A DNA stretch of 64,000 bases, from the IMG/VR virus record IMGVR_UViG_3300034418_004366, positions 1 through 64,000 of that record. One strand, 5' to 3'. Shown in pieces: positions 1 through 64,000 of the stretch. The notes under the pieces are model-generated. The model ran no database searches, was not told the DNA's origin, and saw only the letters and a program-made list of their open reading frames with translations. Within the stretch, counting starts at the first letter, position 1. Each line of letters begins with the position of its first letter. This DNA is from a virus. A program made the position numbers and the translations under genes.

Positions 1-2684
1 CCTACAAATATAGAACTCAAATAAATAGGCAATCCTACATCTGCTACCGCTTTAATAGTAGAAGTGTTAGATGGGGTAATGTCTAAGTATTTTTTACCAT
101 CAATATCGAAACCACCATCGCTTCCTGTAGTAGTACCTATTGTAGTTAATGTCACATCATAAGTATCGTAATCGTTGTGGTCTACTCTTCCTAAAGTGAC
201 AGGAAGATAAGGGGCTAATTCTATGGTGGTCTTTCCATCTACAGTAGAAGTATTCAAGACAGTAAAATCAATCAAGGTATTGACTGTTTCAAAGGTTTCA
301 TAATTTGTACCTCCATCGCTTAGTTTGGCTTGGAATGCTTCTTCTTTTCCTATAGAAGTGGGGTGTTGTATATGAAATCCAACCGCATTGCTATCAACTC
401 CGGAAGTTCTAGAAGTAGTACTTCCACTCAATAAAGTACCGTCTAGTTTTTCGCCACTGCTGAAAAGCAGTCCCTTGTCACTGTTTCCTCCTAGGCTAGT
501 AGCAAAAGTGGGTAGTTTATTGTTAGAAGATAGGGCTTTGTTTAGAATGTAATTTGTTTCTATTTCTTTCCACAATTGTACTTCATTATGCGTGGAAGTC
601 CCGTATGCTTCTGTTAATGGTAAGTTTTTGAGAGTAATTCTAGTAGTGGTGTTAGAGGCCCCTTCTCCTATATATGCTACAACTCCATTAGTATATTTCA
701 CGAAGAGTTTTGTATTTGCTAAAGAATTAACTGTTATCGACGATGTTAAATCAAAGGTCTTACTATTGAAATTCAAATCATTCCCACTATCCAAAACACC
801 GACAAGTTCTAACTTATTGTGTGGACTCATAGTTGAATAAATTACATCTTCGGAGAAATTAGAATTACGATTTACTATTGGAGAAATTAGTTTTGAATAA
901 TTATCTCTACCGGAAATAGTCATGGTACTCATACCCATATTTTTGTCTATTTCTATTTGTTCTATTTCTCCGTTGAATCTCTCTACTTCAATGATATATT
1001 GTCCGGAAATATATTCTAAAGATGTAAATGCTGTAGAAGATTTTCTAACCTCGGCATTAGTAAAAGATAGGGTCAAATATTTTTGGTCTTTACTTGAGCC
1101 TGTCACGGTTGCTTCTAGTCCGGCATAGTTCTTATCCAAGAAAACTATTCTTAGTTGGCTTTCTCTACCTTCCACGAAAGGAAAGGTGGTAAGTAGATTG
1201 TTCTTAGATGAACTAAATGCCCTACGGTATAATCTATCCCCTGCACTTAATGTATAGGAAGATGTAGAAAAGGAACTTTCTGTATCTAATCTAGAACTAG
1301 AAGTGAAAGTAATGTCTTGTGTAAATGCACTAGTATTGAAAGAATCTATCGGACTACTAGAGGCCAATCTAACTACTCTAGACCCTACCAAAACTTCATC
1401 ATTTGCTGATAACAAATTCGCTAAATCATATCCTTCTTCTGTAGTAAATGTGTATTCATTTCCTGTGACATTTGCTTTCACTGTAGCCTTGAGCGGGAAC
1501 CACTCAAAGAACTCACCTCTATGCTGTTGTTGTCGAACTCTAAAAGCCTCAAACTCCCCTACCTTTGAGGACATGATTCGGGAGGTGTCTACGATTTTTG
1601 ACTCCGCATAACCCCCCCTTCGTCCATACGATTCTTTCAAATTGGTGCTAAGAACCATAGGGGCTTCGTTGGCTGTTTCGGGAGAATAACCGTAGTGAAG
1701 ATACCGATATGGGCCAACTAGATTGAGAGCGGATTTCACATTGTCGTCGTCACGCCTAGCATTGTAAAACGATTCATCGTAATCTGTAAAGTCATTATTC
1801 GCTAATGTCAATCCTTCATTGGAAGTCTGTTTGGTGCTATTATAACTGTTAGTATTGGTAGGGTCGTCTAGTGTTTTTAGATTATCAACAAGTGTAGTTT
1901 TAATGTTAAACTTGCTATAGTCTTTAACCAAGAATCCATAATCTTGAGAAGTGATAAATGTATTTGTTGTAAATGAATTAATGGTAGCACTGCTCATTTG
2001 AGAAGAAGCATATTTGACATAATATTTTTTATTGTGGTCAAGTTGATTCTTCTTATCTAGTCTAGAATTGTGGAAGTAAAATAGGGGTTTAGAGCATAGC
2101 AATGATTTATTCATTCTGTAGGTAGTGCTACCAGCAGTAATCTCTGTAGCAAGAATACCACTACTTACTGCTACAATAGTAGATTCATCTTCATCATCTC
2201 CCTTGAACACCATGAATTTAGTATTCTTAGTAATAGAAGAACCTAGTCTTGGCTCAAATTCAAAACTATCTCCCGAAACATCGTCAGTAGTAAATTGTGT
2301 AATTCTAGCAAAGTGATGAGTTAATCCATTATCCGAGTTTATCAAGACATAGTAGTTGTGGTCACTAGCAGTAGAATTTAGGCGGATGCCTTCTCCCGAA
2401 ATACTATCATAGCACTTTATCTTATACCCCTCAGTATTTTCTAAATTAGAATATTGAGTACCGGCAGAATCCGAACCTTGTAATTGCTGAATAAAGGTGT
2501 CATTATTAGAATCATCAGTAGAAATGTAAGTGAACATTCTATGAGTATCAGTGCAAGTAGCCGTGTCATGGATAATGGGATTCGTAGGACAATCGAAATT
2601 GACATTGTTCCCTGCGTTTGCTAGAGTAGCGACTACAGTGGGATTTATTGTAGTGCCTTTACGCATCACATAAACTGCTGTCAT
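1..2684 (-). CDS. Putative tail hub/baseplate protein (C-terminal part outside window)
   Basis: An open minus-strand frame runs from an ATG at 2684 to the left edge without a stop (at least 894 residues), so the C-terminus is missing. The start overlaps the upstream stop as ATGA. The protein is rich in Ser, Thr and Asn and looks beta-structured, as tail-tip proteins do. A segment reading TISGRDNYSKLISPIVNR resembles the GRD-type region of phage tail hub proteins (gpD/XkdQ-like); I infer a hub or baseplate role from this and from its place after the tape measure and LamG-like protein. It could instead be a fibre or receptor-binding protein. Confidence 0.6.
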   Translation of the reverse strand, partial: MTAVYVMRKGTTINPTVVATLANAGNNVNFDCPTNPIIHDTATCTDTHRMFTYISTDDSNNDTFIQQLQGSDSAGTQYSNLENTEGYKIKCYDSISGEGIRLNSTASDHNYYVLINSDNGLTHHFARITQFTTDDVSGDSFEFEPRLGSSITKNTKFMVFKGDDEDESTIVAVSSGILATEITAGSTTYRMNKSLLCSKPLFYFHNSRLDKKNQLDHNKKYYVKYASSQMSSATINSFTTNTFITSQDYGFLVKDYSKFNIKTTLVDNLKTLDDPTNTNSYNSTKQTSNEGLTLANNDFTDYDESFYNARRDDDNVKSALNLVGPYRYLHYGYSPETANEAPMVLSTNLKESYGRRGGYAESKIVDTSRIMSSKVGEFEAFRVRQQQHRGEFFEWFPLKATVKANVTGNEYTFTTEEGYDLANLLSANDEVLVGSRVVRLASSSPIDSFNTSAFTQDITFTSSSRLDTESSFSTSSYTLSAGDRLYRRAFSSSKNNLLTTFPFVEGRESQLRIVFLDKNYAGLEATVTGSSKDQKYLTLSFTNAEVRKSSTAFTSLEYISGQYIIEVERFNGEIEQIEIDKNMGMSTMTISGRDNYSKLISPIVNRNSNFSEDVIYSTMSPHNKLELVGVLDSGNDLNFNSKTFDLTSSITVNSLANTKLFVKYTNGVVAYIGEGASNTTTRITLKNLPLTEAYGTSTHNEVQLWKEIETNYILNKALSSNNKLPTFATSLGGNSDKGLLFSSGEKLDGTLLSGSTTSRTSGVDSNAVGFHIQHPTSIGKEEAFQAKLSDGGTNYETFETVNTLIDFTVLNTSTVDGKTTIELAPYLPVTLGRVDHNDYDTYDVTLTTIGTTTGSDGGFDIDGKKYLDITPSNTSTIKAVADVGLPIYLSSIFV

Positions 2685-3841
2685 TGGTCTATCTCCTCGA
2701 ATCTAAAATAAAGTACGGTATCTGCAAATCTAGGGGTTAAATTATTGACATTGAATTTATTTCTAGCCCCTCTACTCATGGCAAATTCGTGAAACTCTCC
2801 CATGAATTGTTTATTGGTAGTTGCACTATTTTGACCAGTGGCCCCACTACCATTAGCACCTAAAAATAAATCTTCTTTATCCATAGCAAAAGTCCCACTT
2901 CCAGAATGAGTGGCACTTGCTACTTCACTATTATTAAAATAAATTGCCATTACTTTACTAGCCGAATCATAAGTAGCGGCTATGTGAAATAACCCATCAA
3001 CATAAGATGGATTCATTGGTGCTTTGATAAAAAGGTCTGTTGAATTTAATGCAGTAGATTGAGAAGTATCCAAAGTCACTGCAAAGGAATCTCCGGAAGA
3101 AGACGATGGAGTGGCGGCAACCTTTCCTATGGAAGTAAAACCAAATCCATTCTTTATGAATAGTTCTTGGTCTTCATGTAGTATATTATTTGCAGTAGAA
3201 AGAAAGGTCAAAGTAGTTCCACTATTCCCACTTGATTTTGTTGTTTTAGCAAAAACATGAGTGTATTTCCCCTTTGAATCTAAAATACCGCTACCATAAG
3301 AACCTCCCGAAGTGTGACTTATGAGGGGCCAATTTATTCCGATAGAAGGCAAAATCAACGCAGAAGTTTCTAGGTTTTGAGTAGTAGTTCCTAGTGTGAC
3401 AGAAAATTTAATCTTGTATTCTGCTGGTTGATTTTCATTATGTGAAGTGGTATTTATCAAAGAAAGTTGTGCTTTACTACTATGAAATATTCTCATCTCA
3501 TGTGTATGTTTTGCAGTCTCAGCCAAATAATAATGAGAGATATAATCTGTTTGAGTCACATCGTTATCTACTGCTGGCATTACCTTTCCCGAATCAGTAG
3601 CAACGCCTGTTAAACTACCTACACTATGCCTTCCGAATCCATTTATGTCATAGGGTGTCACAGTAGCCTCGATAGTAAAAGCGTCGTCTAAAGACCAAGG
3701 ACCGTAGATTACATCATCACTACTTCCTACGCTAGCATCTGCTCCTATCGCAATATTATCATAATAGTCTATTTTGACATGACCATTACACATTACAGGG
3801 AAGACTAAACTTCGTTGCTTTCCTGTTAATACTCGATACAT
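2681..3841 (-). CDS. LamG/concanavalin-like tail protein
   Basis: 386 residues. The C-terminal third (about 270-385) has the pattern of laminin-G/concanavalin jelly-roll domains: a WHIAATYD-like strand (here FHIAATYDSASKVMAIYFNN), then an LFLGANG strand and a GEFHEFAMSRGA segment. Such domains bind carbohydrate or protein ligands and are common in tail-tip and fibre proteins. The N-terminal part is unrecognised and probably anchors the protein to the tail. It lies between the distal tail protein and the large hub-like protein, overlapping the latter by four bases (ATGA). Receptor recognition is an inference from fold and position. Confidence 0.65.
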   Translation of the reverse strand: MYRVLTGKQRSLVFPVMCNGHVKIDYYDNIAIGADASVGSSDDVIYGPWSLDDAFTIEATVTPYDINGFGRHSVGSLTGVATDSGKVMPAVDNDVTQTDYISHYYLAETAKHTHEMRIFHSSKAQLSLINTTSHNENQPAEYKIKFSVTLGTTTQNLETSALILPSIGINWPLISHTSGGSYGSGILDSKGKYTHVFAKTTKSSGNSGTTLTFLSTANNILHEDQELFIKNGFGFTSIGKVAATPSSSSGDSFAVTLDTSQSTALNSTDLFIKAPMNPSYVDGLFHIAATYDSASKVMAIYFNNSEVASATHSGSGTFAMDKEDLFLGANGSGATGQNSATTNKQFMGEFHEFAMSRGARNKFNVNNLTPRFADTVLYFRFEEIDQ

Positions 3842-3850
3842 AATTTCACC

Positions 3851-4519
3851 TCAAGAAAGAGCGTCGGCTAACTTGGTAGCAACCTTTCCACTTGGGAACA
3901 CTTCTGCGATTTCAAACTGCAAATTAAAACTCACATCAATAGTTTCCGAGTCTATTGTGGTTTCAAAACTTCTAATGAATCCTTTCATTCCTTCGGAAGT
4001 ACTTGAAGTTGGAAAGTCACTTTTCAAATCATCTCTAGTACCATAGTTATCCAATTTCCCTTCATCGCCTCTAGAAGCATAAGTAAATGGAATAGAAACA
4101 GCAGTTCTAGAGTTTCCATCATTACCTACCTTAGAATCATAAAGAAAAACTAATTCGTTAATCGACTGATATGTTTGTATTCCTGTTGAGTCTACGCTGG
4201 AATGAATCATCTGTGCTATCTCAATAGGTGTGTATGTTTTTGCTCCTGTGGGTGCGTCACTTTCACTCCACTTTTTATTGATAGCCTGTTCTGTAATGAA
4301 ACCTTGTAGGCTTACACTCTTAGAAGCCATACCTAAGTCTAGTGCGGCTGTTATTGATTCTCCGGATAATGCCCCCGATAGAGGTACTTCAACGGAAGGA
4401 ATGGTCTTGTTAGTGCTGATGCTCATACTAGTGACTTTCAATGGAATGGTATTGATAGATAAGTCAGCAGTCGAATAGGCCCCAAATTTCAAGAATACTA
4501 CATGGTCTAGTGCGCTCAT
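3851..4519 (-). CDS. Putative distal tail protein
   Basis: 222 residues, ATG start, five bases after the tape measure stop. The sequence is rich in beta-strand-forming residues with repeated Ser/Thr stretches and has no cysteine, signal peptide or membrane segment. I do not recognise a family with certainty. In siphovirus-like gene order the slot after the tape measure usually holds the distal tail protein, which joins tube and tip; that is the only basis for the call. Confidence 0.5.
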   Translation of the reverse strand: MSALDHVVFLKFGAYSTADLSINTIPLKVTSMSISTNKTIPSVEVPLSGALSGESITAALDLGMASKSVSLQGFITEQAINKKWSESDAPTGAKTYTPIEIAQMIHSSVDSTGIQTYQSINELVFLYDSKVGNDGNSRTAVSIPFTYASRGDEGKLDNYGTRDDLKSDFPTSSTSEGMKGFIRSFETTIDSETIDVSFNLQFEIAEVFPSGKVATKLADALS

Positions 4520-4523
4520 ATTA

Positions 4524-6050
4524 TCATGCTCCCAAACTTCTAGAGGAAGTCGTTCTGTTGATTTCCTTGTTAATCATTTTACCAACCTTCTGTGCTATGA
4601 TTCTTAATTCACTATCGGAAGACCCTACTCTTCCGTTGATATTGACAGTGATATTATTTCCTCCACTGCTCATCATTCTTCTAGATTCTTGATTAGAATG
4701 TACTCGACTTCCCTTTGGTAGTCTTACTAGTTCCGGCCCTCTTTCTCCAACTAAGGAGAGGCCGCTCTTAGTCACACCACCATTAGCGAATGGATTAATT
4801 GCCGCTACTAGTATTCCAATTGCTCCTATTATACCAGCCACGATTAGGTATGGAGCCGCCGCCACTAATACTCCTATTGCCCCAAATGAAACTAATATGA
4901 AGGCAACTCCAGCCGCTATAAGACCAATTATCATCAGTAATTTAGCAAAGCCCATGTATATTTGTTCGGCATTCTGTACCATTTTATCATAAATCGCCTC
5001 TAATGTAGTTTGTATTAAAGCCAATAAAGGAGATAAAATAATAAGAATTAGTCCTCCAAAGACTTCCAAAAGTCCTTCTGCGGTCTTAAAGAATCCCCCT
5101 AGTAAATCGTTAATATCACCATCACCAAATATAGCAGAATATATTTCCCCTATTCCTTCCGCCATTTTACCTACACCAGCCCCTACCATTGAAATTCCTT
5201 GTTTTATGAATTCTAAAATGTTCCTTCCCCATTCTTCAAAGAAACTAGCACTTACTCCTAACCGCTTCAAAGCCTTGACTATGAAAAATAGAACTATTAA
5301 ACCTCCTAAAACTGCTACACCTAATTTAGCCATAACCAATAAAGCACTAGCAAAAAATAATGCTCCACTTTTTATGAATTTAAAAAAGGACTTTCCTTTG
5401 GCGGAAAGTTTCTGTTTAAATCTATTCCATTTTCCTTGTTTTTTCAATTCACTCATACTTTTAGAAATAAATACTCCTAATTTTGATGTAGTAATCCAAG
5501 TCATTAAGTTTAATTTTGGCCTAGATTCAAACCTACCCGTATTGGGGTTTCTAAATCCACCTCTAGGAGCAGGGCCTTGAAACTTCGGCATTCCCTTTGT
5601 GACTAAAGAACCCAAAGCCTCTATTTGGCTTTTAGATTTCCTAAAAGAACCTCCAACTCCATAGAGAACCTTAGCCATAAAACCATCTCTATTCCCTCCC
5701 GCTAAAGGCTTCAAAACAAACTTATCAATTCCGGATAGTAATCCGTCCATACGATTTTTAAAGATGAAATAGCCGGGGACTCCGTACATCATTTTATGGA
5801 AGAAACCCGCACCTCCAGTGGTTCTTCTTAAAAATCCTTTTTCCCCAGTACCAATAAATCTAGTAAGTATTGTTTCTACTTCACCTACTTGTTTAGTGGT
5901 TTCTTTAGCAGATTCCCCCAAAGTTTCCATTGCTTTGCTTTGTGCTTTCATAGCAGTACTAGATGCTCTTAGAATAGTAAGCATTTCTTTTTGAATTTGG
6001 ACTAAACCATACATGTTGTTGTTGATTTTTTCCAAATTTAATTCAGCCAT
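4524..6050 (-). CDS. Tail tape measure protein
   Basis: 508 residues. The N-terminal 60 residues are helical and Met/Gln-rich. There are at least four long hydrophobic stretches in the second half (about 235-265, 325-345, 370-425), typical of tape measure proteins. The C-terminal region contains NPFANGGV followed by LVGERGPELVRLPKGSRV, a pattern (GGV..GE.GPE) repeatedly seen at the end of phage tape measures. It sits directly downstream of the two-frame tail chaperone pair, as expected. At roughly 0.15 nm per residue it would set a tail of about 75 nm. The tail type cannot be decided here because no sheath protein was recognised. Confidence 0.88.
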   Translation of the reverse strand: MAELNLEKINNNMYGLVQIQKEMLTILRASSTAMKAQSKAMETLGESAKETTKQVGEVETILTRFIGTGEKGFLRRTTGGAGFFHKMMYGVPGYFIFKNRMDGLLSGIDKFVLKPLAGGNRDGFMAKVLYGVGGSFRKSKSQIEALGSLVTKGMPKFQGPAPRGGFRNPNTGRFESRPKLNLMTWITTSKLGVFISKSMSELKKQGKWNRFKQKLSAKGKSFFKFIKSGALFFASALLVMAKLGVAVLGGLIVLFFIVKALKRLGVSASFFEEWGRNILEFIKQGISMVGAGVGKMAEGIGEIYSAIFGDGDINDLLGGFFKTAEGLLEVFGGLILIILSPLLALIQTTLEAIYDKMVQNAEQIYMGFAKLLMIIGLIAAGVAFILVSFGAIGVLVAAAPYLIVAGIIGAIGILVAAINPFANGGVTKSGLSLVGERGPELVRLPKGSRVHSNQESRRMMSSGGNNITVNINGRVGSSDSELRIIAQKVGKMINKEINRTTSSRSLGA

Positions 6051-6054
6051 GTTA

Positions 6055-6261
6055 TCACTTCGCCTTATTCATTTCCTTGTTCATGGCTTCGGCTTTAAGT
6101 TCTTCTACATTCCTGTGGATATACAAAAAGTCCATCACCATACTTGCTGGCATTTGCATCACTTCTAAGGGACTTATTGATAATGCGCTAGACAATGTAT
6201 AGGTGATTAAGAGAGATGCCATAGCAGGGTCTTTACTCCTACCGTTAAGGGCATCTCTCAC
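6055..6261 (-). CDS. Tail assembly chaperone, downstream frame (frameshift extension)
   Basis: 68 codons open from a GTG at 6261 that overlaps the stop of the upstream chaperone. No ribosome binding site precedes this GTG. The frame is exactly -1 relative to the upstream gene, and a canonical slippery heptamer lies seven bases before the upstream stop (6273-6267). I therefore read it as the T-like extension of a G/GT-type tail chaperone, giving a fusion of about 188 residues. The sequence is helical with a MQMPASMVMDFLYIHR segment. It immediately precedes the tape measure, as in lambda-like tails. Separate translation from GTG is the less likely alternative. Confidence 0.75.
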   Translation of the reverse strand: MRDALNGRSKDPAMASLLITYTLSSALSISPLEVMQMPASMVMDFLYIHRNVEELKAEAMNKEMNKAK

Positions 6262-6620
6262 TCTTCGTTTTTTGCTGAATCCTCGCCTAGTGCTTCCATT
6301 GGGTTAGGTAGCACTTCTTTCAATTGTGAGCCGATATACGGCGTGAGTCTAATTAGTTCTAGAGTAGATAGACTTGGTTCTGTGCGAACAACAAACTTCT
6401 CTACTAGGTAGCGGTACATTCCATTTAGGTCGATGTCAAAACTTTGCGTCTTGGCATCAATGTTCATTAGAGAAGTCATGGCTTGTTCTACTTCTAGCCA
6501 TGTAGGTTCTCTAATCCAAACCTTAAGGTATTCGTCGCTTTCCGGTGACACTCTTAATTCGTGACACTTCTCTTCTTGTAGTGCAAATAGCACACTCTTA
6601 TCTTTTACGGTATTTTCCAT
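6258..6620 (-). CDS. Tail assembly chaperone (upstream frame)
   Basis: 120 residues from the ATG at 6620, chosen because GGTGGAG lies six bases upstream; an in-frame TTG further upstream at 6647 has no such site. Acidic, mixed alpha/beta, with no transmembrane segment. By position (tail tube, chaperone, overlapping -1 frame, tape measure) it corresponds to lambda gpG-type proteins, which coat the tape measure during tail assembly. It ends with the stop at 6258-6260 in the zero frame, or continues into the next frame after slippage on A-AAA-AAC. Confidence 0.75.
   Translation of the reverse strand: MENTVKDKSVLFALQEEKCHELRVSPESDEYLKVWIREPTWLEVEQAMTSLMNIDAKTQSFDIDLNGMYRYLVEKFVVRTEPSLSTLELIRLTPYIGSQLKEVLPNPMEALGEDSAKNEE
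6267..6273 (-). promoter_or_regulatory. -1 programmed ribosomal frameshift site (A AAA AAC)
   Basis: On the minus strand the heptamer AAAAAAC occurs with zero-frame phasing A|AAA|AAC, the classical X-XXY-YYZ pattern. A -1 slip moves ribosomes into the frame that encodes the 68-codon extension ending at 6055. The zero-frame stop follows after two more codons. This matches the layout of lambda G/GT-type tail chaperones. Confidence 0.8.
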
Positions 6621-6672
6621 AGTTTTCTCCACCTTCAAAACCAACAAACAAACAAACGGTGTTGGTGGAATA

Positions 6673-6786
6673 TTACTCTTCTTCTACTACTTTCTTAGGG
6701 CGACCTCTTTTTTTCGGTGCATTCTTAAGCAAGTGTAGGGCTTGCATCTTAGCAAGTTTTTCTTCTTTGGTTAATATATCAACCAA
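6673..6786 (-). CDS. Small basic protein with AT-hook-like motif
   Basis: 37 residues from a TTG at 6786, placed four bases after a GGGGTGA ribosome binding site; an internal ATG (6747) would give 24 residues. The C-terminus contains KKRGRPKK, which matches the AT-hook core (RGRP flanked by basic residues), followed by VVEEE. It fills the gap between the tail tube and chaperone genes. DNA binding is possible from the motif alone; a structural role is equally possible. The reading frame is short, so the gene is tentative. Confidence 0.4.
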   Translation of the reverse strand: MVDILTKEEKLAKMQALHLLKNAPKKRGRPKKVVEEE

Positions 6787-6790
6787 AAAA

Positions 6791-8386
6791 TCACCCCTGT
6801 AGAATCCAGTGAGTTTTAGCAGTACAAGTTCCTATGCTTCTAGCCATAATTGTACCTTCTACGACCACAGGCCCTTTGTCTTCCGGCATAGGCCAAGAGT
6901 TAGTCGTTAGGAAATAATTGTCAAACGCCAAGTTAATTGCCTCGCCGTTTCCTTTAGTGAAACTTAGGGTAATGTTGCTTCCTGTTGTTTCGCTAGTATT
7001 TAGTAATTCATTGTAGAGTTTATCGTCAGTGACCATAGCACTAAAGGTCATTTCGTAAGTTCTTTGTGCTGGAATAGCATCCTTTACTTTACGACTTCCA
7101 ACGCCAATAAATCTCTTATCTGTGAGCGTGTTATTCATTGTTAAAGTAAAGTTAGTAATCTTCAATAGTTCTTGTCCAAACATATTGATTGTACCATCCG
7201 AGAAAAAGAATGGTTCTCGGAAAGAATCAGTAGAAGAATAATTGATGAATTGTGTTTCATCTGTCACTCCTCTTCTTGCCTCATACAATTCAGTTTTGGC
7301 TAGAGAATGAACATTTCTACACATTAAATTCATACTCATCTTGAGTTCTTCGTTTTCATTAGCAGTAAGAGTTAGAGTATTGACTCGGTTTCCTCTAGCA
7401 ATTCTAACGAAGTTCAAATCTTCATCTGCGTTAGCGTTATTGGTTCTATATGTGTTCGTAGAAGGCAGTTTGGAGAAGGACTGTTCTAAGGCGAAGGAGG
7501 GTAAATCTTCTCCATCTTGTTCTCCAAAGGTGTAAGTAATTGCGTTAATGATTGAACCATCTGTATGTTCAGCAGGTGCAGTAATTCTCTTCATGTCACT
7601 TTCCGAGTCATGTCCTCTAACAACAGGAGGGACGATAATTTTGGTAGTTCCTCCTTCGGTTAAGGTTCGATAATAGAAAGGTCCAGTATGTTCGGGAGTC
7701 ACTTCAATAATGTGAGTATTGGTAGTTGTTGCTATGTAGTGAGCGGGAGAACCTGCCGCATCTGCCGCATAGGTGACGGTGCTTCCACTAGCATCCAAAC
7801 CTTCGTGAATATCTGTAATCTTTCCAAAGAAATAGTACAACCATGCGCCGTGATTAGCCATAACTCCTATATCAGCAGAACCAGCAGTTTCAATTCCTTT
7901 GTATTGATAGGTGTAGTTTCTAGAACCACCAACCATTAAATTAGTCTGCTTAGTTTCTATTTCATTATCGGGGAAGGTAAGAGAATCAATAATGCCAAGC
8001 CAATTATCAGCATTTAGTCTAGCCGCAGAACCACTGGAAGATTTAGGGGCTGGACAAGGTGCGCCATATCTCTTGATTCTAAAGAAATCGTTGGTAGCAT
8101 CAATGGTTCCTTGAATTTGTGTTGCGAAGGTAATAGTGGTGGCTGTATTGGAAGTGATTCTATGCCGAGAAGTTAGGGCCGCATTGTCGTAGTATTCGAT
8201 GATACAACCAACATACAAGTCAATGACTAAGGAAAAGTTTCCAGTAAAATTAGTATCAATAGTGACAGTGCTATATCCCGTCACGCTATTATCAATTGTA
8301 TTACTGTTAGATTCAATGTATAAATCAACTTCGGGAACAAATGTCACCGATGCACCGCTTCCTAAAAATATATTATTGTTCGTCAT
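6791..8386 (-). CDS. Putative major tail tube protein
   Basis: 531 residues, ATG start preceded by GGGAGAGGGATTTT. Almost entirely beta-structured, Thr/Ser/Asn-rich, no cysteine clusters or membrane segments except isolated Cys residues. The C-terminal 130 residues (from about 395) resemble the conserved half of tail tube proteins: a FTLTMNNTL strand, an EMTFSAMVTDD strand and a final strand before the end. It lies upstream of the chaperone/tape measure pair, the normal place for the tube protein. It is larger than simple tube proteins (about 150-250 residues), so it probably carries extra surface domains. Confidence 0.65.
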   Translation of the reverse strand: MTNNNIFLGSGASVTFVPEVDLYIESNSNTIDNSVTGYSTVTIDTNFTGNFSLVIDLYVGCIIEYYDNAALTSRHRITSNTATTITFATQIQGTIDATNDFFRIKRYGAPCPAPKSSSGSAARLNADNWLGIIDSLTFPDNEIETKQTNLMVGGSRNYTYQYKGIETAGSADIGVMANHGAWLYYFFGKITDIHEGLDASGSTVTYAADAAGSPAHYIATTTNTHIIEVTPEHTGPFYYRTLTEGGTTKIIVPPVVRGHDSESDMKRITAPAEHTDGSIINAITYTFGEQDGEDLPSFALEQSFSKLPSTNTYRTNNANADEDLNFVRIARGNRVNTLTLTANENEELKMSMNLMCRNVHSLAKTELYEARRGVTDETQFINYSSTDSFREPFFFSDGTINMFGQELLKITNFTLTMNNTLTDKRFIGVGSRKVKDAIPAQRTYEMTFSAMVTDDKLYNELLNTSETTGSNITLSFTKGNGEAINLAFDNYFLTTNSWPMPEDKGPVVVEGTIMARSIGTCTAKTHWILQG

Positions 8387-8413
8387 AAAATCCCTCTCCC
8401 TTTTACAAACTTA

Positions 8414-9133
8414 CTAGGGGATTGTCTGTGCGTATCTCTTTGCCGTTAATGTCACTTTATATCCAAAGAGTCGTTTCTTTCTGTCATTTGCTTCGCTTCG
8501 ATTTCCAACTTCTAATAAACTAAAGTGTGAACCATCGCTTGCAGTATAACCCCGTCGTTTGCTCTCAAGTGCATGACGAAGTATCAAGTATAAAGACCTT
8601 AACCTATCTCTTCCGTAATTAGAATCTCTTGAATTGAACTTAATAGACTGTCCAGTTCTTGCCTTAGTTGGTGTAGCCGATAGAACAAGAGTAGTGCTAT
8701 TCGTGATACTAGATACTGTTGTACCATCTGGAATTCCTGTACCTGTGACCTCCATGCCTACTGCGATACCCGAAGTTGAAGTAAGGGTCATGTTGGTACT
8801 GCCTGTTGTGTATGCTCCTCCCGAACCTGTGAGCGAAGTACCAACGGCTCTCTCATCGTGAATACAACGAAGGTGTAGTGTGAAGGTATAGGATTCGTTG
8901 CGAACATCATAAAGAACCGTAGGATATTCTATGGTGTTGCCATCCTCAAAAACTACAATTACATCTTTGCTAGAAAGGTCATACCTAGCACCCTGCCCCT
9001 TCTCTAAAGTTCTAACATCGACTAGGTTTGGCTTAGGCAATGCTACTGGAATAGTACCGGCTTGGTTTAGGGTAGTGGCAGAAGAAGACCAATTGTTATC
9101 CAATAAATCTAGAATTAGAGTGACTTCATCCAT
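8414..9133 (-). CDS. Putative tail terminator/head-tail joining protein with inserted Ig-like module
   Basis: 239 residues. The two ends (1-95 and 175-239) look like one small domain interrupted by a Gly/Thr-rich insert at about 100-160 containing MEVTGTGIPDGTTVSSI. The same insert pattern (MEVTGTNIPSSTTISSI) is found in the connector protein encoded at 9834-11138, so it is a mobile surface module. Position between the connector and the tail tube suggests a tail terminator or joining protein; this is inferred from gene order only. It overlaps the upstream gene by eight bases. Confidence 0.5.
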   Translation of the reverse strand: MDEVTLILDLLDNNWSSSATTLNQAGTIPVALPKPNLVDVRTLEKGQGARYDLSSKDVIVVFEDGNTIEYPTVLYDVRNESYTFTLHLRCIHDERAVGTSLTGSGGAYTTGSTNMTLTSTSGIAVGMEVTGTGIPDGTTVSSITNSTTLVLSATPTKARTGQSIKFNSRDSNYGRDRLRSLYLILRHALESKRRGYTASDGSHFSLLEVGNRSEANDRKKRLFGYKVTLTAKRYAQTIP

Positions 9134-9317
9134 AGACCATTTCCTCCATTATTGATTGAGAGATTGCCTTTTCTAAATCTTCTTCAATGAACCTAGCCAA
9201 TTCTTCATCCGAGAAAGAAATGTCAATTCCTAGAATAGTAGAAACTCTTTCCATTTCTAATTGACGCTCTTTGTGTTTATCTATCAAAGAGTTTAGAGTT
9301 TCAGTAATCTTCAACAT
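9126..9317 (-). CDS. Small helical protein, unknown
   Basis: 63 residues from the ATG at 9317, preceded by AAGGGATTGAT; a longer TTG start at 9335 is less likely. The protein is charged and predicted helical, with an acidic C-terminus. It lies between a tagged small protein and the putative tail terminator. I recognise no family. Confidence 0.6.
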   Translation of the reverse strand: MLKITETLNSLIDKHKERQLEMERVSTILGIDISFSDEELARFIEEDLEKAISQSIMEEMVYG

Positions 9318-9318
9318 A

Positions 9319-9828
9319 TCAATCCCTTCCGTCAAATTTACTTTCTATTTTTTTATGAATGTTTTTAATTAAAGACTCAATGAATGAATTAGAGGTTTTT
9401 GAAAACACACTAATTGTACCACCGGCTTCATTATTGTGAGAACCTGCATTGTATTCATAAACAGGATGAACGCCTTGGTCTTCTGCTTTTAATCTGTATT
9501 CTTCGCCAAAACCATCAGCAATTTCATTTATTTCGTCTTCAAACCCTCTATACCACAAATCATACCAATCTACATCTAATATTATTTGTATTTCTTCAAA
9601 TGGTTTTGGTATAAAGTCGTCATTATGACGACCAACATTTGGGTTAAAACTCAATATGTAATTAGGAAAATAAATCATTCCATTGTTGAACTCAAAACCC
9701 TCAAGTCCTTCCTTTCTTTCTATTGTATCATAAAGTTCCCGATACAAACCATTCATAAATTCTACTTTAGTGTGATAAGGAATGTGAGTTTTACCACCAC
9801 TGTTATTTTTTAATATGTTTTTCCACAT
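9319..9828 (-). CDS. Tagged small protein (MWKNILKNN N-terminus), unknown
   Basis: 169 residues from the ATG at 9828; a TTG three codons upstream is possible. The first residues MWKNILKNN match the tag shared by 22 late proteins of this virus. The remainder is rich in aromatic and acidic residues and has no recognised domain. This is the tagged gene farthest downstream in the late operon, lying among connector and tail genes where a head-tail joining protein might be expected. That position leaves open a structural role rather than cargo. Confidence 0.7.
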   Translation of the reverse strand: MWKNILKNNSGGKTHIPYHTKVEFMNGLYRELYDTIERKEGLEGFEFNNGMIYFPNYILSFNPNVGRHNDDFIPKPFEEIQIILDVDWYDLWYRGFEDEINEIADGFGEEYRLKAEDQGVHPVYEYNAGSHNNEAGGTISVFSKTSNSFIESLIKNIHKKIESKFDGRD

Positions 9829-9833
9829 ACCAA

Positions 9834-11138
9834 TCAATCCAACATATACACTAAGTCTTTCTTACCATCAATAAGAGCCAAGCCTTCTGCACGAAGTAAA
9901 TCGTACTTTTCCTTCGCTGATATGTTTGCTCCGGTTTCAGCAATCATTATTGTTTGGTCGTCATGTCGTAGAATTTCTGCCGCTACTAATTTGGTAGTGG
10001 CTTCGTGAACTGTAGAAGGTACTCTTCCATCACCAGCAACATAAGAAACAATGATTGAGTTCTTATTATGATAAGGATACTTCTTCAAAAAGAAGATTCT
10101 TCCATCATCGCTCATCATCCAAAAGTCGCCCAAACGCTTCATATCTTCTTTGTCAGTAAAGGCTACAAGAGAACAAACTGTGGGGATTTCATTGGTAGTG
10201 GTAAAGGTTAGTGTGCTTGATGCAGAACCCGTAGCGGCTTTAGAAAGAGTGACAGTAGTTGAAGTATCAATAGAAGAAATAGTAGTAGAAGAAGGAATAT
10301 TAGTTCCTGTGACTTCCATATCTACTGCTAATTTACTAGAATCGGCTACAGTTAAACTAGTGCTAGTATTACTAGTAGTACAGGACTGTTGAATAGTAGC
10401 CTTTAGTGTGCAACCTGCTCCATCATCACCGGATAATAAAGATGAAATTAAGACTTTAGTACCGTCTTGGTCGTCTTTCTGCGAGAAGAAAAAATCGGAA
10501 ACATTGAGATTACTAGATGATAGTTCCTTTGAAGCAGTTGCTCCTGTAAATTGGGAGGTGTTCGATGGAAACTTTTCGTTAATCAAATCAACAATTTCAT
10601 TATTGGTAGTCTTTATTCCGAAGGTAGTACAAAACTCATCGTTTGCTAAAGCGGAAACATCGTTTTCTGCTAACAGTTCAAAAGAAACCCCACTATTAGG
10701 TAGTTGGAAAATAAGAGAATGAATATCTCTAAAGTTTTCTAGGAGAGTAATCGAGGCTTGAGCAGAAGCCAATTCTCGATAGGCGTTTCCTTCCCAAACT
10801 CTTAGACTTACAATCTTTCTAATCTTCATCTGTTGCAGTTGTATAAATCCTACATAGCCTCCATAATAAGACATTATTGGATGGCGAGTAAATTCAAAAT
10901 CCTTGAACTCATTCTTCCAAATGATAGGTCGATAAGAACGGTTAATTTTCTCATCAACCATTCCTTCTATTCTCTTAATGATTGAGCCGACTTGTGCGGC
11001 AGATGGATTAGTACCGGAAGTAAATGGAGTCACCTGTAGTAAATCCGATACTGCTCCAATATCTGTATAGAATCCTTGCCCTGTAGCATAGTTTGGGTTA
11101 ATCGAGGTATAGTCACTGGGGGAGGATGCAACTGGCAT
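9834..11138 (-). CDS. Putative head-tail connector (gp6-like) with inserted Ig-like module
   Basis: 434 residues, ATG start after AAGGTGATATA. The N-terminal 90 residues have the arrangement of gp6-type head-tail adaptor proteins: PFTSGTNPSAAQVGSIIKRI followed by a helix ending in VDEKINRSYRP. The middle (about 240-330) holds a Thr/Ser-rich insert with the same MEVTGT..IP..TT pattern as the protein at 8414-9133. The C-terminal 100 residues are compact and end with a helix. Function is inferred from the N-terminal pattern and from its position between head and tail genes. Confidence 0.6.
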   Translation of the reverse strand: MPVASSPSDYTSINPNYATGQGFYTDIGAVSDLLQVTPFTSGTNPSAAQVGSIIKRIEGMVDEKINRSYRPIIWKNEFKDFEFTRHPIMSYYGGYVGFIQLQQMKIRKIVSLRVWEGNAYRELASAQASITLLENFRDIHSLIFQLPNSGVSFELLAENDVSALANDEFCTTFGIKTTNNEIVDLINEKFPSNTSQFTGATASKELSSSNLNVSDFFFSQKDDQDGTKVLISSLLSGDDGAGCTLKATIQQSCTTSNTSTSLTVADSSKLAVDMEVTGTNIPSSTTISSIDTSTTVTLSKAATGSASSTLTFTTTNEIPTVCSLVAFTDKEDMKRLGDFWMMSDDGRIFFLKKYPYHNKNSIIVSYVAGDGRVPSTVHEATTKLVAAEILRHDDQTIMIAETGANISAKEKYDLLRAEGLALIDGKKDLVYMLD

Positions 11139-12736
11139 TATATCACCTTCTCTTTTAATTCGGCAAGTTCTTCTTCTAAATCATCAAAGTTTCCTAGTAT
11201 TTCGCTTATGAAATCCGAGACAAATATTTGTTGTGCGGCTAAATCATCCCCTATTAAGCGAAGATGAGGCAAGCCATAACTTGCCATTCTTTCAGCGTAT
11301 TCTTCTTCGCTTTCCGATTCTTTCATTTTTAGTGGTCTTTCTGTAGGGGTCGCGCTCCCTACTCTTTCATCCCCTTGACCTTTTACTTTTAGATTAGCCA
11401 TTTGTGTGAATTTTAATTCAGTATATTCATGGGTTATTTCAATAATAACTTCATTCTTTGCTCCTAAAACATCTCTACTAATGGCATCAGTAAATCCAGC
11501 AGTCATAAACTTCTCTATTTTAACTAATTTAGTTTCAGTTTTCTCGGCTAGTATTTCAGCCTCTGGAATCCGTTGTTGGTCTTTCCATTCAGTATCATAA
11601 GAGTTTAGTTTTTTATACAATCTTTTTGCTTCCTTTAAATCTTCATCGTATAGAAGACCATCTTCCCTCTTTTTATTGACTAGAGATAGTTCTTTGAATG
11701 TACTAAGAATATTCTTTTTCAATTGGGCTACAGCCCTTCTAGGCTCAGTAGATTTAACATGCTTTACTAATCTCTTCACTCCTTCTGTTATGAAATCGTG
11801 AGATTTTTCTTCGGTCAATTTTCTTGCACCCTTACTTTTAAAATCCAATGTCAATTTCAAATTATTAGAAATGTCTAAATCTAAAACAGATGGTAATGTG
11901 AGAAGGATAATTTTAGCAAGAACTCCTGCATCCAAATCCAAACTTGAAAAGGTTTCACCAGCAGTATTTTTCATAGACTTAATTCCAGCAGAAAATAATT
12001 CACTAGCGGCTTTGTCTAATTCATCCTTGCCTTCTAAACTAGCAATGGCCTTTACTTTTTCTGTATCAGTTTCAAGTCTAACAACTTCTGCAATACCTTG
12101 CTCTCTAAGCACTTGCGCTTTTTCATCTAAGTCTATTTCTAAAGTGAATTGTTCTCCCTTGAAGAATTTCTCTTCTGTGAATTTACCTTTAGCCTCTTCT
12201 AATCCAGCGTCTACTGCATCTAAAAGAACTTTACCTAGGCGCACATAGACTTTATCTTGTAATGCAGATAATTCATCTAGATTAAATAATGGCGATAGTT
12301 CCGCCGCAATGTTTGCCTCGTCTATATCTTCACTAGTAGGCTTTCTAAACTCGGAAAAAGAACCAAAGCCGGAAACTCTTTTCAGTAAATTAGGAGCATC
12401 TAAATCCTTTATTGAATAATTAAGTAGGCTAGGAATTATTGGAGTTTTGTCTCCCCCTCCCCCACTGTATTCGTCTTTCAATTTGTTTTTCAAATTATAC
12501 GATTCATCATTGACAATACTAGCAATAGTTCTTTGTTCTAAAGGAACTACTATTGCTTGTAATTTATCAACAAATTCTTGAAAGTTTTCTTCTGTTCCAT
12601 CGAGCGAATCTAAATCGTCTAAAATTTTAGATTCGCTCGATAAGTGTTCATCAAAAATATATTCTACAATATCCTTTTCTAAGGTATCCTTATCTAAGTT
12701 GTAAGTCGTTGTACGATTTAGTTTGAAATTGACCAA
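11138..12736 (-). CDS. Large charged helical protein, unknown (head/connector region)
   Basis: 532 residues. The start is a TTG at 12736, four bases after AAGGTGATT; no nearby ATG is better placed. The protein is almost fully helical with long Lys/Glu/Leu-rich stretches suggesting coiled coils, a GGGGD linker near residue 92, and no cysteines. It lies between the 216-residue protein and the connector gene and shares a one-base overlap with the latter. I do not recognise the family; an internal or connector-associated virion protein is possible. Confidence 0.6.
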   Translation of the reverse strand: MVNFKLNRTTTYNLDKDTLEKDIVEYIFDEHLSSESKILDDLDSLDGTEENFQEFVDKLQAIVVPLEQRTIASIVNDESYNLKNKLKDEYSGGGGDKTPIIPSLLNYSIKDLDAPNLLKRVSGFGSFSEFRKPTSEDIDEANIAAELSPLFNLDELSALQDKVYVRLGKVLLDAVDAGLEEAKGKFTEEKFFKGEQFTLEIDLDEKAQVLREQGIAEVVRLETDTEKVKAIASLEGKDELDKAASELFSAGIKSMKNTAGETFSSLDLDAGVLAKIILLTLPSVLDLDISNNLKLTLDFKSKGARKLTEEKSHDFITEGVKRLVKHVKSTEPRRAVAQLKKNILSTFKELSLVNKKREDGLLYDEDLKEAKRLYKKLNSYDTEWKDQQRIPEAEILAEKTETKLVKIEKFMTAGFTDAISRDVLGAKNEVIIEITHEYTELKFTQMANLKVKGQGDERVGSATPTERPLKMKESESEEEYAERMASYGLPHLRLIGDDLAAQQIFVSDFISEILGNFDDLEEELAELKEKVI

Positions 12737-12748
12737 TGTAAATCACCT

Positions 12749-13399
12749 TCACATTAGCCACTTGCCCCAAGCCGCTAATTTCTGTGCTTTTTGGGCTAGG
12801 TGTAATCCGCTTTGTGGAGGCTCATAACTCATTTGTCCTGTGCTTGGGTCAATCCAATATGGCCTACCATAGTTGTCTTGTCCACTAGGAGGAATAGGGT
12901 AGCCGCTTCCGTTGTTCATTGCTAGCCCTGTTGCTCCATATGTTCCTTGTTGAATTGGTTGTTGAGGCATACCTTGTGCGGGATTAGATGCTCCACTAAA
13001 TCCTTGTGATTCTAGGTATTGTTGTTTAGCCATTTTTCTTTGATTGATAATTTCCGAATTGATGGCAGAATTTAAGATAGCGTTCATATCCAAGTCAATA
13101 TTTTCTTGAGTAATCTGTTCGTATTCTCTTAGACTATCACTACTAACCTTCATGTTTCCAGTAGTAGAATCTTGATAGAACTCTAATTTAGTGAGCATCT
13201 TACTAACGCTCCTATCAATTACATCTTCCATCAACTGCTCCAAACTAGATAAGAACTGTTCACCATGATATTGAAAGAACTCTTCCACATGGTTCTCTTG
13301 TAAAGACAGAAGATTATTGACCGTCTTAAATTGAGTATCATTCTGCGCTTGTACTGCGCCCATAACTGCTGTATTGCTTGTTCCAAAAACGCCCATCAT
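12749..13399 (-). CDS. Unknown protein with Pro/Gln/Gly-rich C-terminal half
   Basis: 216 residues. Residues 1-120 are helical; the C-terminal half is low-complexity, rich in Gln, Gly, Pro and Tyr, with a GRPYWIDPSTGQMSYEPP segment that superficially resembles a WW-domain strand pair. The ATG follows AGGTGAACA and overlaps the upstream stop by four bases. No family recognised. The disordered tail and location between zinc protein and connector genes suggest a virion protein. Confidence 0.6.
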   Translation of the reverse strand: MMGVFGTSNTAVMGAVQAQNDTQFKTVNNLLSLQENHVEEFFQYHGEQFLSSLEQLMEDVIDRSVSKMLTKLEFYQDSTTGNMKVSSDSLREYEQITQENIDLDMNAILNSAINSEIINQRKMAKQQYLESQGFSGASNPAQGMPQQPIQQGTYGATGLAMNNGSGYPIPPSGQDNYGRPYWIDPSTGQMSYEPPQSGLHLAQKAQKLAAWGKWLM

Positions 13400-14025
13400 T
13401 GTTCACCTTTTTTTATAATTTCGCCCATTCTTTCGCTTGCCAATCGTATTTCTAAGGAGAGTCTGTTTAATTCTTCAATGGGTTTTTCTTCTCCTTCGGT
13501 TTTGGGTGGACTTATCGCCCAACCAATCGCCGCTAGAGAAATAACATCGGCCTTTGATAGTGTGGTAAGTGGTCCCTTAGATAAAACTTGGGGCATTCTA
13601 GGCTTTGGAATAAACGCTTTGAAATCAAGACCATGCTCATCTGCTAGTATCTGTTGTTGTAGCATTTCCAGTTGTCTGTGATGTGTAGCGTGTTTGGGAC
13701 AGTAAGTACCTCGCATCGGCCTACCTTTAGTCACATGGCTTAGGGGAATAGGTGGCCTCATGTAATCTCCGTTATCCCAAACATGGTGGACACCACAGAC
13801 AACACAACGGTCTTTTAGATTAAATTTCCAGCCGTACTTGATGAATAAGAATTTCTTTTTTTCTGCATTGAGTACTTTGGTAATCTCTTTCAGCATCTTC
13901 TTTGGTTTAATTTGTACGAAAGAATATTCGGAAACCGGACCTGCGGCTCTTGCGCTCATTAGAGGAGGCAAGAACGAACTAGCAAGACTAGGATTGTTGG
14001 CGATTAGGTTGGGCTGTTGAAACAT
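13396..14025 (-). CDS. Putative zinc-binding protein, unknown
   Basis: 209 residues. A likely single zinc site is formed by CVVCG (near residue 60) and YCPKHATHH (near residue 95), i.e. CxxC plus C and His residues. The C-terminal 80 residues are helical. Start ATG is preceded by GAGGAATAATT. In other tailed viruses small zinc proteins occur at the head-tail interface, but no homology is claimed. Confidence 0.6.
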   Translation of the reverse strand: MFQQPNLIANNPSLASSFLPPLMSARAAGPVSEYSFVQIKPKKMLKEITKVLNAEKKKFLFIKYGWKFNLKDRCVVCGVHHVWDNGDYMRPPIPLSHVTKGRPMRGTYCPKHATHHRQLEMLQQQILADEHGLDFKAFIPKPRMPQVLSKGPLTTLSKADVISLAAIGWAISPPKTEGEEKPIEELNRLSLEIRLASERMGEIIKKGEQ

Positions 14026-14069
14026 AATTATTCCTCGTTTTCTTTTCTTTGTATAGGTTTCTGTCGCCT

Positions 14070-14609
14070 CTATGCGCTACCATCTCTTACCTTTCTAATT
14101 GCTCTCATGGTTTCATCATAAAGCCTAGACAACATTTTTTCCAACTGCCTGTCTTTTTTACCTACTAGTTTTCTAATGTGATTATTAACCTGAGACATTA
14201 CAGACCTAACTGAACTTTTTGTTCCATCTAAATGACTCAATCTTTCGTAGTCCTTTCCGCTTCCAAATGCAAATGACTCATTGATAATAGCATAGTTATA
14301 GAAAATTTTAAGTTTTTCACCAATAGAATCTAATGTTGCATTACCTTCTGCATACTGTTTAACTATAGAGTCCAATTCCTTAAGAACTGTATCCATGCTA
14401 TTGCCTAATTCTTTTGCATATTCTCTGTGGGATAATTCATGCGTCACTACATTAGCAAACTCAACAACTCTTTCCATATCGTCATAGCCTCTTGCTACTG
14501 TATTAAAATTATCTAAGTTGATTAAAACCTCATCAGTTTGTTTATCATAGACCCCTTTATATCCCCCTTCATTAGTGAATCTGTCCACTTTTAAAATATC
14601 CTTCCACAT
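14070..14609 (-). CDS. Tagged zincin-like metallopeptidase
   Basis: 179 residues starting MWKDILKVDRF, the shared late-protein tag in its short form. Residues 54-62 read VVTHELSHR and contain HELSH (57-61), the HExxH zinc-binding motif of zincin metallopeptidases. A third zinc ligand cannot be assigned with certainty; His or Glu residues in the helix at about 100-130 are candidates. The rest is helical and basic at the C-terminus. A protease carrying the same tag as many small late proteins suggests delivery with the virion and a target in the assembling particle, the envelope or the host. It lies four bases from the GTPase gene. Confidence 0.7.
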   Translation of the reverse strand: MWKDILKVDRFTNEGGYKGVYDKQTDEVLINLDNFNTVARGYDDMERVVEFANVVTHELSHREYAKELGNSMDTVLKELDSIVKQYAEGNATLDSIGEKLKIFYNYAIINESFAFGSGKDYERLSHLDGTKSSVRSVMSQVNNHIRKLVGKKDRQLEKMLSRLYDETMRAIRKVRDGSA

Positions 14610-14613
14610 AATA

Positions 14614-15276
14614 TCAGTAATCCTTTATCATTGTAATAACGCCCTTGTAGACCATTTCCGGCTGAGATTTAGCGGAAATAATATACTTGTAAGTTGGTAT
14701 TCCCTTATCGTTTAACTGTTGCATCCCATATTTAAATGGAGCGAAGATTGAATGCTTAGAAATATCCACATCTTCCTTGTATTTATCTCCCCAAATGTCA
14801 TACTTGTTAGCCCAAATACCAACGGCTAGGGGGTAATCGGTATTCTTTTTCTTTTTACCATTGGGCCAAGTTTGACTACAAATAGCATCAACTAAAAACT
14901 TCCATGCAAGTTGATGGTCTAAATTAGCGGCAGAATCTAAATGTCTATGGTCTACTACAAAAATGACATATTTGACATTTCTACTTCGTATATCGTCAAT
15001 CCACTGCTTCCAATAAATTGCTTCCCCACCCATATCTGCGGTCTTAACAGTGTGGGTATCTCCGTCCATCTTAATTGTTTTTCTAGAAGCCCTTTGCCTA
15101 CCTACAGTTCTATCTCTAATTTCCGGTACTTCGCCTCTCGTTCTAAGTTGATGATGTAAAGTAGTCTTACCTACCATTGTAGCCCCGTAGACTCCAAATT
15201 GGATAGCGTGAATTCTCTTGTAAAATGCCACTGTTGCTTCAATACAAACTACAGCAAAACCGGCTAGAACAGACAT
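14614..15276 (-). CDS. Ras/Arf-like small GTPase with N-terminal hydrophobic segment
   Basis: 220 residues. All main G-motifs are visible: G1/P-loop GATMVGKTT (31-39), G3 DMGG (81-84), G4 NKYD (157-160) and G5 SAKS (201-204); a Thr in the region 50-60 could serve as G2. This is the pattern of translation-factor-class small GTPases rather than a AAA or terminase ATPase. The first about 20 residues (VLAGFAVVCIEATVAF) are hydrophobic and could anchor it to a membrane. The start follows TTGAGGTATTCAA. Downstream of it is a zincin, upstream are two membrane proteins. Virus-encoded GTPases of this type are unusual; its role is unknown. Confidence 0.8.
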   Translation of the reverse strand: MSVLAGFAVVCIEATVAFYKRIHAIQFGVYGATMVGKTTLHHQLRTRGEVPEIRDRTVGRQRASRKTIKMDGDTHTVKTADMGGEAIYWKQWIDDIRSRNVKYVIFVVDHRHLDSAANLDHQLAWKFLVDAICSQTWPNGKKKKNTDYPLAVGIWANKYDIWGDKYKEDVDISKHSIFAPFKYGMQQLNDKGIPTYKYIISAKSQPEMVYKGVITMIKDY

Positions 15277-15285
15277 TTGAATACC

Positions 15286-15516
15286 TCAATGCCATAAATA
15301 ATCCCAAAAACTTACTGTCTTATCTATGAGCCAACCCATAATACTAATGTCGAAAACGACACCTATTATATTACCTACCAAGAAAAAAAATAAAGTAGAA
15401 CAACCGCCCCAAAACCATGCTCTCATTTTAATAAAAAACAAATCAGCAGAATGCGCTCTTTGTTGATTATAAGCATAGTCGGAGTCACTGAAACCCATTA
15501 TGTCGCCAAGAACCAT
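15286..15516 (-). CDS. Small membrane protein
   Basis: 76 residues, ATG with GAGGTGG four bases upstream. One clear transmembrane segment (about residues 33-53, AWFWGGCSTLFFFLVGNIIG) and a second weaker hydrophobic stretch near the C-terminus. It sits in a three-gene set with another membrane protein and a GTPase. Possible roles are a virion membrane component, a holin-like protein or a partner of the GTPase; the sequence does not decide. Confidence 0.65.
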   Translation of the reverse strand: MVLGDIMGFSDSDYAYNQQRAHSADLFFIKMRAWFWGGCSTLFFFLVGNIIGVVFDISIMGWLIDKTVSFWDYLWH

Positions 15517-15525
15517 TCAACCACC

Positions 15526-15924
15526 TCATTGCAGGGTGGCTAAGAAATCGGCTGAAACTCCCTCAGTTTCATATTGCGGAGAAATTTGGGGTATTCTATT
15601 AGTTTGATTTTCGTTTTGAAATGTCTTCAAAGAATCTTGCATCTTCTTTCTTTGTTGTTCATCTTTAGCGATTCTTTGCCAATAAGCAGTAATCCTTCTG
15701 TCCAAAAGCCACATCTCAATTTTGTCATTAAGAGCCAAGTCAAATAGTGCCTTCATTACCATAACGGACCCTACTGTAATGAGTCCAAACAATACGCCGT
15801 GCATTAGAATGGTATATGGAAAGTTCAAACCGAATTTAGCGTAGAAGAAAACATTCGCTCCACTAACTGTACCTACGAATAGGATAGTCATAATCAATCG
15901 AGTGTCGTGATTCAATGCTGGCAA
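15526..15924 (-). CDS. Membrane protein with two transmembrane segments
   Basis: 132 residues. The start is a TTG at 15924, five bases after GAGGTGG. Two hydrophobic helices (about 9-30 and 37-63) are followed by a charged, probably cytoplasmic tail rich in Gln and Lys. Topology is holin-like but no family is recognised. Neighbours are a small membrane protein and a GTPase, suggesting a shared membrane-related function. Confidence 0.65.
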   Translation of the reverse strand: MPALNHDTRLIMTILFVGTVSGANVFFYAKFGLNFPYTILMHGVLFGLITVGSVMVMKALFDLALNDKIEMWLLDRRITAYWQRIAKDEQQRKKMQDSLKTFQNENQTNRIPQISPQYETEGVSADFLATLQ

Positions 15925-15933
15925 TTAACCACC

Positions 15934-16233
15934 TCAATTAAATTCCACTGAAATGTGTGCAGTGGAAGAACCGGCTTCTGCTATTTCCAAAAATATACCG
16001 CTAGTGCATAATACACCGTGCATATCATATTCTAGATTATACTGTCCTGTGGTCGTATTGTGAATTCTAGCAATTTCTGTACCGCTATTATCTTGTCCAT
16101 CAAACACTTTAACGGTCACTGCCGCATTGCTAGCAATAACAATGTTAGCGTGAATGCTTTTCAATCTGCACTGCGTCTTAGAAATTATTGCGCTTGCCCC
16201 AAGGACTCCACTGCTTCTGCATGTATCTGCCAT
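15934..16233 (-). CDS. Small beta-rich virion protein, possible decoration protein
   Basis: 99 residues from the ATG at 16233, which has AAGTGATGTT upstream; a GTG at 16290 overlapping the preceding stop would add 19 residues. The sequence is Ala/Ser/Thr-rich with alternating strands and no charge clusters. It lies three genes after the major capsid protein among other small head proteins, so capsid decoration or head completion is plausible by position only. Confidence 0.55.
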   Translation of the reverse strand: MADTCRSSGVLGASAIISKTQCRLKSIHANIVIASNAAVTVKVFDGQDNSGTEIARIHNTTTGQYNLEYDMHGVLCTSGIFLEIAEAGSSTAHISVEFN

Positions 16234-16286
16234 AACATCACTTCTTAGATGTTGGTAATTAGCCCCTCTTAATGAAGGTTGTGTAA

Positions 16287-16697
16287 TCACTCTTCTTCTG
16301 TAGTGGGTTCTGCCTTGGTAGTAGTCTTCTTAGTAGTTGCCTTTTTAGCGGCAGGTTTCTTAGTAGACTTTCGGGTAGCCTTCTTTGCAGTAGCCTTCAA
16401 TTTCTCCGGAACTGTTGTTTTTGGAGGAAGTGGGGCTAAGGTATTAGCCAATGTTTCTTTGGGGACTCTAAGGTATTTAGATAGGATTTCTTTTTCACGG
16501 TTAGGTAATTTTTCGATTTCCTCTCTATCCTCGGAAGTAAATTGAACTACGCAGTTCTTACCCCCAATGTAATGTGAAGCAACGAAGGCCGAGATTGTAA
16601 TAGTCTCAGCCTTCGTCACTTCCATAAAACCCTCTACCCCGTTTCGTAGTCTCAAGGTTGGAACCTTACAAGACTCGCTTAAACGGATGGTTGCCAA
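16287..16697 (-). CDS. Small head protein with histone H1-like Lys/Ala-rich tail
   Basis: 136 residues from a TTG at 16697, five bases after GAGGTG. Residues 1-85 form a compact domain. Residues from about 98 form a low-complexity tail of Lys, Ala, Thr and Pro (ATKKATRKSTKKPAAKK-like repeats) resembling histone H1 or HU tails, then an acidic end. Such tails bind nucleic acid. In a gene two steps downstream of the capsid protein this could contact packaged DNA or form a flexible capsid-surface tail. Confidence 0.6.
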   Translation of the reverse strand: MATIRLSESCKVPTLRLRNGVEGFMEVTKAETITISAFVASHYIGGKNCVVQFTSEDREEIEKLPNREKEILSKYLRVPKETLANTLAPLPPKTTVPEKLKATAKKATRKSTKKPAAKKATTKKTTTKAEPTTEEE

Positions 16698-16706
16698 ACA
16701 AACACC

Positions 16707-17300
16707 TCAAAGAAGTCCTGTTGCACGAACTCGTAGAGTTCCCAAGTCGTCTGCTAGAGCCTTAACTCCGGCAGTGTTAGCCGCCGAACCAAGAGTGAAG
16801 CAGTAAAGGTAGCAGTATGTACCATCCGAACTAATGTCACCAACAATCCAGTGAGCATCCAACAAAGATGGGTTAGAAATCTCAACTTGTGTGAAGGATG
16901 CCAAACCGAAGTCAGCCGCCAATAGTTTTTCACCAACATGGAGAACTTGTTCATCTGCATTGCCGGTGTTAGCGGAAAGAGCAGTTGGTCCCGATGTTGT
17001 TAGAACGGTTGCAGTTAGCGTAGCAATCTCAAAGACTTGTGAGTTGTTTGCCGAAGCAGAGCCGAGAATAGTCACATAGTCACCTGCGGCAAAGCCATCA
17101 GTAAGATAACTACCAGCACCTCTTGTTAGTGTATCAGGGTCAGCATCAGCCGCAGTAATAGTTTGACTAGCGGCAGTAGCAGGGGAGCCTGTTCGGTAAG
17201 ACGAAACAGCAACACTCGCTAGTGAAACATATTGGTGTCCCACAACGAATGGCTTTGCTATACCTTTATGGTCAGCGATTAAAGTAACAGCGTTTGTCAC
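16707..17300 (-). CDS. Putative head decoration or minor capsid protein
   Basis: 197 residues from a GTG at 17300, three bases after GAGGTGAT. The protein is Ala/Thr/Gly-rich and beta-structured, with a central strand set around GDYVTILGSASANNSQVFEI. It follows the major capsid protein by nine bases, the usual place for a decoration or cement protein. No family match is claimed. Confidence 0.55.
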   Translation of the reverse strand: MTNAVTLIADHKGIAKPFVVGHQYVSLASVAVSSYRTGSPATAASQTITAADADPDTLTRGAGSYLTDGFAAGDYVTILGSASANNSQVFEIATLTATVLTTSGPTALSANTGNADEQVLHVGEKLLAADFGLASFTQVEISNPSLLDAHWIVGDISSDGTYCYLYCFTLGSAANTAGVKALADDLGTLRVRATGLL

Positions 17301-17309
17301 TTTATCACC

Positions 17310-18656
17310 TCAAGCCACATTGGTAATCTTGCCTTGTCCCTTGAAGAAAGAGCAACCAACTTCACCAATAGTTCGGTAAAGTGCTTGGTTGCCGAGTCGT
17401 CCCACACCGAATGGGTTTCCGTTAGAAACACCGTCTTCAAAGTATTGAGTCGGCTTAAGAACAGAGAGCCATAGATGGTCAGTATCCAAGAACAACAAGT
17501 CGCTAATTCCACTATCGGAAGCGTTTAGGGTTGAAGCCATGTCCTTAACAGGAATCAATGGAATGTCGTAGTAGGTTGCCACACGGAAACCAACTTCTGC
17601 ACCCCTAATACCACGAACACCATTATGAGTAGGAACGATTTCCTTTCGGTCCATGAATCGCTCTTGGGACTGTAGTAGGTCTGCAATTGCTTGGATAGTA
17701 TCGTATCCAGTCAAGATAACCTTTGGAGAACCGCCAGCAATTCGTAGATTACGAATCATGTTGTTAAGCAAAGTAAGAGTTAGTGGTCGAACCGAAGATG
17801 CGGCGTAAGAACTGTTGAAGTCTATTTCTGCATCAAGGAAAGAAGCCGCAGTAAATCGCTCATCGCCATAGATTTGAGCAAGATTGTTTGTAGCATCATT
17901 CATTGTATCGGTCATAAGAACTCCACCGTCAGCCGCTAGAAGTTCTGCTCGGCTTGAAACAACCTTCATCAAGGAAGTGTAGTTTCGCTCAATGTTTGCT
18001 AGAGCGGAAACTTCACCATAAACTTGTAGAGGCATAAGGAGCATCTTGTTCTGTGCTTCTGCGTGTGCTTTACCCATATCTTCACGGATAATAGCCCGAA
18101 TATCACCGAGTCCATCATCAATTTGAGCCATTTCCATTGCTAGTTCGGAAATATCGAACTGATGTGCAATGGTTTTAGGACTCATAAAGAGTTGAGCGTA
18201 AGTTGGGGCCATAGAGCCAAGTCCGTCAGCCGCAGTAGAAAGTCCTGCGTTTTCTGGAACACCACCAATTTCGTCAGCGTGTGGGTTATCTCCACCAATA
18301 CCGTTTGCTGATGAACCGTCACCTGTAATATCAACTGCTAGAGTAGAACCGGAACCACCAAATGGTCGGCTCTTAAGAATTCTCCAACCGGAAGAAGTGT
18401 AAGGTCGCTTTGATAGCATAGCGAGAGCATTTACTTCTCGGTTTAGCATTGACCAAACTTTCTGTCCGTAAAGTTGGTTGTAGTATCCAGTTGTAGTACC
18501 GATACCAGTCAAGCCGCTTGCGCCAGCGTCTGCAATATCGTGTGCAGTGTGTAGTCCTTGAACTGCACCTGCTTGTTTCAATACAGAGTTTCCACCAAAG
18601 GCAGGTAGTCCGTATGTCGCCGCTTCTAAGTCTCTAATTGTGTTAATGTATCCCAT
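17310..18656 (-). CDS. Major capsid protein, HK97-fold type
   Basis: 448 residues, ATG with TTGAGGTGAATTAA upstream. The order protease/scaffold, capsid, small head proteins is that of HK97-like viruses. Features consistent with the fold are an Ala/Gly-rich N-arm, a central helical segment (about 185-215, IRAIIREDMGKAHAEAQNKM), and a C-terminal domain with conserved-looking GSPKVILTGYDTIQAI and YYDIPLIPVKDM strands. Codon use is the most GC-rich of the structural genes, as expected for a highly expressed protein. No shared tag is present at either end. Confidence 0.85.
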   Translation of the reverse strand: MGYINTIRDLEAATYGLPAFGGNSVLKQAGAVQGLHTAHDIADAGASGLTGIGTTTGYYNQLYGQKVWSMLNREVNALAMLSKRPYTSSGWRILKSRPFGGSGSTLAVDITGDGSSANGIGGDNPHADEIGGVPENAGLSTAADGLGSMAPTYAQLFMSPKTIAHQFDISELAMEMAQIDDGLGDIRAIIREDMGKAHAEAQNKMLLMPLQVYGEVSALANIERNYTSLMKVVSSRAELLAADGGVLMTDTMNDATNNLAQIYGDERFTAASFLDAEIDFNSSYAASSVRPLTLTLLNNMIRNLRIAGGSPKVILTGYDTIQAIADLLQSQERFMDRKEIVPTHNGVRGIRGAEVGFRVATYYDIPLIPVKDMASTLNASDSGISDLLFLDTDHLWLSVLKPTQYFEDGVSNGNPFGVGRLGNQALYRTIGEVGCSFFKGQGKITNVA

Positions 18657-18666
18657 TTAATTCACC

Positions 18667-19872
18667 TCAAATATTTCCGCCAACGGCTTTGTGAATGTCG
18701 CTCCAACTCATGTCAGCAATCTCTTCTGTTGAGAAAACCTTAGTTGTTGTTGCGGCTTCTGTAGCCTTGCGAATCGTGTTCTTTTCTTCTGTAAGTGACT
18801 TACGGAGTTCGGAGAACTCTGCGTTAAGTCGTGCGATTTCCGATTGTGCATCGTATTCTGCCTTAGCGACCATTTCTGCTCGGTGGCTTTCTTCCTTAGC
18901 GAATCTCTTAGCGAAGGTTTCTTCTAGAGTTTCGAGTCCCATCTTTTCAAGTTGTTCTGCTCGGTATTGCTCGTAAGCCTTCTCGATGTTTGCTGAACTT
19001 AGGTTAAGGGTTCTAAACTCATCATTAGTGAAGTTCTTTGAAACCATTCCTTCTTTCTTTGCTTGTTCTCCGGCATCTTCAATGTATTCTCCAGCACCGC
19101 CAAGGTTAGTCTCATCGTTTCCGTCGAGAGTAGTGGCCTTCTTTGCTTCATCCATGTATTCCATAGACTCGGTATCCATCATTTCATCTTCCATCTTCTC
19201 GTCCAATGGGTGAGGTGCGCCTCGCTCCATTGACGGTTCTTCTTCTTCTTTTCGTAGAGTATTAACTTCTTCTAGAAGAGTATCTAGTTCAGCCAATGCT
19301 TTTTCTAATTTGTTCATTGTTTTGTCCTCCTTTAATATATCGAACCTCGCTTCGGGGTTGATACCTTTTTCGCATATTGTGACTTCGTGAAGTTCTAGTT
19401 TGCTTATCTCACTATACTCCCCTAAATCATCATGGTGTTTCTTCACTTTTTGTAGTGCTTGCCCACCTATGCTAAAAGACCTCAACGACCCTTTGCGAAT
19501 TCCTCGGTTTATTTCCTTTGCTTTTTCAATATCATCTCTTAATTTAATTACTACGAAGAACCCAACATCATCTACTTGGGTCTTCCATAGTTTTCCATTG
19601 CTATCTCTATGAGATTCAACTACTTCTCCAACTTGAACATTGGAGTGGTTAGTCATTACATTGCGGAACTTATTATGTCCCATGAATTTCTTAACTGCCT
19701 CATTTAGGGCCTTTAGAGTGATTAAGTCGTTTTGCTTATCTACCATTTCGATAGAAGCATAGCCGCCAATCATTAAATCATCATTCGATGCCTTCAAGAT
19801 GGAGAAATCATTCTCCTCCATTGCAGACATAATCATAGACATGATGCTCAAGCCGTCTTGTTGTAAATACAC
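18667..19872 (-). CDS. Prohead maturation protease fused to scaffold, with C-terminal MSW-type tag
   Basis: 401 residues from a GTG at 19872; an ATG at 19842 is an alternative and neither has a strong ribosome site. The N-terminal half resembles HK97-type (S78/U35) prohead proteases: a His in NVMTNHSNVQVGEVV, a Ser in GSLRSFSIGGQ, and ELHEVTICEKGINPEA before the domain end. Residues about 190-385 are a Glu/Lys/Ala-rich coiled coil, typical of a fused scaffold. The last 14 residues MSWSDIHKAVGGNI match the tag found at the start of 22 late proteins. FDILKED at the junction also resembles the tag and could be a processing site. Confidence 0.82.
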   Translation of the reverse strand: MYLQQDGLSIMSMIMSAMEENDFSILKASNDDLMIGGYASIEMVDKQNDLITLKALNEAVKKFMGHNKFRNVMTNHSNVQVGEVVESHRDSNGKLWKTQVDDVGFFVVIKLRDDIEKAKEINRGIRKGSLRSFSIGGQALQKVKKHHDDLGEYSEISKLELHEVTICEKGINPEARFDILKEDKTMNKLEKALAELDTLLEEVNTLRKEEEEPSMERGAPHPLDEKMEDEMMDTESMEYMDEAKKATTLDGNDETNLGGAGEYIEDAGEQAKKEGMVSKNFTNDEFRTLNLSSANIEKAYEQYRAEQLEKMGLETLEETFAKRFAKEESHRAEMVAKAEYDAQSEIARLNAEFSELRKSLTEEKNTIRKATEAATTTKVFSTEEIADMSWSDIHKAVGGNI

Positions 19873-19879
19873 TATTTAA

Positions 19880-22807
19880 CTAGTTCGGTTGTTTTGTGTA
19901 TTTTAAGTCCTTAAACTTGTCTTCATAAATATTCCAAATACCTTCATCAGTGTCCTTATCAACAGGCTTCTGTTCATATCCTGTCCACGCTAACCACATA
20001 TCCTTGCCTTCTACAGGAACTACTCTAAAGTGAATCTTAGTTTCAAACTTATTTCCATTTAGAATATATTCGTGGTATCCGTGTCTTTGTACTCCGATTT
20101 CTACATCTCCAAGGTCAATCAATTTCTCCTTTGAAACATTTGTAGAGATTTGAGCAGGGAATTTATTGGCCTTTCCAAACAAAGAGAATATATCATCGTC
20201 GGAGTCTAGGTCAATATACCAAGATAAGTTCTCTCCTTTGTAATTTACAATGAAGTCCAAGTTTCCATCCTTTCTAGAATAGACTTTAAATTCAGCCTTT
20301 TCCGACTCTTTTTGAATTTCACTATCGTCAACAGAAATCTTACCATCACTATATGACATTCCTTCCGAGGCTTGTATCCAAGAACCAAGCCTATTCTTAT
20401 CGCTTTCTAGAACTGATTCATAATCCCCTGCATGATTACTAGCCAAAAAATTATGCAAGTCTCCTATGGTCTGTGGCTTGCCCTTTCCTTTTACAAACTG
20501 CTTAATAGACGCTCTTAATTTTCCTTGAATGGTTTTTAGAGCCATCTCTGCTTCTTGTTTCCACATATCTAAGTCTGCAATAGCGTTCTTCGACATTAGA
20601 TTATTTTCATTAAATCCGTAAATTGTAAATCCATCCATGCTCTTAGCGATTAAAGTAGCACTACCATGTATGTTATCAGTAATTGTTATTCCTTTTTTTA
20701 GTGCTTCTACTTTGTACTTCAAAGACGGCTTAGTATCCTTAGATAGTAGTTCTAAAGTCACAATCTTATCGGGAGTAGCGGCCTCTGGAACTTCGATTAC
20801 CTTAGCAGAATAGAGAGTAAATCTACCATCCGATTCTTTTACTTCATCTACCTTGACTCTAATAACTTCTCCAACCTTAACATCTATCTTGGTATTTAGT
20901 GCCTTACCTACATTCATGTAGAGTTTGTTATTCATTTCTACAATGTGTTTTCCTTCTTCTAGAACTGGGCCAGCCCCTAAAGAATAAGAGAATAGACCTG
21001 ACTTAGTAGACTTCTTATCTAGAACTAGCATATCTAAATCTACAAATTTCTTCCACTTAATCCACTTAGGATTTTTCTTAGTTCCTACGAAATAAGTAGA
21101 AGTTAAGTCTTTGATAACAACTCCTTCCGCAGTAGGCATCTCCATTATTTCCTTAGCATATTCTTCTATGTCTTTCAAAGAATCTGCGATTCTAGTATCT
21201 TTCTTAGAAGGGAATGCGATGGCATCGGAAGACTTTGCCGAGTAATTATTGAATAGAATGTTAATCCTAATCTGTAATTCATCATCCATCAAGTTCTTTT
21301 CTTCGTGTCGCATTATGTCAAAAACATGCGCTCTTAGTTTTGCTTCGGGGTATTTATTTTTGAATACATGGGCAACTGTATCTGCTCTATGTAGGGCTTT
21401 ATCACCATCGAATAGAATTAGTTCTGCATCTAGAATGCAGTCGCCATAAGATTTCTTTTTCATTTCTGCTACTTGTTCAGTACATTTTTCAGTAATGTCC
21501 TTACCGTTAAATGAAAAGATTTCAACTTTATCATCAATCTTATGAATTTGTATTCTCATTCCATCGTACTTTTCTTGTACGACATAATCTCCGGAGAATC
21601 CCATCAATTCATTCATATCTTCAATATCGAATATACGATACATTGGTTTGTTGGGAGTTAGGAAGTTGGAGATGGCCTTCTCTTCCTCGGACTTTTTAGA
21701 TTTAAGCATAGCGTATTTATCCGAAAAGTCCGAACCAAAGGAATTACAACTTTCGTATCTATCAAGAATTTCTTGTTCTTTGGGTCTAGTATTCTCGCTA
21801 AATATGTCACTAATAAATTCATACAATGCCTCACAGTCAAGTGAGTTAAAGTATTCCGTTAATTCTTTTAATTCATTTTCCGGAGTATCTTCATACCTGC
21901 GGCCAGTTTCCTGTGTAAATTTTTCCCAAGAACCATGATGAGCAATAAACGATTCAAACATTTCTCGTTTGAGTTCTATGTAGTCCTGTTTTAACTGCTC
22001 GCAACAATCTCCCGAAACATCAGCATCCATTTCAACTACTGCTACATTTTGAGTCACATCGGGTTTTTCTTCTACTCTCATAGTAGGGTTTTCCATTCTT
22101 TCTTTGAATTTTAATTCTTGAGCCATCATAGCACTCATTGATTTCTTTAATTCTACTCCAACTAATTTACTCCAGTCCTCTTCGGAGTGTCCGGATAAAA
22201 ATACCTTCTTGAGTTCCTTTAGCGCATTCTTGAATTTAAAATTCACCTTCTTACTATCTTTATCATCGCCGTAGTGTTCAATAACAAAAAGAGGAACATC
22301 ATCTAATGCCAAGTCTAGTCCTTCCAAACCATCAGTTATCTCGTCACCTTGATATTCTAATTCATTATAGAGTTTAGAAGATAAGGCATCATCACCATTT
22401 CTAATAGCATAGTGAATGAACTTCATAAAAACATCTACATTCGATAGTAGAGATTCTAGTACATTACCTTTCATTTTCTTAGAGAATGGGTCGTTGACAT
22501 TCTCGGAGTCGAATCTCATTTGCTTAACAGAATCATAGACGATTTTAGCAGAGCCACTTGTAGGACTGCCTGTATCATCAGCCTCAAGGTGACGCTCATC
22601 TAAATATTCTTTGAGTTCTTTACCAAGAGGACTAAGGCTATCATACGATTCTTTAATCTTCTCAAGTATATTTCTCCACCGACCTCCATACTCTTTGGGG
22701 TCGGATTTTGCAGATAGATAAGCGACTCTAGTTTCCTCGAAGAGAGATAAAATTTCGTTAGATAAAGGAGCCTTATCCTTCTCGAACATTAGGCCAGTGG
22801 TCGCCAT
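19880..22807 (-). CDS. Very large protein with central ATP-dependent DNA ligase core
   Basis: 975 residues from the ATG at 22807 (GTGATTCG upstream; a TTG at 22819 is the alternative). Residues about 390-680 carry the nucleotidyltransferase motifs of ATP-dependent DNA ligases: motif I EKYDGMR with the catalytic Lys near 413, motif III DCILDAELILFD, IIIa HVFDIM, IV EGVVIKD and V KWIKWKK, followed by an OB-like segment. The N-terminal 380 residues are helical and acidic without a recognised ligase DNA-binding domain. The C-terminal 250 residues are unrecognised, with a beta-rich end. It lies between portal and protease genes, an odd place for a ligase, so it may be packaged or fused to a structural domain. 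Confidence 0.8.
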   Translation of the reverse strand: MATTGLMFEKDKAPLSNEILSLFEETRVAYLSAKSDPKEYGGRWRNILEKIKESYDSLSPLGKELKEYLDERHLEADDTGSPTSGSAKIVYDSVKQMRFDSENVNDPFSKKMKGNVLESLLSNVDVFMKFIHYAIRNGDDALSSKLYNELEYQGDEITDGLEGLDLALDDVPLFVIEHYGDDKDSKKVNFKFKNALKELKKVFLSGHSEEDWSKLVGVELKKSMSAMMAQELKFKERMENPTMRVEEKPDVTQNVAVVEMDADVSGDCCEQLKQDYIELKREMFESFIAHHGSWEKFTQETGRRYEDTPENELKELTEYFNSLDCEALYEFISDIFSENTRPKEQEILDRYESCNSFGSDFSDKYAMLKSKKSEEEKAISNFLTPNKPMYRIFDIEDMNELMGFSGDYVVQEKYDGMRIQIHKIDDKVEIFSFNGKDITEKCTEQVAEMKKKSYGDCILDAELILFDGDKALHRADTVAHVFKNKYPEAKLRAHVFDIMRHEEKNLMDDELQIRINILFNNYSAKSSDAIAFPSKKDTRIADSLKDIEEYAKEIMEMPTAEGVVIKDLTSTYFVGTKKNPKWIKWKKFVDLDMLVLDKKSTKSGLFSYSLGAGPVLEEGKHIVEMNNKLYMNVGKALNTKIDVKVGEVIRVKVDEVKESDGRFTLYSAKVIEVPEAATPDKIVTLELLSKDTKPSLKYKVEALKKGITITDNIHGSATLIAKSMDGFTIYGFNENNLMSKNAIADLDMWKQEAEMALKTIQGKLRASIKQFVKGKGKPQTIGDLHNFLASNHAGDYESVLESDKNRLGSWIQASEGMSYSDGKISVDDSEIQKESEKAEFKVYSRKDGNLDFIVNYKGENLSWYIDLDSDDDIFSLFGKANKFPAQISTNVSKEKLIDLGDVEIGVQRHGYHEYILNGNKFETKIHFRVVPVEGKDMWLAWTGYEQKPVDKDTDEGIWNIYEDKFKDLKYTKQPN

Positions 22808-22815
22808 CGAATCAC

Positions 22816-23046
22816 TCAAGCGTCGTTAATATCTCCAGCAAGACCATATCCGGAATGAGTACCTGTATCATTCTCAATCTTAGTATCGTCTTTTTCTGCC
22901 TTTGGCTTCTTAGTCTTAACATCGGGGTCTTCTATTTCCAATGGTAGAGTTTCTCTACCTTCTTCTTGAAGAACTTCCTTTGCTTTACGGACCAATCTAA
23001 TTGCTCGACTAATTTGTGCTTCCTCTTTTGTCATTTTTTCCGGCAT
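22816..23046 (-). CDS. Small charged helical protein, unknown
   Basis: 76 residues from the ATG at 23046, chosen because GGGAGG lies seven bases upstream; an ATG at 23061 is in frame but lacks a site. The N-terminal half is a Lys/Glu-rich helix and the remainder is low-complexity and acidic. No domain recognised. It is between a C-terminally tagged protein and the ligase protein. Confidence 0.55.
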   Translation of the reverse strand: MPEKMTKEEAQISRAIRLVRKAKEVLQEEGRETLPLEIEDPDVKTKKPKAEKDDTKIENDTGTHSGYGLAGDINDA

Positions 23047-23047
23047 A

Positions 23048-23275
23048 TCAGTTCCTCCCATTTACGAACTTTTCAATGTCATTCCAACTCATCTTATGGA
23101 TAGCATCAGCATCCGGTACAGATTGATTTGACATGGATGGAGTAGGGCCATCGACAACAACAAAGCCCGACTTCATAAGCAGGTTATCTTTGTTGTAGAC
23201 TGCTTGTTCTAGAGTCTTAATTCTACCGACTAATTCCTTTAGAATAATCAGCATGTCTTCATTATTTTCACTCAT
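23048..23275 (-). CDS. Small coiled-coil protein with C-terminal MSW-type tag
   Basis: 75 residues. Residues 1-35 form a likely coiled coil (ENNEDMLIILKELVGRIKTL). The C-terminus MSWNDIEKFVNGRN aligns without gaps to the end of the protease/scaffold (MSWSDIHKAVGGNI) and to the N-terminal tag of the small late proteins. This makes it a candidate scaffold or adaptor. The start overlaps the upstream stop. Confidence 0.65.
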   Translation of the reverse strand: MSENNEDMLIILKELVGRIKTLEQAVYNKDNLLMKSGFVVVDGPTPSMSNQSVPDADAIHKMSWNDIEKFVNGRN

Positions 23276-23621
23276 CTCTCAAGTCCCCCTTTCTCTTTGG
23301 ATATACGACTTCTCGTAGTTGACGATACAAGACTTCGTACTCCTTACGAAGTTTGCTAGATAGGGCCACCATATCAATGTTCCTTTCGTCAATGCCGTCG
23401 AACTTCTTTTTCATCTTATCATCGGATTTAACCAAGTCTAACTCTCTTAACATGTCAATGAGTTCACCCATTCGAGTGAAATCTTGACCAAAGTATTCAG
23501 TTGGTTCTGCCGATTGTAGAGTCTTCTTCAATCGCTTTCTCTTCTTTTCATCTAGTGAGTCCAAAATTGGACTGTTTTCTTTTTCTATCATATCGGATTG
23601 TTTTAGTATTCTTTCCCACAT
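23268..23621 (-). CDS. Tagged small protein (MWERILKQS), unknown
   Basis: 117 residues starting MWERILKQS, a short form of the late-protein tag. The rest is helical and highly charged, ending in a basic segment. No domain recognised. It lies between the 629-residue protein and the C-terminally tagged 75-residue protein. Confidence 0.65.
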   Translation of the reverse strand: MWERILKQSDMIEKENSPILDSLDEKKRKRLKKTLQSAEPTEYFGQDFTRMGELIDMLRELDLVKSDDKMKKKFDGIDERNIDMVALSSKLRKEYEVLYRQLREVVYPKRKGDLRDE

Positions 23622-25510
23622 TATTCTTCCTCCTCATTTTGTTCTAATCTTTGTAGAATTGTTGCTCTTTCTTCTTCGGAAAAGTTGCTCTCTATTCCTA
23701 ACTTTGTCATAATTTTCAATATATTTCTAGTTATCAAAATAGTTATTCTTCTATTTTGTCCCTCGGACATTGGATAAAATGTAGGGGGAAGATTTGGGAA
23801 ATAAGTAGAATCAATTTTTCCAATCAAATAATCAACAATATCTTCCGGACTGGTAAAATCTACACTCATCCTTTCCATGCTTTCTACACTAGTAATACCC
23901 CTAGTTTTCATTTCGTCAACGGCCTCTTCTATCACACTATAGTCGGAAAGCAGTAGATTTTGTAGTTTGTCAAATCCATATTTTTTAATCAATGGACTTT
24001 CCTTTATTTTCTCGGAAACTTTATTTCTTAGCCTTACTATTTCAGCCCTAGATAATTTACCCAATGCCTTTCTTTTCTTCTGTGTCCTAGTTCTAAGAGC
24101 AGAGGACCCCTTTTCTCCAGCATAATCTAAAATGTATTCAAATAGAGTTCTACTATCAACTCTCTTGTTTAACTCTTGATTCATCCTTTCTCCGTTTTTC
24201 ATCAAAACAGTATATCCTTTAAACAAAGGAGTATAATAGTTAAGGGAATCTCCACCAGCCTCCCCTAATTTCTTTTTTCCCGCTTCGTAATCGACAAACC
24301 TGTTATCCCTAACATCGAAACCTTTTATTTTATTTGCATTAGTTTTCATTTGTTCCAAAAATCTAACTCTAGAGTCAATTACTGTAACCTCCTTTCCAAG
24401 AATAGTTTCTAGCCTCTTTCTAATTTCTTTGTTATTTCTTCGCACAGCGTTTTCATTCTTTTCCAACAATGTTTTTTTGACAAAACTAGCCAAACTGCCT
24501 TTGTATTTTATGGCCTTTGTCATTTTATTAGTGGTATTCATTGTATCCTTTTTAACCATTAAGTCTTCAATAAGTCCTAATTCACCTTCGCCTAACAATT
24601 CTTGTAGCGCATTGATTCGGTCTTCTAAGTCTCCTTCGTCCTCGTAAGAACCCACAAGCGTCAGCATATTTTTTAGTAGGCTAGTAAGAACTTTTTTATG
24701 TCTATCAAAAGCCGTATCTATGTTAGGTATTTCTTTTCCATCTACTTCCGTAGTGCCGACAGGTCTAATCTCTCTAGGATTATCAAGATAATCAGTAATG
24801 TTTCTAAAATTGTCGAGCAAAGAACTCCTAGGAGAGCCTTCCTTTTCTTTTAGTCTTTTAATCAACTTTTCTATAGTTTTCATTGTATTTTCTATACTCT
24901 TCTTTTTCTTACTGTAGTAAGCATTTAGAATAGAATCTTTTTTTTCCGGTTGTAAGATTTCTTTTTCCGAAAAAGAGGAAAAGTCCTTTTTATCTTTTAC
25001 TTTAACGGCGGCTAATTCTTCTTCCATTAGTTTAATGTAAGCATCAAGTCTAATCTCAAGATTTTTCTCTATTACCTTATTGAGTTCCTTTACTTGTGTT
25101 TTCAAGTCCTTGCTCAAATCTTCTATTCCATCCTTTTGTGTAAATAGCATCTTGGCTTCTTTCTTACCTTCCTCATCTAGAGTCTTGGTATATTTTCTAA
25201 GTAGAAAAGAAATTTCAGAATCAGTATCTTCAACTTCATTTAACGCATTAAAATATTCCTTATCCAAATCCAAATTATTTTCACTAAGAGTGTCTCTCAA
25301 ATCATTCACAAGAATGTCTTCTTGCTTTGCATAGTCATTGGGTTTGACCAATATAGAATGTGAATATGGTTTCTTAACTTCTTTAATTTCAAAAATAAAA
25401 TTCTTAGAGAGGGCCTCAGCCGCTTTTATGTCTCTTTTTACTAGTTCCTCGAATCTCTTTTTTTCAGATTCAGTAAGGTCTACTTTCAAAAGAAGCAAAG
25501 AAATCACCAC
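23621..25510 (-). CDS. Large helical protein, unknown
   Basis: 629 residues from a GTG at 25510; a TTG four codons later, spaced four bases from GGTGAT, is equally possible. Lys/Glu/Leu-rich and nearly all helical, with predicted coiled coils at about 100-240 and no cysteine. Position next to the portal suggests an internal virion or scaffold-like core protein. The first residues (LLLLKVDLTESE) weakly recall the ILK part of the tag but lack the Trp, so I do not count it. Confidence 0.6.
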   Translation of the reverse strand: MVISLLLLKVDLTESEKKRFEELVKRDIKAAEALSKNFIFEIKEVKKPYSHSILVKPNDYAKQEDILVNDLRDTLSENNLDLDKEYFNALNEVEDTDSEISFLLRKYTKTLDEEGKKEAKMLFTQKDGIEDLSKDLKTQVKELNKVIEKNLEIRLDAYIKLMEEELAAVKVKDKKDFSSFSEKEILQPEKKDSILNAYYSKKKKSIENTMKTIEKLIKRLKEKEGSPRSSLLDNFRNITDYLDNPREIRPVGTTEVDGKEIPNIDTAFDRHKKVLTSLLKNMLTLVGSYEDEGDLEDRINALQELLGEGELGLIEDLMVKKDTMNTTNKMTKAIKYKGSLASFVKKTLLEKNENAVRRNNKEIRKRLETILGKEVTVIDSRVRFLEQMKTNANKIKGFDVRDNRFVDYEAGKKKLGEAGGDSLNYYTPLFKGYTVLMKNGERMNQELNKRVDSRTLFEYILDYAGEKGSSALRTRTQKKRKALGKLSRAEIVRLRNKVSEKIKESPLIKKYGFDKLQNLLLSDYSVIEEAVDEMKTRGITSVESMERMSVDFTSPEDIVDYLIGKIDSTYFPNLPPTFYPMSEGQNRRITILITRNILKIMTKLGIESNFSEEERATILQRLEQNEEEE

Positions 25511-25728
25511 TTGTTTTCTGTCCTTCTTCTTTTCTTAGCAGGTAGTTGAACTACATCGGGAGTATCTGCACTACTTCTAGTAGGGCGATGAGTAGTATCG
25601 GGTGGTAGTCCCCCTACAGAATAGTCTCTAGATTTCTTAGTAGTTCTATCGTCTGCGGCCCTTTGGGAACGAACTTGTGCTAGTTCCTTTGCCAATCTTC
25701 TTTCTTTTTGTGCAATGTCTTCTTTCAT
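25504..25728 (-). CDS. Small basic protein, unknown
   Basis: 74 residues, strongly basic, with a helical N-terminus and a disordered Arg/Lys/Thr-rich remainder ending AKKRRRTENKW. It directly follows the portal gene (one-base overlap). A nucleic-acid-binding or portal-associated role is possible, but nothing identifies it. Confidence 0.55.
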   Translation of the reverse strand: MKEDIAQKERRLAKELAQVRSQRAADDRTTKKSRDYSVGGLPPDTTHRPTRSSADTPDVVQLPAKKRRRTENKW

Positions 25729-27371
25729 TATGGTATTCTCCTTTCGCTTCTTCTATCGACATTTTGATTGCCAGCATCAGTAGGCAATCCCGTCATGCGC
25801 TTATCGGGGCCTACGCTCATGGATGGTTTATTTCTTGTGGTAGCGGGATTCTCTTGAGGCTTACCTCCTCCCTCTAACATTTCTCTATTCATCTCATCAA
25901 TATCTCTTTGGTCGAAGTTAGAACCTACTAATCCATCTACACCGGATTGTGACTTAGCCTCTTCTCCTTCTTGAGGAGGTTCCTCTTTAGGCTCCGGTTT
26001 ATTGAAAGTAAAGTTTCCATCCTCATCCATTTCTACTTCAAATCCTAAGTTCTTAACAGAAGCCGCAATATTGACTTCTAATTCTCTTCGTCTAAGTCCA
26101 GCAATTTCATCTTCTTCTTCCGAAGGAGGCAGTTTCAAATTCCAATCAGTAATACCAAATTGTTTTGTTAGGAACGGGAAGACATAATTATTGTAGACAT
26201 TCTGTGCCATTTGAACAGCACGATTTGTCACAAGTATTTGCATACCCTCATTGTTAAGTCCTCCACTCGTAGTATTGTCTGCCATGAAGACCTTACTAAC
26301 TCCATAGAAAGCAGAAATTCTATCTCTCAAATCATCCTTAACAGAAACATATTCCATTTCTTTGAGGCTGTCCATGAACTTAATCCACTCAACTGAACCC
26401 TTACCATTGTCGGCTTCGATTCCCATAACTGGAATATAGTGAGGGTCTTGTTCCATTCTTTCTTTGACTCCTCTCCAAAATGCGGCCATAGAGTCCATGT
26501 TTCTAGTCTGTACTGCTAACAAACCTCTAGGCATTCTGCTCTTAGTGTAAGAAGAATTGACATAATTTTCCATAGCAATAAGAGTCATTATGTGATTAAA
26601 TAGTGTCATAACCGGAGAGTGGCCGTATAGTCTACTAGGACTGTATTTACTAAAGTGAAGTATTTCTCCTTTTATGTAGAATTGTTCCTCTCCGTTTGCT
26701 CGGTTGACATAGTGTATCGGATGCAAGTTGCTACCACATTCGCTACATAGTTCGTGCGGCTCTTGTGCTACAAATTGCCTGTGGTTGATACAAGTAAATC
26801 CTTTATTTCCTCTAACTCCCAACTCATCAGCGTAAATTGCCATAGTCACTGGGTCGCCTCGGAATAGTTCTTTGATTCTGTGCATCCTAATCTTACCATT
26901 GCCATCCAAGTAATATTCTTTCACAAGAACAATGTAGGCATCATCCATGATATTTAGGTCGTCTTCTAATTCTTTTAAAACATCAATAAAGAGTTGCTCG
27001 GACTTGTTAATATATCCTTCAATAAATTTCTCAGCATATTCCAATTGCTTAGGGTCTGGCTTCACTAAATCAGTAGAGCCACATCTAGCACATTCACTGA
27101 CAGGTCTTTGATGAGTCTTTTGACAAGCATTACATCGAGCCTCGTAAGCCTTCTCCCAAATGTATCCTCTTCGGAAAATTTCTTGCTTCAATTGAGTTAT
27201 ACAAGTACGGACAATAACAGATTGTTGAGTTATGTTGTAGACCATTGGAGCCGTCATCATGTACGACTGCTCTCTTTCCTGTATCCCAATGTTATACACC
27301 CTGCGGTCTGCTGGCTTAGGTGTAGACCTTCTAAACAATCCACTGATGCCAAACCGTCGCTTTTCCGCCAT
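25728..27371 (-). CDS. Portal protein with zinc-ribbon insertions
   Basis: 547 residues. Portal identity rests on the order of features: an N-terminal segment with VYNITQQSVIVRTCITQLKQEIF, a central wing with EILHFSKYSPSRLYGHSPV (the hallmark H.......YG.SP of portals), a helix with MPRGLLAV, the DRISAFYGVSKVFMAD segment and a charged, disordered tail. Two likely zinc sites are inserted: CNAC and CARC at 80-97, and C194 with CSEC at 209-212. Length is within the normal portal range. The gene starts with ATG and follows the first block of tagged small genes; it overlaps the next gene by one base. Confidence 0.85.
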   Translation of the reverse strand: MAEKRRFGISGLFRRSTPKPADRRVYNIGIQEREQSYMMTAPMVYNITQQSVIVRTCITQLKQEIFRRGYIWEKAYEARCNACQKTHQRPVSECARCGSTDLVKPDPKQLEYAEKFIEGYINKSEQLFIDVLKELEDDLNIMDDAYIVLVKEYYLDGNGKIRMHRIKELFRGDPVTMAIYADELGVRGNKGFTCINHRQFVAQEPHELCSECGSNLHPIHYVNRANGEEQFYIKGEILHFSKYSPSRLYGHSPVMTLFNHIMTLIAMENYVNSSYTKSRMPRGLLAVQTRNMDSMAAFWRGVKERMEQDPHYIPVMGIEADNGKGSVEWIKFMDSLKEMEYVSVKDDLRDRISAFYGVSKVFMADNTTSGGLNNEGMQILVTNRAVQMAQNVYNNYVFPFLTKQFGITDWNLKLPPSEEEDEIAGLRRRELEVNIAASVKNLGFEVEMDEDGNFTFNKPEPKEEPPQEGEEAKSQSGVDGLVGSNFDQRDIDEMNREMLEGGGKPQENPATTRNKPSMSVGPDKRMTGLPTDAGNQNVDRRSERRIP

Positions 27372-27420
27372 ATGAACTCCCTCTCACCTTTTGTTTATCG
27401 GCCTATTTAATAACCGTATC

Positions 27421-27708
27421 TCACCATAATTTCTTACAGGCTAGACATTTTGGAGTAGTAATTCTTCCTTTACATTGGTCGCAATTATGCCTTGCTCGGA
27501 AATTTTTCCTACGGGCGGGGTCTTTATGAGTCCCTCCACCACGATTTTTTCCCTTGCGTTTGTAGTTGCCATATCCTTTAGCACCTGCATGAATCTTTTT
27601 ACCTTCGTGAGTAAGCATCATAATTTTCTTACCTTTTCTATCGGAACGATAAACACGGCCTACTCTCATATCCTTTTTGTCTTTCTTTAGTACTTCTTCC
27701 CAACTCAT
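27421..27708 (-). CDS. Tagged basic protein with C-terminal zinc ribbon
   Basis: 95 residues from the ATG at 27708, which starts the shared tag MSWEEVLKK and has GAGGG upstream; a longer frame opens upstream but ignores this. Middle region is Lys/Gly-rich. The C-terminus carries CDQC and CLAC (CxxC-x9-CxxC), a zinc ribbon. Basic charge and zinc ribbon suggest nucleic-acid binding. It is the tagged gene closest to the portal. Confidence 0.7.
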   Translation of the reverse strand: MSWEEVLKKDKKDMRVGRVYRSDRKGKKIMMLTHEGKKIHAGAKGYGNYKRKGKNRGGGTHKDPARRKNFRARHNCDQCKGRITTPKCLACKKLW

Positions 27709-27718
27709 AGCATATCCC

Positions 27719-28120
27719 TCAAATCTCTTCACTATAATCTGGAAGATTATCGTACCTTTCACTCTCGAATTTCTTACCGCCATCGGGCATGTCATTCATA
27801 TTATAGTAAGGCTTCTTGCTTTTTCGCCTATCTCTATGACTTACCATAGCCCTATCCATCATGGCCTTGTGAAATCGAACATAAGGTCCCCATATTTTTC
27901 TTTTTTGACCTCCCCCATAGGTCTGCAATCGCCTACCCGTTCTGTCATAATAATACACCCTAATTTTATAGTCAAATTCTTTGACTCTTTTTAATTCCTT
28001 TTCATGGTACTCGGCTTGATTCAAAAAGGTAGAGCGATAAAACTCATCTCTATTTGTTGGTATTCCCTTATGCGGGACTGTTTCTTCATTGTCGTTTTTT
28101 AGTACTTCTTCCCAACTCAT
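27719..28120 (-). CDS. Tagged basic protein, unknown
   Basis: 133 residues starting MSWEEVLKNDNEE. The first eight residues are identical to those of the next gene downstream. The body is rich in Arg, Lys and Tyr (YYYDRTGRRLQTYGGGQKRK) and positively charged until an acidic end. No domain recognised; DNA binding is conceivable from charge. Confidence 0.65.
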   Translation of the reverse strand: MSWEEVLKNDNEETVPHKGIPTNRDEFYRSTFLNQAEYHEKELKRVKEFDYKIRVYYYDRTGRRLQTYGGGQKRKIWGPYVRFHKAMMDRAMVSHRDRRKSKKPYYNMNDMPDGGKKFESERYDNLPDYSEEI

Positions 28121-28129
28121 AACAATTCC

Positions 28130-28447
28130 TCACAAAAACTCATAAATAGTCACTGGTTTATACCCAATAAATTTACCATCAATAACAATTCTTTGCTTTT
28201 TTCGTTTAGTTCCTAACAGATTTCTTTTCTTCAAATGATTTATGATATAATTTCTTATCCTATCTGATTTAATATTTTTATGTAGTTTAGCATACCTGTC
28301 TCTTACATCTTCTATGAATGTATGGAATTCATTTGGATTTAGGACTTTCCCTTTTAATCGTTGGGCTTCTTGAATAGCAACCCTGTTTAGAAAGCCGTAG
28401 TCGATTTTCCTTGCGCCCCCCCGCTTAATTACTTCTTCCCAACTCAT
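28130..28447 (-). CDS. Tagged basic protein, unknown
   Basis: 105 residues starting MSWEEVIKRGG. Lys/Arg-rich with a helical centre (GFLNRVAIQEAQRLKGK) and a beta-rich C-terminal 40 residues. No recognised domain. The start overlaps the upstream stop by four bases. Confidence 0.65.
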   Translation of the reverse strand: MSWEEVIKRGGARKIDYGFLNRVAIQEAQRLKGKVLNPNEFHTFIEDVRDRYAKLHKNIKSDRIRNYIINHLKKRNLLGTKRKKQRIVIDGKFIGYKPVTIYEFL

Positions 28448-28845
28448 TTTTCTTTCCTCAATTGGTTTTCTTTAGAAGTCTTATCATCATCAATTGGGCC
28501 ACCTTTAGCCCAAGTGTAGCAAGTTCTTGCAGAATGACATTTGAAATCGTGCATCCAACAGTAGCCTAATCGACCATCTTCATCTGTGTTTAGTGGCATA
28601 CATTCGTCCATTCTTGGAGATATGTCAAACGCAATACAATTACTGCAATTAGATTCCTTAGCAACATCAGCAGTAGTATTCCACTTCTTAGCATATTCTT
28701 CCCAATACTTTTCGTCGCTTAGATTGAGAGGACCGTATTGAATATGCTTTTCTTTTACTGCCCTATCTCTATTCTTAGTATTGAGTTTCAAATCTTGAGT
28801 AGCCAAAGGGCATTCTAGTTTTTTTAGAATAATAGTCCAATCCAT
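28444..28845 (-). CDS. Tagged cysteine-rich protein, possible metal binder
   Basis: 133 residues starting MDWTIILKK, a variant of the tag. Between about 60 and 112 there are several Cys in the pattern CSNC...C...C...C...C plus His residues, ending CYTWAKGG. This would support one or two zinc sites or an iron-sulphur cluster; the sequence does not say which. No family recognised. Confidence 0.65.
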   Translation of the reverse strand: MDWTIILKKLECPLATQDLKLNTKNRDRAVKEKHIQYGPLNLSDEKYWEEYAKKWNTTADVAKESNCSNCIAFDISPRMDECMPLNTDEDGRLGYCWMHDFKCHSARTCYTWAKGGPIDDDKTSKENQLRKEK

Positions 28846-28854
28846 AATATCACC

Positions 28855-29385
28855 TTAAAGTGTATCGCTAATCTCTTCCCATTTTTTGGTTTCTTTTAGG
28901 TAAGAAACTAATTTGTTGTAGTCTGCTTGTGCAAATAAATACCTTTCTTGTTCCGGATTGAATTCTGGAAGATACTCTTTTAATTTACGCAAATCTCTTG
29001 ATTCGATTATATCCTTCTCAACATCTTTAGATATAGTTTTCTTTCCTTTAAAATTCCCAATATAATACCTGTCTTCGTAATCCATATTTCTGTGTCGAAT
29101 ATAGATACTAACATCTGTAAATACATTGCCGTTATATATTTCTATTTCTCCCGAAGCACTTAATTCAAAGTCTTTAGGAAAACCCATATCAAACTTTTCT
29201 ATTGGAATATGGCTGTCTGCTTTTTCCTCAAATAAATAAAAATCCCCATTGTGCGGGAAATGAGAAAAATACAGTAGGCTAGGTTTAAGAAAGCCCTTTC
29301 CTAGCAAAGCCTTGTTTATCTCCTGTTTAGATTTATCATCTAAATCATTATAGTCAGTTTTTTTCAAAATATTAGTCCAACTCAT
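28855..29385 (-). CDS. Tagged protein, paralogue of the gene at 40010-40777
   Basis: 176 residues starting MSWTNILKK. It is clearly homologous over its length to the protein encoded at 40010-40777: both read TDYNDLDDKSKQEI or VDYNDLDDKSKQEI after the tag, share MGFP.DFEL/MGFPDYFEL in the middle, and ADYNKLVSYLKETKKWEEIS near the end. The fold is unknown, mixed alpha/beta and acidic. The pair brackets the terminase-containing segment and shows that tagged genes duplicate within the genome. Confidence 0.7.
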   Translation of the reverse strand: MSWTNILKKTDYNDLDDKSKQEINKALLGKGFLKPSLLYFSHFPHNGDFYLFEEKADSHIPIEKFDMGFPKDFELSASGEIEIYNGNVFTDVSIYIRHRNMDYEDRYYIGNFKGKKTISKDVEKDIIESRDLRKLKEYLPEFNPEQERYLFAQADYNKLVSYLKETKKWEEISDTL

Positions 29386-29765
29386 GCTGTAAATGGCCCC
29401 CTTCTTTTACTACTTGGTTTGTGAGTGTAAATATCTCCATCAGTGTGAATGTAAATTTTCTTTCTTCTAACGAGGCCATCTATGGCTCTTTTTAGAGTTT
29501 TAGTGTCAGCAATACTCTTTAGATTTTTCATACCTAAAGCACCACCTTCTTTCTTAATTTCAGCGAGAATCAATTTCTCCACCTTTGCTAATTCTCCTTT
29601 ATTCAACAAATCAAAATCTTCACGGCTGATTTTGCCATCTTTATTTCTATCTAAGTGCTTACTTTGTTTAGGTGTCAATTTCTTATTTACACATTCTTCA
29701 CAGTTGCATGGCTTACCCATCTTTTCTGTTCCGCAGTGTGCCTTTACTATGTCCTTCCAACTCAT
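29382..29765 (-). CDS. Tagged EF-hand protein
   Basis: 127 residues starting MSWKDIVKA. A short Cys cluster (CG...CNCEEC, 11-25) precedes one canonical EF-hand loop, DRNKDGKISRED (39-50), with Asp, Asn, Asp, Gly, Ile, Ser in the expected positions and Asp at position 12. The C-terminal 65 residues look like a winged-helix fold (ILAEIKKEGG, then KRAIDGLVRRKKIYIHTDG). Calcium binding is supported by the loop; a DNA-binding role for the C-terminus is a guess. Confidence 0.72.
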   Translation of the reverse strand: MSWKDIVKAHCGTEKMGKPCNCEECVNKKLTPKQSKHLDRNKDGKISREDFDLLNKGELAKVEKLILAEIKKEGGALGMKNLKSIADTKTLKRAIDGLVRRKKIYIHTDGDIYTHKPSSKRRGPFTA

Positions 29766-30160
29766 GCCCCTCTTCTCCTTTTGTATGTTTTACATGCGGC
29801 ACAGGTTGGCCTACATCTTTGTTTAGTTCCTTTAGAAGCGTCTTTACGACCACAAGGTTTTGTTCCCTTTTTATCATCTTCACATGATTGACAAGAAACC
29901 CAACCCTTTGCTTTACCACTTCCTCCTCTTCTGTTGAACCAGCCATGTAATCCTGATTCTTTTTCTGCTTTGAAATTATCTCCACCTTTCTTGACTTTTC
30001 CTTTAGTTCCCTTTCTACATTGAACCATAAAGCCGGATTTGTAGGCTGAACTTTTCATTCCGTATTTTTTATCTGCTAGTTTAGCGCACCTATCTTTAGG
30101 CTCGCCTTTACTATTATGGGTGGCAGTGGCCTTAACTTTTAGAATCTCTTGCCAAGTCAT
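29762..30160 (-). CDS. Tagged Cys/Lys-rich protein with DUF5872-like region
   Basis: 132 residues starting MTWQEILKV after GGGAGGTGA. Residues 20-55 contain YGMKSSAYKSGFMVQCRKG, like the SAYASG..V.CRK region of small basic proteins in cyanophages and algal viruses. Residues 68-115 contain GLHGWFNRRGG, WVSC and KPCGRKDASKG, the pattern I associate with DUF5872. Highly basic with about ten Cys. Such proteins often occur in large virus genomes but their function is unknown; the tag suggests virion association here. Confidence 0.7.
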   Translation of the reverse strand: MTWQEILKVKATATHNSKGEPKDRCAKLADKKYGMKSSAYKSGFMVQCRKGTKGKVKKGGDNFKAEKESGLHGWFNRRGGSGKAKGWVSCQSCEDDKKGTKPCGRKDASKGTKQRCRPTCAACKTYKRRRGA

Positions 30161-30248
30161 TTCCTTTCACCTCCCAACATTTTTTGCAGTATCCAAATGG
30201 TCTTAAATCTATAACATCACAAGTATAACATTGACCACAATATTTCAA
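30132..30248 (-). CDS. Very small zinc-ribbon protein
   Basis: 38 residues from a TTG at 30248, six bases after AGGTG. It contains YCGQCYTC and YCKKCW, i.e. CxxCxxC then CxxC, a compact zinc ribbon. It starts ten bases after the LAGLIDADG-like gene and overlaps the start of the DUF5872-like gene by 29 bases. The coherent Cys spacing argues that it is real despite its length. Confidence 0.5.
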   Translation of the reverse strand: MKYCGQCYTCDVIDLRPFGYCKKCWEVKGNDLARDSKS

Positions 30249-30257
30249 ATAAAACAC

Positions 30258-31874
30258 CTAACGATTTTCCTCTGTAAATAGTTGCTTTTGACTTTTACCA
30301 TATTTGGACAAAACTTCTTCAATTTTATTTTTAGCAAAACCAGCACTAATCATTGTCATTTCATCTTCGCTACTTTCTTCATCTTTCATACCAGCATCTA
30401 AGAAAGACATGATAACATCTTCATCATCTTTATCTATAACTGTCTTTCTTAGTATTTCTTTTACTTTTCTATAGTAGGCTTTGAATGAAGTATCTCCAAA
30501 TTCTTTCTTAGCAATCATTCCGCCAATGTTTTCCATTTCATCCATAACAGACATTTTACAATTATCTTGGTATTTTGAAATATCGTCTACATAAATACCT
30601 TCTTTAGCAAAATCAAAACCTACATGGTCTTTGTGATTCTCCCATTTCATTAACTTGAAAATCTCATCACAACGGCTTTTGTACCATTCCGCCTTCTTGT
30701 AAGATTTCTTCATTCTAATAAGTTCCAATAAAAGATTAGCATTACCTTTCTTCATTCTAAAGTGAGGCAGACACTTAGTTAATAGTTCTGTCACATCACT
30801 TTGAGAATAGAAATTTAGACGATTCACTGGCCGTGTGTCTTGTGGAGATTTTTGGTCTAAGTGTAATTTACCAATACCTCCCAAAGCCTTGTGTATTTCA
30901 GTCATAAATGCCTTGCCTCTATCTCCTGTGGCTACTAGACCAACTCTAGGGTTGTGATTCCTATCCATAGTAATATAGCCGTCCGAATCAATAAAAGCGG
31001 CAGTATAAGCCCAAACATTCTTCTTTATTTCCGAATCTAAGGTGAAGTATCTTCCCGAAACAGAAGTGACTTCTAAAGACTTAGCCATCTTAGAAATAGA
31101 GTGCCATGAATTCCTGTCGTATAATTTAGAAGGCATCCTATCATGTAGTTCTCTCGCTGATATTCCTTGATTGTCTTTGACTTGCTTCACGATATACTCT
31201 CTAGTTTCTTCCTTGATTGATTTCTTTAGAGAAGAAGATGATATGTCCTTGATATGTTTCCTAAACTCTCTCTTAGCCAAATTCATTTCTTTCGATAATA
31301 GTGAGTATTGTTTTCCATAACTAGTGTCTTTCAAATCTAATTCTGCTTCCCAATACTTGCATATTGAGTCAATAACTCTCCTTCTTTGAGATGCTTCTTT
31401 CATGCTGTGTAATTTTAGAAGGTCATTCTCATCAAACTTCATTTTCATAAATGGCTCTCTGTATGGAGTAAGCCAATAAATACTCTTGACGCACTTTGTA
31501 ATGTGTTCGGAGTAGCCATCAATAATAGCATCAATGCTCTTAGTCATTCTATCTCTTGATTCTCCTTTTAGACTTCTGCGCTCTTTTCTTAGAGCCTTGA
31601 CAACATTAGGAACTTCTTCGCCATAATACATCTGCTTCTTAGGGAAAGATTCAATGTGTCTTTTTGCTTGAGAAGCATTGAGTTTAAATTCTGTAGAAAT
31701 TTTAGAAACTAGTTCATGTTCGGAAACAATAGAAAGTTCATTCGATAAACTGAGAGCGATTTTATCATCTAATAGACTCTTAGCATCTTCCAAGTCATTC
31801 TCTGCCTCTTCTTCTAAAGCGGCGACCTGTTCTAATCTAGTGCTAGCCTCTCTTAATTCATCTGGCGTTGGCAT
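30258..31874 (-). CDS. Protein with LAGLIDADG-like endonuclease domain
   Basis: 538 residues. Residues 1-215 are helical and charged. Residues about 220-280 look like a winged helix (TREYIVKQVKDNQGISAREL). Residues 290-300 read YTAAFIDSDGY, matching the LAGLIDADG helix motif, and are followed by about 110 residues with the usual alternating pattern of that fold (VGLVATGDRGKAFM, LGGIGKL). One motif is visible, so it would act as a dimer or have a degenerate second half. It lies ten bases downstream of the large terminase gene, a common site for homing elements, but terminase itself is not interrupted. A packaging nuclease role is the alternative. Confidence 0.65.
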   Translation of the reverse strand: MPTPDELREASTRLEQVAALEEEAENDLEDAKSLLDDKIALSLSNELSIVSEHELVSKISTEFKLNASQAKRHIESFPKKQMYYGEEVPNVVKALRKERRSLKGESRDRMTKSIDAIIDGYSEHITKCVKSIYWLTPYREPFMKMKFDENDLLKLHSMKEASQRRRVIDSICKYWEAELDLKDTSYGKQYSLLSKEMNLAKREFRKHIKDISSSSLKKSIKEETREYIVKQVKDNQGISARELHDRMPSKLYDRNSWHSISKMAKSLEVTSVSGRYFTLDSEIKKNVWAYTAAFIDSDGYITMDRNHNPRVGLVATGDRGKAFMTEIHKALGGIGKLHLDQKSPQDTRPVNRLNFYSQSDVTELLTKCLPHFRMKKGNANLLLELIRMKKSYKKAEWYKSRCDEIFKLMKWENHKDHVGFDFAKEGIYVDDISKYQDNCKMSVMDEMENIGGMIAKKEFGDTSFKAYYRKVKEILRKTVIDKDDEDVIMSFLDAGMKDEESSEDEMTMISAGFAKNKIEEVLSKYGKSQKQLFTEENR

Positions 31875-31883
31875 AATTTTCCC

Positions 31884-33308
31884 TCAAAAGTTCAGTCCCA
31901 TTATACCCATGCCCCTATTATTTATAGGCGCATCAAATATCCCCAAATCATCTAACAATAAGAAGTTTTCACTGATGGTCTTAGTAGCGGCATTAGCCAA
32001 TGCTAAACTCATTACCATATCGTCGTGCGCCCCAACTCCCTCAAATTTGCCCTTAGAAGTAATAGAAAACATAGAGAGTTCTTCTATTAGAGCAGAAGTG
32101 ACTCTTCTACTTTCTTCATTAGCATAAGGTAGGTGTATCTTCTCATTCTCAAAATTCATCTGTAGATTCAAAATAATGTCCTGTTTCTTTTTCCTTGTAG
32201 TATTAAAATCGTGAACATTCAAATCGGAAATATTTCTAAGTTCTTGAGTAAAGGATTTAGCGAATACATTTGTTTCAAATAAGATTACTTCGGGTTGGAA
32301 TATTTTTCCTATTAGCCTAACCTTCTGTAAATTTTCTCTAAATTCTACATTCTTAGCCCTATCAATATAAACGACATTTTTGTTATCATTCTCATCTACT
32401 TCCAATACTGTGATTACATTGTAGTCACCATCTGTAGAAATAGCAGGGTCAATACCAACATAGTACTTGTAGCCCTCTCTACGAGTAGGTTTCAATACCA
32501 AGTTTTTATTCTTGGCTCGCTCTAAATATTCGGGATTGAATAGAGAAGTACCTGTAGATACAGGAACACAAAGATACTCTCTTGTAAATTTAAGAGAGCC
32601 TATTTCTGCCTTTCTAGCCATGAGAGCATCATAGTCCCAACGATTAGGCCAAAGAGGTTCATTAAGAGCGTTAAAGCAAGGATACTTTCTAACGGTATAT
32701 GCTTCGTTCTCCTCTAGTTGAGTGTAAATATCTGTATAACTGAACGGAGTTCCAATGACTCTAAGGGAAGCGGAGTGGTGTAAAGTTGGTATCATGTCAC
32801 CATAAAACCAATCAGTGACTTTTTGAATTGCAGTCAAACTAAACTCCTTCAAAGGGTCGTCAATAATAATCTCTTGAGGGTGAAGACCACGAATCTGTGA
32901 ACCAACCGAACGCTCAAGAATTTGATTTCCATTGGTGAGGGTAATGTTTCCAATAGCCCAACCCTTAGCAGGTTTGAAATGTTTAATTGTAGGGTTATTG
33001 AATACCTTATCAATGTCCCTCATGTGAACCATAGTCTGCTTTTGGTTAGAGGAAATGTAGAGCATTTGGTATGGAGGAGGTTGAAATATTAAATTCCAAA
33101 CAACCCATGAGTGCATGAAGACAGACTTTCCGTGACCCCGACTACAAATAATTACTGTTCTTTGGGTTTGTCCCATTAACTCAAGCCATTCTTGTTGATG
33201 GCTTGCGAAATCCCAACCTAGAACATTTTCAAAGAAATAAGGAAATGAATTCTTAGATAGTTCTAAGTCCATTTGCCGTTCTAAGTTTAACCCTGCAATG
33301 TCAGACAT
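31884..33308 (-). CDS. terL: Terminase large subunit
   Basis: 474 residues from the ATG at 33308 (GGTGAACGAT upstream; a GTG three codons earlier is possible). ATPase: Walker A CSRGHGKS near 55-62 and Walker B EIIIDDP near 147-152. Nuclease (RNase H fold): YYVGIDPAIS with the first Asp, VILFETN, and GAHDDMVMSLALA with the last catalytic Asp pair. Length is typical. It pumps DNA through the portal into the procapsid and cuts the concatemer. It lies between tagged small genes and the LAGLIDADG-like gene, eight to ten bases from each. Confidence 0.93.
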   Translation of the reverse strand: MSDIAGLNLERQMDLELSKNSFPYFFENVLGWDFASHQQEWLELMGQTQRTVIICSRGHGKSVFMHSWVVWNLIFQPPPYQMLYISSNQKQTMVHMRDIDKVFNNPTIKHFKPAKGWAIGNITLTNGNQILERSVGSQIRGLHPQEIIIDDPLKEFSLTAIQKVTDWFYGDMIPTLHHSASLRVIGTPFSYTDIYTQLEENEAYTVRKYPCFNALNEPLWPNRWDYDALMARKAEIGSLKFTREYLCVPVSTGTSLFNPEYLERAKNKNLVLKPTRREGYKYYVGIDPAISTDGDYNVITVLEVDENDNKNVVYIDRAKNVEFRENLQKVRLIGKIFQPEVILFETNVFAKSFTQELRNISDLNVHDFNTTRKKKQDIILNLQMNFENEKIHLPYANEESRRVTSALIEELSMFSITSKGKFEGVGAHDDMVMSLALANAATKTISENFLLLDDLGIFDAPINNRGMGIMGLNF

Positions 33309-33328
33309 ATCGTTCACCCCTTCTTCTA

Positions 33329-33655
33329 CTATTCTTGTTCTTTTATGAAATCGACCTTTCTTTTAAAAGCAACATAAAAATTCGACAAAGCCTGTCTAGT
33401 ATCAAAAATCTCATCGAATGGCCAATCGTCCATATAATCTTCCATCTTGGTAATTTGCCTAAGAATAAAAAATTCAATGTCTTCTTCGTAGTTTTCTTCT
33501 TCAAGTACTCTTTTAATATCCGATAACCTACCTGCAAACGACTCCCAATGACCGCCATATTGATTATGTCCTTGTCGGATTTTGTTTTCTAAATCCTCGT
33601 ATCTTTCTAATAGGGTTTCTTTGGTTTCAAACTTTAATATCCCTTTCCAACTCAT
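33329..33655 (-). CDS. Tagged small protein (MSWKGILKF), unknown
   Basis: 108 residues from the ATG at 33655, which opens the tag and has GGTGATTGAC upstream. Acidic, helical, rich in Glu, Phe and Asp. No domain recognised. Immediately upstream of the large terminase. Confidence 0.65.
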   Translation of the reverse strand: MSWKGILKFETKETLLERYEDLENKIRQGHNQYGGHWESFAGRLSDIKRVLEEENYEEDIEFFILRQITKMEDYMDDWPFDEIFDTRQALSNFYVAFKRKVDFIKEQE

Positions 33656-33660
33656 GTCAA

Positions 33661-34131
33661 TCACCGCCTAAATCTACCAAACATTCCTTTTTTGGGTTGT
33701 GGCTTTTGCACTTGTTGTTTTAATCTATTTAGGTAGTTTTGTGCGGCGTTTATATCAAAATAAGAATTAGCAAATTCTACGCTTTCCATTCCAGCGTTAT
33801 CAACAATCCTCATAATAGAATCTAATAGAGTTTCATGTTCTTTATCATAATTTCCTACTAATCCGAACTTTCCGGCCATTCCTCTAGCCTGTTGTTTATG
33901 GTTATTGTCTTGGTATTCGTTCTTAAAAAGAATAGTTTTACCTAAAAATTTAATCCCAACATCATACCAATCAGTTTCTTTAGATTCCGGTTTTTGCATT
34001 AGTTTTGATTTGCGAGCCATATTCCAAACATATTCAAGGTCGCCACTGTTTGTATTAGTCCATCCTTGAGGACTATACCAAACCCCTACTTCTTGAGGTT
34101 GCGTGTTTTTCAATATGTTTTTCCAACTCAT
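33661..34131 (-). CDS. Tagged small protein (MSWKNILKN), unknown
   Basis: 156 residues from the ATG at 34131 (AGGTGATTGAC upstream). After the tag comes a Trp-rich segment (GVWYSPQGWTNTNSGD) and a mixed alpha/beta region; the end is a basic QKPQPKKGMFGRFRR tail. No domain recognised. Confidence 0.65.
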   Translation of the reverse strand: MSWKNILKNTQPQEVGVWYSPQGWTNTNSGDLEYVWNMARKSKLMQKPESKETDWYDVGIKFLGKTILFKNEYQDNNHKQQARGMAGKFGLVGNYDKEHETLLDSIMRIVDNAGMESVEFANSYFDINAAQNYLNRLKQQVQKPQPKKGMFGRFRR

Positions 34132-34136
34132 GTCAA

Positions 34137-36551
34137 TCACCTAAAATTAGCCTTGACGAAATAAACTACTTCTTCGGAAACGCCAACATTAGATGAAATA
34201 TTAGAGAAGGAGTCTACCTCTTCAACCATCTTTACAATATCCATCGAGGTTAAATCTAAGTTGAATCTTTCTCTAGAGGAGGTAATAATTGAGTCCATAT
34301 CATCAATAGAGGAAAGGGAACCTTGTCCATAATAGATAGGCAACCCTTTGAGTATTCTAAGAGAATCGTGTATCTCTAAAATCTTCTCTTCTATTTCCGA
34401 CTTTCTCAATTCATTCAGTATTTGCTTAATATTTCTGGCTCTACCGGAACCCTTGGAACTTATCTGCTGAGTGTTTCCTTTGTCTAATAAAAATTCTTTT
34501 AATGCTGCCATTACTGTCAATGAAGTGGCTTCTATTCTTTCTCTACTGACCCTAGTTACATCATCAAATTCCGGATAAGGCACACCTGCAAAGCGGAGTC
34601 CTTGTTGAGGATTTTGACCTCTAAGGTTGATTCTGCCAAGAAACTGAGCCATCTCTTCATTGTATTGTTTAATTATATCCTTATCTCTAAAGATTCTTTT
34701 GAGAGAAGATGCTAGTAATCTAGCGGCGTTGAAAACTTCTTCGTGTTCTATGTTAGGAGTATTGATTGATTTCAAAAATGTTTGAATGTTTTTCAAGTCT
34801 ACATCTCTTAGTAGTCGGCCTCTTCTAGTGTTAGACCTCTTCACTAATTTTGTATAGACTTTAGCAAAATCACTAGAACTCAAAGTCTTAATAGATTTAA
34901 AGGCAGTAGTATTTTTTATTCTAAAGTCTAAATCTAAAGTCATAGCCGGATTCAAAAGCGGCTTATACAAATAGTCGTCTAGAGCCTCAAGAACGCTATC
35001 TAGTTTCTTCTGCGCTTCTTTACCTAATTCTCTAGGAATACCCTTAGCAGAAGGATATGCAGAAACATATGAGTCACCTCCTCTACCATCTCCCTTTCCG
35101 CCTTGACCCCCTCTAGGCCCAACTACAGTTCCGCCAGTAGACATTTTTTGTTGCATTGTTATTTCTTCTAGAGTCATAAGAAGAGATTGTATAGCCCCAC
35201 TTATTTTAATTGGGCGAATACCCGCACCAAACTTTCTAGCGAGGTCTGCGCTATCTAATATCTGCGCTGGCAAATAAAAAGAAGAACCGGAAACAGGCTG
35301 TATTTGTCCCATTCTTTCTATGGCTTTATCCAACCTTTCTATTTCGGCTCTAGACTCTATGAGATAAATAATTTTCATGGTGTCTGCCGCTTCTTTTATT
35401 TTGTTTAGTTCTGTAGAATCGGTTAGAATACCATAGGTGTACTTAGATAAATAACTGTAGCCAAGCGGGTCTATTTCAGTCGTTATTAGATTAGAAAATT
35501 CTGTTGCATCCTCCCTAATGTTGTCAAGTACATCCTCTTCTAATTGTTCTGCAACTTCACTTCCGCTTTTTCCACTATCTCCTTCAATTTCTATACTTGC
35601 CTTGCCTAGACCCTCGAATAAACTAAAGACAGCATCATCCGCTCCTTGTTGTTGAACTGTAGCCTTACCTAATTTCACCACATACTGACCATTTGCCTTA
35701 AACAATTCATTAGCAGTATTTAATTTAGCCCCGTACTCTTCCATTCCTCCGGATTTTAGAGAGGTAATTAGAGATTCAACCGACTTATACACATCAGCGT
35801 GTTTAGGGGCTACCTCTTTCCATGCAGAATAAATAGAAATTCTTTTGCTCTTACTAATGTAAGGTTCATTTCCAATAAAAGATAGCACATCATCTCTAAT
35901 GTCTACAACAATACGCTCACCTTCTTCATCAAATTGTGATTCCAGTACTTCGCTGTAGTAAGCGTCTATTCCTTCCAACACTTTTTCTACTTCCGGCATT
36001 AACTTACTCAAAAGTTCAGTATCGTCCTCGTCTAGAGAATCAATTCTTGCTCTAATTCTATCCGAAGACTTGTTTGGTTTCTGTCGTGTAAAAGGCTTCT
36101 TGACAATAATATCTTTGTTGGAGAAAGTTTGATTCAATACTTCAACAGTAATGTTTTTTCCTTTAATGGTGATTCCGGAAAATACCTTCGATAGAATTTT
36201 ATTTTGGAATAGGGCTTCATCCAACTCTCTAACTTCTCCATCTTCAATTACTTTCTTTCCATCTTCTTCAACATAATCCGGAGTTAATTCATCGGCCCTA
36301 TCCCTAACCAAATCCCTGTACTTCCTTTTAGTGGCTAGGTTGACTTCTTTGATAGCGGTCTTTTTTTCAGTCGCCCCTACTGGTTTGTCATTCTCTCTAA
36401 ATTCAGTGGCCAAGTCTTCTCCAATTTTAGTAATGGTTCTCTTCATAGTAGGAAAAGGAGACTTCCCTCTATCTTCGATTAACTTAGCCTTTTGAAATAT
36501 GGTCTTTTCTTGGGAAGCCACTCTCTTCTCTAGTTCTAATTTAAAACTCAT
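34137..36551 (-). CDS. Large protein, unknown (with the gene upstream, a pair)
   Basis: 804 residues, largely helical and charged, with a Gly-rich linker near 490-505 (GPRGGQGGKGDGRGG). No cysteine, no nucleotide-binding motif. It overlaps the upstream 623-residue gene by four bases (ATGA), so the two are translationally coupled and probably work together. Located between small and large terminase genes; possible roles are internal core, packaging-associated or ejection protein, none demonstrable from sequence. Confidence 0.6.
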   Translation of the reverse strand: MSFKLELEKRVASQEKTIFQKAKLIEDRGKSPFPTMKRTITKIGEDLATEFRENDKPVGATEKKTAIKEVNLATKRKYRDLVRDRADELTPDYVEEDGKKVIEDGEVRELDEALFQNKILSKVFSGITIKGKNITVEVLNQTFSNKDIIVKKPFTRQKPNKSSDRIRARIDSLDEDDTELLSKLMPEVEKVLEGIDAYYSEVLESQFDEEGERIVVDIRDDVLSFIGNEPYISKSKRISIYSAWKEVAPKHADVYKSVESLITSLKSGGMEEYGAKLNTANELFKANGQYVVKLGKATVQQQGADDAVFSLFEGLGKASIEIEGDSGKSGSEVAEQLEEDVLDNIREDATEFSNLITTEIDPLGYSYLSKYTYGILTDSTELNKIKEAADTMKIIYLIESRAEIERLDKAIERMGQIQPVSGSSFYLPAQILDSADLARKFGAGIRPIKISGAIQSLLMTLEEITMQQKMSTGGTVVGPRGGQGGKGDGRGGDSYVSAYPSAKGIPRELGKEAQKKLDSVLEALDDYLYKPLLNPAMTLDLDFRIKNTTAFKSIKTLSSSDFAKVYTKLVKRSNTRRGRLLRDVDLKNIQTFLKSINTPNIEHEEVFNAARLLASSLKRIFRDKDIIKQYNEEMAQFLGRINLRGQNPQQGLRFAGVPYPEFDDVTRVSRERIEATSLTVMAALKEFLLDKGNTQQISSKGSGRARNIKQILNELRKSEIEEKILEIHDSLRILKGLPIYYGQGSLSSIDDMDSIITSSRERFNLDLTSMDIVKMVEEVDSFSNISSNVGVSEEVVYFVKANFR

Positions 36552-38419
36552 TCAACTCCCTCCAGTAAATCGTTATTCTGCAATGCCTCGTAAAGTTCTT
36601 CTCCAACTTCATTAACATAGAACCTACGCCTCGTAGCAATGTCTTGTAATTTATCTCGAACTCCTTCTATCATAACAGAAAGAACTCCATCTAAAGAACT
36701 AGACAAACTGTTTTTGAATTTTCCAATATCGGATTCTATTTTTGTTAGTAATTGTTTGTCTGCGTTTGTTAGGTATTCATCTATTGTCTTATCCAAGTCA
36801 ACAGTGATAGATTCCATAGTATCATCTAGTAGATAACTGAAATTGGTTAAGACGCTCAAACCTTCGATAGGCTGTAGTCGGGCTTTGTATGCCATATCCA
36901 TAGCATATTCATCGAATTCAAAGACTCCTCTCGTTTCGCCCTCCTTGGCTCTATCAATTTTATCAGCGAATAAAGAAAAGATTTGCCTATCTGTTGGGTC
37001 GTCTAGAGCAAAGGAAACTTCGGGATTTTTGATTGGAATTGAAGAAGGTATCCCTGTTAAAGATTCAATAGTTGACATTAGTTCTTCGATTTTATCCGTG
37101 AATTCATTTTTAGGCATTTTAGTAATTCCGGATTCAGTGGTAATTTCGTTTGCATAATCAGAAGGCAACTCTTTGATTTCATCTTCCAACTCTTCTCTAT
37201 CAATTTCTTCTAGTTTTTTCAACCATTTGGGTGATTTCCCTTCTAATAAAGGCTCGATAACTCCCCACATATCCCTTCTTAGATAGAAAAAATCGCCCCT
37301 ATCTCCACCAAAGGCTTCTTCAATGTCTTCATTGGATATGTATGATTCTTCTCTAACAGAGGCAAGAGTAGATTCAAGGACTTCATCTCCACCTGTCATT
37401 AAAAGTTTTAACAAAACAGGATTAACAGTGGCTTTGCTAAAAAATGAAGAAGCAACATTGTGCGGTCCTAATTTTGGCAAAAGTAAGGATTTCTTTTTCA
37501 TCCTACCTATTGCATTTAGGTATGCGGCTACATCATTAGCCTCTAATGTATCTTTAGGTCGCAAATCACTACCCTCTATAACTATCTTCAAATCACTCTT
37601 TCCAAATAGTTTTTCATAGAAGGGAGGATATTCAAACTCATAAACTACTCTGTCGAATTGTGTCAAGTCTTCTTCCTCTTCTATAGCCTCTCTAACTTGA
37701 GCCTCTCTTTCCTTGACACTATCATCGTCGTCTATCTCTTCTAGTAAAATAAATCCGGTTTTCTTACCTGAGCCTGTTGGCCTACCTTCGGGAGTTTCTT
37801 GGCCAGTGCCGTAAGATGCTGTATATCTCCCCCAACTAACTTGAGCCGAGGATTGAAACTCTTCATCGCTCTGTGGTTTATGTCTACTAGGATTCCCGTA
37901 GTAGTCTTCGACAGAATCAAACAAAGCATACTTGTCTATTTTTGCCTTGCCTAGTTCTCTTGATAGGTTTTGGGCATCATCATTCAAAACATAAGTCATT
38001 AACTTGTCTATGTCTTCTTCATTAAGACCCTCATTGGTAATTCTTTTGAAGAACTCAGCATTGCTTTCAGCCTTCGGTTGTGCTTGAAATAGCATGGCTA
38101 TTTTTGGAGTCAAAATTCTCCTTAGTTTGGTAGGCTTCATTCCTAGTTTTTCAGCGAGGGGTTCAATGACGCTAGTAAATTCTTCTTGATTTTTGAGAGC
38201 ATCACTAACAGATGAACGAACCCCACCACTAATTGTAATGGTTTTCAAAGCATCCATTATTTTACCAGCATCTCCACTAGGGCCTCTTTGTCCCTTTTGT
38301 TGTAGATGAGCAATCAAAGGCTCCTCTCCACCTTCTCTTGCTAAGGTTCTAAATAGTGTACGAGGAGTATAAGGAACACCGGAGATGTTTTCGCTTCTAG
38401 GTGCTTTCCTTATTGTCAT
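36548..38419 (-). CDS. Large protein, unknown (paired with the 804-residue protein)
   Basis: 623 residues, acidic, helical, with an Asp/Glu-rich stretch near 225-250 (LLEEIDDDDSVKEREA). No catalytic motif recognised. ATG with GGGGAAACGAT upstream; ends in an ATGA overlap with the 804-residue gene. Same uncertain role as its partner. Confidence 0.6.
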   Translation of the reverse strand: MTIRKAPRSENISGVPYTPRTLFRTLAREGGEEPLIAHLQQKGQRGPSGDAGKIMDALKTITISGGVRSSVSDALKNQEEFTSVIEPLAEKLGMKPTKLRRILTPKIAMLFQAQPKAESNAEFFKRITNEGLNEEDIDKLMTYVLNDDAQNLSRELGKAKIDKYALFDSVEDYYGNPSRHKPQSDEEFQSSAQVSWGRYTASYGTGQETPEGRPTGSGKKTGFILLEEIDDDDSVKEREAQVREAIEEEEDLTQFDRVVYEFEYPPFYEKLFGKSDLKIVIEGSDLRPKDTLEANDVAAYLNAIGRMKKKSLLLPKLGPHNVASSFFSKATVNPVLLKLLMTGGDEVLESTLASVREESYISNEDIEEAFGGDRGDFFYLRRDMWGVIEPLLEGKSPKWLKKLEEIDREELEDEIKELPSDYANEITTESGITKMPKNEFTDKIEELMSTIESLTGIPSSIPIKNPEVSFALDDPTDRQIFSLFADKIDRAKEGETRGVFEFDEYAMDMAYKARLQPIEGLSVLTNFSYLLDDTMESITVDLDKTIDEYLTNADKQLLTKIESDIGKFKNSLSSSLDGVLSVMIEGVRDKLQDIATRRRFYVNEVGEELYEALQNNDLLEGVE

Positions 38420-38468
38420 ATCGTTTCCCCGAATAAAGGCAATAGTCCACTCTATAATAAATGAACTG

Positions 38469-38630
38469 TCAATCTAACTTTGTCTGCCTTGTTGAAGTAT
38501 CTTCCTTCGGCGGCGGAGTTTTCTTGGGTTCATTTCCCCATTCTTCTGCTGGAATTGTAGATACGGTGGCACCTTCTGTAAGTTTTTTGGGGAGTTTGGT
38601 TTGTCTTTTGAGAACACTTTTCCAACTCAT
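38469..38630 (-). CDS. Very short tagged protein (MSWKSVLKR)
   Basis: 53 residues, starting MSWKSVLKRQTK and otherwise Pro/Lys/Thr-rich and probably disordered (EPKKTPPPKEDTSTRQTK). GGAGAAATTACA precedes the ATG. Its short, domain-free body makes it the simplest example of the tag attached to an unstructured tail and supports the tag being a functional unit. Confidence 0.65.
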   Translation of the reverse strand: MSWKSVLKRQTKLPKKLTEGATVSTIPAEEWGNEPKKTPPPKEDTSTRQTKLD

Positions 38631-38641
38631 TGTAATTTCTC

Positions 38642-38959
38642 CTACATCAATCTCTTTGTTTCAATCAAATGTAAATACTGTTCTCTTAATCCCATCTTTG
38701 AAGTCACAGCCTTTGCGAGTTTCTTCAAATTGTTTTGAAAACTAAAAAATTCAGGAGAGTAAAGGTCACTTAACTTATCCTTATCCTCCACCCTTTCGTA
38801 GTATTCATCAAATTTATTCAATAGAGCCTCACCTGCTTGTTTTAATTTAGGGTCTTCATTGTAAGTCATAAAGAAAAGTAGTTCATGAACATGGGCGTGC
38901 AAAGGAGCATCCCCGTCCCTAACATACCAAGCACTTTTCAATATGGTTTTCCAACTCAT
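38642..38959 (-). CDS. Tagged small protein (MSWKTILKS), unknown
   Basis: 105 residues, ATG after AGGAGAGATTACA and a four-base overlap with the putative small terminase gene. After the tag there is a HAHVHELLFF segment with three His and a helical acidic body. No domain recognised. Confidence 0.65.
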   Translation of the reverse strand: MSWKTILKSAWYVRDGDAPLHAHVHELLFFMTYNEDPKLKQAGEALLNKFDEYYERVEDKDKLSDLYSPEFFSFQNNLKKLAKAVTSKMGLREQYLHLIETKRLM

Positions 38960-39609
38960 TGTAATCTCTCCTGCATCTTCTGTTTAATATCAAGCCAAAT
39001 CTCAGGATTGTTCTGTGCTAGCACTTCTTGAACAACTTGCATCTGTGCAACAATAATTGTATCTTGTCGCTTGTGGACAAGTTTTCCTTTGAACTCCATC
39101 ATGTATTTCAAAGACTCACGAACTTCTCTAGCCAACTTCACTAGAGCGTCTAATTCCTTAGCATCTAAATCATCTCTAGATGCTATCTCGGTGATTTTAT
39201 CATCGAGCAATTGAATGTTATTTGATAGCATATCCACCTCATTCAAATCCTTCTTGGCAATAATAGCCGCCGCAGACTTTTGAACAACGGGCTGTAAATG
39301 GTGCTTAACATGGCGATGGACTTGAGCCTTAGAAATTCCAAGCCCTACACTGACCTCCTCGGCTGTGATAAGACCCTCATGTAATTGTCTCTCGTATTCC
39401 GACCTCATTGGGTCTACACAAATGGCACACTTTGGATTACTACTTTGCACATATTCTCCCATGTGATTCCTTTGATGCTGTGCGGAAGTACCGCTTCTCC
39501 AGTTCATCTTTTCATCTAATTCATCGGGAGTAATAGTAAGAGATTCTAAATCGGCCTCCATAGAATCAACATCACTGTGTTGACAAAAGGCACAACTCTT
39601 TCTTCTCAT
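38956..39609 (-). CDS. Putative terminase small subunit (HTH DNA-binding, Cys clusters)
   Basis: 217 residues. N-terminal CAFC and CAIC (about 6-9 and 62-65) with nearby His may bind zinc. Residues about 82-105 (AEEVSVGLGISKAQVHRHVK) form a clear helix-turn-helix of the kind used by small terminases to bind packaging sites. The C-terminal half is a long helix suited to ring oligomerisation. It is the only HTH protein in the late operon and lies upstream of the large terminase, which supports the call, although several genes separate them. A late transcription regulator is the alternative. Confidence 0.55.
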   Translation of the reverse strand: MRRKSCAFCQHSDVDSMEADLESLTITPDELDEKMNWRSGTSAQHQRNHMGEYVQSSNPKCAICVDPMRSEYERQLHEGLITAEEVSVGLGISKAQVHRHVKHHLQPVVQKSAAAIIAKKDLNEVDMLSNNIQLLDDKITEIASRDDLDAKELDALVKLAREVRESLKYMMEFKGKLVHKRQDTIIVAQMQVVQEVLAQNNPEIWLDIKQKMQERLQ

Positions 39610-39618
39610 AATAATTCC

Positions 39619-39999
39619 TCAAAGATATTTTAGTCCTTTCTGTATTCTTCTCAACATTTCAAGGCTATGTTTTTTGTCTAAATCATTTTCAACAACTTTA
39701 TACCCATCATTGTATGTGTATTCTGCTAAGGCAAAATCTCCAGCATCGTCTTTGAATTCTATAGTATAGTACCCTTCATCCATCTCAAAAATTTCTTCTT
39801 CTGTTAAATCTTCCTCGCCTTCATACATGTCTTGAAAATCAATTATGGTTTCAACTACTCCAGATTCAAAATAACCATCTTCATAATCTTCTCGCATTTT
39901 ATCTTCACCGAATCTTTCTAATTCGGTGGCAATCATCTCTAGTAAATCTTCTTTTAAATCGCTTTCTAAATCGTTCTTTAATATTTTTTTCCAATTCAT
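39619..39999 (-). CDS. Tagged acidic protein (MNWKKILKN), unknown
   Basis: 126 residues from the ATG at 39999 with AAGGTGATTATT upstream; an in-frame upstream start would add eight residues before the tag and is unlikely. Very acidic (long Asp/Glu runs), Tyr-rich. No domain recognised. Could mimic DNA by charge, but this is only a possibility. Confidence 0.65.
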   Translation of the reverse strand: MNWKKILKNDLESDLKEDLLEMIATELERFGEDKMREDYEDGYFESGVVETIIDFQDMYEGEEDLTEEEIFEMDEGYYTIEFKDDAGDFALAEYTYNDGYKVVENDLDKKHSLEMLRRIQKGLKYL

Positions 40000-40009
40000 A
40001 ATAATCACC

Positions 40010-40777
40010 TTATGGTAGTCCACCTAAAGTTTCCGAAACAATCAACATAGCAGTAGGGAATTTTCTTTTCAAATCACCTTCATTCCATGAAGTTTCCTTA
40101 TTTGTTCTCAAGTATTCTAGAAGTTTGTAAAACTCTTGAGCCGTTCCTATAGACGATTCATCATCTCTAGAATAAGACTGTTCAAAATTTTGACTAGCAT
40201 AATCTTCTGCATCTTCTAGCCAGTTATCAACTTCTTTACTGTGACTGACTTTGGGAAGTTTCATCATTTTATCTTCGATGTGGCTAATCTCTTCCCATTT
40301 GTTAGTTTCTTTTAGATAGCCAACTAGTTTATTATAGTCGGCTCCCTCAAACATTCTACTTATTTTTTCATGCTCAAAATCGGGCACTAACATTTGTTCT
40401 TCTATTGTTTGAATATCTAAATCCCCTGTTATTTCGAGTACATCTTTCACAGACTCATCTCCTCTAAAACCTCCAAAATAATAACTTTCTTTTTTATTCC
40501 TTTTATTTCTAATAAAAACATCAACATTTGTAATTAAAAACATTTCATCTAGTTGCATACTTCCAATGGCAAATAATTCAAAATAGTCGGGGAACCCCAT
40601 ATCCAATTCTTTTATCGAACTAGTGGCTGATTCATCATAAATAGGGAAATCCCCAAAAAAGTCATTTAGGGTAGGTTCAAGATAATCTCTTCCTATCAAG
40701 GAATATTTTATTTCCTGTTTAGATTTATCATCTAAATCGTTATAATCAACTCTTTTCAATATATGTTTCCAACTCAT
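40010..40777 (-). CDS. Tagged protein, paralogue of the gene at 28855-29385
   Basis: 255 residues from the ATG at 40777 (ATGA overlap with the upstream stop). Residues 1-175 align with the protein at 28855-29385 (see shared DYNDLDDKSKQEI, MGFP, ADYNKLVGYLKET). About 80 extra C-terminal residues contain a small domain with EFYKLLEYLRTNKETSW. Function unknown; the shared core may be a receptor- or DNA-interacting fold but no family is recognised. Confidence 0.7.
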   Translation of the reverse strand: MSWKHILKRVDYNDLDDKSKQEIKYSLIGRDYLEPTLNDFFGDFPIYDESATSSIKELDMGFPDYFELFAIGSMQLDEMFLITNVDVFIRNKRNKKESYYFGGFRGDESVKDVLEITGDLDIQTIEEQMLVPDFEHEKISRMFEGADYNKLVGYLKETNKWEEISHIEDKMMKLPKVSHSKEVDNWLEDAEDYASQNFEQSYSRDDESSIGTAQEFYKLLEYLRTNKETSWNEGDLKRKFPTAMLIVSETLGGLP

Positions 40778-41748
40778 AGCAACACTTCCTTCCAACTTTT
40801 AATAACTGGACTAACCTTTACTCTCATGTTCGACTTCATGTAATCTTTAATCAATTTACGAGTCTTAGCCGGAGTCAACTCGATTGTGAATTCAGTAATA
40901 GTTCCTCCCAAGTCGGGAACTTTCATGTATCTAGATAGCATCTTTTGTGCCTTACCTGTAGGTGGAACCTTGAATGATTTACCGGACAGTAGCCTCATAA
41001 CTCTCCCTGTACTTACTCCTTCTTCTGTTCTTGAAGTAGAAATAGCACGACCCAATCTCTTTTTAAAATCGGGAATGGTTTGGAGAGTTGCGGCAGGTTT
41101 AGAAGTTGTAATCGTAGCGATGTAGTTTTGGTCGTCAATATCTTCAATTGCTTTATTCAAAACATCAACCAATCCAACAGGAACTAAATCTCCTCCATAA
41201 AGGGCTTGGTAAATTGGCGGAGTAGCGGTATTTACTTTATCACTAACCCACCCATCTTTTTGTCTATCGGCAGTACCGTGTTTCTTAGCGTAGAATGTAG
41301 AAAGGTAGTGTCCATAGACTTTCTCCATTTCTACACCTCTAGCGTAAGCCCCTGTCTGTCGGTTATACTTCTTAGGAATTGAGAATACGATATTTTGAGG
41401 ATTCAAACTAGCATCGTCTTTTAGCCCTTCGAGGTCATTAACAATTGCTTCTAGAGTTTCAGCATCCTCTTCAAAGAAAATTCCGTTAGCCCTGTCAACT
41501 AACATCTTCCTAATTCTTCTAAGCATGGTATGTGCGCCGGAATTTCCATCATTAGGAGAACCCTTTCTAGGACTAGTGACATGGTTTTCAACTGCGTACA
41601 GTAAAGAACCTTTCTTCATGCCGGAGTTTGCACCTCTGCATTTTTTCTCCCAATCCTCAAAATCTTTCTTGAATTTGATAACTCCACCAACGGTTTCGAT
41701 AACAGCGTCACCGATGCTGGCAGTATTCTTATTCACATCTTTAGGCAT
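40774..41748 (-). CDS. Unknown protein ending with a tag-like SWKEVLL
   Basis: 324 residues with no N-terminal tag. The last 13 residues VSPVIKSWKEVLL contain SWKEVLL, matching the MSWKEVLK form of the tag, at the C-terminus. The body is mixed alpha/beta, basic, with DAETLEAIVNDLEGLKDD and KPAATLQTIPDFKKRLG segments. The family is unknown. Together with the protease/scaffold and the 75-residue protein it is one of three C-terminal tag carriers. Confidence 0.65.
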   Translation of the reverse strand: MPKDVNKNTASIGDAVIETVGGVIKFKKDFEDWEKKCRGANSGMKKGSLLYAVENHVTSPRKGSPNDGNSGAHTMLRRIRKMLVDRANGIFFEEDAETLEAIVNDLEGLKDDASLNPQNIVFSIPKKYNRQTGAYARGVEMEKVYGHYLSTFYAKKHGTADRQKDGWVSDKVNTATPPIYQALYGGDLVPVGLVDVLNKAIEDIDDQNYIATITTSKPAATLQTIPDFKKRLGRAISTSRTEEGVSTGRVMRLLSGKSFKVPPTGKAQKMLSRYMKVPDLGGTITEFTIELTPAKTRKLIKDYMKSNMRVKVSPVIKSWKEVLL

Positions 41749-42494
41749 TACTCATCCTTCCTTTTCTTTCTTCTGCCATAAGTAGGTTTGAATAATTTAG
41801 CATGTGCTGGAGCAGTAGTAGTCACGGCTCCTGCCATTCTCTCAAGGTTTTCACTATTAACATCTTCCTTAGAATTCTCTTCCTTTTTACGCCTATATTC
41901 TCTAACTGGCCCTTTTTTTCTTTCAGCATACCTTTCTCTGCTTCGCTGATTTTTCCTTTCTCTATATTCGGGGTCATTCCGGTTTTCTCTTTTTCTTTCC
42001 CTTTCCAGCCTTTGCCGGTTTTCTCTATATTCGGGGTCATTAGCATATTTCCTTTTCAATGCTTCCCTGTTATACTGTAATATTCTTTTCCTATATTCGG
42101 GGTCATTAGCATATCTTTCTTTTCTTCTTTCATATGTTCTTTTATTAGTTTGTTCCAGATATTCTGAATTTATTTGCTCCAATTTTGTTATAAATGCTTC
42201 ATATTGTTTTGATTCTGCTAAATCTATAAGTGCTTTAAATTGATTTTCAGTAATCGCTTCTGTTAATTTGTTATTAAGAGCATTAGTTAAACTTCTGGAA
42301 GGGGATAATTTTTTAGAATCTGCTATTGGAATACCAAATACCTCTACAAGAAACCTTTGGAAATCATTCGGTCTCTTTAAAATTTCCCAAGCCTTTTTCA
42401 TAGCAGGGTCTTCGAGACTATTAGGAACCCACACGCCATATGTTGTAGCATCTCTACGACTCAGTTCTATTTTTAATATATCTTGCCAACTCAT
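41748..42494 (-). CDS. Tagged protein with tandem NDPEYR repeats
   Basis: 248 residues starting MSWQDILKI. Residues about 130-200 hold four imperfect tandem repeats built on YANDPEYR (variants RNDPEYRER), rich in Arg and Glu and likely a long charged helix. The repeats are also visible in DNA between about 41940 and 42120. The N-terminal 120 residues are a helical domain. Repeats of this type occur in phage proteins next to HNH nucleases, but no nuclease motif is present here. Confidence 0.68.
   Translation of the reverse strand: MSWQDILKIELSRRDATTYGVWVPNSLEDPAMKKAWEILKRPNDFQRFLVEVFGIPIADSKKLSPSRSLTNALNNKLTEAITENQFKALIDLAESKQYEAFITKLEQINSEYLEQTNKRTYERRKERYANDPEYRKRILQYNREALKRKYANDPEYRENRQRLERERKRENRNDPEYRERKNQRSRERYAERKKGPVREYRRKKEENSKEDVNSENLERMAGAVTTTAPAHAKLFKPTYGRRKKRKDE
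41940..42120 (-). repeat. Tandem DNA repeats coding NDPEYR units
   Basis: Four imperfect copies containing ATTCGGGGTCATT (plus-strand reading) at roughly 42-63 base intervals inside the gene at 41748-42494. Copies differ by single substitutions and unit length, so they arose by local duplication. Confidence 0.75.
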
Positions 42495-42757
42495 TTCTTT
42501 CGACCTCTTTGTGGATTAGGAGGTAGTCTGCCTTTCTTTGGTTTCTTTCTTCTTTTGGTAGGTGTTTTATCAGTTTCTAAATCACGAATTAAGTTAGCAT
42601 CTGCTTCTCTTCTTGCTATCTTTGCACCCATATCTCGACGAAATTCTTCCCGACGCTTTTCTTCCCTTTTTAGGTACTCATTACGCCTTTGAATTTTTTC
42701 TCTCTTGGCATCCATCTTATCGGGGTCATATGCCTTTAGTGTATCTTTCCAACTCAT
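42491..42757 (-). CDS. Tagged, extremely charged helical protein
   Basis: 88 residues starting MSWKDTLKA. The body is Arg/Lys/Glu-rich (RRNEYLKREEKRREEFRRD) and ends in a Lys/Arg/Pro tail. Likely one long helix with a basic end able to bind nucleic acid. Overlaps the next tagged gene by four bases. Confidence 0.65.
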   Translation of the reverse strand: MSWKDTLKAYDPDKMDAKREKIQRRNEYLKREEKRREEFRRDMGAKIARREADANLIRDLETDKTPTKRRKKPKKGRLPPNPQRGRKK

Positions 42758-42758
42758 T

Positions 42759-43217
42759 TCAAATCACCGGATACCTAAACATCGGCAATTTACTAAGTTC
42801 AGCATACATAGGCTTGTTCATTATATCCTGTACTTGAGAATAAGAAGTCACCTTATCCCCTAGCCTAGCCGCCACCCTTTCTACCTTTTTCCTAGACTCT
42901 TCATCTAGAGGATTCAATAATGTAATTCTAGGCTTACCTCTAGTATGCTTATTCCTCTCTTGTAATAACTTTCCATAAATTCCCTGTCCTGTGTGGTTGG
43001 GGCTAACATAGGAGTTTCCTACGAAAAAGAATGCTCCCATGTCCTTATAGGAAGTAAAGCCCAAAACTTCACCCTCATCATTTACTTCACTAACGAGGTT
43101 TAGTGGGCTTACCTTAGTTGGATAGCCTTTATCACTAGCAGTTCTAAAATTTGGCATATTCTCCGAAACCGCAGATTCAGTTAGAACCTTGACTTCCTTG
43201 AGAATATCTTGCCACAT
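42759..43217 (-). CDS. Tagged GNAT-like acetyltransferase
   Basis: 152 residues starting MWQDILKEV. Residues 70-88 read YVSPNHTGQGIYGKLLQER, matching GNAT motif A (xxGxGIxxxLL), the acetyl-CoA pyrophosphate-binding loop after a beta strand. The preceding strands (EVLGFTSYKDMGAFFFVG) fit the fold. The protein is short for a full GNAT, so activity is uncertain. If active, it would acetylate a host or virion target. Confidence 0.65.
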   Translation of the reverse strand: MWQDILKEVKVLTESAVSENMPNFRTASDKGYPTKVSPLNLVSEVNDEGEVLGFTSYKDMGAFFFVGNSYVSPNHTGQGIYGKLLQERNKHTRGKPRITLLNPLDEESRKKVERVAARLGDKVTSYSQVQDIMNKPMYAELSKLPMFRYPVI

Positions 43218-43218
43218 T

Positions 43219-43461
43219 TCAATCCCTCTTTAATGAATAGTAATAGGTAGGAGATAGATAGGGTTGTCTTTTGTTAATCCAATCGGCATTGTTCAAGAAT
43301 TTCCTTAAAGTAGCGTCTTTGAATCTACCAATTCCTCTTTGTGCCAATGAAGACTTAATTCCTCCCAAAGCAATTTCATCTACATTCTCTAAAGTGTCAG
43401 CGACGGCTTTCACTATGCTAGTGCGAATGCCCTCATGTGTTAGAGTGTCTTTCCAAGACAT
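43219..43461 (-). CDS. Tagged small protein (MSWKDTLTH), unknown
   Basis: 80 residues. The tag is degenerate at its end (SWKDTLTHEG). The remainder resembles a small winged-helix: ALGGIKSSLAQRGIGRFKD, then LRKFLNNADWINKRQPYLS. DNA binding is therefore possible. No family recognised. Confidence 0.62.
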   Translation of the reverse strand: MSWKDTLTHEGIRTSIVKAVADTLENVDEIALGGIKSSLAQRGIGRFKDATLRKFLNNADWINKRQPYLSPTYYYSLKRD

Positions 43462-43463
43462 AA

Positions 43464-44231
43464 CTACAACCTCAAATTTCTTTCAATGATGGGAACCAAT
43501 TCTTTTAATGATGGGCTAGATGCAATGACAGCATTTCTTTTGCTGATATGATATTGTCCACCATGCGATTTAACTTTCAAGAAATCCTTACCATAGTCTA
43601 ATTTTAATTCGGGATTACCCTTTGCCCGACTAGATGTATGGCTAGAATAAATCTCTCCTCCTAGTTTTTCTTGGAAGTGTTCTAGGAATGCTCTAGGTCC
43701 GAAGAATTTCAAAATAGATTTTCTTAGCATAGGAAACTTATCTCGGTTTCTTTTAGAAAGTTGAGTATCGACATAGTACCCTGCCGTACTTATGGAATAT
43801 ATTTCCCTATCAAGTTCTCTAAGAGCCGGAACATAATTCACCTTGTTTAAATATTTATCAATTCTCAAAATAATAGAGGACATTTCATTTTTCATCTCTT
43901 CTGTCACTCCTTCGTAATTTTCCATCATCTCTTGAGCGGCTTCGGGATATTGTTCCTTTATATCTTCAGCATCTTGTTTTTGCTGTTCTCGAAACTGTGC
44001 TTCTCCAACAAGAGATTCTAGAGCCTTAAGTTCTTTGAGTACTGCCTCTTTATTTTCCCTCGTTCTTTTTCGGTCTGCCTTACCTTTTTCTCCACCTGTT
44101 TCTTGACTGCGCTGACTTGTTCTTTGTTCAGCAGTTCTAGTATCTACTGCTGGCCGTGACATTGGCCTTGGTGCTTCCCTCTTATGAGGTGTCCAATTCT
44201 TATCTCTCTTGAGGATAGTTCTCCAAGACAT
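43464..44231 (-). CDS. Tagged protein (MSWRTILKR), unknown
   Basis: 255 residues from the ATG at 44231 with GGAGGTTTGATT upstream. After the tag comes a disordered basic stretch (about 12-60) and a helical body; the C-terminal 80 residues look folded (SHGGQYHISKRNAVIASS). No domain recognised. Confidence 0.62.
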   Translation of the reverse strand: MSWRTILKRDKNWTPHKREAPRPMSRPAVDTRTAEQRTSQRSQETGGEKGKADRKRTRENKEAVLKELKALESLVGEAQFREQQKQDAEDIKEQYPEAAQEMMENYEGVTEEMKNEMSSIILRIDKYLNKVNYVPALRELDREIYSISTAGYYVDTQLSKRNRDKFPMLRKSILKFFGPRAFLEHFQEKLGGEIYSSHTSSRAKGNPELKLDYGKDFLKVKSHGGQYHISKRNAVIASSPSLKELVPIIERNLRL

Positions 44232-44233
44232 AA

Positions 44234-44452
44234 TCAAACCTCCGCATAAAACGATTCGCTGTTTGGCATATTAACCTGCCTAGCAATAACTTTCAAAGAG
44301 CCGCCCATCATTTGTAGGGCGTTCTTGAATAGGGAAATTTCCCTATCCACAATTTCCTTTTCTTCTTGTGATAGTTTGGAAGTATTGACAGAATTCATAG
44401 TCTTCTCCATTTCTCTTAGGAGGGACAGTACTCTCTTTACTTCTGCTTCCAT
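44234..44452 (-). CDS. Small helical protein, untagged
   Basis: 72 residues from the ATG at 44452 (GGTGATTACT upstream). Predicted coiled coil for most of its length (VKRVLSLLREMEKTM). No tag. Adaptor or assembly factor possible; unknown. Confidence 0.55.
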   Translation of the reverse strand: MEAEVKRVLSLLREMEKTMNSVNTSKLSQEEKEIVDREISLFKNALQMMGGSLKVIARQVNMPNSESFYAEV

Positions 44453-44467
44453 AGTAATCACCTAATT

Positions 44468-44752
44468 TTAAACAGGTTCTGCTTCACTCATAATTAAACG
44501 CAAAGCATACAAAGGCCCAATCCTTTTCTTACCGGCGAGTTCCATTGCGCTTTGTAGTTGTTCTTCACTGGCGTTAAATGCTTGAATTTTTTCTACTGCC
44601 ATCTCAATTACATCTTGTGTAATGTCGTATTCATGGAATAGTGTTGCCGTGATAAAATCCATTGGTCCCATCGTCATTAGACCTTTCTTTATTTCAGCCT
44701 CTTTCAAGAGTTTCTTTGCTTCACGAATATTTCTAAAATCTTTGCTGTTCAT
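44468..44752 (-). CDS. Small helical protein, untagged
   Basis: 94 residues from the ATG at 44752. Helical, with IREAKKLLKEAEIKKGLM at the N-terminus and no tag. No family recognised. Located near the start of the late operon. Confidence 0.55.
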   Translation of the reverse strand: MNSKDFRNIREAKKLLKEAEIKKGLMTMGPMDFITATLFHEYDITQDVIEMAVEKIQAFNASEEQLQSAMELAGKKRIGPLYALRLIMSEAEPV

Positions 44753-44758
44753 CAATAA

Positions 44759-45091
44759 TCACCGTAATTGTTCTTCTGCTTCAATCCATTCTTCGCCCAA
44801 GTCATACAACTCATCCAAAGCATCTTCGCTTATTTTCAATAACTTACGACCCAGTTCGGGCATTTCCTTTAGAGAATTTTCTAACTCTCTACCATAGTAG
44901 GCATAATCCGATACTGCCTTAATGAAACCTTCAATGTTCTTTTTATCTACTTTCATAGCCATCTCTAAACTATCTTTAGAACCCCTTCTCTCTTCAGCCT
45001 CTCTCTTCATCCGAGGACTGACATTCATAAAACTCGTCATGTCTTCGGGGTCTTCGCCAAGTATCTTTCTTAATTCATCTTTCCAAGTCAT
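44759..45091 (-). CDS. First gene of the late operon; weakly tagged (MTWKDELRK)
   Basis: 110 residues. MTWKDELRKILGED retains MTWKD and a displaced ILG, so it is the most divergent member of the tag group. GGAGAAATTGGC precedes the ATG. The body is helical and acidic. As the first gene after the 560-base non-coding stretch it probably lies next to the late promoter. Confidence 0.6.
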   Translation of the reverse strand: MTWKDELRKILGEDPEDMTSFMNVSPRMKREAEERRGSKDSLEMAMKVDKKNIEGFIKAVSDYAYYGRELENSLKEMPELGRKLLKISEDALDELYDLGEEWIEAEEQLR

Positions 45092-45150
45092 GCCAATTTC
45101 TCCAAAAAAAAATTTCTCAAAATTTTTGGCGGAATTTGTTCGGGACTACG

Positions 45151-45168
45151 CAAAATTTTATTTTAATA
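45151..45168 (-). promoter_or_regulatory. Candidate late-operon TATA-like element
   Basis: Minus-strand TATTAAAATAAAATTTTG fits archaeal TATA-like sequences and precedes the first gene of the 45-kb late module by about 60 bases, leaving room for a leader with a ribosome site. No mapping data; inference from sequence only. Confidence 0.35.
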
Positions 45169-45526
45169 GTAAATGTATTCCCAGAATAAGAATAATACTA
45201 TTTTTGTAAATGCTATTTGGGACATTAGTAATAGCCCCGCAGTACTGTACTAATTAGGTAAGCCTTAGCACAATACTATAGTGTCTTGGTAGTTTTCGCC
45301 CCCCTTCTGCCTATTCATGGCTAAGAGTATCGTACTAATAGTAATTTCGCTACCGTTTAATGCGCTAAACTTTGCATATTTAGTAATGTGCCAACTACTA
45401 AAAACGCAGTACTGCAAGCCTGTTAGTAGTGCGCCGAATAGTACTCTATTTAACAGGAATTCTAATAGTAATAGTGGAAAAACAGCACTATTACTGTTAA
45501 AATAATAAAAAAAATTTGAAACAAAG

Positions 45527-45534
45527 CCATATGG
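45527..45534. promoter_or_regulatory. CCATATGG palindrome, copy 1
   Basis: CAAAG directly precedes CCATATGG, followed by TTGTGTAAAA. One of six such palindromes confined, as far as I can see, to 45.5-48.6 kb. Here and in copy 2 the sites flank the far end of the non-coding region, so they may control the late operon or mark the end of the upstream unit. Confidence 0.6.
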
Positions 45535-45558
45535 TTGTGTAAAAATAGTGTTATACAA

Positions 45559-45566
45559 CCATATGG
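45559..45566. promoter_or_regulatory. CCATATGG palindrome, copy 2
   Basis: Read ACAACCATATGGTATGCTTTG; the same 16 bases from ACAACC to TATG plus CTTTG recur at copy 4. It lies 25 bases from copy 1, suggesting paired binding. Confidence 0.6.
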
Positions 45567-45593
45567 TATGCTTTGACTACCCCGCAAAGGAAG

Positions 45594-45617
45594 AGAGGGG
45601 CCGTTAAGCCCCCCTCT
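45594..45617 (-). terminator. GC-rich hairpin at the end of the 45.66-46.83 kb unit
   Basis: AGAGGGG and CCCCTCT form a 7-bp stem around a short loop, about 40 bases after the stop at 45657. It has the position of a transcription end or 3'-stabilising hairpin. Confidence 0.5.
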
Positions 45618-45656
45618 ATCTTTCTTAATACTCCTCTATGTGGAGTTGTTTCCGGC

Positions 45657-45869
45657 TCAGTCCCATGCTGAAGCCAATTGGTCTGCCTTTAGTGCCTCAA
45701 GTTCGTTGTGGCAATCATCGCAAATGTATTGCTCCGAATCGTGATAATCATCAAGTTCGCAGATAGCACACTTCTCCGGCACACTCAACCAATCTTCGCA
45801 AGTCTTACAAATGTCCTTGCCGTCGTTATCGTCAAATTCACCGTTATGTTCAACGCAAATTTTAGTCAT
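45657..45869 (-). CDS. Small double zinc-ribbon-like protein
   Basis: 70 residues with CxxC-type pairs: C5 with H8, CKTC (21-24), CAIC (34-37) and CDDC (50-53). These could form two zinc sites as in treble-clef or double zinc-ribbon proteins. Very acidic otherwise. Overlaps the upstream gene as ATGA. Function unknown; likely protein or nucleic acid interaction. Confidence 0.65.
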   Translation of the reverse strand: MTKICVEHNGEFDDNDGKDICKTCEDWLSVPEKCAICELDDYHDSEQYICDDCHNELEALKADQLASAWD

Positions 45870-45985
45870 TCTTGTTCACCTCTAATGATGCCAAGGTAAA
45901 GGTCCACATCGAACTCAAGGACATTCGATATTGGATTCAGTAAGGCTCGTTGTGTTGCTTCTTCAATCATTTCTTCTTCGTTCAT
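45866..45985 (-). CDS. Very small acidic protein
   Basis: 39 residues (MNEEEMIEEATQRALL...), translationally coupled by four-base overlaps on both sides. GGAGGAAGAAG precedes the ATG. No domain. Confidence 0.5.
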   Translation of the reverse strand: MNEEEMIEEATQRALLNPISNVLEFDVDLYLGIIRGEQE

Positions 45986-46107
45986 TCTTCTTCCTCCATT
46001 ACGGTACAAAACTCTTGATGGGCATAAAGTAAATCCCAATCAATGTCTTCTTGCCATTCAACAAGTGGTGTTTGGTAACCACAAATACATTCAGCACTAA
46101 ATCTCAT
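45982..46107 (-). CDS. Very small protein with CxC
   Basis: 41 residues starting MRFSAECICGYQTPL; one CxC and one later Cys. ATG preceded by GAGGGAGAAGA; four-base overlap with the next gene. Unknown. Confidence 0.5.
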   Translation of the reverse strand: MRFSAECICGYQTPLVEWQEDIDWDLLYAHQEFCTVMEEEE

Positions 46108-46116
46108 TCTTCTCCC

Positions 46117-46470
46117 TCATATGCTGGCACTAAAATCATTCAAATGAATGGGAGTACCATCCCACTGTTGAAAGGTATCGTTGTTCACTAAATACCATAG
46201 CCAATTCTTTTGCACTAACCTAACGCTAGTATTGGAACGCCAAAGAACACCATTAAGGCGTTCCTTTGTTGTGTGGCTAGTCCAACCACCTGCACTAATC
46301 ATAATGTTGTTAGTGCATCCTGTAGGCTTCCAAGCGATTCGGTTTCCGTGAAGTACTAGTTCAGTTATCACCAAATGTCCCGAAGGAACTTGTCTAACTT
46401 CTGTGTTTCCTATCTTCATAGTGCGGTCTGTAAAAAAGGCTCTAGTGCTTACTTCTGTTATCTTTCTCAT
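46117..46470 (-). CDS. Beta-rich unknown protein
   Basis: 117 residues, mostly beta strand with Trp and Thr-rich segments (WTSHTTKERLNGVLWRSN). No domain recognised. Coupled by a four-base overlap to the gene upstream. Confidence 0.55.
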   Translation of the reverse strand: MRKITEVSTRAFFTDRTMKIGNTEVRQVPSGHLVITELVLHGNRIAWKPTGCTNNIMISAGGWTSHTTKERLNGVLWRSNTSVRLVQKNWLWYLVNNDTFQQWDGTPIHLNDFSASI

Positions 46471-46709
46471 TCATCTTCCTCCATAGTGAAAATGTCTGTA
46501 TAGCCGTTAGCCAAAAACCAACCTGTGATTAATTCCAACTTATCGCTAGAACAAGTCCAAAGAAAATAGAGTGGACTATCTTGAAAGTGCTTCCACTTAG
46601 CGTCAAGATAATCTTCTGTAGCGTCGGGGAATAAAAGCATCTTGAAGGAAAATTTGTTTAGTCTTCCTAGATATTTTAGTTCGTCTGCAAATTCTCTTAG
46701 TGTAGTCAT
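46467..46709 (-). CDS. Small unknown protein
   Basis: 80 residues, helical N-terminus, aromatic-rich centre (KWKHFQDSPLYFLW), acidic end. Start preceded by GGAGGGAGGAGA and overlapped with the previous stop. Unknown. Confidence 0.55.
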   Translation of the reverse strand: MTTLREFADELKYLGRLNKFSFKMLLFPDATEDYLDAKWKHFQDSPLYFLWTCSSDKLELITGWFLANGYTDIFTMEEDE

Positions 46710-46831
46710 TCTCCTCCCTCCCTCGCTAATAGAATATGAATATGAATCAAACGCTTGTTAATCTGCATAATCTCCCTAGTCTGTTCTTTTAGTTCCATCA
46801 TTAATTCTATAAATTGCTTTTCTGTTAGCAT
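46706..46831 (-). CDS. Very small coiled-coil protein, first gene of a short operon
   Basis: 41 residues forming one amphipathic helix (MELKEQTREIMQINKRLI). Its ATG lies about 22 bases after a TATA-like CTTATAAAAAAAG, so the transcript would have little or no leader. Confidence 0.5.
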   Translation of the reverse strand: MLTEKQFIELMMELKEQTREIMQINKRLIHIHILLAREGGE

Positions 46832-46845
46832 AACCTAGGCCCTGC

Positions 46846-46888
46846 TCTTTTTTTATAAGGGTTGTAGAGCAAAGTCACAACCATATGG
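46846..46888 (-). promoter_or_regulatory. Promoter with CCATATGG palindrome (copy 3) and TATA box
   Basis: Minus strand: CCATATGG (46881-46888), then TTGTGACTTTG, then ACCCTTATAAAAAAAG as TATA box, with the ATG of the 41-residue gene about 20 bases on. This is the clearest of the five element-plus-TATA arrangements. Confidence 0.65.
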
Positions 46889-46913
46889 CGGTGTTCTTTT
46901 GTGGTGTGCCTCG

Positions 46914-46950
46914 CCCCACCCTATCGGGGATAGGAACCGATAGAGTGGGG
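46914..46950 (-). terminator. Strong hairpin after the 46967-47350 gene
   Basis: CCCCACCCTATCGG (46914-46927) pairs with CCGATAGAGTGGGG (46937-46950) with one mismatch and a nine-base loop. It begins 17 bases after the gene's stop in the direction of transcription. Confidence 0.6.
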
Positions 46951-46966
46951 GTCATAAGCGGGGATT

Positions 46967-47350
46967 TCAAAGGTCTTTTAGCCTGTTGTGGTACATGTAA
47001 AGCAACATTCTAATGTCCGATTCCTTCCTTGACACGGTGTAGTCTTTACCATCATCAAAACCATACTCATTGAGGGTGACGGTTCGGGTAGCCATGTCAT
47101 AAGTGTCATTCCTTGCGATTGCGTGAGTTTCCATAAGGCGGCGGCTTTTCTGCTCGTATTCTTCTTGAGTGAAATCCATTCCTTCAACCATTTCAATCCA
47201 TGCTTGGTAAGGCCCCATCATAGCGGGTCCAACTGGACCAACTCGGTTCAATACATCTCTCATCCATCCCAATACGGTTGGGATTTCGCTGGTAAGGTTG
47301 GGAACCTTTACTTCAATTTCATGCCATGTTATTCCTGCTGGTATTTGCAT
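46967..47350 (-). CDS. Unknown protein
   Basis: 127 residues from the ATG at 47350; a GTG at 47371 would add seven. Start MQIPAGITWHEIEVKVP. Mixed alpha/beta with a Pro/Gly-rich middle (RVGPVGPAMMGPYQAW) and a basic C-terminus. Single-gene cassette between palindrome copy 4 and a hairpin. No family recognised. Confidence 0.55.
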   Translation of the reverse strand: MQIPAGITWHEIEVKVPNLTSEIPTVLGWMRDVLNRVGPVGPAMMGPYQAWIEMVEGMDFTQEEYEQKSRRLMETHAIARNDTYDMATRTVTLNEYGFDDGKDYTVSRKESDIRMLLYMYHNRLKDL

Positions 47351-47398
47351 ACCAAAACCACCACACTGCACTAATTAGGGTTATTCCAAAGAACACAA

Positions 47399-47406
47399 CC
47401 ATATGG
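47399..47406. promoter_or_regulatory. CCATATGG palindrome, copy 4
   Basis: Flanked symmetrically by CAAAG and CTTTG. On the minus strand it is followed by TTGTGTTCTTTGGAATAACCCTAATTAG, aligned with the other copies, upstream of the gene at 46967-47350. Confidence 0.6.
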
Positions 47407-47417
47407 TATGCTTTGCA

Positions 47418-47434
47418 GACCCCCATAAGGGGGC
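47418..47434 (-). terminator. CCCCC-ATAA-GGGGG hairpin
   Basis: Five-base perfect GC stem with a four-base loop, about 25 bases beyond the stop at 47459 and immediately before palindrome copy 4. Probable 3' end of the upstream unit. Confidence 0.5.
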
Positions 47435-47458
47435 CGCTCAAGACCTTATTTTGCCTAA

Positions 47459-47959
47459 TCAGGCATCCTCCTGTAGAGTAGTACCTGTTCTGTAGGCTTG
47501 CATACCTACAATACTACCGTCCCAAGAGCCTTTGTTGTAGGCTTCGAGATGCCATCGCTTGGATTGGCTACTCAAAGTCTTTCGTAGAGTTTCGGGAGTG
47601 TAAGCAATAATGCCTTCCTTGTTTTTCTTTCGTCGTAGTACATCGTAGATTGGATGAGTTGGGTCTTCGGGAACAATCATGGCCACCGCAGTATCAATGA
47701 ATTGATATGCGTCCACTAGTTCATCGGGAACTGTAGGAATGGAACCTTGTGAAAGATATTGTCCATAGCCAAATCGCTTCGCTTGTTTTCGTGCATAGGT
47801 GTAGTACATCGTGAGTTCTTTGTCAGTTGCTTCTGTGTCAACAGCGTCTTCAATTGCGTTAATCAATCGGTTCTGTATCTTTGCGTCGGGGTTAGGGTTG
47901 TGTTCTAAGTGCGTAGACAACCGGTTTAGTTTGTTTTCGTTTTCTTCTGCTTTGGTCAT
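47459..47959 (-). CDS. Unknown protein
   Basis: 166 residues, helical, charged, no cysteine. It includes SQSKRWHLEAYNKGSWDG near the C-terminus. ATG preceded by AATGGAGATGATATT. Single-gene cassette behind palindrome copy 5. Composition is more GC-rich than the late genes. No family recognised. Confidence 0.55.
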   Translation of the reverse strand: MTKAEENENKLNRLSTHLEHNPNPDAKIQNRLINAIEDAVDTEATDKELTMYYTYARKQAKRFGYGQYLSQGSIPTVPDELVDAYQFIDTAVAMIVPEDPTHPIYDVLRRKKNKEGIIAYTPETLRKTLSSQSKRWHLEAYNKGSWDGSIVGMQAYRTGTTLQEDA

Positions 47960-48036
47960 AATATCATCTCCATTAAGGTCTTGAGCGACACCTAAACCCC
48001 CACCTTATTTTTATTAGGGTCTTTCCAAAGTTAATA

Positions 48037-48044
48037 CCATATGG
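48037..48044. promoter_or_regulatory. CCATATGG palindrome, copy 5
   Basis: Minus strand: ACAACCATATGG then TATTAACTTTGGAAAGACCCTAATAAAAATAAGG. The stretch from the palindrome through ACCCT and the A-rich TATA-like box aligns nearly base for base with copy 6. It precedes the 47459-47959 gene. Confidence 0.65.
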
Positions 48045-48057
48045 TTGTACTTTGCTA

Positions 48058-48232
48058 GACCCTAGAGGGATAGGAGGGGAGGCCGACTCGGATACAAGGC
48101 ACTAAGGTCTATTCGCTAGGTTGAAAAACATCATGTCTAGAATTGTGTCAGTCAACAGTATCTTTTTACTTCAGTCCGTACGCTCGTCTGCGCCATTCCC
48201 CCCCTATCCATTGTAAGGTCTGCCCTAGGGTC
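48058..48232 (-). ncRNA. Candidate structured RNA element
   Basis: A 175-base non-coding interval closed by long-range pairing: 48058-48065 (GACCCTAG) with 48225-48232 (CTAGGGTC), 8 bp; 48068-48074 (GGATAGG) with 48203-48209, 7 bp; 48076-48079 (GGGG) with 48199-48202; plus weaker inner pairing near 48081-48087 and 48186-48194. This is far more than a terminator and there is no gene inside. It could be a small RNA, a 3' regulatory structure of the preceding unit, or on the plus strand an element ending CTAGGGTCTTTTT. Strand is therefore uncertain. Confidence 0.45.
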
Positions 48233-48235
48233 TTT

Positions 48236-48343
48236 TTAAGAAACCTTGTCGGCAGGGAGTGTTTTAGCAGTAGTACTTTTCTTGGGTGGTAGTTCTACTA
48301 CTAGGAAATCCCATACATCAGCGTATGGGGGTGTTCTTGTCAT
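48236..48343 (-). CDS. Very small protein
   Basis: 35 residues (MTRTPPYADVWDFLVV...), start overlapping the upstream stop as ATGA. Helical/aromatic N-terminus and a Lys/Pro-rich end. Only the coupling and clean ending just before the structured element support it. Confidence 0.4.
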   Translation of the reverse strand: MTRTPPYADVWDFLVVELPPKKSTTAKTLPADKVS

Positions 48344-48498
48344 GCTCGGTCATGGGAAGGAGGGGTAGTGGGGCCACCATCCCCACTACTCCCATCCAAC
48401 TCAATCCGTTTAGGAATAGGATTTATTGAAATTGTTTCTAGGATAGCGTCTAGAGTCTTAGTCATTGCCTTCATTGCTGTTATGTCGTATCGTGTCAT
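48340..48498 (-). CDS. Small protein, unknown
   Basis: 52 residues from the ATG at 48498. Alignment of palindrome copy 6 with copy 5 places the TATA-like box over upstream in-frame codons, so an ATG at 48525 or further start would lie before the transcript. N-terminal helix (YDITAMKAMTKTLDAILE) and disordered C-terminus. Unknown. Confidence 0.5.
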   Translation of the reverse strand: MTRYDITAMKAMTKTLDAILETISINPIPKRIELDGSSGDGGPTTPPSHDRA

Positions 48499-48547
48499 AC
48501 ACCCTAGCACCTCTATTATTTTCATAAGGGTATCTCCAAAGTTAATA

Positions 48548-48555
48548 CCATATGG
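48548..48555. promoter_or_regulatory. CCATATGG palindrome, copy 6
   Basis: Minus strand: CACAACCATATGG then TATTAACTTTGGAGATACCCTTATGAAAATAATAG, nearly identical to copy 5. Followed by the short operon 48498-48236. Confidence 0.65.
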
Positions 48556-48583
48556 TTGTGAATTGTTCTTTCGTGGTGTAAAA

Positions 48584-48607
48584 CCCCGACCCCCCAAGGG
48601 GGGCCGA
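48584..48607 (-). terminator. CCCCCC-AA-GGGGGG hairpin
   Basis: Six-base GC stem (48590-48595 with 48598-48603) extended by flanking CG pairs, about 30 bases after the stop at 48637, between that gene and palindrome copy 6. Confidence 0.5.
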
Positions 48608-48636
48608 GGAGTAGAGCGGCGGGCTTCCGGAGTGGC

Positions 48637-49146
48637 TCACTCGTCTTGAGTGGCCTCCTCGTTGTCGTCTTCAGCAGGGCTGTAGTCGGTGTTTTTGTCG
48701 TAGTCGGCAATCCATTTGCCGCACACGAAATCGACAAGGGCGGTCATTGAAAGGTGGGCATCGCCACCCTTCGTTTTGCGGATTGGGTTGAAATTTGTAG
48801 CACCTTCGCCGGTAGCAATGAAATGCTTTGCTTTGGATTCAACCATGTTGTCGTAGTGTTGTCGGTTGGGGTCGTTGGAGCGCATGCGCTGAACCATCAA
48901 GTGGTCGGCGTTGTATCGCTTCAAGAGAGACTTCAAGTGGGACGCATCGGCCTTACGGTAAGCGTCTTGTTGTGTGTCGTCTTTGAGTCCTTCAAGGGCG
49001 TCGGTGATTTGTCCTTGTGCTCGTTCTGTTAGAGAAGTCCAATCTTCCGATGGACTCTCAATGGCTTCTTCAAGTGGTGCGAAGCGGTTAATTTCCGCTT
49101 GTGCGTCCCACTGTTTCTTCTCTGTGTCTGTTGCTGTTTTTGGCAT
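48637..49146 (-). CDS. GC-rich unknown protein
   Basis: 169 residues, hydrophilic, with an acidic C-terminal tail (AEDDNEEATQDE) and an internal helical region. Codon use is clearly more GC-rich than in neighbours, suggesting high expression or recent gain. First gene on the minus side of the divergence region. ATG preceded by AAGGAAGTGAAAAAAC. No family recognised. Confidence 0.6.
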   Translation of the reverse strand: MPKTATDTEKKQWDAQAEINRFAPLEEAIESPSEDWTSLTERAQGQITDALEGLKDDTQQDAYRKADASHLKSLLKRYNADHLMVQRMRSNDPNRQHYDNMVESKAKHFIATGEGATNFNPIRKTKGGDAHLSMTALVDFVCGKWIADYDKNTDYSPAEDDNEEATQDE

Positions 49147-49477
49147 GTTTTTTCACTTCCTTTGGTCGGTTGCTCTACTCCTCGACTGCTTTAACGGCTC
49201 CATTTCGGTTATAGGGCCTCTAACAAAGCACACGACCTAATTTAAACACGCCTCAACCCTATTTTTTAGGTAGTGATAACACTAGTAAAGTAATTATTGA
49301 TTTAATACTAGAGTACTTCAATTGGCCTTATATTACATATACTATAGATGATAAGTTTGAACTTTCCAGCGTGATTCCAACTTGAATTAGAATCGAAAAG
49401 TGGCCTGAAAGGGTTAAAAACCCTGTTTTTATACATTATTCTAATATTCTAATTATTCTAATATCTATTCTATCTAT

Positions 49478-49506
49478 GAGAGTGTGAATCTATCTATCAC
49501 ACTCTC
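49478..49506. repeat. Perfect 10-bp inverted repeat
   Basis: GAGAGTGTGA and TCACACTCTC separated by nine bases (ATCTATCTA), embedded in the AT-rich divergence region. Candidate binding site for a regulator or replication initiator. Confidence 0.6.
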
Positions 49507-49738
49507 TATAAGTATCTAGGGGTTAGAAACTTAGAAAGTTGGAAACTTGGGCGCAGTATAGCGTTTGGGATTTGGAAACGAAAATTAGAATTAGAATAAT
49601 GGGATTTCGAGGAGGTCGAATGCTGTTGACGGATTTGAAGGGTCGAATGCTATGTGTGAAATGCTATTTTCAAAACACTAATTTCATTTTAGTATTTTCA
49701 AATATAAACAAAGTCACATAGGACTGTTTGACGGCCCC

Positions 49739-49750
49739 TTTTAAATAAAT
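49739..49750 (+). promoter_or_regulatory. Candidate early-operon TATA box
   Basis: TTTTAAATAAAT fits an archaeal TATA box; transcription would start near 49770 and leave a leader of about 115 bases before the first gene at 49885. The leader contains GGGGCC/GGGGGCC segments that may fold. Confidence 0.4.
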
Positions 49751-49884
49751 CACAGGTGTTAGAGCATCTCGATGAGATAACCGGCGGGGCCTTCTGCTTG
49801 AGTAGGGGGCCTAACGACAACGATTGATTCTTCAATCATTACTCGCAAGGGCCTCGCCACACAAAATATAAATGAGGAATACAA

Positions 49885-50052
49885 ATGAAAATAATTGAAT
49901 TTATGAGAAAGCACTACAAAGGATATAACGGAATGAGTAAAGACATTGGTTGGTACATGTGTGTACCAATGAATGTCATTGCCGAGCAATTGGGAATGAC
50001 AATGGATGAACTTGGAGAACAGACTTGGTACTGGAAAGGTGAGGAAGAATGA
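49885..50052 (+). CDS. Small protein, first of the early operon
   Basis: 55 residues (MKIIEFMRKHYKGYNG...), ATG preceded by ATGAGGAATACAA, stop overlapping the next ATG. The centre VIAEQLGMTMDELGE resembles an HTH recognition pair, so a mini DNA-binding protein is possible. Coupled to the next gene. Confidence 0.55.
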   Translation: MKIIEFMRKHYKGYNGMSKDIGWYMCVPMNVIAEQLGMTMDELGEQTWYWKGEEE

Positions 50053-50240
50053 AGAGAGTCACTAAGCATATCAAAACTCTCGCAAGCCTAATCATCGAAG
50101 AAGGAATGAACCGTGAAACTCCTTATCTTCTCGAAGTGGTCAACTTTGAGTGGGAAATGTACGCATACCGACCCTTTACTAGTGAAGACATTTATGCGGC
50201 TAGAGCATGGGTCTACAAAACATTGGGGATGGTTTCTTGA
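50049..50240 (+). CDS. Small unknown protein
   Basis: 63 residues, helical, with an aromatic-rich centre (NFEWEMYAYRPFTSEDIY). Starts in an ATGA overlap and runs 34 bases into the helicase frame. No domain recognised. Confidence 0.6.
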   Translation: MKRVTKHIKTLASLIIEEGMNRETPYLLEVVNFEWEMYAYRPFTSEDIYAARAWVYKTLGMVS

Positions 50241-51688
50241 TTCAAGGAACTGCTCAACAAGAAGCAATTTGGGATGAAATGCAAAACGGTAGTGGAGACA
50301 TTATGGTTGACGCTGGTGCTGGCACTGGTAAGACTTTCACAATCGTAGAAGGTGCAAATCGAATGTCCGGTAATATGGCGTTCTTTGCCTTCAATAAATC
50401 CATTGCTACTGAACTAGGTAAGAGATTGCCAGACAATGTTTATACTGCTACCTTTCACTCTATGGGTAATTCTGCAATTCGTGAGAATCTAGGATACCGT
50501 AAGATGGATAAGTGGAAGAGTTCCAATATTATCCGTGAAGTGATTGGAGAGAACTACTACGCTTTACCGTTAGTTAAACTAATTAGTTTGATGAAGGGTG
50601 GGCTAGTAGAAGCCACTGATAGGAAATCAATTAAGCGATTGATTGATGTTCACCACATTCAATTTAATACAGACAGTGATGAGGTGATGGCTTTGAAGAA
50701 TCTACCAATGATTATGCAGAAGATTAAGTCTTCCAATGTCATTGATTTCGATGATATGATTTGGCTACCAATTACATTGAATCTTCCATTGAAGAAATAT
50801 GATGTTGTCTTTGTAGACGAAGCACAAGACTTCAATCAAGTCCAACGAATGCTCATACTAAAATGCCTAGATGAAAACGCTCGATGCGTTATTGTTGGCG
50901 ACCCAAATCAAGCAATTTACGGATTCCGAGGAGCAGACTCTTCTTCTATGTCTTTGTTTGAAAACAGTCTAAAACAACTGGGCCGTACAGTAAGTAAGTA
51001 TCCCCTTTCTTTAACATGGCGTTGTCCAACTAGTGTGGTCGAAGAAGCCAACCGATTTGTTGTAGACTTCCATGCTGTAGAGGGGGCTAAGAAAGGCAAT
51101 GTAATGACCCATGCTGACTTTGAACCTGTCAAGGGTGATATGGTGCTATGCCGGTACAATGCTCCCCTTGTCGGTGCTTTCTACCGATTGATTGGTAAGG
51201 GCAAATCGGCCTATATTCTAGGTCGTGACTTAGGGAAGGGACTTGTTCAAAGTGTGAAGAAAATCACAAAGGACATGAACATGACAACTCAAATGTTTGC
51301 TGAAAAGTTAGACGAAGAATACGAAAGACAACGAAACAAGTTGATGGAACAAGAGAAGTTAGCACAACTTAATACTCTTGAAGACCGACACGAATGTATT
51401 TGTCTATTCGTTTATAGGACGAATACTGTAAGAGAACTCATTGCTGAAATCGAAAGGGTCTTTCCTTACAAAGACGGTAAGGGAGATATTATGCTCTCTA
51501 CTGTTCACAAGGCAAAGGGACTAGAAGCAGACAATGTGTATATTCTTGCTACTGAAAGAATGCCACACCCAAGGGCAATTAACATGCGTGAAGAAATGAA
51601 CATCTGCTATGTTGCTATTACAAGGGCTAAAAAGAATCTTTACTATGTTGGCCCTAAGCCAGCCGAAGGAGTTGTGCAAAATGGCTAG
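50207..51688 (+). CDS. Superfamily 1 (UvrD/Rep-like) DNA helicase
   Basis: 493 residues from the ATG at 50207; a TTG at 50237, overlapping the upstream stop, is an alternative. Helicase motifs in order: Q-like QQEAIW, motif I GAGTGKTFT, motif II VFVDEAQD, motif III VGDPNQAIYGFRGAD, motif V-like STVHKAKGLEADNV, motif VI YVAITRAKKNL. It is shorter than UvrD (about 700) because accessory subdomains are reduced, as in several viral helicases. It unwinds DNA with 3'-5' polarity in its family and probably acts in replication or recombination. Confidence 0.9.
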   Translation: MGLQNIGDGFLIQGTAQQEAIWDEMQNGSGDIMVDAGAGTGKTFTIVEGANRMSGNMAFFAFNKSIATELGKRLPDNVYTATFHSMGNSAIRENLGYRKMDKWKSSNIIREVIGENYYALPLVKLISLMKGGLVEATDRKSIKRLIDVHHIQFNTDSDEVMALKNLPMIMQKIKSSNVIDFDDMIWLPITLNLPLKKYDVVFVDEAQDFNQVQRMLILKCLDENARCVIVGDPNQAIYGFRGADSSSMSLFENSLKQLGRTVSKYPLSLTWRCPTSVVEEANRFVVDFHAVEGAKKGNVMTHADFEPVKGDMVLCRYNAPLVGAFYRLIGKGKSAYILGRDLGKGLVQSVKKITKDMNMTTQMFAEKLDEEYERQRNKLMEQEKLAQLNTLEDRHECICLFVYRTNTVRELIAEIERVFPYKDGKGDIMLSTVHKAKGLEADNVYILATERMPHPRAINMREEMNICYVAITRAKKNLYYVGPKPAEGVVQNG

Positions 51689-51974
51689 ATATACTACAGT
51701 GACACACAGAAGAAACCGAAGCCAGTTTAGAGGTAAGAATTGCTATGCCCTTTCTGCTATGGATGAGTGCTTCGATAAGAAAGAAGAATGGTATGCCAGC
51801 GAACTATTCATGGAAATTAAGAATATGATTCACCCTAACCACATGCCAAGAAATGTTCATGCAGTAGGTTCACTATTGAAAAAACACTACGCTAAGTCTA
51901 ACATACAAGATGGAACAATCCCCCACAGACAATCAGCAGACTATCGTGCTAGATGGAAGAGGCGAGAAGAATGA
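51681..51974 (+). CDS. Small basic protein, unknown
   Basis: 97 residues from the ATG at 51681, which overlaps the helicase stop. An N-terminal basic stretch (RYTTVTHRRNRSQFRG) is followed by a winged-helix-like region (YASELFMEIKNMIHPNHMPR, GSLLKKHY). Possible DNA-binding protein. Unknown family. Confidence 0.6.
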   Translation: MARYTTVTHRRNRSQFRGKNCYALSAMDECFDKKEEWYASELFMEIKNMIHPNHMPRNVHAVGSLLKKHYAKSNIQDGTIPHRQSADYRARWKRREE

Positions 51975-52150
51975 AAGATAAGAGAAAGTGGAATAAAGAC
52001 CCCGAATACTTGGTTAGACTAATCAAAGAATATTATCAATGGATGATTACTGCTTCTACACATAACTACAACAATACCAAGGTATTAGTTGATGCCTACG
52101 AAACTTTCTTTTCTGGACAGTTGAGTGATTCCGATGATAAATTGGATTAA
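51971..52150 (+). CDS. Small unknown protein
   Basis: 59 residues from the ATG at 51971 (ATGA overlap). Begins with basic KDKRKWNKDPEYLVRLI, contains NKDPEY reminiscent of the NDPEY repeats in the late protein at 41748, then a helical body. Unknown. Confidence 0.55.
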   Translation: MKDKRKWNKDPEYLVRLIKEYYQWMITASTHNYNNTKVLVDAYETFFSGQLSDSDDKLD

Positions 52151-52373
52151 ATCATTCTTTGTTAGCGATGAAAGGATTGGCGGGAAAATAAAGTGCAACA
52201 AGTGTGGGCTTGGTGCTTCCGTCAATATGCTAATTGAATTTCAAACTCTAGATATGGAGGAGATTGAACAGAAAATACTAACTCGACTATGCTACGGGTG
52301 CATGGAAGATATTCATATACTATACAATCCGGAATGGATACCCGAACCAATAACGAGGAATAAAAATGAATGA
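52134..52373 (+). CDS. Small zinc-binding protein
   Basis: 79 residues from the ATG at 52134. CNKCG (about 21-24) and CYGC (about 53-56) give a CxxC-x28-CxxC zinc site. Overlaps both neighbours. Function unknown. Confidence 0.58.
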   Translation: MINWIKSFFVSDERIGGKIKCNKCGLGASVNMLIEFQTLDMEEIEQKILTRLCYGCMEDIHILYNPEWIPEPITRNKNE

Positions 52374-52584
52374 AGTAATTATGAAAGAATACTACGATGA
52401 AATGCTTGATGAAATACATGGCACAATTGATGTGTGCGGTATTGAATGCAGTTCTTCATTAGCATTGTATAGAATGGACCCAATTGCATACCAAGTTGGA
52501 ATGCGAGACTATGAAAGTATATTGCGTGAAGCACATGCAGAAGACGGCTCTTATGCTGATGTATTTGGAGATGAGGAAGAATGA
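52366..52584 (+). CDS. Small acidic protein, unknown
   Basis: 72 residues, acidic, with a CGIEC pair. Start ATG has GAGGAATAAAA upstream and overlaps the previous stop. No family recognised. Confidence 0.57.
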   Translation: MNEVIMKEYYDEMLDEIHGTIDVCGIECSSSLALYRMDPIAYQVGMRDYESILREAHAEDGSYADVFGDEEE

Positions 52585-52877
52585 GCGAATGTGCTGAATG
52601 TAATGGAACCGGAGAACGAATCGTAGAATGTTATACCCACGATGTTCTCTATAAGGAACCCTGCTACTGTTTATTGTGGGAGGAGCGTTTGAAAGAAGAA
52701 CTAGCAATTAAGATTGCTAATGTACTAGCCGAGAAACTTTCTAAAGAGAGGCTAAGTCTTTGTCTTGCTTCTATTATAGTGGAAAGGAACCACCACGAAG
52801 AAGAATCCGTTAGAGCCTTAGAATATAGTGTTGCTAATGGCAACGCCGAATATCTTTTGAATTGGAGCATCATGTGA
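52581..52877 (+). CDS. Small protein with DnaJ-like Cys motif
   Basis: 98 residues. N-terminal CAECNGTGERIVEC matches one CxxCxGxG repeat of DnaJ-type zinc domains, followed by CYC. The rest is helical. The single repeat cannot bind as a full DnaJ domain. ATGA overlap with the preceding gene. Unknown function. Confidence 0.58.
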   Translation: MSECAECNGTGERIVECYTHDVLYKEPCYCLLWEERLKEELAIKIANVLAEKLSKERLSLCLASIIVERNHHEEESVRALEYSVANGNAEYLLNWSIM

Positions 52878-52891
52878 AGCATGGTGACACT

Positions 52892-53140
52892 ATGGCAAAC
52901 AAGAGGACTATCGAAAGATTAGAAAAAATACTAAAAAATGGAAGCAAAAACACAGCAGAGATACTAGACGAGTATCGAACACGCTGGCCGAAGGAGGCTT
53001 CGGGGGGTAGCAAGATTGGTAATCTACTATCTAGTCACAAACAATTTGAAAAGATTGGAACCGAAAAAGTGACTGCTGATTTTAGTCAGTACAGTTATTC
53101 TGTCAATGTATGGAAATTGACAAATGAGCGCATGGTGTAA
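52892..53140 (+). CDS. Winged-helix-like protein overlapping tRNA-Arg
   Basis: 82 residues from the ATG at 52892, spaced four bases from GGTGA. The pattern RTIERLEKILKNGSKNTAEI, then IGNLLSSHKQFEKIG, then a beta hairpin (YSYSVNVWKL) fits a small winged helix. Its last five codons including stop lie inside the tRNA-Arg gene. Probable DNA-binding regulator. Confidence 0.62.
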   Translation: MANKRTIERLEKILKNGSKNTAEILDEYRTRWPKEASGGSKIGNLLSSHKQFEKIGTEKVTADFSQYSYSVNVWKLTNERMV

Positions 53141-53200
53141 TGGATAGCATACCGGCCTTCTAAGCCGGTGATACGGGTTCGATTCCTGTTGCGCTCGCCA
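53126..53200 (+). tRNA. tRNA-Arg (anticodon TCT), CCA encoded
   Basis: Acceptor GAGCGCA pairs with TGCGCTC, anticodon stem CCGGC/GCCGG with loop CTTCTAA, T-arm with loop TTCGATTC-type, discriminator G, then genomic CCA (53198-53200). Reads AGA codons, which are frequent in this AT-rich genome. Confidence 0.93.
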
Positions 53201-53202
53201 AT

Positions 53203-53285
53203 GTCGAAGTGGTGGAGTAGGTCAAACACGCAGGGCTTAAACTCCTGTCCTAAATGGTTCGCAGGTTCAAATCCTGCCTTCGACA
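53203..53285 (+). tRNA. tRNA-Leu (anticodon TAA)
   Basis: Acceptor GTCGAAG pairs with CTTCGAC; anticodon loop CTTAAAC; long variable arm (type II) as expected for Leu; T-arm GCAGG/CCTGC with loop TTCAAAT. Discriminator A, CCA not encoded. Reads TTA codons. Confidence 0.9.
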
Positions 53286-53290
53286 CCTAC

Positions 53291-53365
53291 GGAACAATAG
53301 CATAGTTTGGTTAATGCTCTCGGCTCATAACCGAGTGACCACAGGTTCAAATCCTGTTTGTTCCA
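53291..53365 (+). tRNA. tRNA-Met-type (anticodon CAT)
   Basis: Acceptor GGAACAA pairs with TTGTTCC; anticodon stem CTCGG/CCGAG with loop CTCATAA; T-arm ACAGG/CCTGT. Discriminator A, CCA not encoded. CAT may serve elongator Met or, after lysidine-like modification, Ile (ATA); I cannot tell which. Lacks an obvious initiator GGG/CCC anticodon stem. Confidence 0.9.
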
Positions 53366-53437
53366 CTCATTCAAATAGTGTAGTAGTGCTATCAATGACT
53401 ACCGAGAGGGTGCAATGCCCGATAATGAGGAATAAAT

Positions 53438-53683
53438 ATGAAAAATAAAATAACGAACGAAGCAAAAAGAGTAATTGGAAATGGTGCTTTTTGCGATTGT
53501 GGCGAACACTTGTCACTTTTAGCAAAAGTAGATTATCATGAAACTCAATTGAAAATGAAAGGCATTATCCTAGCAAGTTATTCTGTTTGGTGCGATTGTG
53601 GAGAATGGGCAGAAGTTATCGAAGGCCGCAGTGATGGAAGAACAATCACTATGGAAATTGAATGTGATACTATCGGGGAATGA
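53438..53683 (+). CDS. Small zinc-binding protein with two CDCGE motifs
   Basis: 81 residues with CDCGEH (19-24) and CDCGEW (52-57), an internal repeat of CxCGE spaced 33 residues, likely forming one zinc site. Start follows AATGAGGAATAAAT. Unknown function. Confidence 0.6.
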   Translation: MKNKITNEAKRVIGNGAFCDCGEHLSLLAKVDYHETQLKMKGIILASYSVWCDCGEWAEVIEGRSDGRTITMEIECDTIGE

Positions 53684-54042
53684 ATATGAACATACCACAA
53701 ATTGAACAACGAATATTGTTAAACGAACTAGTGAACCGCCAATCTGTAAGTAGACAAATGCTAGTAGATGCTTTGATTGCTAACGGACATTGTGGATTAG
53801 ACCCACTACCGGCGAAGAATTCAGTTAGAGCAGGAATGATTGCTTTGAAGATTAAATGCAAGCATTTGGGCTTTGAACTATACACAATCAACATTGGCGG
53901 TCCTGCTGGCACTGACTACGGAATTACTGAAGAAGCCTACGAATTCTTATTGGATAACTATTCGGAACCCGAATATGATGAAAATGGTGCTATGGTCGGT
54001 TTGACTATACTCTATCCTCCCTTCTCAACACAGGAAGAATGA
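53680..54042 (+). CDS. Possible winged-helix regulator
   Basis: 120 residues. Residues 6-60 (QIEQRILLNELVNRQSVSRQ, then NSVRAGMIALKIK) fit a helix-turn-helix. C-terminal half acidic. Translationally coupled by ATGA. No family named. Confidence 0.55.
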   Translation: MNMNIPQIEQRILLNELVNRQSVSRQMLVDALIANGHCGLDPLPAKNSVRAGMIALKIKCKHLGFELYTINIGGPAGTDYGITEEAYEFLLDNYSEPEYDENGAMVGLTILYPPFSTQEE

Positions 54043-54398
54043 CTATGGGAAGGGGAGCAGTAAAGAGAATCAATTGGCCTTTGATGAAGGAAAGTATTGA
54101 ATTGACCTTCGATTCTTTAGACGAAAACAAGGAATATGATAAGACAGAATTCTATGACATTATTATACACCACTATCGGACACTAGGTAGAGAGAGAATA
54201 GGATACCGAGGAGAAGTCCGTCAATTCGCTAGGAAGGGTGGAAAAGATACTTACAGAAGAGTGGCGCAGTGCGTCAAAGAAAGTAGGATTAACCGCTATG
54301 GATGGAAAACCTACTACAAGAAAACCTACTTCTTCTCTGCCGATGGAAATAAACATACAAAAGAAAAAGCAAAAATAAAGAGGAATAAAAATGAATAA
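54039..54398 (+). CDS. Small basic protein, unknown
   Basis: 119 residues, basic at the C-terminus (KHTKEKAKIKRNKNE), helical and aromatic in the centre. Possible nucleic-acid binding. Overlaps its neighbours. Confidence 0.56.
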   Translation: MTMGRGAVKRINWPLMKESIELTFDSLDENKEYDKTEFYDIIIHHYRTLGRERIGYRGEVRQFARKGGKDTYRRVAQCVKESRINRYGWKTYYKKTYFFSADGNKHTKEKAKIKRNKNE

Positions 54399-54639
54399 AA
54401 CACAAGTAGAATTTAAATTGATTGATAATGAACACATGCCGCCTATGGTAATTAGCATGAATGAGAACGATGAACCAAAGGTGGTATTGAATACCCACCA
54501 TAGGATTTGGATTAGTCTTAACCGTCGAGTTATTGCAGGTATTATTGATAACCTACAAGACAAAATGGACGAGATTCTTACTGGATTCTTATTGGAACAA
54601 CGACAGAATGAAAAGATGGATACGGAGGAATGGGCTTGA
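54391..54639 (+). CDS. Small unknown protein
   Basis: 82 residues, N-terminal half beta-rich with MPPMVISMNENDEPK, C-terminal half helical. Start has AGAGGAATAAAA upstream. No family recognised. Confidence 0.56.
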   Translation: MNKTQVEFKLIDNEHMPPMVISMNENDEPKVVLNTHHRIWISLNRRVIAGIIDNLQDKMDEILTGFLLEQRQNEKMDTEEWA

Positions 54640-55712
54640 AGTTCAAGAGAGAACTAGGTAATGGTCGATGGGACCAAACACTAAAGAGAGAACTTACTTT
54701 CTTATCCGAGGCTGATAACTACGATGATGCTAAACTAGAGTGGGAGGCCACTGGTGAGTGTTGGTGGTGGAATGGTGAAGATGATACTGAAATACCCGAA
54801 TGGGTTAGAGATTATGGCTACTGTCTTTGTGGTCACAGCATTGTTTATCATTTCGCTATTCGCAATACTATCACTGGACTTACTATGGCTGTTGGTTCCG
54901 ACCACATCAACTCATATCTTATCTTGAAAGAGATTGAAAAGAGTACGGGAATTGATAGAGAACTTATTACAGACGCTATGATTGAAGAATGGATTTCTGT
55001 TCGTATTGAGGGAATGAAGAATGAAGCATGGTGGTCTAAACACGGTGAGGACTTTGTTGAGAAGTTCACAGCAGTACGAGAATTGGACTTAAGGCTGAAT
55101 GTGACTAATAATTGGAAAGGTTCTAAATTACGAAAGAGGGCCAATAGTGAAGGTATGGCTTCTATTGTATGGAGATGGAACCATCCCAATAATCGTAGAG
55201 CGCAGATAAACGGAAGGGGTTATCCTAACAAGTCATTATTAGCCGACCTAGATTACTTTTACAGATTTGTTGGAGGAGCGACTATCAATGGCCGCTCTTT
55301 TACAGAAGAAGAATATGCTGACTATAGGAAGTCACTAGAAGATAAAAGAACTAAGTGGACTACTAGCGAAATGTTAGAATGGTATGGTTTTTCTAATAAA
55401 GGATATTTACAAAATTGGGAATTCCTAACTCCATCCGAAAAAGATTTCATTAGGAAGTTGCATCAAAATTATGTGATGGCACATAGAAACTCTTCTTTTA
55501 TGTCATTGACTGCAAATGACATTATTACTATCAAGCGTTTTATTGAATCTCCTTCACAGGAGCAAATCGAAAAGGCGCAAGAGTTGAACATGGAGAACAG
55601 CGACATAGAAAGATTCTCCAAACTACAACTAGGACGGGCTATTGCTCTAGAGCAAGGCAAACAAGCAAGGGAAAGTGACCGCTTAAATAGTGGTAGGACA
55701 TGGGAGAAATAA
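54630..55712 (+). CDS. Unknown protein with CLCGH zinc-type N-terminal domain
   Basis: 360 residues. Residues about 60-105 contain YGYCLCGHSIVYHFAIRN then LTMAVGSDHI, the CICGH...F.I.N..TG....VGS.CI pattern seen in many phage proteins of unknown function (zinc binding via CxC and His). The Cys of the second half is replaced by His (SDHI). The remainder is helical and basic (EFLTPSEKDFIRKL). Probably nucleic-acid associated; role unknown. It precedes the ubiquitin-like gene by 12 bases. Confidence 0.62.
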   Translation: MGLKFKRELGNGRWDQTLKRELTFLSEADNYDDAKLEWEATGECWWWNGEDDTEIPEWVRDYGYCLCGHSIVYHFAIRNTITGLTMAVGSDHINSYLILKEIEKSTGIDRELITDAMIEEWISVRIEGMKNEAWWSKHGEDFVEKFTAVRELDLRLNVTNNWKGSKLRKRANSEGMASIVWRWNHPNNRRAQINGRGYPNKSLLADLDYFYRFVGGATINGRSFTEEEYADYRKSLEDKRTKWTTSEMLEWYGFSNKGYLQNWEFLTPSEKDFIRKLHQNYVMAHRNSSFMSLTANDIITIKRFIESPSQEQIEKAQELNMENSDIERFSKLQLGRAIALEQGKQARESDRLNSGRTWEK

Positions 55713-55724
55713 GAAGGTGATATT

Positions 55725-55931
55725 ATGATTACACTACGAATTTTAAATGAAACAGGACACACACAAGTTGAGATGGCTTTTTCGGAAGTCATTGAACAGA
55801 TTGACAATCACCCTACGCATTGGGTCTTTGTCAATGGAGAAATGGTTAGCCGAGAAGGAATTAACAGTATCAATTGGGACACTGTTCAATCTGTTGACCT
55901 AACCCCCGCTATCGTCGGAGGCTCTCTTTGA
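55725..55931 (+). CDS. Ubiquitin-fold (ThiS/MoaD/SAMP-like) protein ending GG-SL
   Basis: 68 residues, ATG after GAAGGTGATATT. It has the beta-grasp order: two N-terminal strands (MITLRILNET, HTQVEMA), a helix (SEVIEQIDNHP), strand WVFVNGEMVSRE matching the ThiS INGxxVPRE turn, and a last strand VQSVDLTPAIVGG. Gly-Gly at 65-66 is followed by Ser-Leu. Free C-terminal GG is required for adenylation by E1 enzymes, so trimming of two residues is implied. E1-like and JAMM genes lie 3-4 kb downstream in the same operon. Could be a sulphur carrier or a protein tag. Confidence 0.75.
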   Translation: MITLRILNETGHTQVEMAFSEVIEQIDNHPTHWVFVNGEMVSREGINSINWDTVQSVDLTPAIVGGSL

Positions 55932-55976
55932 GGTTGTCCTCTCTCCCATAACTACAACTTTCCCAAAAGTGAAACT

Positions 55977-56267
55977 ATGGCTCTCTTCCGAGATTTCGAT
56001 GAGTGTAAGAAACTCGCTGTTCTTATTCTTGACGATTTCTTGGAAGAGAGTCACCCCGATTACATAGGAGTAGTCGAAAAAATCCGCTACGAAGAGACAA
56101 GCGGAAGAGAAAGTAGAGGTAAGTGCTACATGGTTGTTTCTAGACTGAAACAAGCCCTGTGGCAAAGCCCTATGGCAGTAGACATAGGGTTCCACGCCTA
56201 CCTAGAAAGAAAGGTAGTCGAAAAGCGATTCATTATTGGATATAAGGAGGTGAACGAAGATGAGTAA
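55977..56267 (+). CDS. Small unknown protein
   Basis: 96 residues, acidic helical N-terminus, then alternating strands (GKCYMVVSRLKQALW). Two Cys residues, no motif. It lies between the ubiquitin-like gene and a zinc finger; a part in that pathway is possible but unsupported. Confidence 0.55.
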   Translation: MALFRDFDECKKLAVLILDDFLEESHPDYIGVVEKIRYEETSGRESRGKCYMVVSRLKQALWQSPMAVDIGFHAYLERKVVEKRFIIGYKEVNEDE

Positions 56268-56418
56268 AAACCCCGACTATACCAAGAACAACCGAGGTCG
56301 CCCAATAGCGACTAAATGTAGAGTATGTGGTGGCTCTTTAATGACACCACAAGACATGAAATTAGAGGCGCATGAAAACTGCCTCAAACAATACAAATCA
56401 AAAACATATATGATGTGA
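56260..56418 (+). CDS. Small single zinc-finger protein
   Basis: 52 residues. CRVCG (20-24) with H39 and C41 forms a likely CCHC zinc site. Preceded by the strong ribosome site AAGGAGGTGA. Overlaps the upstream gene by eight bases. Unknown function. Confidence 0.6.
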   Translation: MSKNPDYTKNNRGRPIATKCRVCGGSLMTPQDMKLEAHENCLKQYKSKTYMM

Positions 56419-56423
56419 TTACG

Positions 56424-57791
56424 ATGAGAAGAATAAATTTTGAAATATATACACAAGAGAATACGAAAACCCTAAGATGCAGTGTGCATTTTGAAAAGGA
56501 TGGAAGAGAAGTTGTGTTCAGAGAACATATTTGCCCCAACAGACACCGAATAGATTCTAGGGTATTGTATTCAGCAGACCCTATTTTAGAAAAAACTTCC
56601 GAGGCATTTAATGAAATCCTAAAGGGGGCATATAATAGACATCAATACTATAGAATGAATATTGTCGATGAGAACGGCACTACACACACGGAATATCCGG
56701 AAAGCGATAATTTGTTTTTCGTAATTACTTTTACTTCCAAATGCGATGCTGGCTTGGATAGTGAGGCTTCTAGGGAAGTAGAAGTCGTTATTTCTAAGAA
56801 GGGCAGTTCCTATTCAATTAACGGCATGGCCACCCCTAGAAAACACATCGCCCCTATTCTCGCTAGAATTCTTTTGGATATTGATGCTAAAACAAAAAGA
56901 AAAGAGGTTCCGCTATCTAGGAAAGAGTTGAGGGATATTGTGGCTAGTTCTATTCTAGTTCCGGAAGACATTAGATATGTTCTTACTACTAGACTACCTT
57001 TTCAATATATGAAAGAGGGTCGAACAATCAATGTTAGATTACAAGTAATGCAAATTTCCGATGACGACTATGCAATAGAAATCAGTTCAAATGTTTGGGG
57101 TAAAATATCCCAAAAAGACCTAATGACTATGATTGGTTTTTATCGTCATGGTAAGCGAGTAGGGAACTGGAAGTTCCTTAGTCCTAAAACCCTCTTTACT
57201 CGTTTAATGAATAAGGAACCTACGGAAGCAGAAACTAAATTGATGATGGCCTTCTTAGAACAGAATCGCTCGGAGAAGTTAGTGCAAGAAAGAGCCATGA
57301 CGCTTCTTGATGATTTATTGGTTCAATATCCGGACAGGGTAAAAAGAAAGGATAGTGAAGAAGCAATACGAATCATTGTTTCCGGACAAACCTCCGATTG
57401 GCTACTCTGTGGCTCTAAGTCTAATCTCAAAAGAGAAAGCATAGGAGTTCAAGCAGTTAGTACTCAAATGCTTAGAGTTAAGAGTGAAGATACCGGAGAT
57501 ATAATGTACTGGGGTCATAGTATTTGCATAAACACTGGAGGAAAGAACCCCTCCCTTGGCGACCAATTTGCCTCAAGGATTCTCTCCCTATTGAATGACA
57601 GAATGACTATGAGTAGAGTCAGCACTTTAGGAAGTGAAGTGACGGCATCTAAACCTAGATTGGTTATGAGTTCTAAGATATTCACTCGTACTAAGATTGA
57701 TGTAAATAATCCATTCAGTTCTAAATTTGAATTAATGTGTAATAAAGGTGAAAAAAATGAAATGCTTAGAATGCCAATCATTGAAGAATAA
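56424..57791 (+). CDS. Unknown protein (455 residues)
   Basis: From the ATG at 56424 (GTGATTACG upstream; GTG at 56415 possible). Beta-rich N-terminal third, helical centre (KELRDIVASSILVPEDIRYV), and a C-terminal part with GHSICINTGGKNPSLGD. That last segment loosely recalls the Cys region of E2-like proteins found next to prokaryotic ubiquitin-like genes, but the similarity is too weak to call. It overlaps the TFB gene by 35 bases. Confidence 0.58.
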   Translation: MRRINFEIYTQENTKTLRCSVHFEKDGREVVFREHICPNRHRIDSRVLYSADPILEKTSEAFNEILKGAYNRHQYYRMNIVDENGTTHTEYPESDNLFFVITFTSKCDAGLDSEASREVEVVISKKGSSYSINGMATPRKHIAPILARILLDIDAKTKRKEVPLSRKELRDIVASSILVPEDIRYVLTTRLPFQYMKEGRTINVRLQVMQISDDDYAIEISSNVWGKISQKDLMTMIGFYRHGKRVGNWKFLSPKTLFTRLMNKEPTEAETKLMMAFLEQNRSEKLVQERAMTLLDDLLVQYPDRVKRKDSEEAIRIIVSGQTSDWLLCGSKSNLKRESIGVQAVSTQMLRVKSEDTGDIMYWGHSICINTGGKNPSLGDQFASRILSLLNDRMTMSRVSTLGSEVTASKPRLVMSSKIFTRTKIDVNNPFSSKFELMCNKGEKNEMLRMPIIEE

Positions 57792-58623
57792 ATTCGATGA
57801 AGTCTTAGGAGAACTAATTTGTGAAGAGTGTGGTTTAGTTCTAGTGACTGAACCCTTTGAGCAAGGGACTTATCTACAGGACAGCCAAGGCTCAATTATT
57901 AGAGAGCGTTGGTCTTCCAATTTACATGAAATGGGATTACAGACGATAAAACCTAAATCCCTGTCCTTCGCTCAAATTGAAAATAAGGCAGTGTATAAAG
58001 GAGTTTCAATGTGTAGACTACTGATGGCATCACTAAAGATACCAAGAACTTCTACAATCTTTACTACTGTAGAGGAATTGTATTTGATGCTCTACAGAAA
58101 GCACACATTTTCTACTGCCCCTCTTGAAAATAGAGCGGCGGCACTTGTCTACTACTGTTTGAAAAATGAGTCACTTCCCTTCACACTGAAAGAAGTTTGT
58201 GCTGAATACGAATGCAACAAGAAGTCTGTGTTTAGGTTGGCTAGGAAGATAGCAAAGGAAGAGAACAATACCGGAGTTTTTCTAATAAAGGAATGTAGAC
58301 CATTCGCTGAAAAATATGCTATGTTATTAGCAGACGAACTAGAACACTACCCTTCTTACTTAGGAAAGGTTTCCCTGCTATCAATTCACTTTGATAATAT
58401 TCTCTCGAAATCTAACGAGAATATCAAGCCAAGTACTCCAGCCGCATATTGTTCTATTGTGGCTACTATGGAGAACATGAACATAACGAACAAGAAAATA
58501 GAATCGGTTAGTGGTATTGGGTATGATGCCATTGGTCGAGAAGTCAAGAGGCTTTTGAAAATAATTAATACCAATAAAAAACAAATAAAAGGAAGAGGAA
58601 TAGAATGCCTAGAAAAATATTGA
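57757..58623 (+). CDS. tfb: Transcription initiation factor TFB (archaeal TFIIB)
   Basis: 288 residues from the ATG at 57757, seven bases after AAAGGTGA. N-terminal zinc ribbon with Cys at 3, 6, 22 and 25, then a B-reader-like segment and two cyclin-like repeats in the remaining 240 residues (NRAAALVYYCLKNESLPFTLKEVC; STPAAYCSIVATMENMNIT). This domain order and length are those of TFB, which bridges TBP-bound promoters to archaeal RNA polymerase. A virus-encoded copy would redirect host polymerase to viral promoters such as those near the CCATATGG elements. It is the strongest evidence for an archaeal host. Confidence 0.88.
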   Translation: MKCLECQSLKNKFDEVLGELICEECGLVLVTEPFEQGTYLQDSQGSIIRERWSSNLHEMGLQTIKPKSLSFAQIENKAVYKGVSMCRLLMASLKIPRTSTIFTTVEELYLMLYRKHTFSTAPLENRAAALVYYCLKNESLPFTLKEVCAEYECNKKSVFRLARKIAKEENNTGVFLIKECRPFAEKYAMLLADELEHYPSYLGKVSLLSIHFDNILSKSNENIKPSTPAAYCSIVATMENMNITNKKIESVSGIGYDAIGREVKRLLKIINTNKKQIKGRGIECLEKY

Positions 58624-59198
58624 TAATCGGAGCCGGTGGAATTGGGAGTTATCTCATTGACACCTTGAACAACCTAACAGGGAACGGAAGTTATGAGCGG
58701 GAACTCTACGAGATTACCGTAAGTGACCCCGATACTATTGAAGAAAAGAATGTGACATACCAGCGTTTCACTACAGATAGTGTTGGGCAAAATAAAGCGT
58801 TCTTTATGAAGAAGAACTATGAGCAGGTAGTAGTTGGAAACAAGTATCCAATTCTAGTTGACGACCAACTGAAAGGATATGACTTAGTAGTTTGTTGTGT
58901 TGATAATTTAAACACACGACGAATGTTATACAAGGCCAATGTAGAAGAAGTAAAGTGGCTAGACCTTCGCTCTCAAGGAAGGAATGCCGCACTTGTTTCT
59001 TATCAAGCAGAGCCTTCTTCCTATGATACGCTACTAGCAGGTCCGGATGGTTCCTTCTCATGTCAAGGAGATTCTTGGGATGGTAGCAAGGAAGGTATCC
59101 ATTTCATGCACTCTGTAATCGCTAGTATTGGGGCACAGTGGATGCAACGATGGTTTGCTGGAGAGAGCGTTAATCCGTTTATGGTGGTGAATGTATGA
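58605..59198 (+). CDS. E1-like/ThiF-family adenylating enzyme
   Basis: 197 residues. Rossmann nucleotide loop GAGGIGSYL (9-17); the E1 motif around D43 and N49 with YQR at 52-54 corresponds to the family's NLNRQ; CCVDNLNTRRM (97-107) corresponds to DN..TR, which coordinates ATP and Mg. These are the adenylation residues of ThiF/MoeB/UbaA enzymes. The family's C-terminal CxxC zinc site is absent and the protein is shorter (197 against about 250). It should activate the Gly-Gly protein encoded at 55725. Overlaps TFB by 19 bases. Confidence 0.83.
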   Translation: MPRKILIIGAGGIGSYLIDTLNNLTGNGSYERELYEITVSDPDTIEEKNVTYQRFTTDSVGQNKAFFMKKNYEQVVVGNKYPILVDDQLKGYDLVVCCVDNLNTRRMLYKANVEEVKWLDLRSQGRNAALVSYQAEPSSYDTLLAGPDGSFSCQGDSWDGSKEGIHFMHSVIASIGAQWMQRWFAGESVNPFMVVNV

Positions 59199-59440
59199 AG
59201 TGCTGTATTTGTAAAGGCGAAATACAAGCGCATAGTCACAACGGTAAAGTCTATTGGAGCGAAGGACATAACGCACAACCTTTGGTAGATGGCCGTTGTT
59301 GTGACACTTGTAATGGTTATGTTGTTGGTTTTAGAATATTCTGTATTAGTGGCCCAACTTTAGATTTTGAAGAACAAAGGCTGATAACTATAGAAATGGC
59401 TAGAACAAGTAATAAAAAAAACGGAGAGGAAGAAGAATGA
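59195..59440 (+). CDS. Small zinc-binding protein between E1-like and JAMM genes
   Basis: 81 residues with CCIC (3-6) and CCDTC (30-34), a likely zinc ribbon, plus several His at 12-25. Coupled by ATGA overlaps on both sides to the E1-like and JAMM genes, so it may be a partner in that pathway. Alternatively an unrelated zinc ribbon. Confidence 0.58.
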   Translation: MKCCICKGEIQAHSHNGKVYWSEGHNAQPLVDGRCCDTCNGYVVGFRIFCISGPTLDFEEQRLITIEMARTSNKKNGEEEE

Positions 59441-60027
59441 GCAAAACTGGAGATTGGTACATTAGAGTACATGGAGAAGACGACGATAGACATGATTGGG
59501 GCGAAGCAGAAGCAGACCACGAAGCACACTGTCAAGGTCTAATAGAGAACTTGATTCGCCCTAGTTTCAATGGAGTTTGGTCCGAGACAGAGTTTCTCAA
59601 TGCCATTTGGAAGGCATCTACTGAAATCCTTAATGGATTAGAAGTACAAGTCGTTGTGGATGGTAAGGATAATCTACACATTTCCTTTGGCACGGCTGGC
59701 TTTGTTTCCTTCAAAGTTGACCCTGTTGGAATGACTCTACCAATTAAGTGTTGGATTCACACCCATCCTTTCGGCTCTGCTTACTTTAGTGGTACTGATT
59801 GGAATACTGTTGGTAAGTGGGAGCCTTTGATGCACAACGCTATTGTTCTAGGCGGCATAGGCCACTATGGTATTTGGAATAATAAGCACCCCGAACAACT
59901 ACACATCTATCGTGACTTTGAGTGGGAGCGAAAGCAGATTAAGCGAGCCTACGCACCTAAAGAGATTAAGACTAGTATTAATGAGATGTTACTAGAGAAG
60001 AATTGGGATAGAGGCGAAGAAGAATGA
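59437..60027 (+). CDS. JAMM/MPN+ metallopeptidase
   Basis: 196 residues. Residues 108-121 read HTHPFGSAYFSGTD, a complete JAMM motif (HxHP-x6-S-x2-D), with likely catalytic Glu in the segment EILNGLEV (about 63-70). JAMM peptidases remove ubiquitin-like proteins from conjugates and trim precursors. In this operon the substrate is probably the GG-SL protein. The N-terminal 40 residues are acidic and disordered. Coupled to neighbours by overlaps. Confidence 0.88.
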   Translation: MSKTGDWYIRVHGEDDDRHDWGEAEADHEAHCQGLIENLIRPSFNGVWSETEFLNAIWKASTEILNGLEVQVVVDGKDNLHISFGTAGFVSFKVDPVGMTLPIKCWIHTHPFGSAYFSGTDWNTVGKWEPLMHNAIVLGGIGHYGIWNNKHPEQLHIYRDFEWERKQIKRAYAPKEIKTSINEMLLEKNWDRGEEE

Positions 60028-60221
60028 TTGACACAGACAAATACGAACGAAGACTTCGAGAGGCGCAACCATTCAATCACTTAGCATGGGAACTGATACA
60101 AGAAGTCAAGCGGTTGCGTGAAGAAATCGAGAGGATAGCAGGGATAACCAACGGTTATGTCGGACCAACTAAAGCATGGGCTGAACACATAACAAAAGAC
60201 CTATTGGCGGTGATTGAATGA
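60024..60221 (+). CDS. Small coiled-coil protein A (MIDTDKYE family)
   Basis: 65 residues, beginning MIDTDKYERR and continuing as a helix (LIQEVKRLREEIERI). Its first 24 coding bases are identical to those of the next gene, showing tandem duplication. Unknown function. Confidence 0.55.
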   Translation: MIDTDKYERRLREAQPFNHLAWELIQEVKRLREEIERIAGITNGYVGPTKAWAEHITKDLLAVIE

Positions 60222-60439
60222 TTGACACAGACAAATACGAAAAAGCCTATGAAGAATGGATTTTGATGGAAGAACCAATGGGTTCTTTTCAAGAATTCCT
60301 ATTTGTAGAATATCAAAAGGCACACGCAGAAGTCAAGCGTTTGCGTAAAGAACTAAACAAATACAAAAACAGATACATCAAGATGACTGAATTAGTAAGT
60401 GATGAGGAACTCGCAGAATGGTGGAGTGATGAAGAATGA
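60218..60439 (+). CDS. Small coiled-coil protein B (MIDTDKYE family)
   Basis: 73 residues, beginning MIDTDKYEKA, with EVKRLRKELNKYK and an acidic end. Shares start and helix with the preceding gene (paralogues). Coupled by ATGA overlap. Unknown function. Confidence 0.55.
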   Translation: MIDTDKYEKAYEEWILMEEPMGSFQEFLFVEYQKAHAEVKRLRKELNKYKNRYIKMTELVSDEELAEWWSDEE

Positions 60440-61026
60440 ATATATTTGCACTAACTAAAGACCCAGTACTATCAGCACAGCAAATGCTGGACAAGCATGT
60501 AGTAAAAATGCCAACAGAAAGTTGTCAAATGTTGCACACCAATACTCTTTACTTCCACTATGTAAGTATCTATGGTGTTAAGCCAACTCTTGCAGAGTTG
60601 AAGAAGTTTCATGCACACCTCAATTCTAAGTTGATGAAACCTGCTATGTTAAATCACCCTAGTACTATTTGGGCTAGACAGAACAAAGCAAATTACATGT
60701 GGCTATACAATCATGCTGTTGCGCTTTGTAAAGAATATACATTTAGGTATGGTAAGATTCACGGAGCAGAAAAAAGAATTGGAGATAGTTTTACTTTCTC
60801 TTATGACGAAGAAGACTTGACTCCTGTATCTATTGCTATGGCTGATATTTACCGCTTACCTAAAGAAAAACACAGTTGGGACTTTGTTATCAAGTCATAT
60901 CGCCACTACTACCTACAAGGTAAGTGGGACTTCGCCACTTGGAAAAAGAATAGAAGGCCGGAATGGTGGCCTGAAAACCACTACCATAACATGATAAAAA
61001 ACAGAAAGCCCTTTGGAGGCAATTGA
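60436..61026 (+). CDS. Conserved viral protein, possible pyrimidine-dimer glycosylase-like family
   Basis: 196 residues. Pattern seen: QQMLDKHVVKMPTESCQML at the N-terminus, HPSTIWARQNKANYMWLYNH in the middle, FRYGKIHGAEKRI, then IKSYRHYYLQGKWDFATWKK and PEWW. This order of motifs is shared with a family of phage proteins often annotated as pyrimidine dimer DNA glycosylase. That annotation is tentative and I have not verified it. Possible DNA repair role. Confidence 0.6.
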   Translation: MNIFALTKDPVLSAQQMLDKHVVKMPTESCQMLHTNTLYFHYVSIYGVKPTLAELKKFHAHLNSKLMKPAMLNHPSTIWARQNKANYMWLYNHAVALCKEYTFRYGKIHGAEKRIGDSFTFSYDEEDLTPVSIAMADIYRLPKEKHSWDFVIKSYRHYYLQGKWDFATWKKNRRPEWWPENHYHNMIKNRKPFGGN

Positions 61027-61027
61027 A

Positions 61028-61246
61028 ATGAAATACACACATGAAGATATTGGAAAGATTGTAGAAATAAAAACAGAAAACGGACATTACATTGATGAGA
61101 GAATAGTCACTACTTACTGTAGTGTTTGTGGTGCTTCTTTCATAGGAACTATTAGAGAAGCAGGTGGGTTTATTGCTGGCCATGCTTCATTTCACACTTG
61201 GGAATTTCAAATGGAAATGGAAGCCGACAATGGAATGACTGCTTAA
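61028..61246 (+). CDS. Small C2H2-type zinc protein
   Basis: 72 residues from the ATG at 61028, spaced from TGGAGG; an upstream TTG is unlikely. CSVCG with GHASFH gives Cys2His2 spacing. Unknown function. Confidence 0.57.
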   Translation: MKYTHEDIGKIVEIKTENGHYIDERIVTTYCSVCGASFIGTIREAGGFIAGHASFHTWEFQMEMEADNGMTA

Positions 61247-61283
61247 TATTGTAGGTTAAATACTGATTGGAGATGAGATAATT

Positions 61284-61502
61284 ATGAGAGCAATTGGAGA
61301 ATGGGTTATACTGAAAACAGAAGAAGTTCTTAGCGAAAGTGGCATTGTTTCTATCAATGACAACATTGCATTGGTACATGACTGCCAAAAAGACGGTAGC
61401 CTAATTGGAAAGAAAGCGATTTACAATGCAGAAAATAAGCATTTTACTTACAATGAATTTACTATCGTTAGGATGGAAGATATTATGGCGGTGATTGAGT
61501 GA
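61284..61502 (+). CDS. GroES-like co-chaperonin (short)
   Basis: 72 residues against about 95 for GroES. Start MRAIGEWVILKTEEVL corresponds to the first strand of GroES (RPLHDRVIVKR), SGIVSI to its mobile-loop region, and MEDIMAVIE to the final SDILAIVE. Stop overlaps the start of the GroEL-like gene (GTGA), which supports the pairing. The mobile loop is shortened, so the interface may be adapted to the viral partner. Confidence 0.72.
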   Translation: MRAIGEWVILKTEEVLSESGIVSINDNIALVHDCQKDGSLIGKKAIYNAENKHFTYNEFTIVRMEDIMAVIE

Positions 61503-63037
61503 TTCTAAACGGAAATGAAGTAGGGGAGAAACTACTGGAGGGTATTAGTTTAGTCGCTGATACTGTAGCCCCAACATTTGGGCCACAAGCGAAGACAGTT
61601 ATTCTACAAGGCAACCCTCCGGTTGTCATAAATGACGGAGTGACTATCACTAAATATGTTCGTTCCGAGGACCCCTATGTTCAATTGGGGGTACAACTAG
61701 TTCAAGACCTAGCATCGAAAGCCCAATCAAAGGCGGGTGATGGTACTACTACCGCCTGTATTTTGGCTAGAGCATTGTGTAAGTCTCTACATAGATTTAG
61801 AGATGCTAGAAGTATTCACGAATGGAGAAACTACCTAACAGAGGTTAGAGATGGTCTTCTTGGTTATTTGGATAGTAGAAGTATCCCCGTCGCTGATGAT
61901 GATATTCAAAAGATTGCTACTATTGCGGCCAACAACGATGAAAAACTGGGCGAACTTATTGCCGAGGTTTTCAAAGCAGTTGGCAGAAACGGAGTAGTTT
62001 CTGTCGAAGAAAGTTTAGACTTGAATACTTCTTTTGAAATTAAAGAAGGATTAGAATTAGAGAGCGGCTACATTAGTCACTTGTTTGCTAATCGAGATAA
62101 TGGAGATTGTGTTCTAGAGAATCCACTCATCTTATCCACTAACAAAATCATTAGAAAGTTCCAAGACATTTTACCTGCTTGTGAATATGCTTCACAGAAA
62201 GGAAGGCCTCTACTATTAGTCTGTAGAGGATTGCAGAACCTAGCACTACAAAATGTACTATTGAATGTAGCACAAGGTAGGCTCGATGTAGGAGTAATTG
62301 AAACTCCAAACTATGGTGACGCCCAACTAGACGAACTAAAGGATTTGATTGCAGTAGTGGGTGGTAAAGCCTATGCAGAAGAAGCAGACGACGACCTAAG
62401 AATAGTCAATGAGAATACTCTAGGTAGTTGCACTAAAGTTGTGATTGATAAAGTCAAGACTACTATCATTGGTGGGGACGGAGGAGAGGCAGTTGTTGAA
62501 AGAATAGAAGCCTTGAGAAAACTTCACGAATTGGGTACGAATGACTTTGTGAAAGAAAGCATCTCTAAAAGAATCTCTAGACTTAGTGGGGGTATCGCAG
62601 TAATCCGTGTAGGTGCTGGTTCTTCTGTTGAAATGAGAGATACTAAGGAGAGGCTTGACGATGCGCTTAACGCAACCAAGGCCGCACTAGACGGCGGTTA
62701 TATTGTGGGCGGTGGACTCACTATCCTAAGGTTCCAACAACATTGGCCTCAAGAAAAAAATATTGACCATGAAATGTCAATGGCAACACTCCTATCTCCA
62801 ATAGATACCCTCATGGGTAATAGTGAGTTTCCTCTAGCCAATTATGACATTGTAATAAATCGTTGGATTGAAGGTAAGCAAGGTTGGCAAGGATTCAATG
62901 CCAAGAAAGTTGCTGTTAGTGATTTATTGGTCGATGGAATTATTGACCCAACTCTTGTCACAAAGAGTAGCATTTCTGCGGCCTTCTCTATTGCGATGAT
63001 GTTTTTAACAACCGATGTAGCAGTACTTCTTGAGTGA
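61499..63037 (+). CDS. groEL-like: GroEL-like (Group I) chaperonin
   Basis: 512 residues from a GTG at 61499. Group I features: GDGTTTA (80-86), ATP-binding VAPTFGPQAKTVIL, apical region with GYISHLFANRDNGDCV, RLDDALNATKAAL with the catalytic Asp, GGGLTIL and DGIIDPTLVT near the end. The hydrophobic C-terminal GGM tail is missing. It folds proteins in an ATP-driven cage and probably helps capsid or large structural protein folding. Archaea normally use Group II thermosomes, so a Group I copy in an archaeal virus is noteworthy. Confidence 0.9.
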   Translation: MILNGNEVGEKLLEGISLVADTVAPTFGPQAKTVILQGNPPVVINDGVTITKYVRSEDPYVQLGVQLVQDLASKAQSKAGDGTTTACILARALCKSLHRFRDARSIHEWRNYLTEVRDGLLGYLDSRSIPVADDDIQKIATIAANNDEKLGELIAEVFKAVGRNGVVSVEESLDLNTSFEIKEGLELESGYISHLFANRDNGDCVLENPLILSTNKIIRKFQDILPACEYASQKGRPLLLVCRGLQNLALQNVLLNVAQGRLDVGVIETPNYGDAQLDELKDLIAVVGGKAYAEEADDDLRIVNENTLGSCTKVVIDKVKTTIIGGDGGEAVVERIEALRKLHELGTNDFVKESISKRISRLSGGIAVIRVGAGSSVEMRDTKERLDDALNATKAALDGGYIVGGGLTILRFQQHWPQEKNIDHEMSMATLLSPIDTLMGNSEFPLANYDIVINRWIEGKQGWQGFNAKKVAVSDLLVDGIIDPTLVTKSSISAAFSIAMMFLTTDVAVLLE

Positions 63038-63041
63038 TACT

Positions 63042-63440
63042 ATGAAGAGAGCCGTGACCGTGACCTTACCTGCCCCTTATGCGGCAGAAATAGCCTGTCC
63101 TATATGTGAGGGGAACAAGTGCCTTGTCTGTAAAATGACAGGGACAATGAAGATTAAGGTCGCACCAAAGATACCAATACAAAGAGCGCACATCATCAAG
63201 TATGTGGTTGATAACTTAGTAGAGGTATCCGCAGAAGTCACAAGAATGTACGGTTTAGTTCCGGAGATAAACACTACTGAAATGGTTGAGGTCAATGGAG
63301 AGCAATACGAGATTGTTCAAATTTCAAGTATGGGTGGGGCTTGTTGGATTGCCAACTGCCTATCTAATTTAGAATCCCCTCAATACTTCACTAGTAGAAA
63401 GGCCCTTACTACCTTCAAGGAGGGAATGCAAATTGAGTGA
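63042..63440 (+). CDS. Unknown protein with Cys cluster
   Basis: 132 residues from the ATG at 63042 (GAGTGATACT upstream; TTG at 63030 possible). CPICEGNKCLVCK (about 19-31) is a zinc-type cluster resembling part of a DnaJ-like motif. The rest is mixed alpha/beta. Directly follows the chaperonin gene but nothing shows a link. Confidence 0.57.
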   Translation: MKRAVTVTLPAPYAAEIACPICEGNKCLVCKMTGTMKIKVAPKIPIQRAHIIKYVVDNLVEVSAEVTRMYGLVPEINTTEMVEVNGEQYEIVQISSMGGACWIANCLSNLESPQYFTSRKALTTFKEGMQIE

Positions 63441-63636
63441 ACTAGCATTCGTAGGAGAGATACCTAGAAACAGCGAAGACTCGATAAGAGTCTACCAAGG
63501 AAACTATTGGAAGATTGATGTAATAGATTTTCGTTGGTATAAAAATGATAAGCCTACTAAGAAAGGGATACGAATGAACAAAGAGGAAGCCTTACTTCTA
63601 TATCATATGCTAGGAGAAATATTGGAGGAAGACTAA
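63433..63636 (+). CDS. PC4-like single-stranded DNA-binding coactivator
   Basis: 67 residues from a TTG at 63433 overlapping the preceding stop. The pattern SIRVYQGNYWKIDVIDFRWY, PTKKGIRMNKEEALLLYHML fits the PC4 fold: a curved sheet with W/Y residues, the P(T/G)KKG turn, and the C-terminal helix. PC4-type proteins bind single-stranded DNA and stimulate transcription. With TFB nearby it suggests control of transcription or replication. Confidence 0.7.
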   Translation: MSELAFVGEIPRNSEDSIRVYQGNYWKIDVIDFRWYKNDKPTKKGIRMNKEEALLLYHMLGEILEED

Positions 63637-63995
63637 TGAGGACATTGAGAAACAGAACTAAGCAGAAGAACTTTGTAAGTTGGTGTAAGACTGTAGAAGT
63701 ATCAGCAGAATTACCACATAAGGAAAGAATGGCCTTCACTGAATCTTGGCCAGTGGTTGCCAATTCAAATGATTTGATAAGAGGAGCGTTTGTTTCCCAT
63801 TGGAGTCTAATTCTAGGTGGAGAAATAAATCACATAGCATTGCCTGTGACTATTGGAACTCTAACCTTTATGCAGTACGCCGCAGAACAACAAGGTCTTA
63901 ATGACCTATCGAATACAATCAATACTATGATTGCTAACATACCTAGAATACATAATGAGATTCTTTCGGATGGGGAAGAAAATGAAGAAGAGTGA
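63636..63995 (+). CDS. Unknown protein at the right edge
   Basis: 119 residues, basic N-terminus (RTLRNRTKQKNF), hydrophobic middle without a clear transmembrane helix, and an acidic tail. It ends five bases from the window end; an ATG at 63996 may begin the next gene. No family recognised. Confidence 0.55.
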   Translation: MRTLRNRTKQKNFVSWCKTVEVSAELPHKERMAFTESWPVVANSNDLIRGAFVSHWSLILGGEINHIALPVTIGTLTFMQYAAEQQGLNDLSNTINTMIANIPRIHNEILSDGEENEEE

Positions 63996-64000
63996 ATGGA

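Follow-up and report, generated by a model that had tools for sequence, protein, structure and literature searches.

What would a DNA ligase do among the genes that build a virus head? The window analysed here, the whole stretch of 64,000 nucleotides at positions 1 to 64,000 of IMG/VR virus record IMGVR_UViG_3300034418_004366, encodes an ATP-dependent DNA ligase within its head operon, and a second ligase gene lies in the replication module of the same virus (Table 1). We asked whether the head-operon gene is a genuine ligase, how firmly it is tied to its position, what surrounds its catalytic core, and what it may do there.

The virus

The record is 65,461 bp long. Its structural genes form a block on the minus strand, and the block on the plus strand contains a UvrD-like helicase, GroES/GroEL (chaperonins recognised by eye) and the second ligase. 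Two opposed gene blocks, an HK97-type head module, GroES/GroEL, a DNA ligase and marine archaeal virus relatives were the features compared with those of Magrovirales, the viruses of Poseidoniales (PMC10768690, PMC12999244, PMC5332604); the comparison was made with these published descriptions rather than with named genomes, and the virus matches the order. The relatives of its portal are archaeal tailed viruses, namely Druskaviridae and a Methanomassiliicoccales virus. In one other record, IMGVR_UViG_3300021958_000021 (G007, 184,733 bp), the head-operon ligase and the replication ligase are each present in two different versions, and this record is apparently two magrovirus genomes joined.

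Table 1 Features of the ligase locus and of the second ligase, in window coordinates.
Feature	Position (nt)	Strand	Remarks
Major capsid protein (MCP)	17310–18656	−	
Prohead protease (S78)	18667–19872	−	directly downstream of ligase; C-terminal MSWSDIHK tag
Head-operon ATP-dependent DNA ligase	19880–22807	−	975 aa from ATG at 22807
C-terminal beta domain	19970–20302	−	aa 840–950; predicted LigD 3'-phosphoesterase fold
Winged-helix-like domain	20330–20599	−	aa 741–830; secondary structure HHHH-EE
OB-fold domain	20765–21019	−	aa 601–685, predicted; motif VI degenerate (AKVIEVPEAATPDK)
Nucleotidyltransferase (NTase) domain	21020–21667	−	aa 385–600; motifs I, III, IIIa, IV, V
Motif I EKYDGMR, catalytic Lys417	21554–21574	−	aa 416–422; K[YF]DGMR in 108/108 unique relatives
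Optional, mobile hypervariable module	21695–22141	−	aa 227–375, ~147 aa; CC...C...C...FSDKYAMLK
N-terminal all-helical domain	22148–22786	−	aa 12–224
Small genes g81, g75, g117, g629, g74	22816–25728	−	between portal and ligase; frames overlap or adjoin
Portal protein	25728–27371	−	
Terminase large subunit	31884–33317	−	upstream, same block as portal
N-terminal tag ORFs (19)	9322–9861, 14073–14624, 23271–23633, 27424–30166 (six), 33332–34140 (two), 38472–44270 (eight)	−	
Replication-module ligase of the record (G000)	64112–65461	+	= L083:18613-19962; just past window end

A divergent DNA ligase with an invariant catalytic lysine

An initial annotation had placed a 975-residue protein with a ligase core at this locus. 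The open reading frame is genuine and runs on the minus strand, a point that the annotation had left out. Its ATG is located 8 nt past the stop of the upstream gene, and the same frame can be read from a first possible start, TTG at 22819 (19880–22819, 979 aa); residues are numbered here in the 979-aa form. DNA_ligase_A_M on aa 409–590 is the sole Pfam domain above cut-off (E=8.9e-28; score 97.8 bits, cut-off 26.2), with RNA_ligase just under its own cut-off of 27 at 26.4 bits; the Pfam scan returned ligase-type domains only and no polymerase domain. Sequence matches in the PDB are almost all to Lig1-, Lig3- and Lig4-type and archaeal DNA ligases. The best NCBIfam match, dnl1 (TIGR00574), scores 106 bits, and since this falls under the model cut-off of 217.8 we count the ligase as divergent. 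A tblastn search of 50,697 phage records gave no match, and no family for the protein was found in PHROGs or PADLOC; a scan of IMG/VR with the ligase gave 352 relatives, 80 of which were retained.

The core had been described as bearing a complete set of ligase motifs. All four motifs quoted in that description are in place, and motifs III, IIIa, IV and V read DCILDAELI, HVFDIM, EGVVIKD and KWIKWKK, but motif VI (RxDK) is not recognisable. In the OB domain the Arg of this motif is absent, the conserved strand there reads AKVIEVPE....PDK, and an invariant PE...P.K stands in place of the motif. Mutation of the catalytic Lys in relatives, which the initial annotation had named among the observations that would refute its reading, was never encountered, the residue being kept in every one of 108 unique relatives of the head-operon ligase. 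In a divergent group of these ligases, motif I reads KYDGLR or KFDGMR. The NTase domain has a dN/dS of ~0.01, and the catalytic domain is under very strong purifying selection.

An invariant position in the head operon

The genes run in the order portal-g74-g629-g117-g75-g81-ligase-protease-MCP, and throughout this stretch neighbouring genes are spaced by -14 to +10 nt. The position between portal and prohead protease is as it had been claimed, and it recurs in every relative examined, so that the portal-ligase-protease-MCP order is far beyond chance. Among 124 distinct ligase loci, the protease is found downstream in all 101 with room to show one, and the portal upstream in 47 of 47. When contigs were picked by their portal, the ligase lay between portal and protease in 72/72, and in a divergent group reached via the portal of L226 it occupied the slot in 20/20, giving 92/92 portal-to-protease blocks with a ligase for both portal-picked sets together. 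A total of 193 of 193 testable adjacencies keep the slot, certain contigs being common to several counts, and a head-operon ligase is present in every head block examined. Ligases of the divergent group are ~705 aa long and about 40% identical; they have a much shorter N-terminus and occupy the same slot. This group was first met in GTDB, in L224, L225, L227 (Maricaulis MAG) and L226 (Altibacter MAG), which are magrovirus-like contigs that were apparently misbinned into bacterial MAGs.

Across 60 genomes, ligase distances follow those of the portal (r=0.93; permutation maximum 0.52), the protease (r=0.93) and the MCP (r=0.82). The ligase gene co-evolves with the portal and is passed down as a component of the head block. 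The overall picture drawn earlier, of a head-module ligase encoded in the structural operon and distinct from the replication ligase, holds up, but the late expression attached to it comes down to operon structure, from which alone we infer it.

On the minus strand of the window, 19 late-strand ORFs share a short N-terminal tag, M(S)W..ILK, and C-terminal versions (MSWSDIHK and MSWNDIEK) were observed at the protease (18670–19875) and the neighbouring g75 (23051–23278). The tag was found neither on the plus strand of the window nor in five shuffles, and MSWxxILK was seen near neither terminus in any of 169 ligases. As a guess, it could possibly serve as a capsid-targeting signal. The structural block also encodes, downstream of the capsid gene, a small GTPase-like protein (14614–15276, minus strand) with a weak SRPRB match, below cut-off.

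Domains flanking the catalytic core

Large unknown domains had been reported on both sides of the core. The flanks are indeed big, but ~147 aa of the region before the core make up an optional and mobile module, and the C-terminal flank is LigD-phosphoesterase-like by predicted fold. Full-length AlphaFold2 prediction from a 47-sequence alignment gave a pLDDT of 72.5 and a pTM of 0.32; local confidence is fair, and because of the pTM the arrangement of the domains is not readable from this model. Foldseek searches with it matched the NTase and OB domains to archaeal and eukaryotic DNA ligases with E down to 1.6e-14, the best being archaeal.

Structure prediction of the flanks had been proposed in the initial annotation. 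The N-terminal domain is predicted to be all-helical (aa 19–220 in the full-length model); no relatives of it were found by sequence, a profile comparison of this helical domain against the ligase 2 DNA-binding domain gave no match, and in the divergent group (L226/L227) it measures only ~95 aa. A separate model of aa 686–979 (pLDDT 74) has a phosphoesterase (PE)-like fold, with Foldseek ranks 1–7 taken solely by LigD or archaeal NHEJ 3'-phosphoesterase structures (3p43, 3n9b twice, 3n9d, 3p4h, 5dmp and 2lj6; E 3.5e-4 to 1.9e-2). Because comparison of the C-domain with PE by sequence profile gave no support, the likeness is a claim of predicted fold only. In a by-eye comparison of LigD PE sequences with the C-domain alignment, the PE catalytic His, Asp and Arg, at the positions known from P. 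aeruginosa LigD, are not kept; across head-operon ligases the C-domain has invariants of its own (GYHEY, a K, an H and an R). The predicted fold hints at DNA ends, though without the phosphoesterase catalytic residues.

An optional module exchanged between ligases

The module before the core contains four Cys and terminates in FSDKYAMLK. It is missing from ~98% identical relatives and absent in L006–L010, and it was seen independently in L003, L004 and L005. Altogether 32 of 169 ligases carry it: in 5 it lies between the N-domain and the NTase domain, and in 27 it separates the winged-helix domain from the PE-like one, with one instance of a doubled module. Every one of the 44 collection matches to its signature falls in the head-operon ligase family, with none elsewhere in the scan. 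L222, L203 and L176 are among the other contigs with the module, and between the window and L222 the module ends share 92–94% DNA identity, whereas the ligase cores are 79.5% identical. Its dS is 0.57, against near saturation in the rest of the gene, and its dN/dS is 0.44–0.63. The conserved ends and these two rates together argue that the module is a horizontally exchanged, fast-evolving add-on; that it contacts a host factor is a guess.

Other origins of the module were considered. Self-BLAST and profile comparison were negative for a duplication of the N-domain. The ORF at 33329–33664 near TerL gave E=0.05 with a 2-sequence HMM and was not among the matches of a 30-sequence HMM, so a module common to both was rejected. 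An intein or homing element was also set aside, the ~147 aa having no such features.

A second ligase that is dead in the window's clade

A replication-module ligase of ~505–540 aa is additionally present in all 11 of the longest contigs first searched, and most near-complete genomes have one. In most it is intact, with DYKYDGNR, EGIIVKD, WAKYKPP and a motif VI of RIRDDK. The gene of the present record is found complete in L084, L112, L114 and L117. In the window's clade (L083, L112, L114 and L117), motif I has become EYRYGGIR (or RYSGIR, RYGGIK) and motif V VVIHSPP or similar, with the catalytic Lys and both motif V Lys lost. The dead ligase stays an open frame throughout this clade, with a dN/dS of 0.07–0.14, and is a conserved, clade-specific pseudo-ligase. 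In the 88-kb record G045 of the divergent group, a replication-module ligase was not found and the head-operon ligase is the only one. Since the replication ligase has been inactivated in the window's clade and was not seen in G045, the constant member of the pair is the head-operon ligase, and the replication-module ligase seems dispensable in certain lineages.

Possible roles of the head-operon ligase

We propose, at about even confidence, that magroviruses reserve the product of this gene, as an ATP-dependent DNA ligase, for the head stage, that is, for packaging or delivery. Lys417 would take AMP from ATP, and the enzyme would then seal nicks or annealed ends of viral DNA. Through its helical N-domain and its C-domain, which has the PE-like, end-binding fold without its old catalysis, the ligase may be held at the portal, the prohead or the DNA ends, and the viral genome would be made continuous on capsid entry or after delivery into the next host. 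Whether the protein is head-associated at some stage is, in our estimate, an evenly balanced matter. Its presence in the virion is plausible, and has to be seen beside the degenerate motif VI, the absence of Ku and the missing MSWxxILK tag. A more elaborate version is rather unlikely: a virion-packaged, end-joining-type ligase with a repurposed LigD-phosphoesterase-like domain, delivered to reseal ends, nicks or host-inflicted breaks, and with a swappable module shaped by host conflict.

The main competitor to a head-stage ligase is an ordinary intracellular enzyme that is expressed from a late operon, seals replication or recombination nicks in the late concatemers and so readies them for packaging, is never head-associated and replaces the replication ligase in certain lineages. 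The dead or missing replication ligases of the window's clade and G045 are what such redundancy would lead one to expect, and the lack of the tag on the head-operon ligase also fits. However, a free ligase needs no fixed slot, yet no testable adjacency departs from the one between portal and protease; both ligases are intact in most genomes; and plain nick sealing calls for neither big extra domains nor a mobile module. We regard this explanation as possible but would not bet on it. An NTase fold retained for another task, be it as an RNA ligase or repair enzyme, in protein AMPylation or as a structural portal-to-scaffold part, would suit the degenerate motif VI and the unusual flanking domains, and T4 RNA ligase 1 (gp63) also serves as a tail-fibre attachment factor. 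Such a role is nevertheless improbable given the wide difference between the DNA_ligase_A_M and RNA_ligase scores and the archaeal DNA ligases that head the Foldseek matches, while the unfailing motif I Lys and the very low dN/dS of the NTase domain speak for catalysis. An assembly chimera or one-off fusion might be suspected from the ~147 aa by which the window protein exceeds its close relatives. This is hardly credible at all, as the ligase is found in hundreds of contigs and the extra stretch is a module with independent copies in three contigs and in 27 other ligases that carry it elsewhere in the protein, at a second position.

Comparison with known systems

Archaeal and eukaryotic ligases of the Lig1 type (TIGR00574 dnl1; for example PDB 3rr5, 3gde and 4eq5) are the best structural matches and share NTase motifs I, III, IIIa, IV and V and the OB domain. 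The head-operon ligase differs from them in having no detectable Lig1 DNA-binding domain and a degenerate motif VI, in adding helical, winged-helix-like and PE-like domains, and in its location in a head operon. As in LigD or an archaeal NHEJ ligase with PE, a ligase core and a PE-like predicted fold are joined in one polypeptide, but the PE-like part is C-terminal and lacks the PE catalytic residues, and there is no polymerase domain. Mycobacteriophages that carry Ku rely on the LigD of their host during infection (Pitcher et al. 2006, cited by PMC7719229); in the present analysis Ku was found in none of 17 records. The magrovirus replication-module ligase, of ~510 aa, belongs to the same genomes and NTase superfamily, with ~28% identity to the head-operon ligase, but it lies in another gene block, has a canonical motif VI in intact copies and is dead in the window's clade.

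African swine fever virus (ASFV) NP419L is a late DNA ligase of the nucleoid and is present in the virion (PMC12172490). It is a precedent for the proposed reading and resembles the head-operon ligase in being an ATP-dependent DNA ligase that a DNA virus makes late, although ASFV is an unrelated eukaryotic virus. To our knowledge, NP419L has no head-operon link and no PE-like domain.

One publication mentions in passing that the ligase of a group A magrovirus neighbours its prohead protease (PMC7318539). Beyond this, we found no publication on the role of the ligase, its invariant slot, its LigD-PE-like domain and mobile module, or the dead second ligase; the core magrovirus literature lay outside the search, and earlier comment there is possible.

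Magroviruses, whose hosts are a dominant group of marine archaea, are abundant and so far uncultured. In every genome examined the ligase keeps its place in the portal-protease-capsid operon, and certain lineages have lost or inactivated the replication ligase. This implies that magroviruses treat DNA sealing during packaging or delivery as an important step in its own right, and it would open a way to test how linear packaged genomes turn continuous in archaea. Through its predicted domains the protein connects NHEJ-type end processing with a viral head operon, and its mobile hypervariable module suggests that an arms race over the DNA-sealing step has gone unnoticed.

As a further precedent, it has been proposed that enzymes whose genes lie among virion genes are themselves packaged and injected (PMC5512222). 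Polyvalent or virion-operon phage enzymes and the zeta-toxin protein of Druskaviridae are like the head-operon ligase in being large multidomain enzymes between portal and protease, but the polyvalent enzymes and HVTV-1 gp115 carry effector domains where the present protein carries a ligase core. In Druskaviridae, the sister family, the portal-protease slot holds other large proteins, among them HVTV-1 gp115, which is annotated as a zeta toxin, and the two stretches of HVTV-1 searched gave no homologue of any of the ligase's domains. By sequence, the C-terminus of HVTV-1 gp115 (L229:12623-16564) looks like an ADP-ribosyltransferase, and gp113 (L229:8230-11376), another large protein of this slot, looks metallopeptidase-like (HEMGH).
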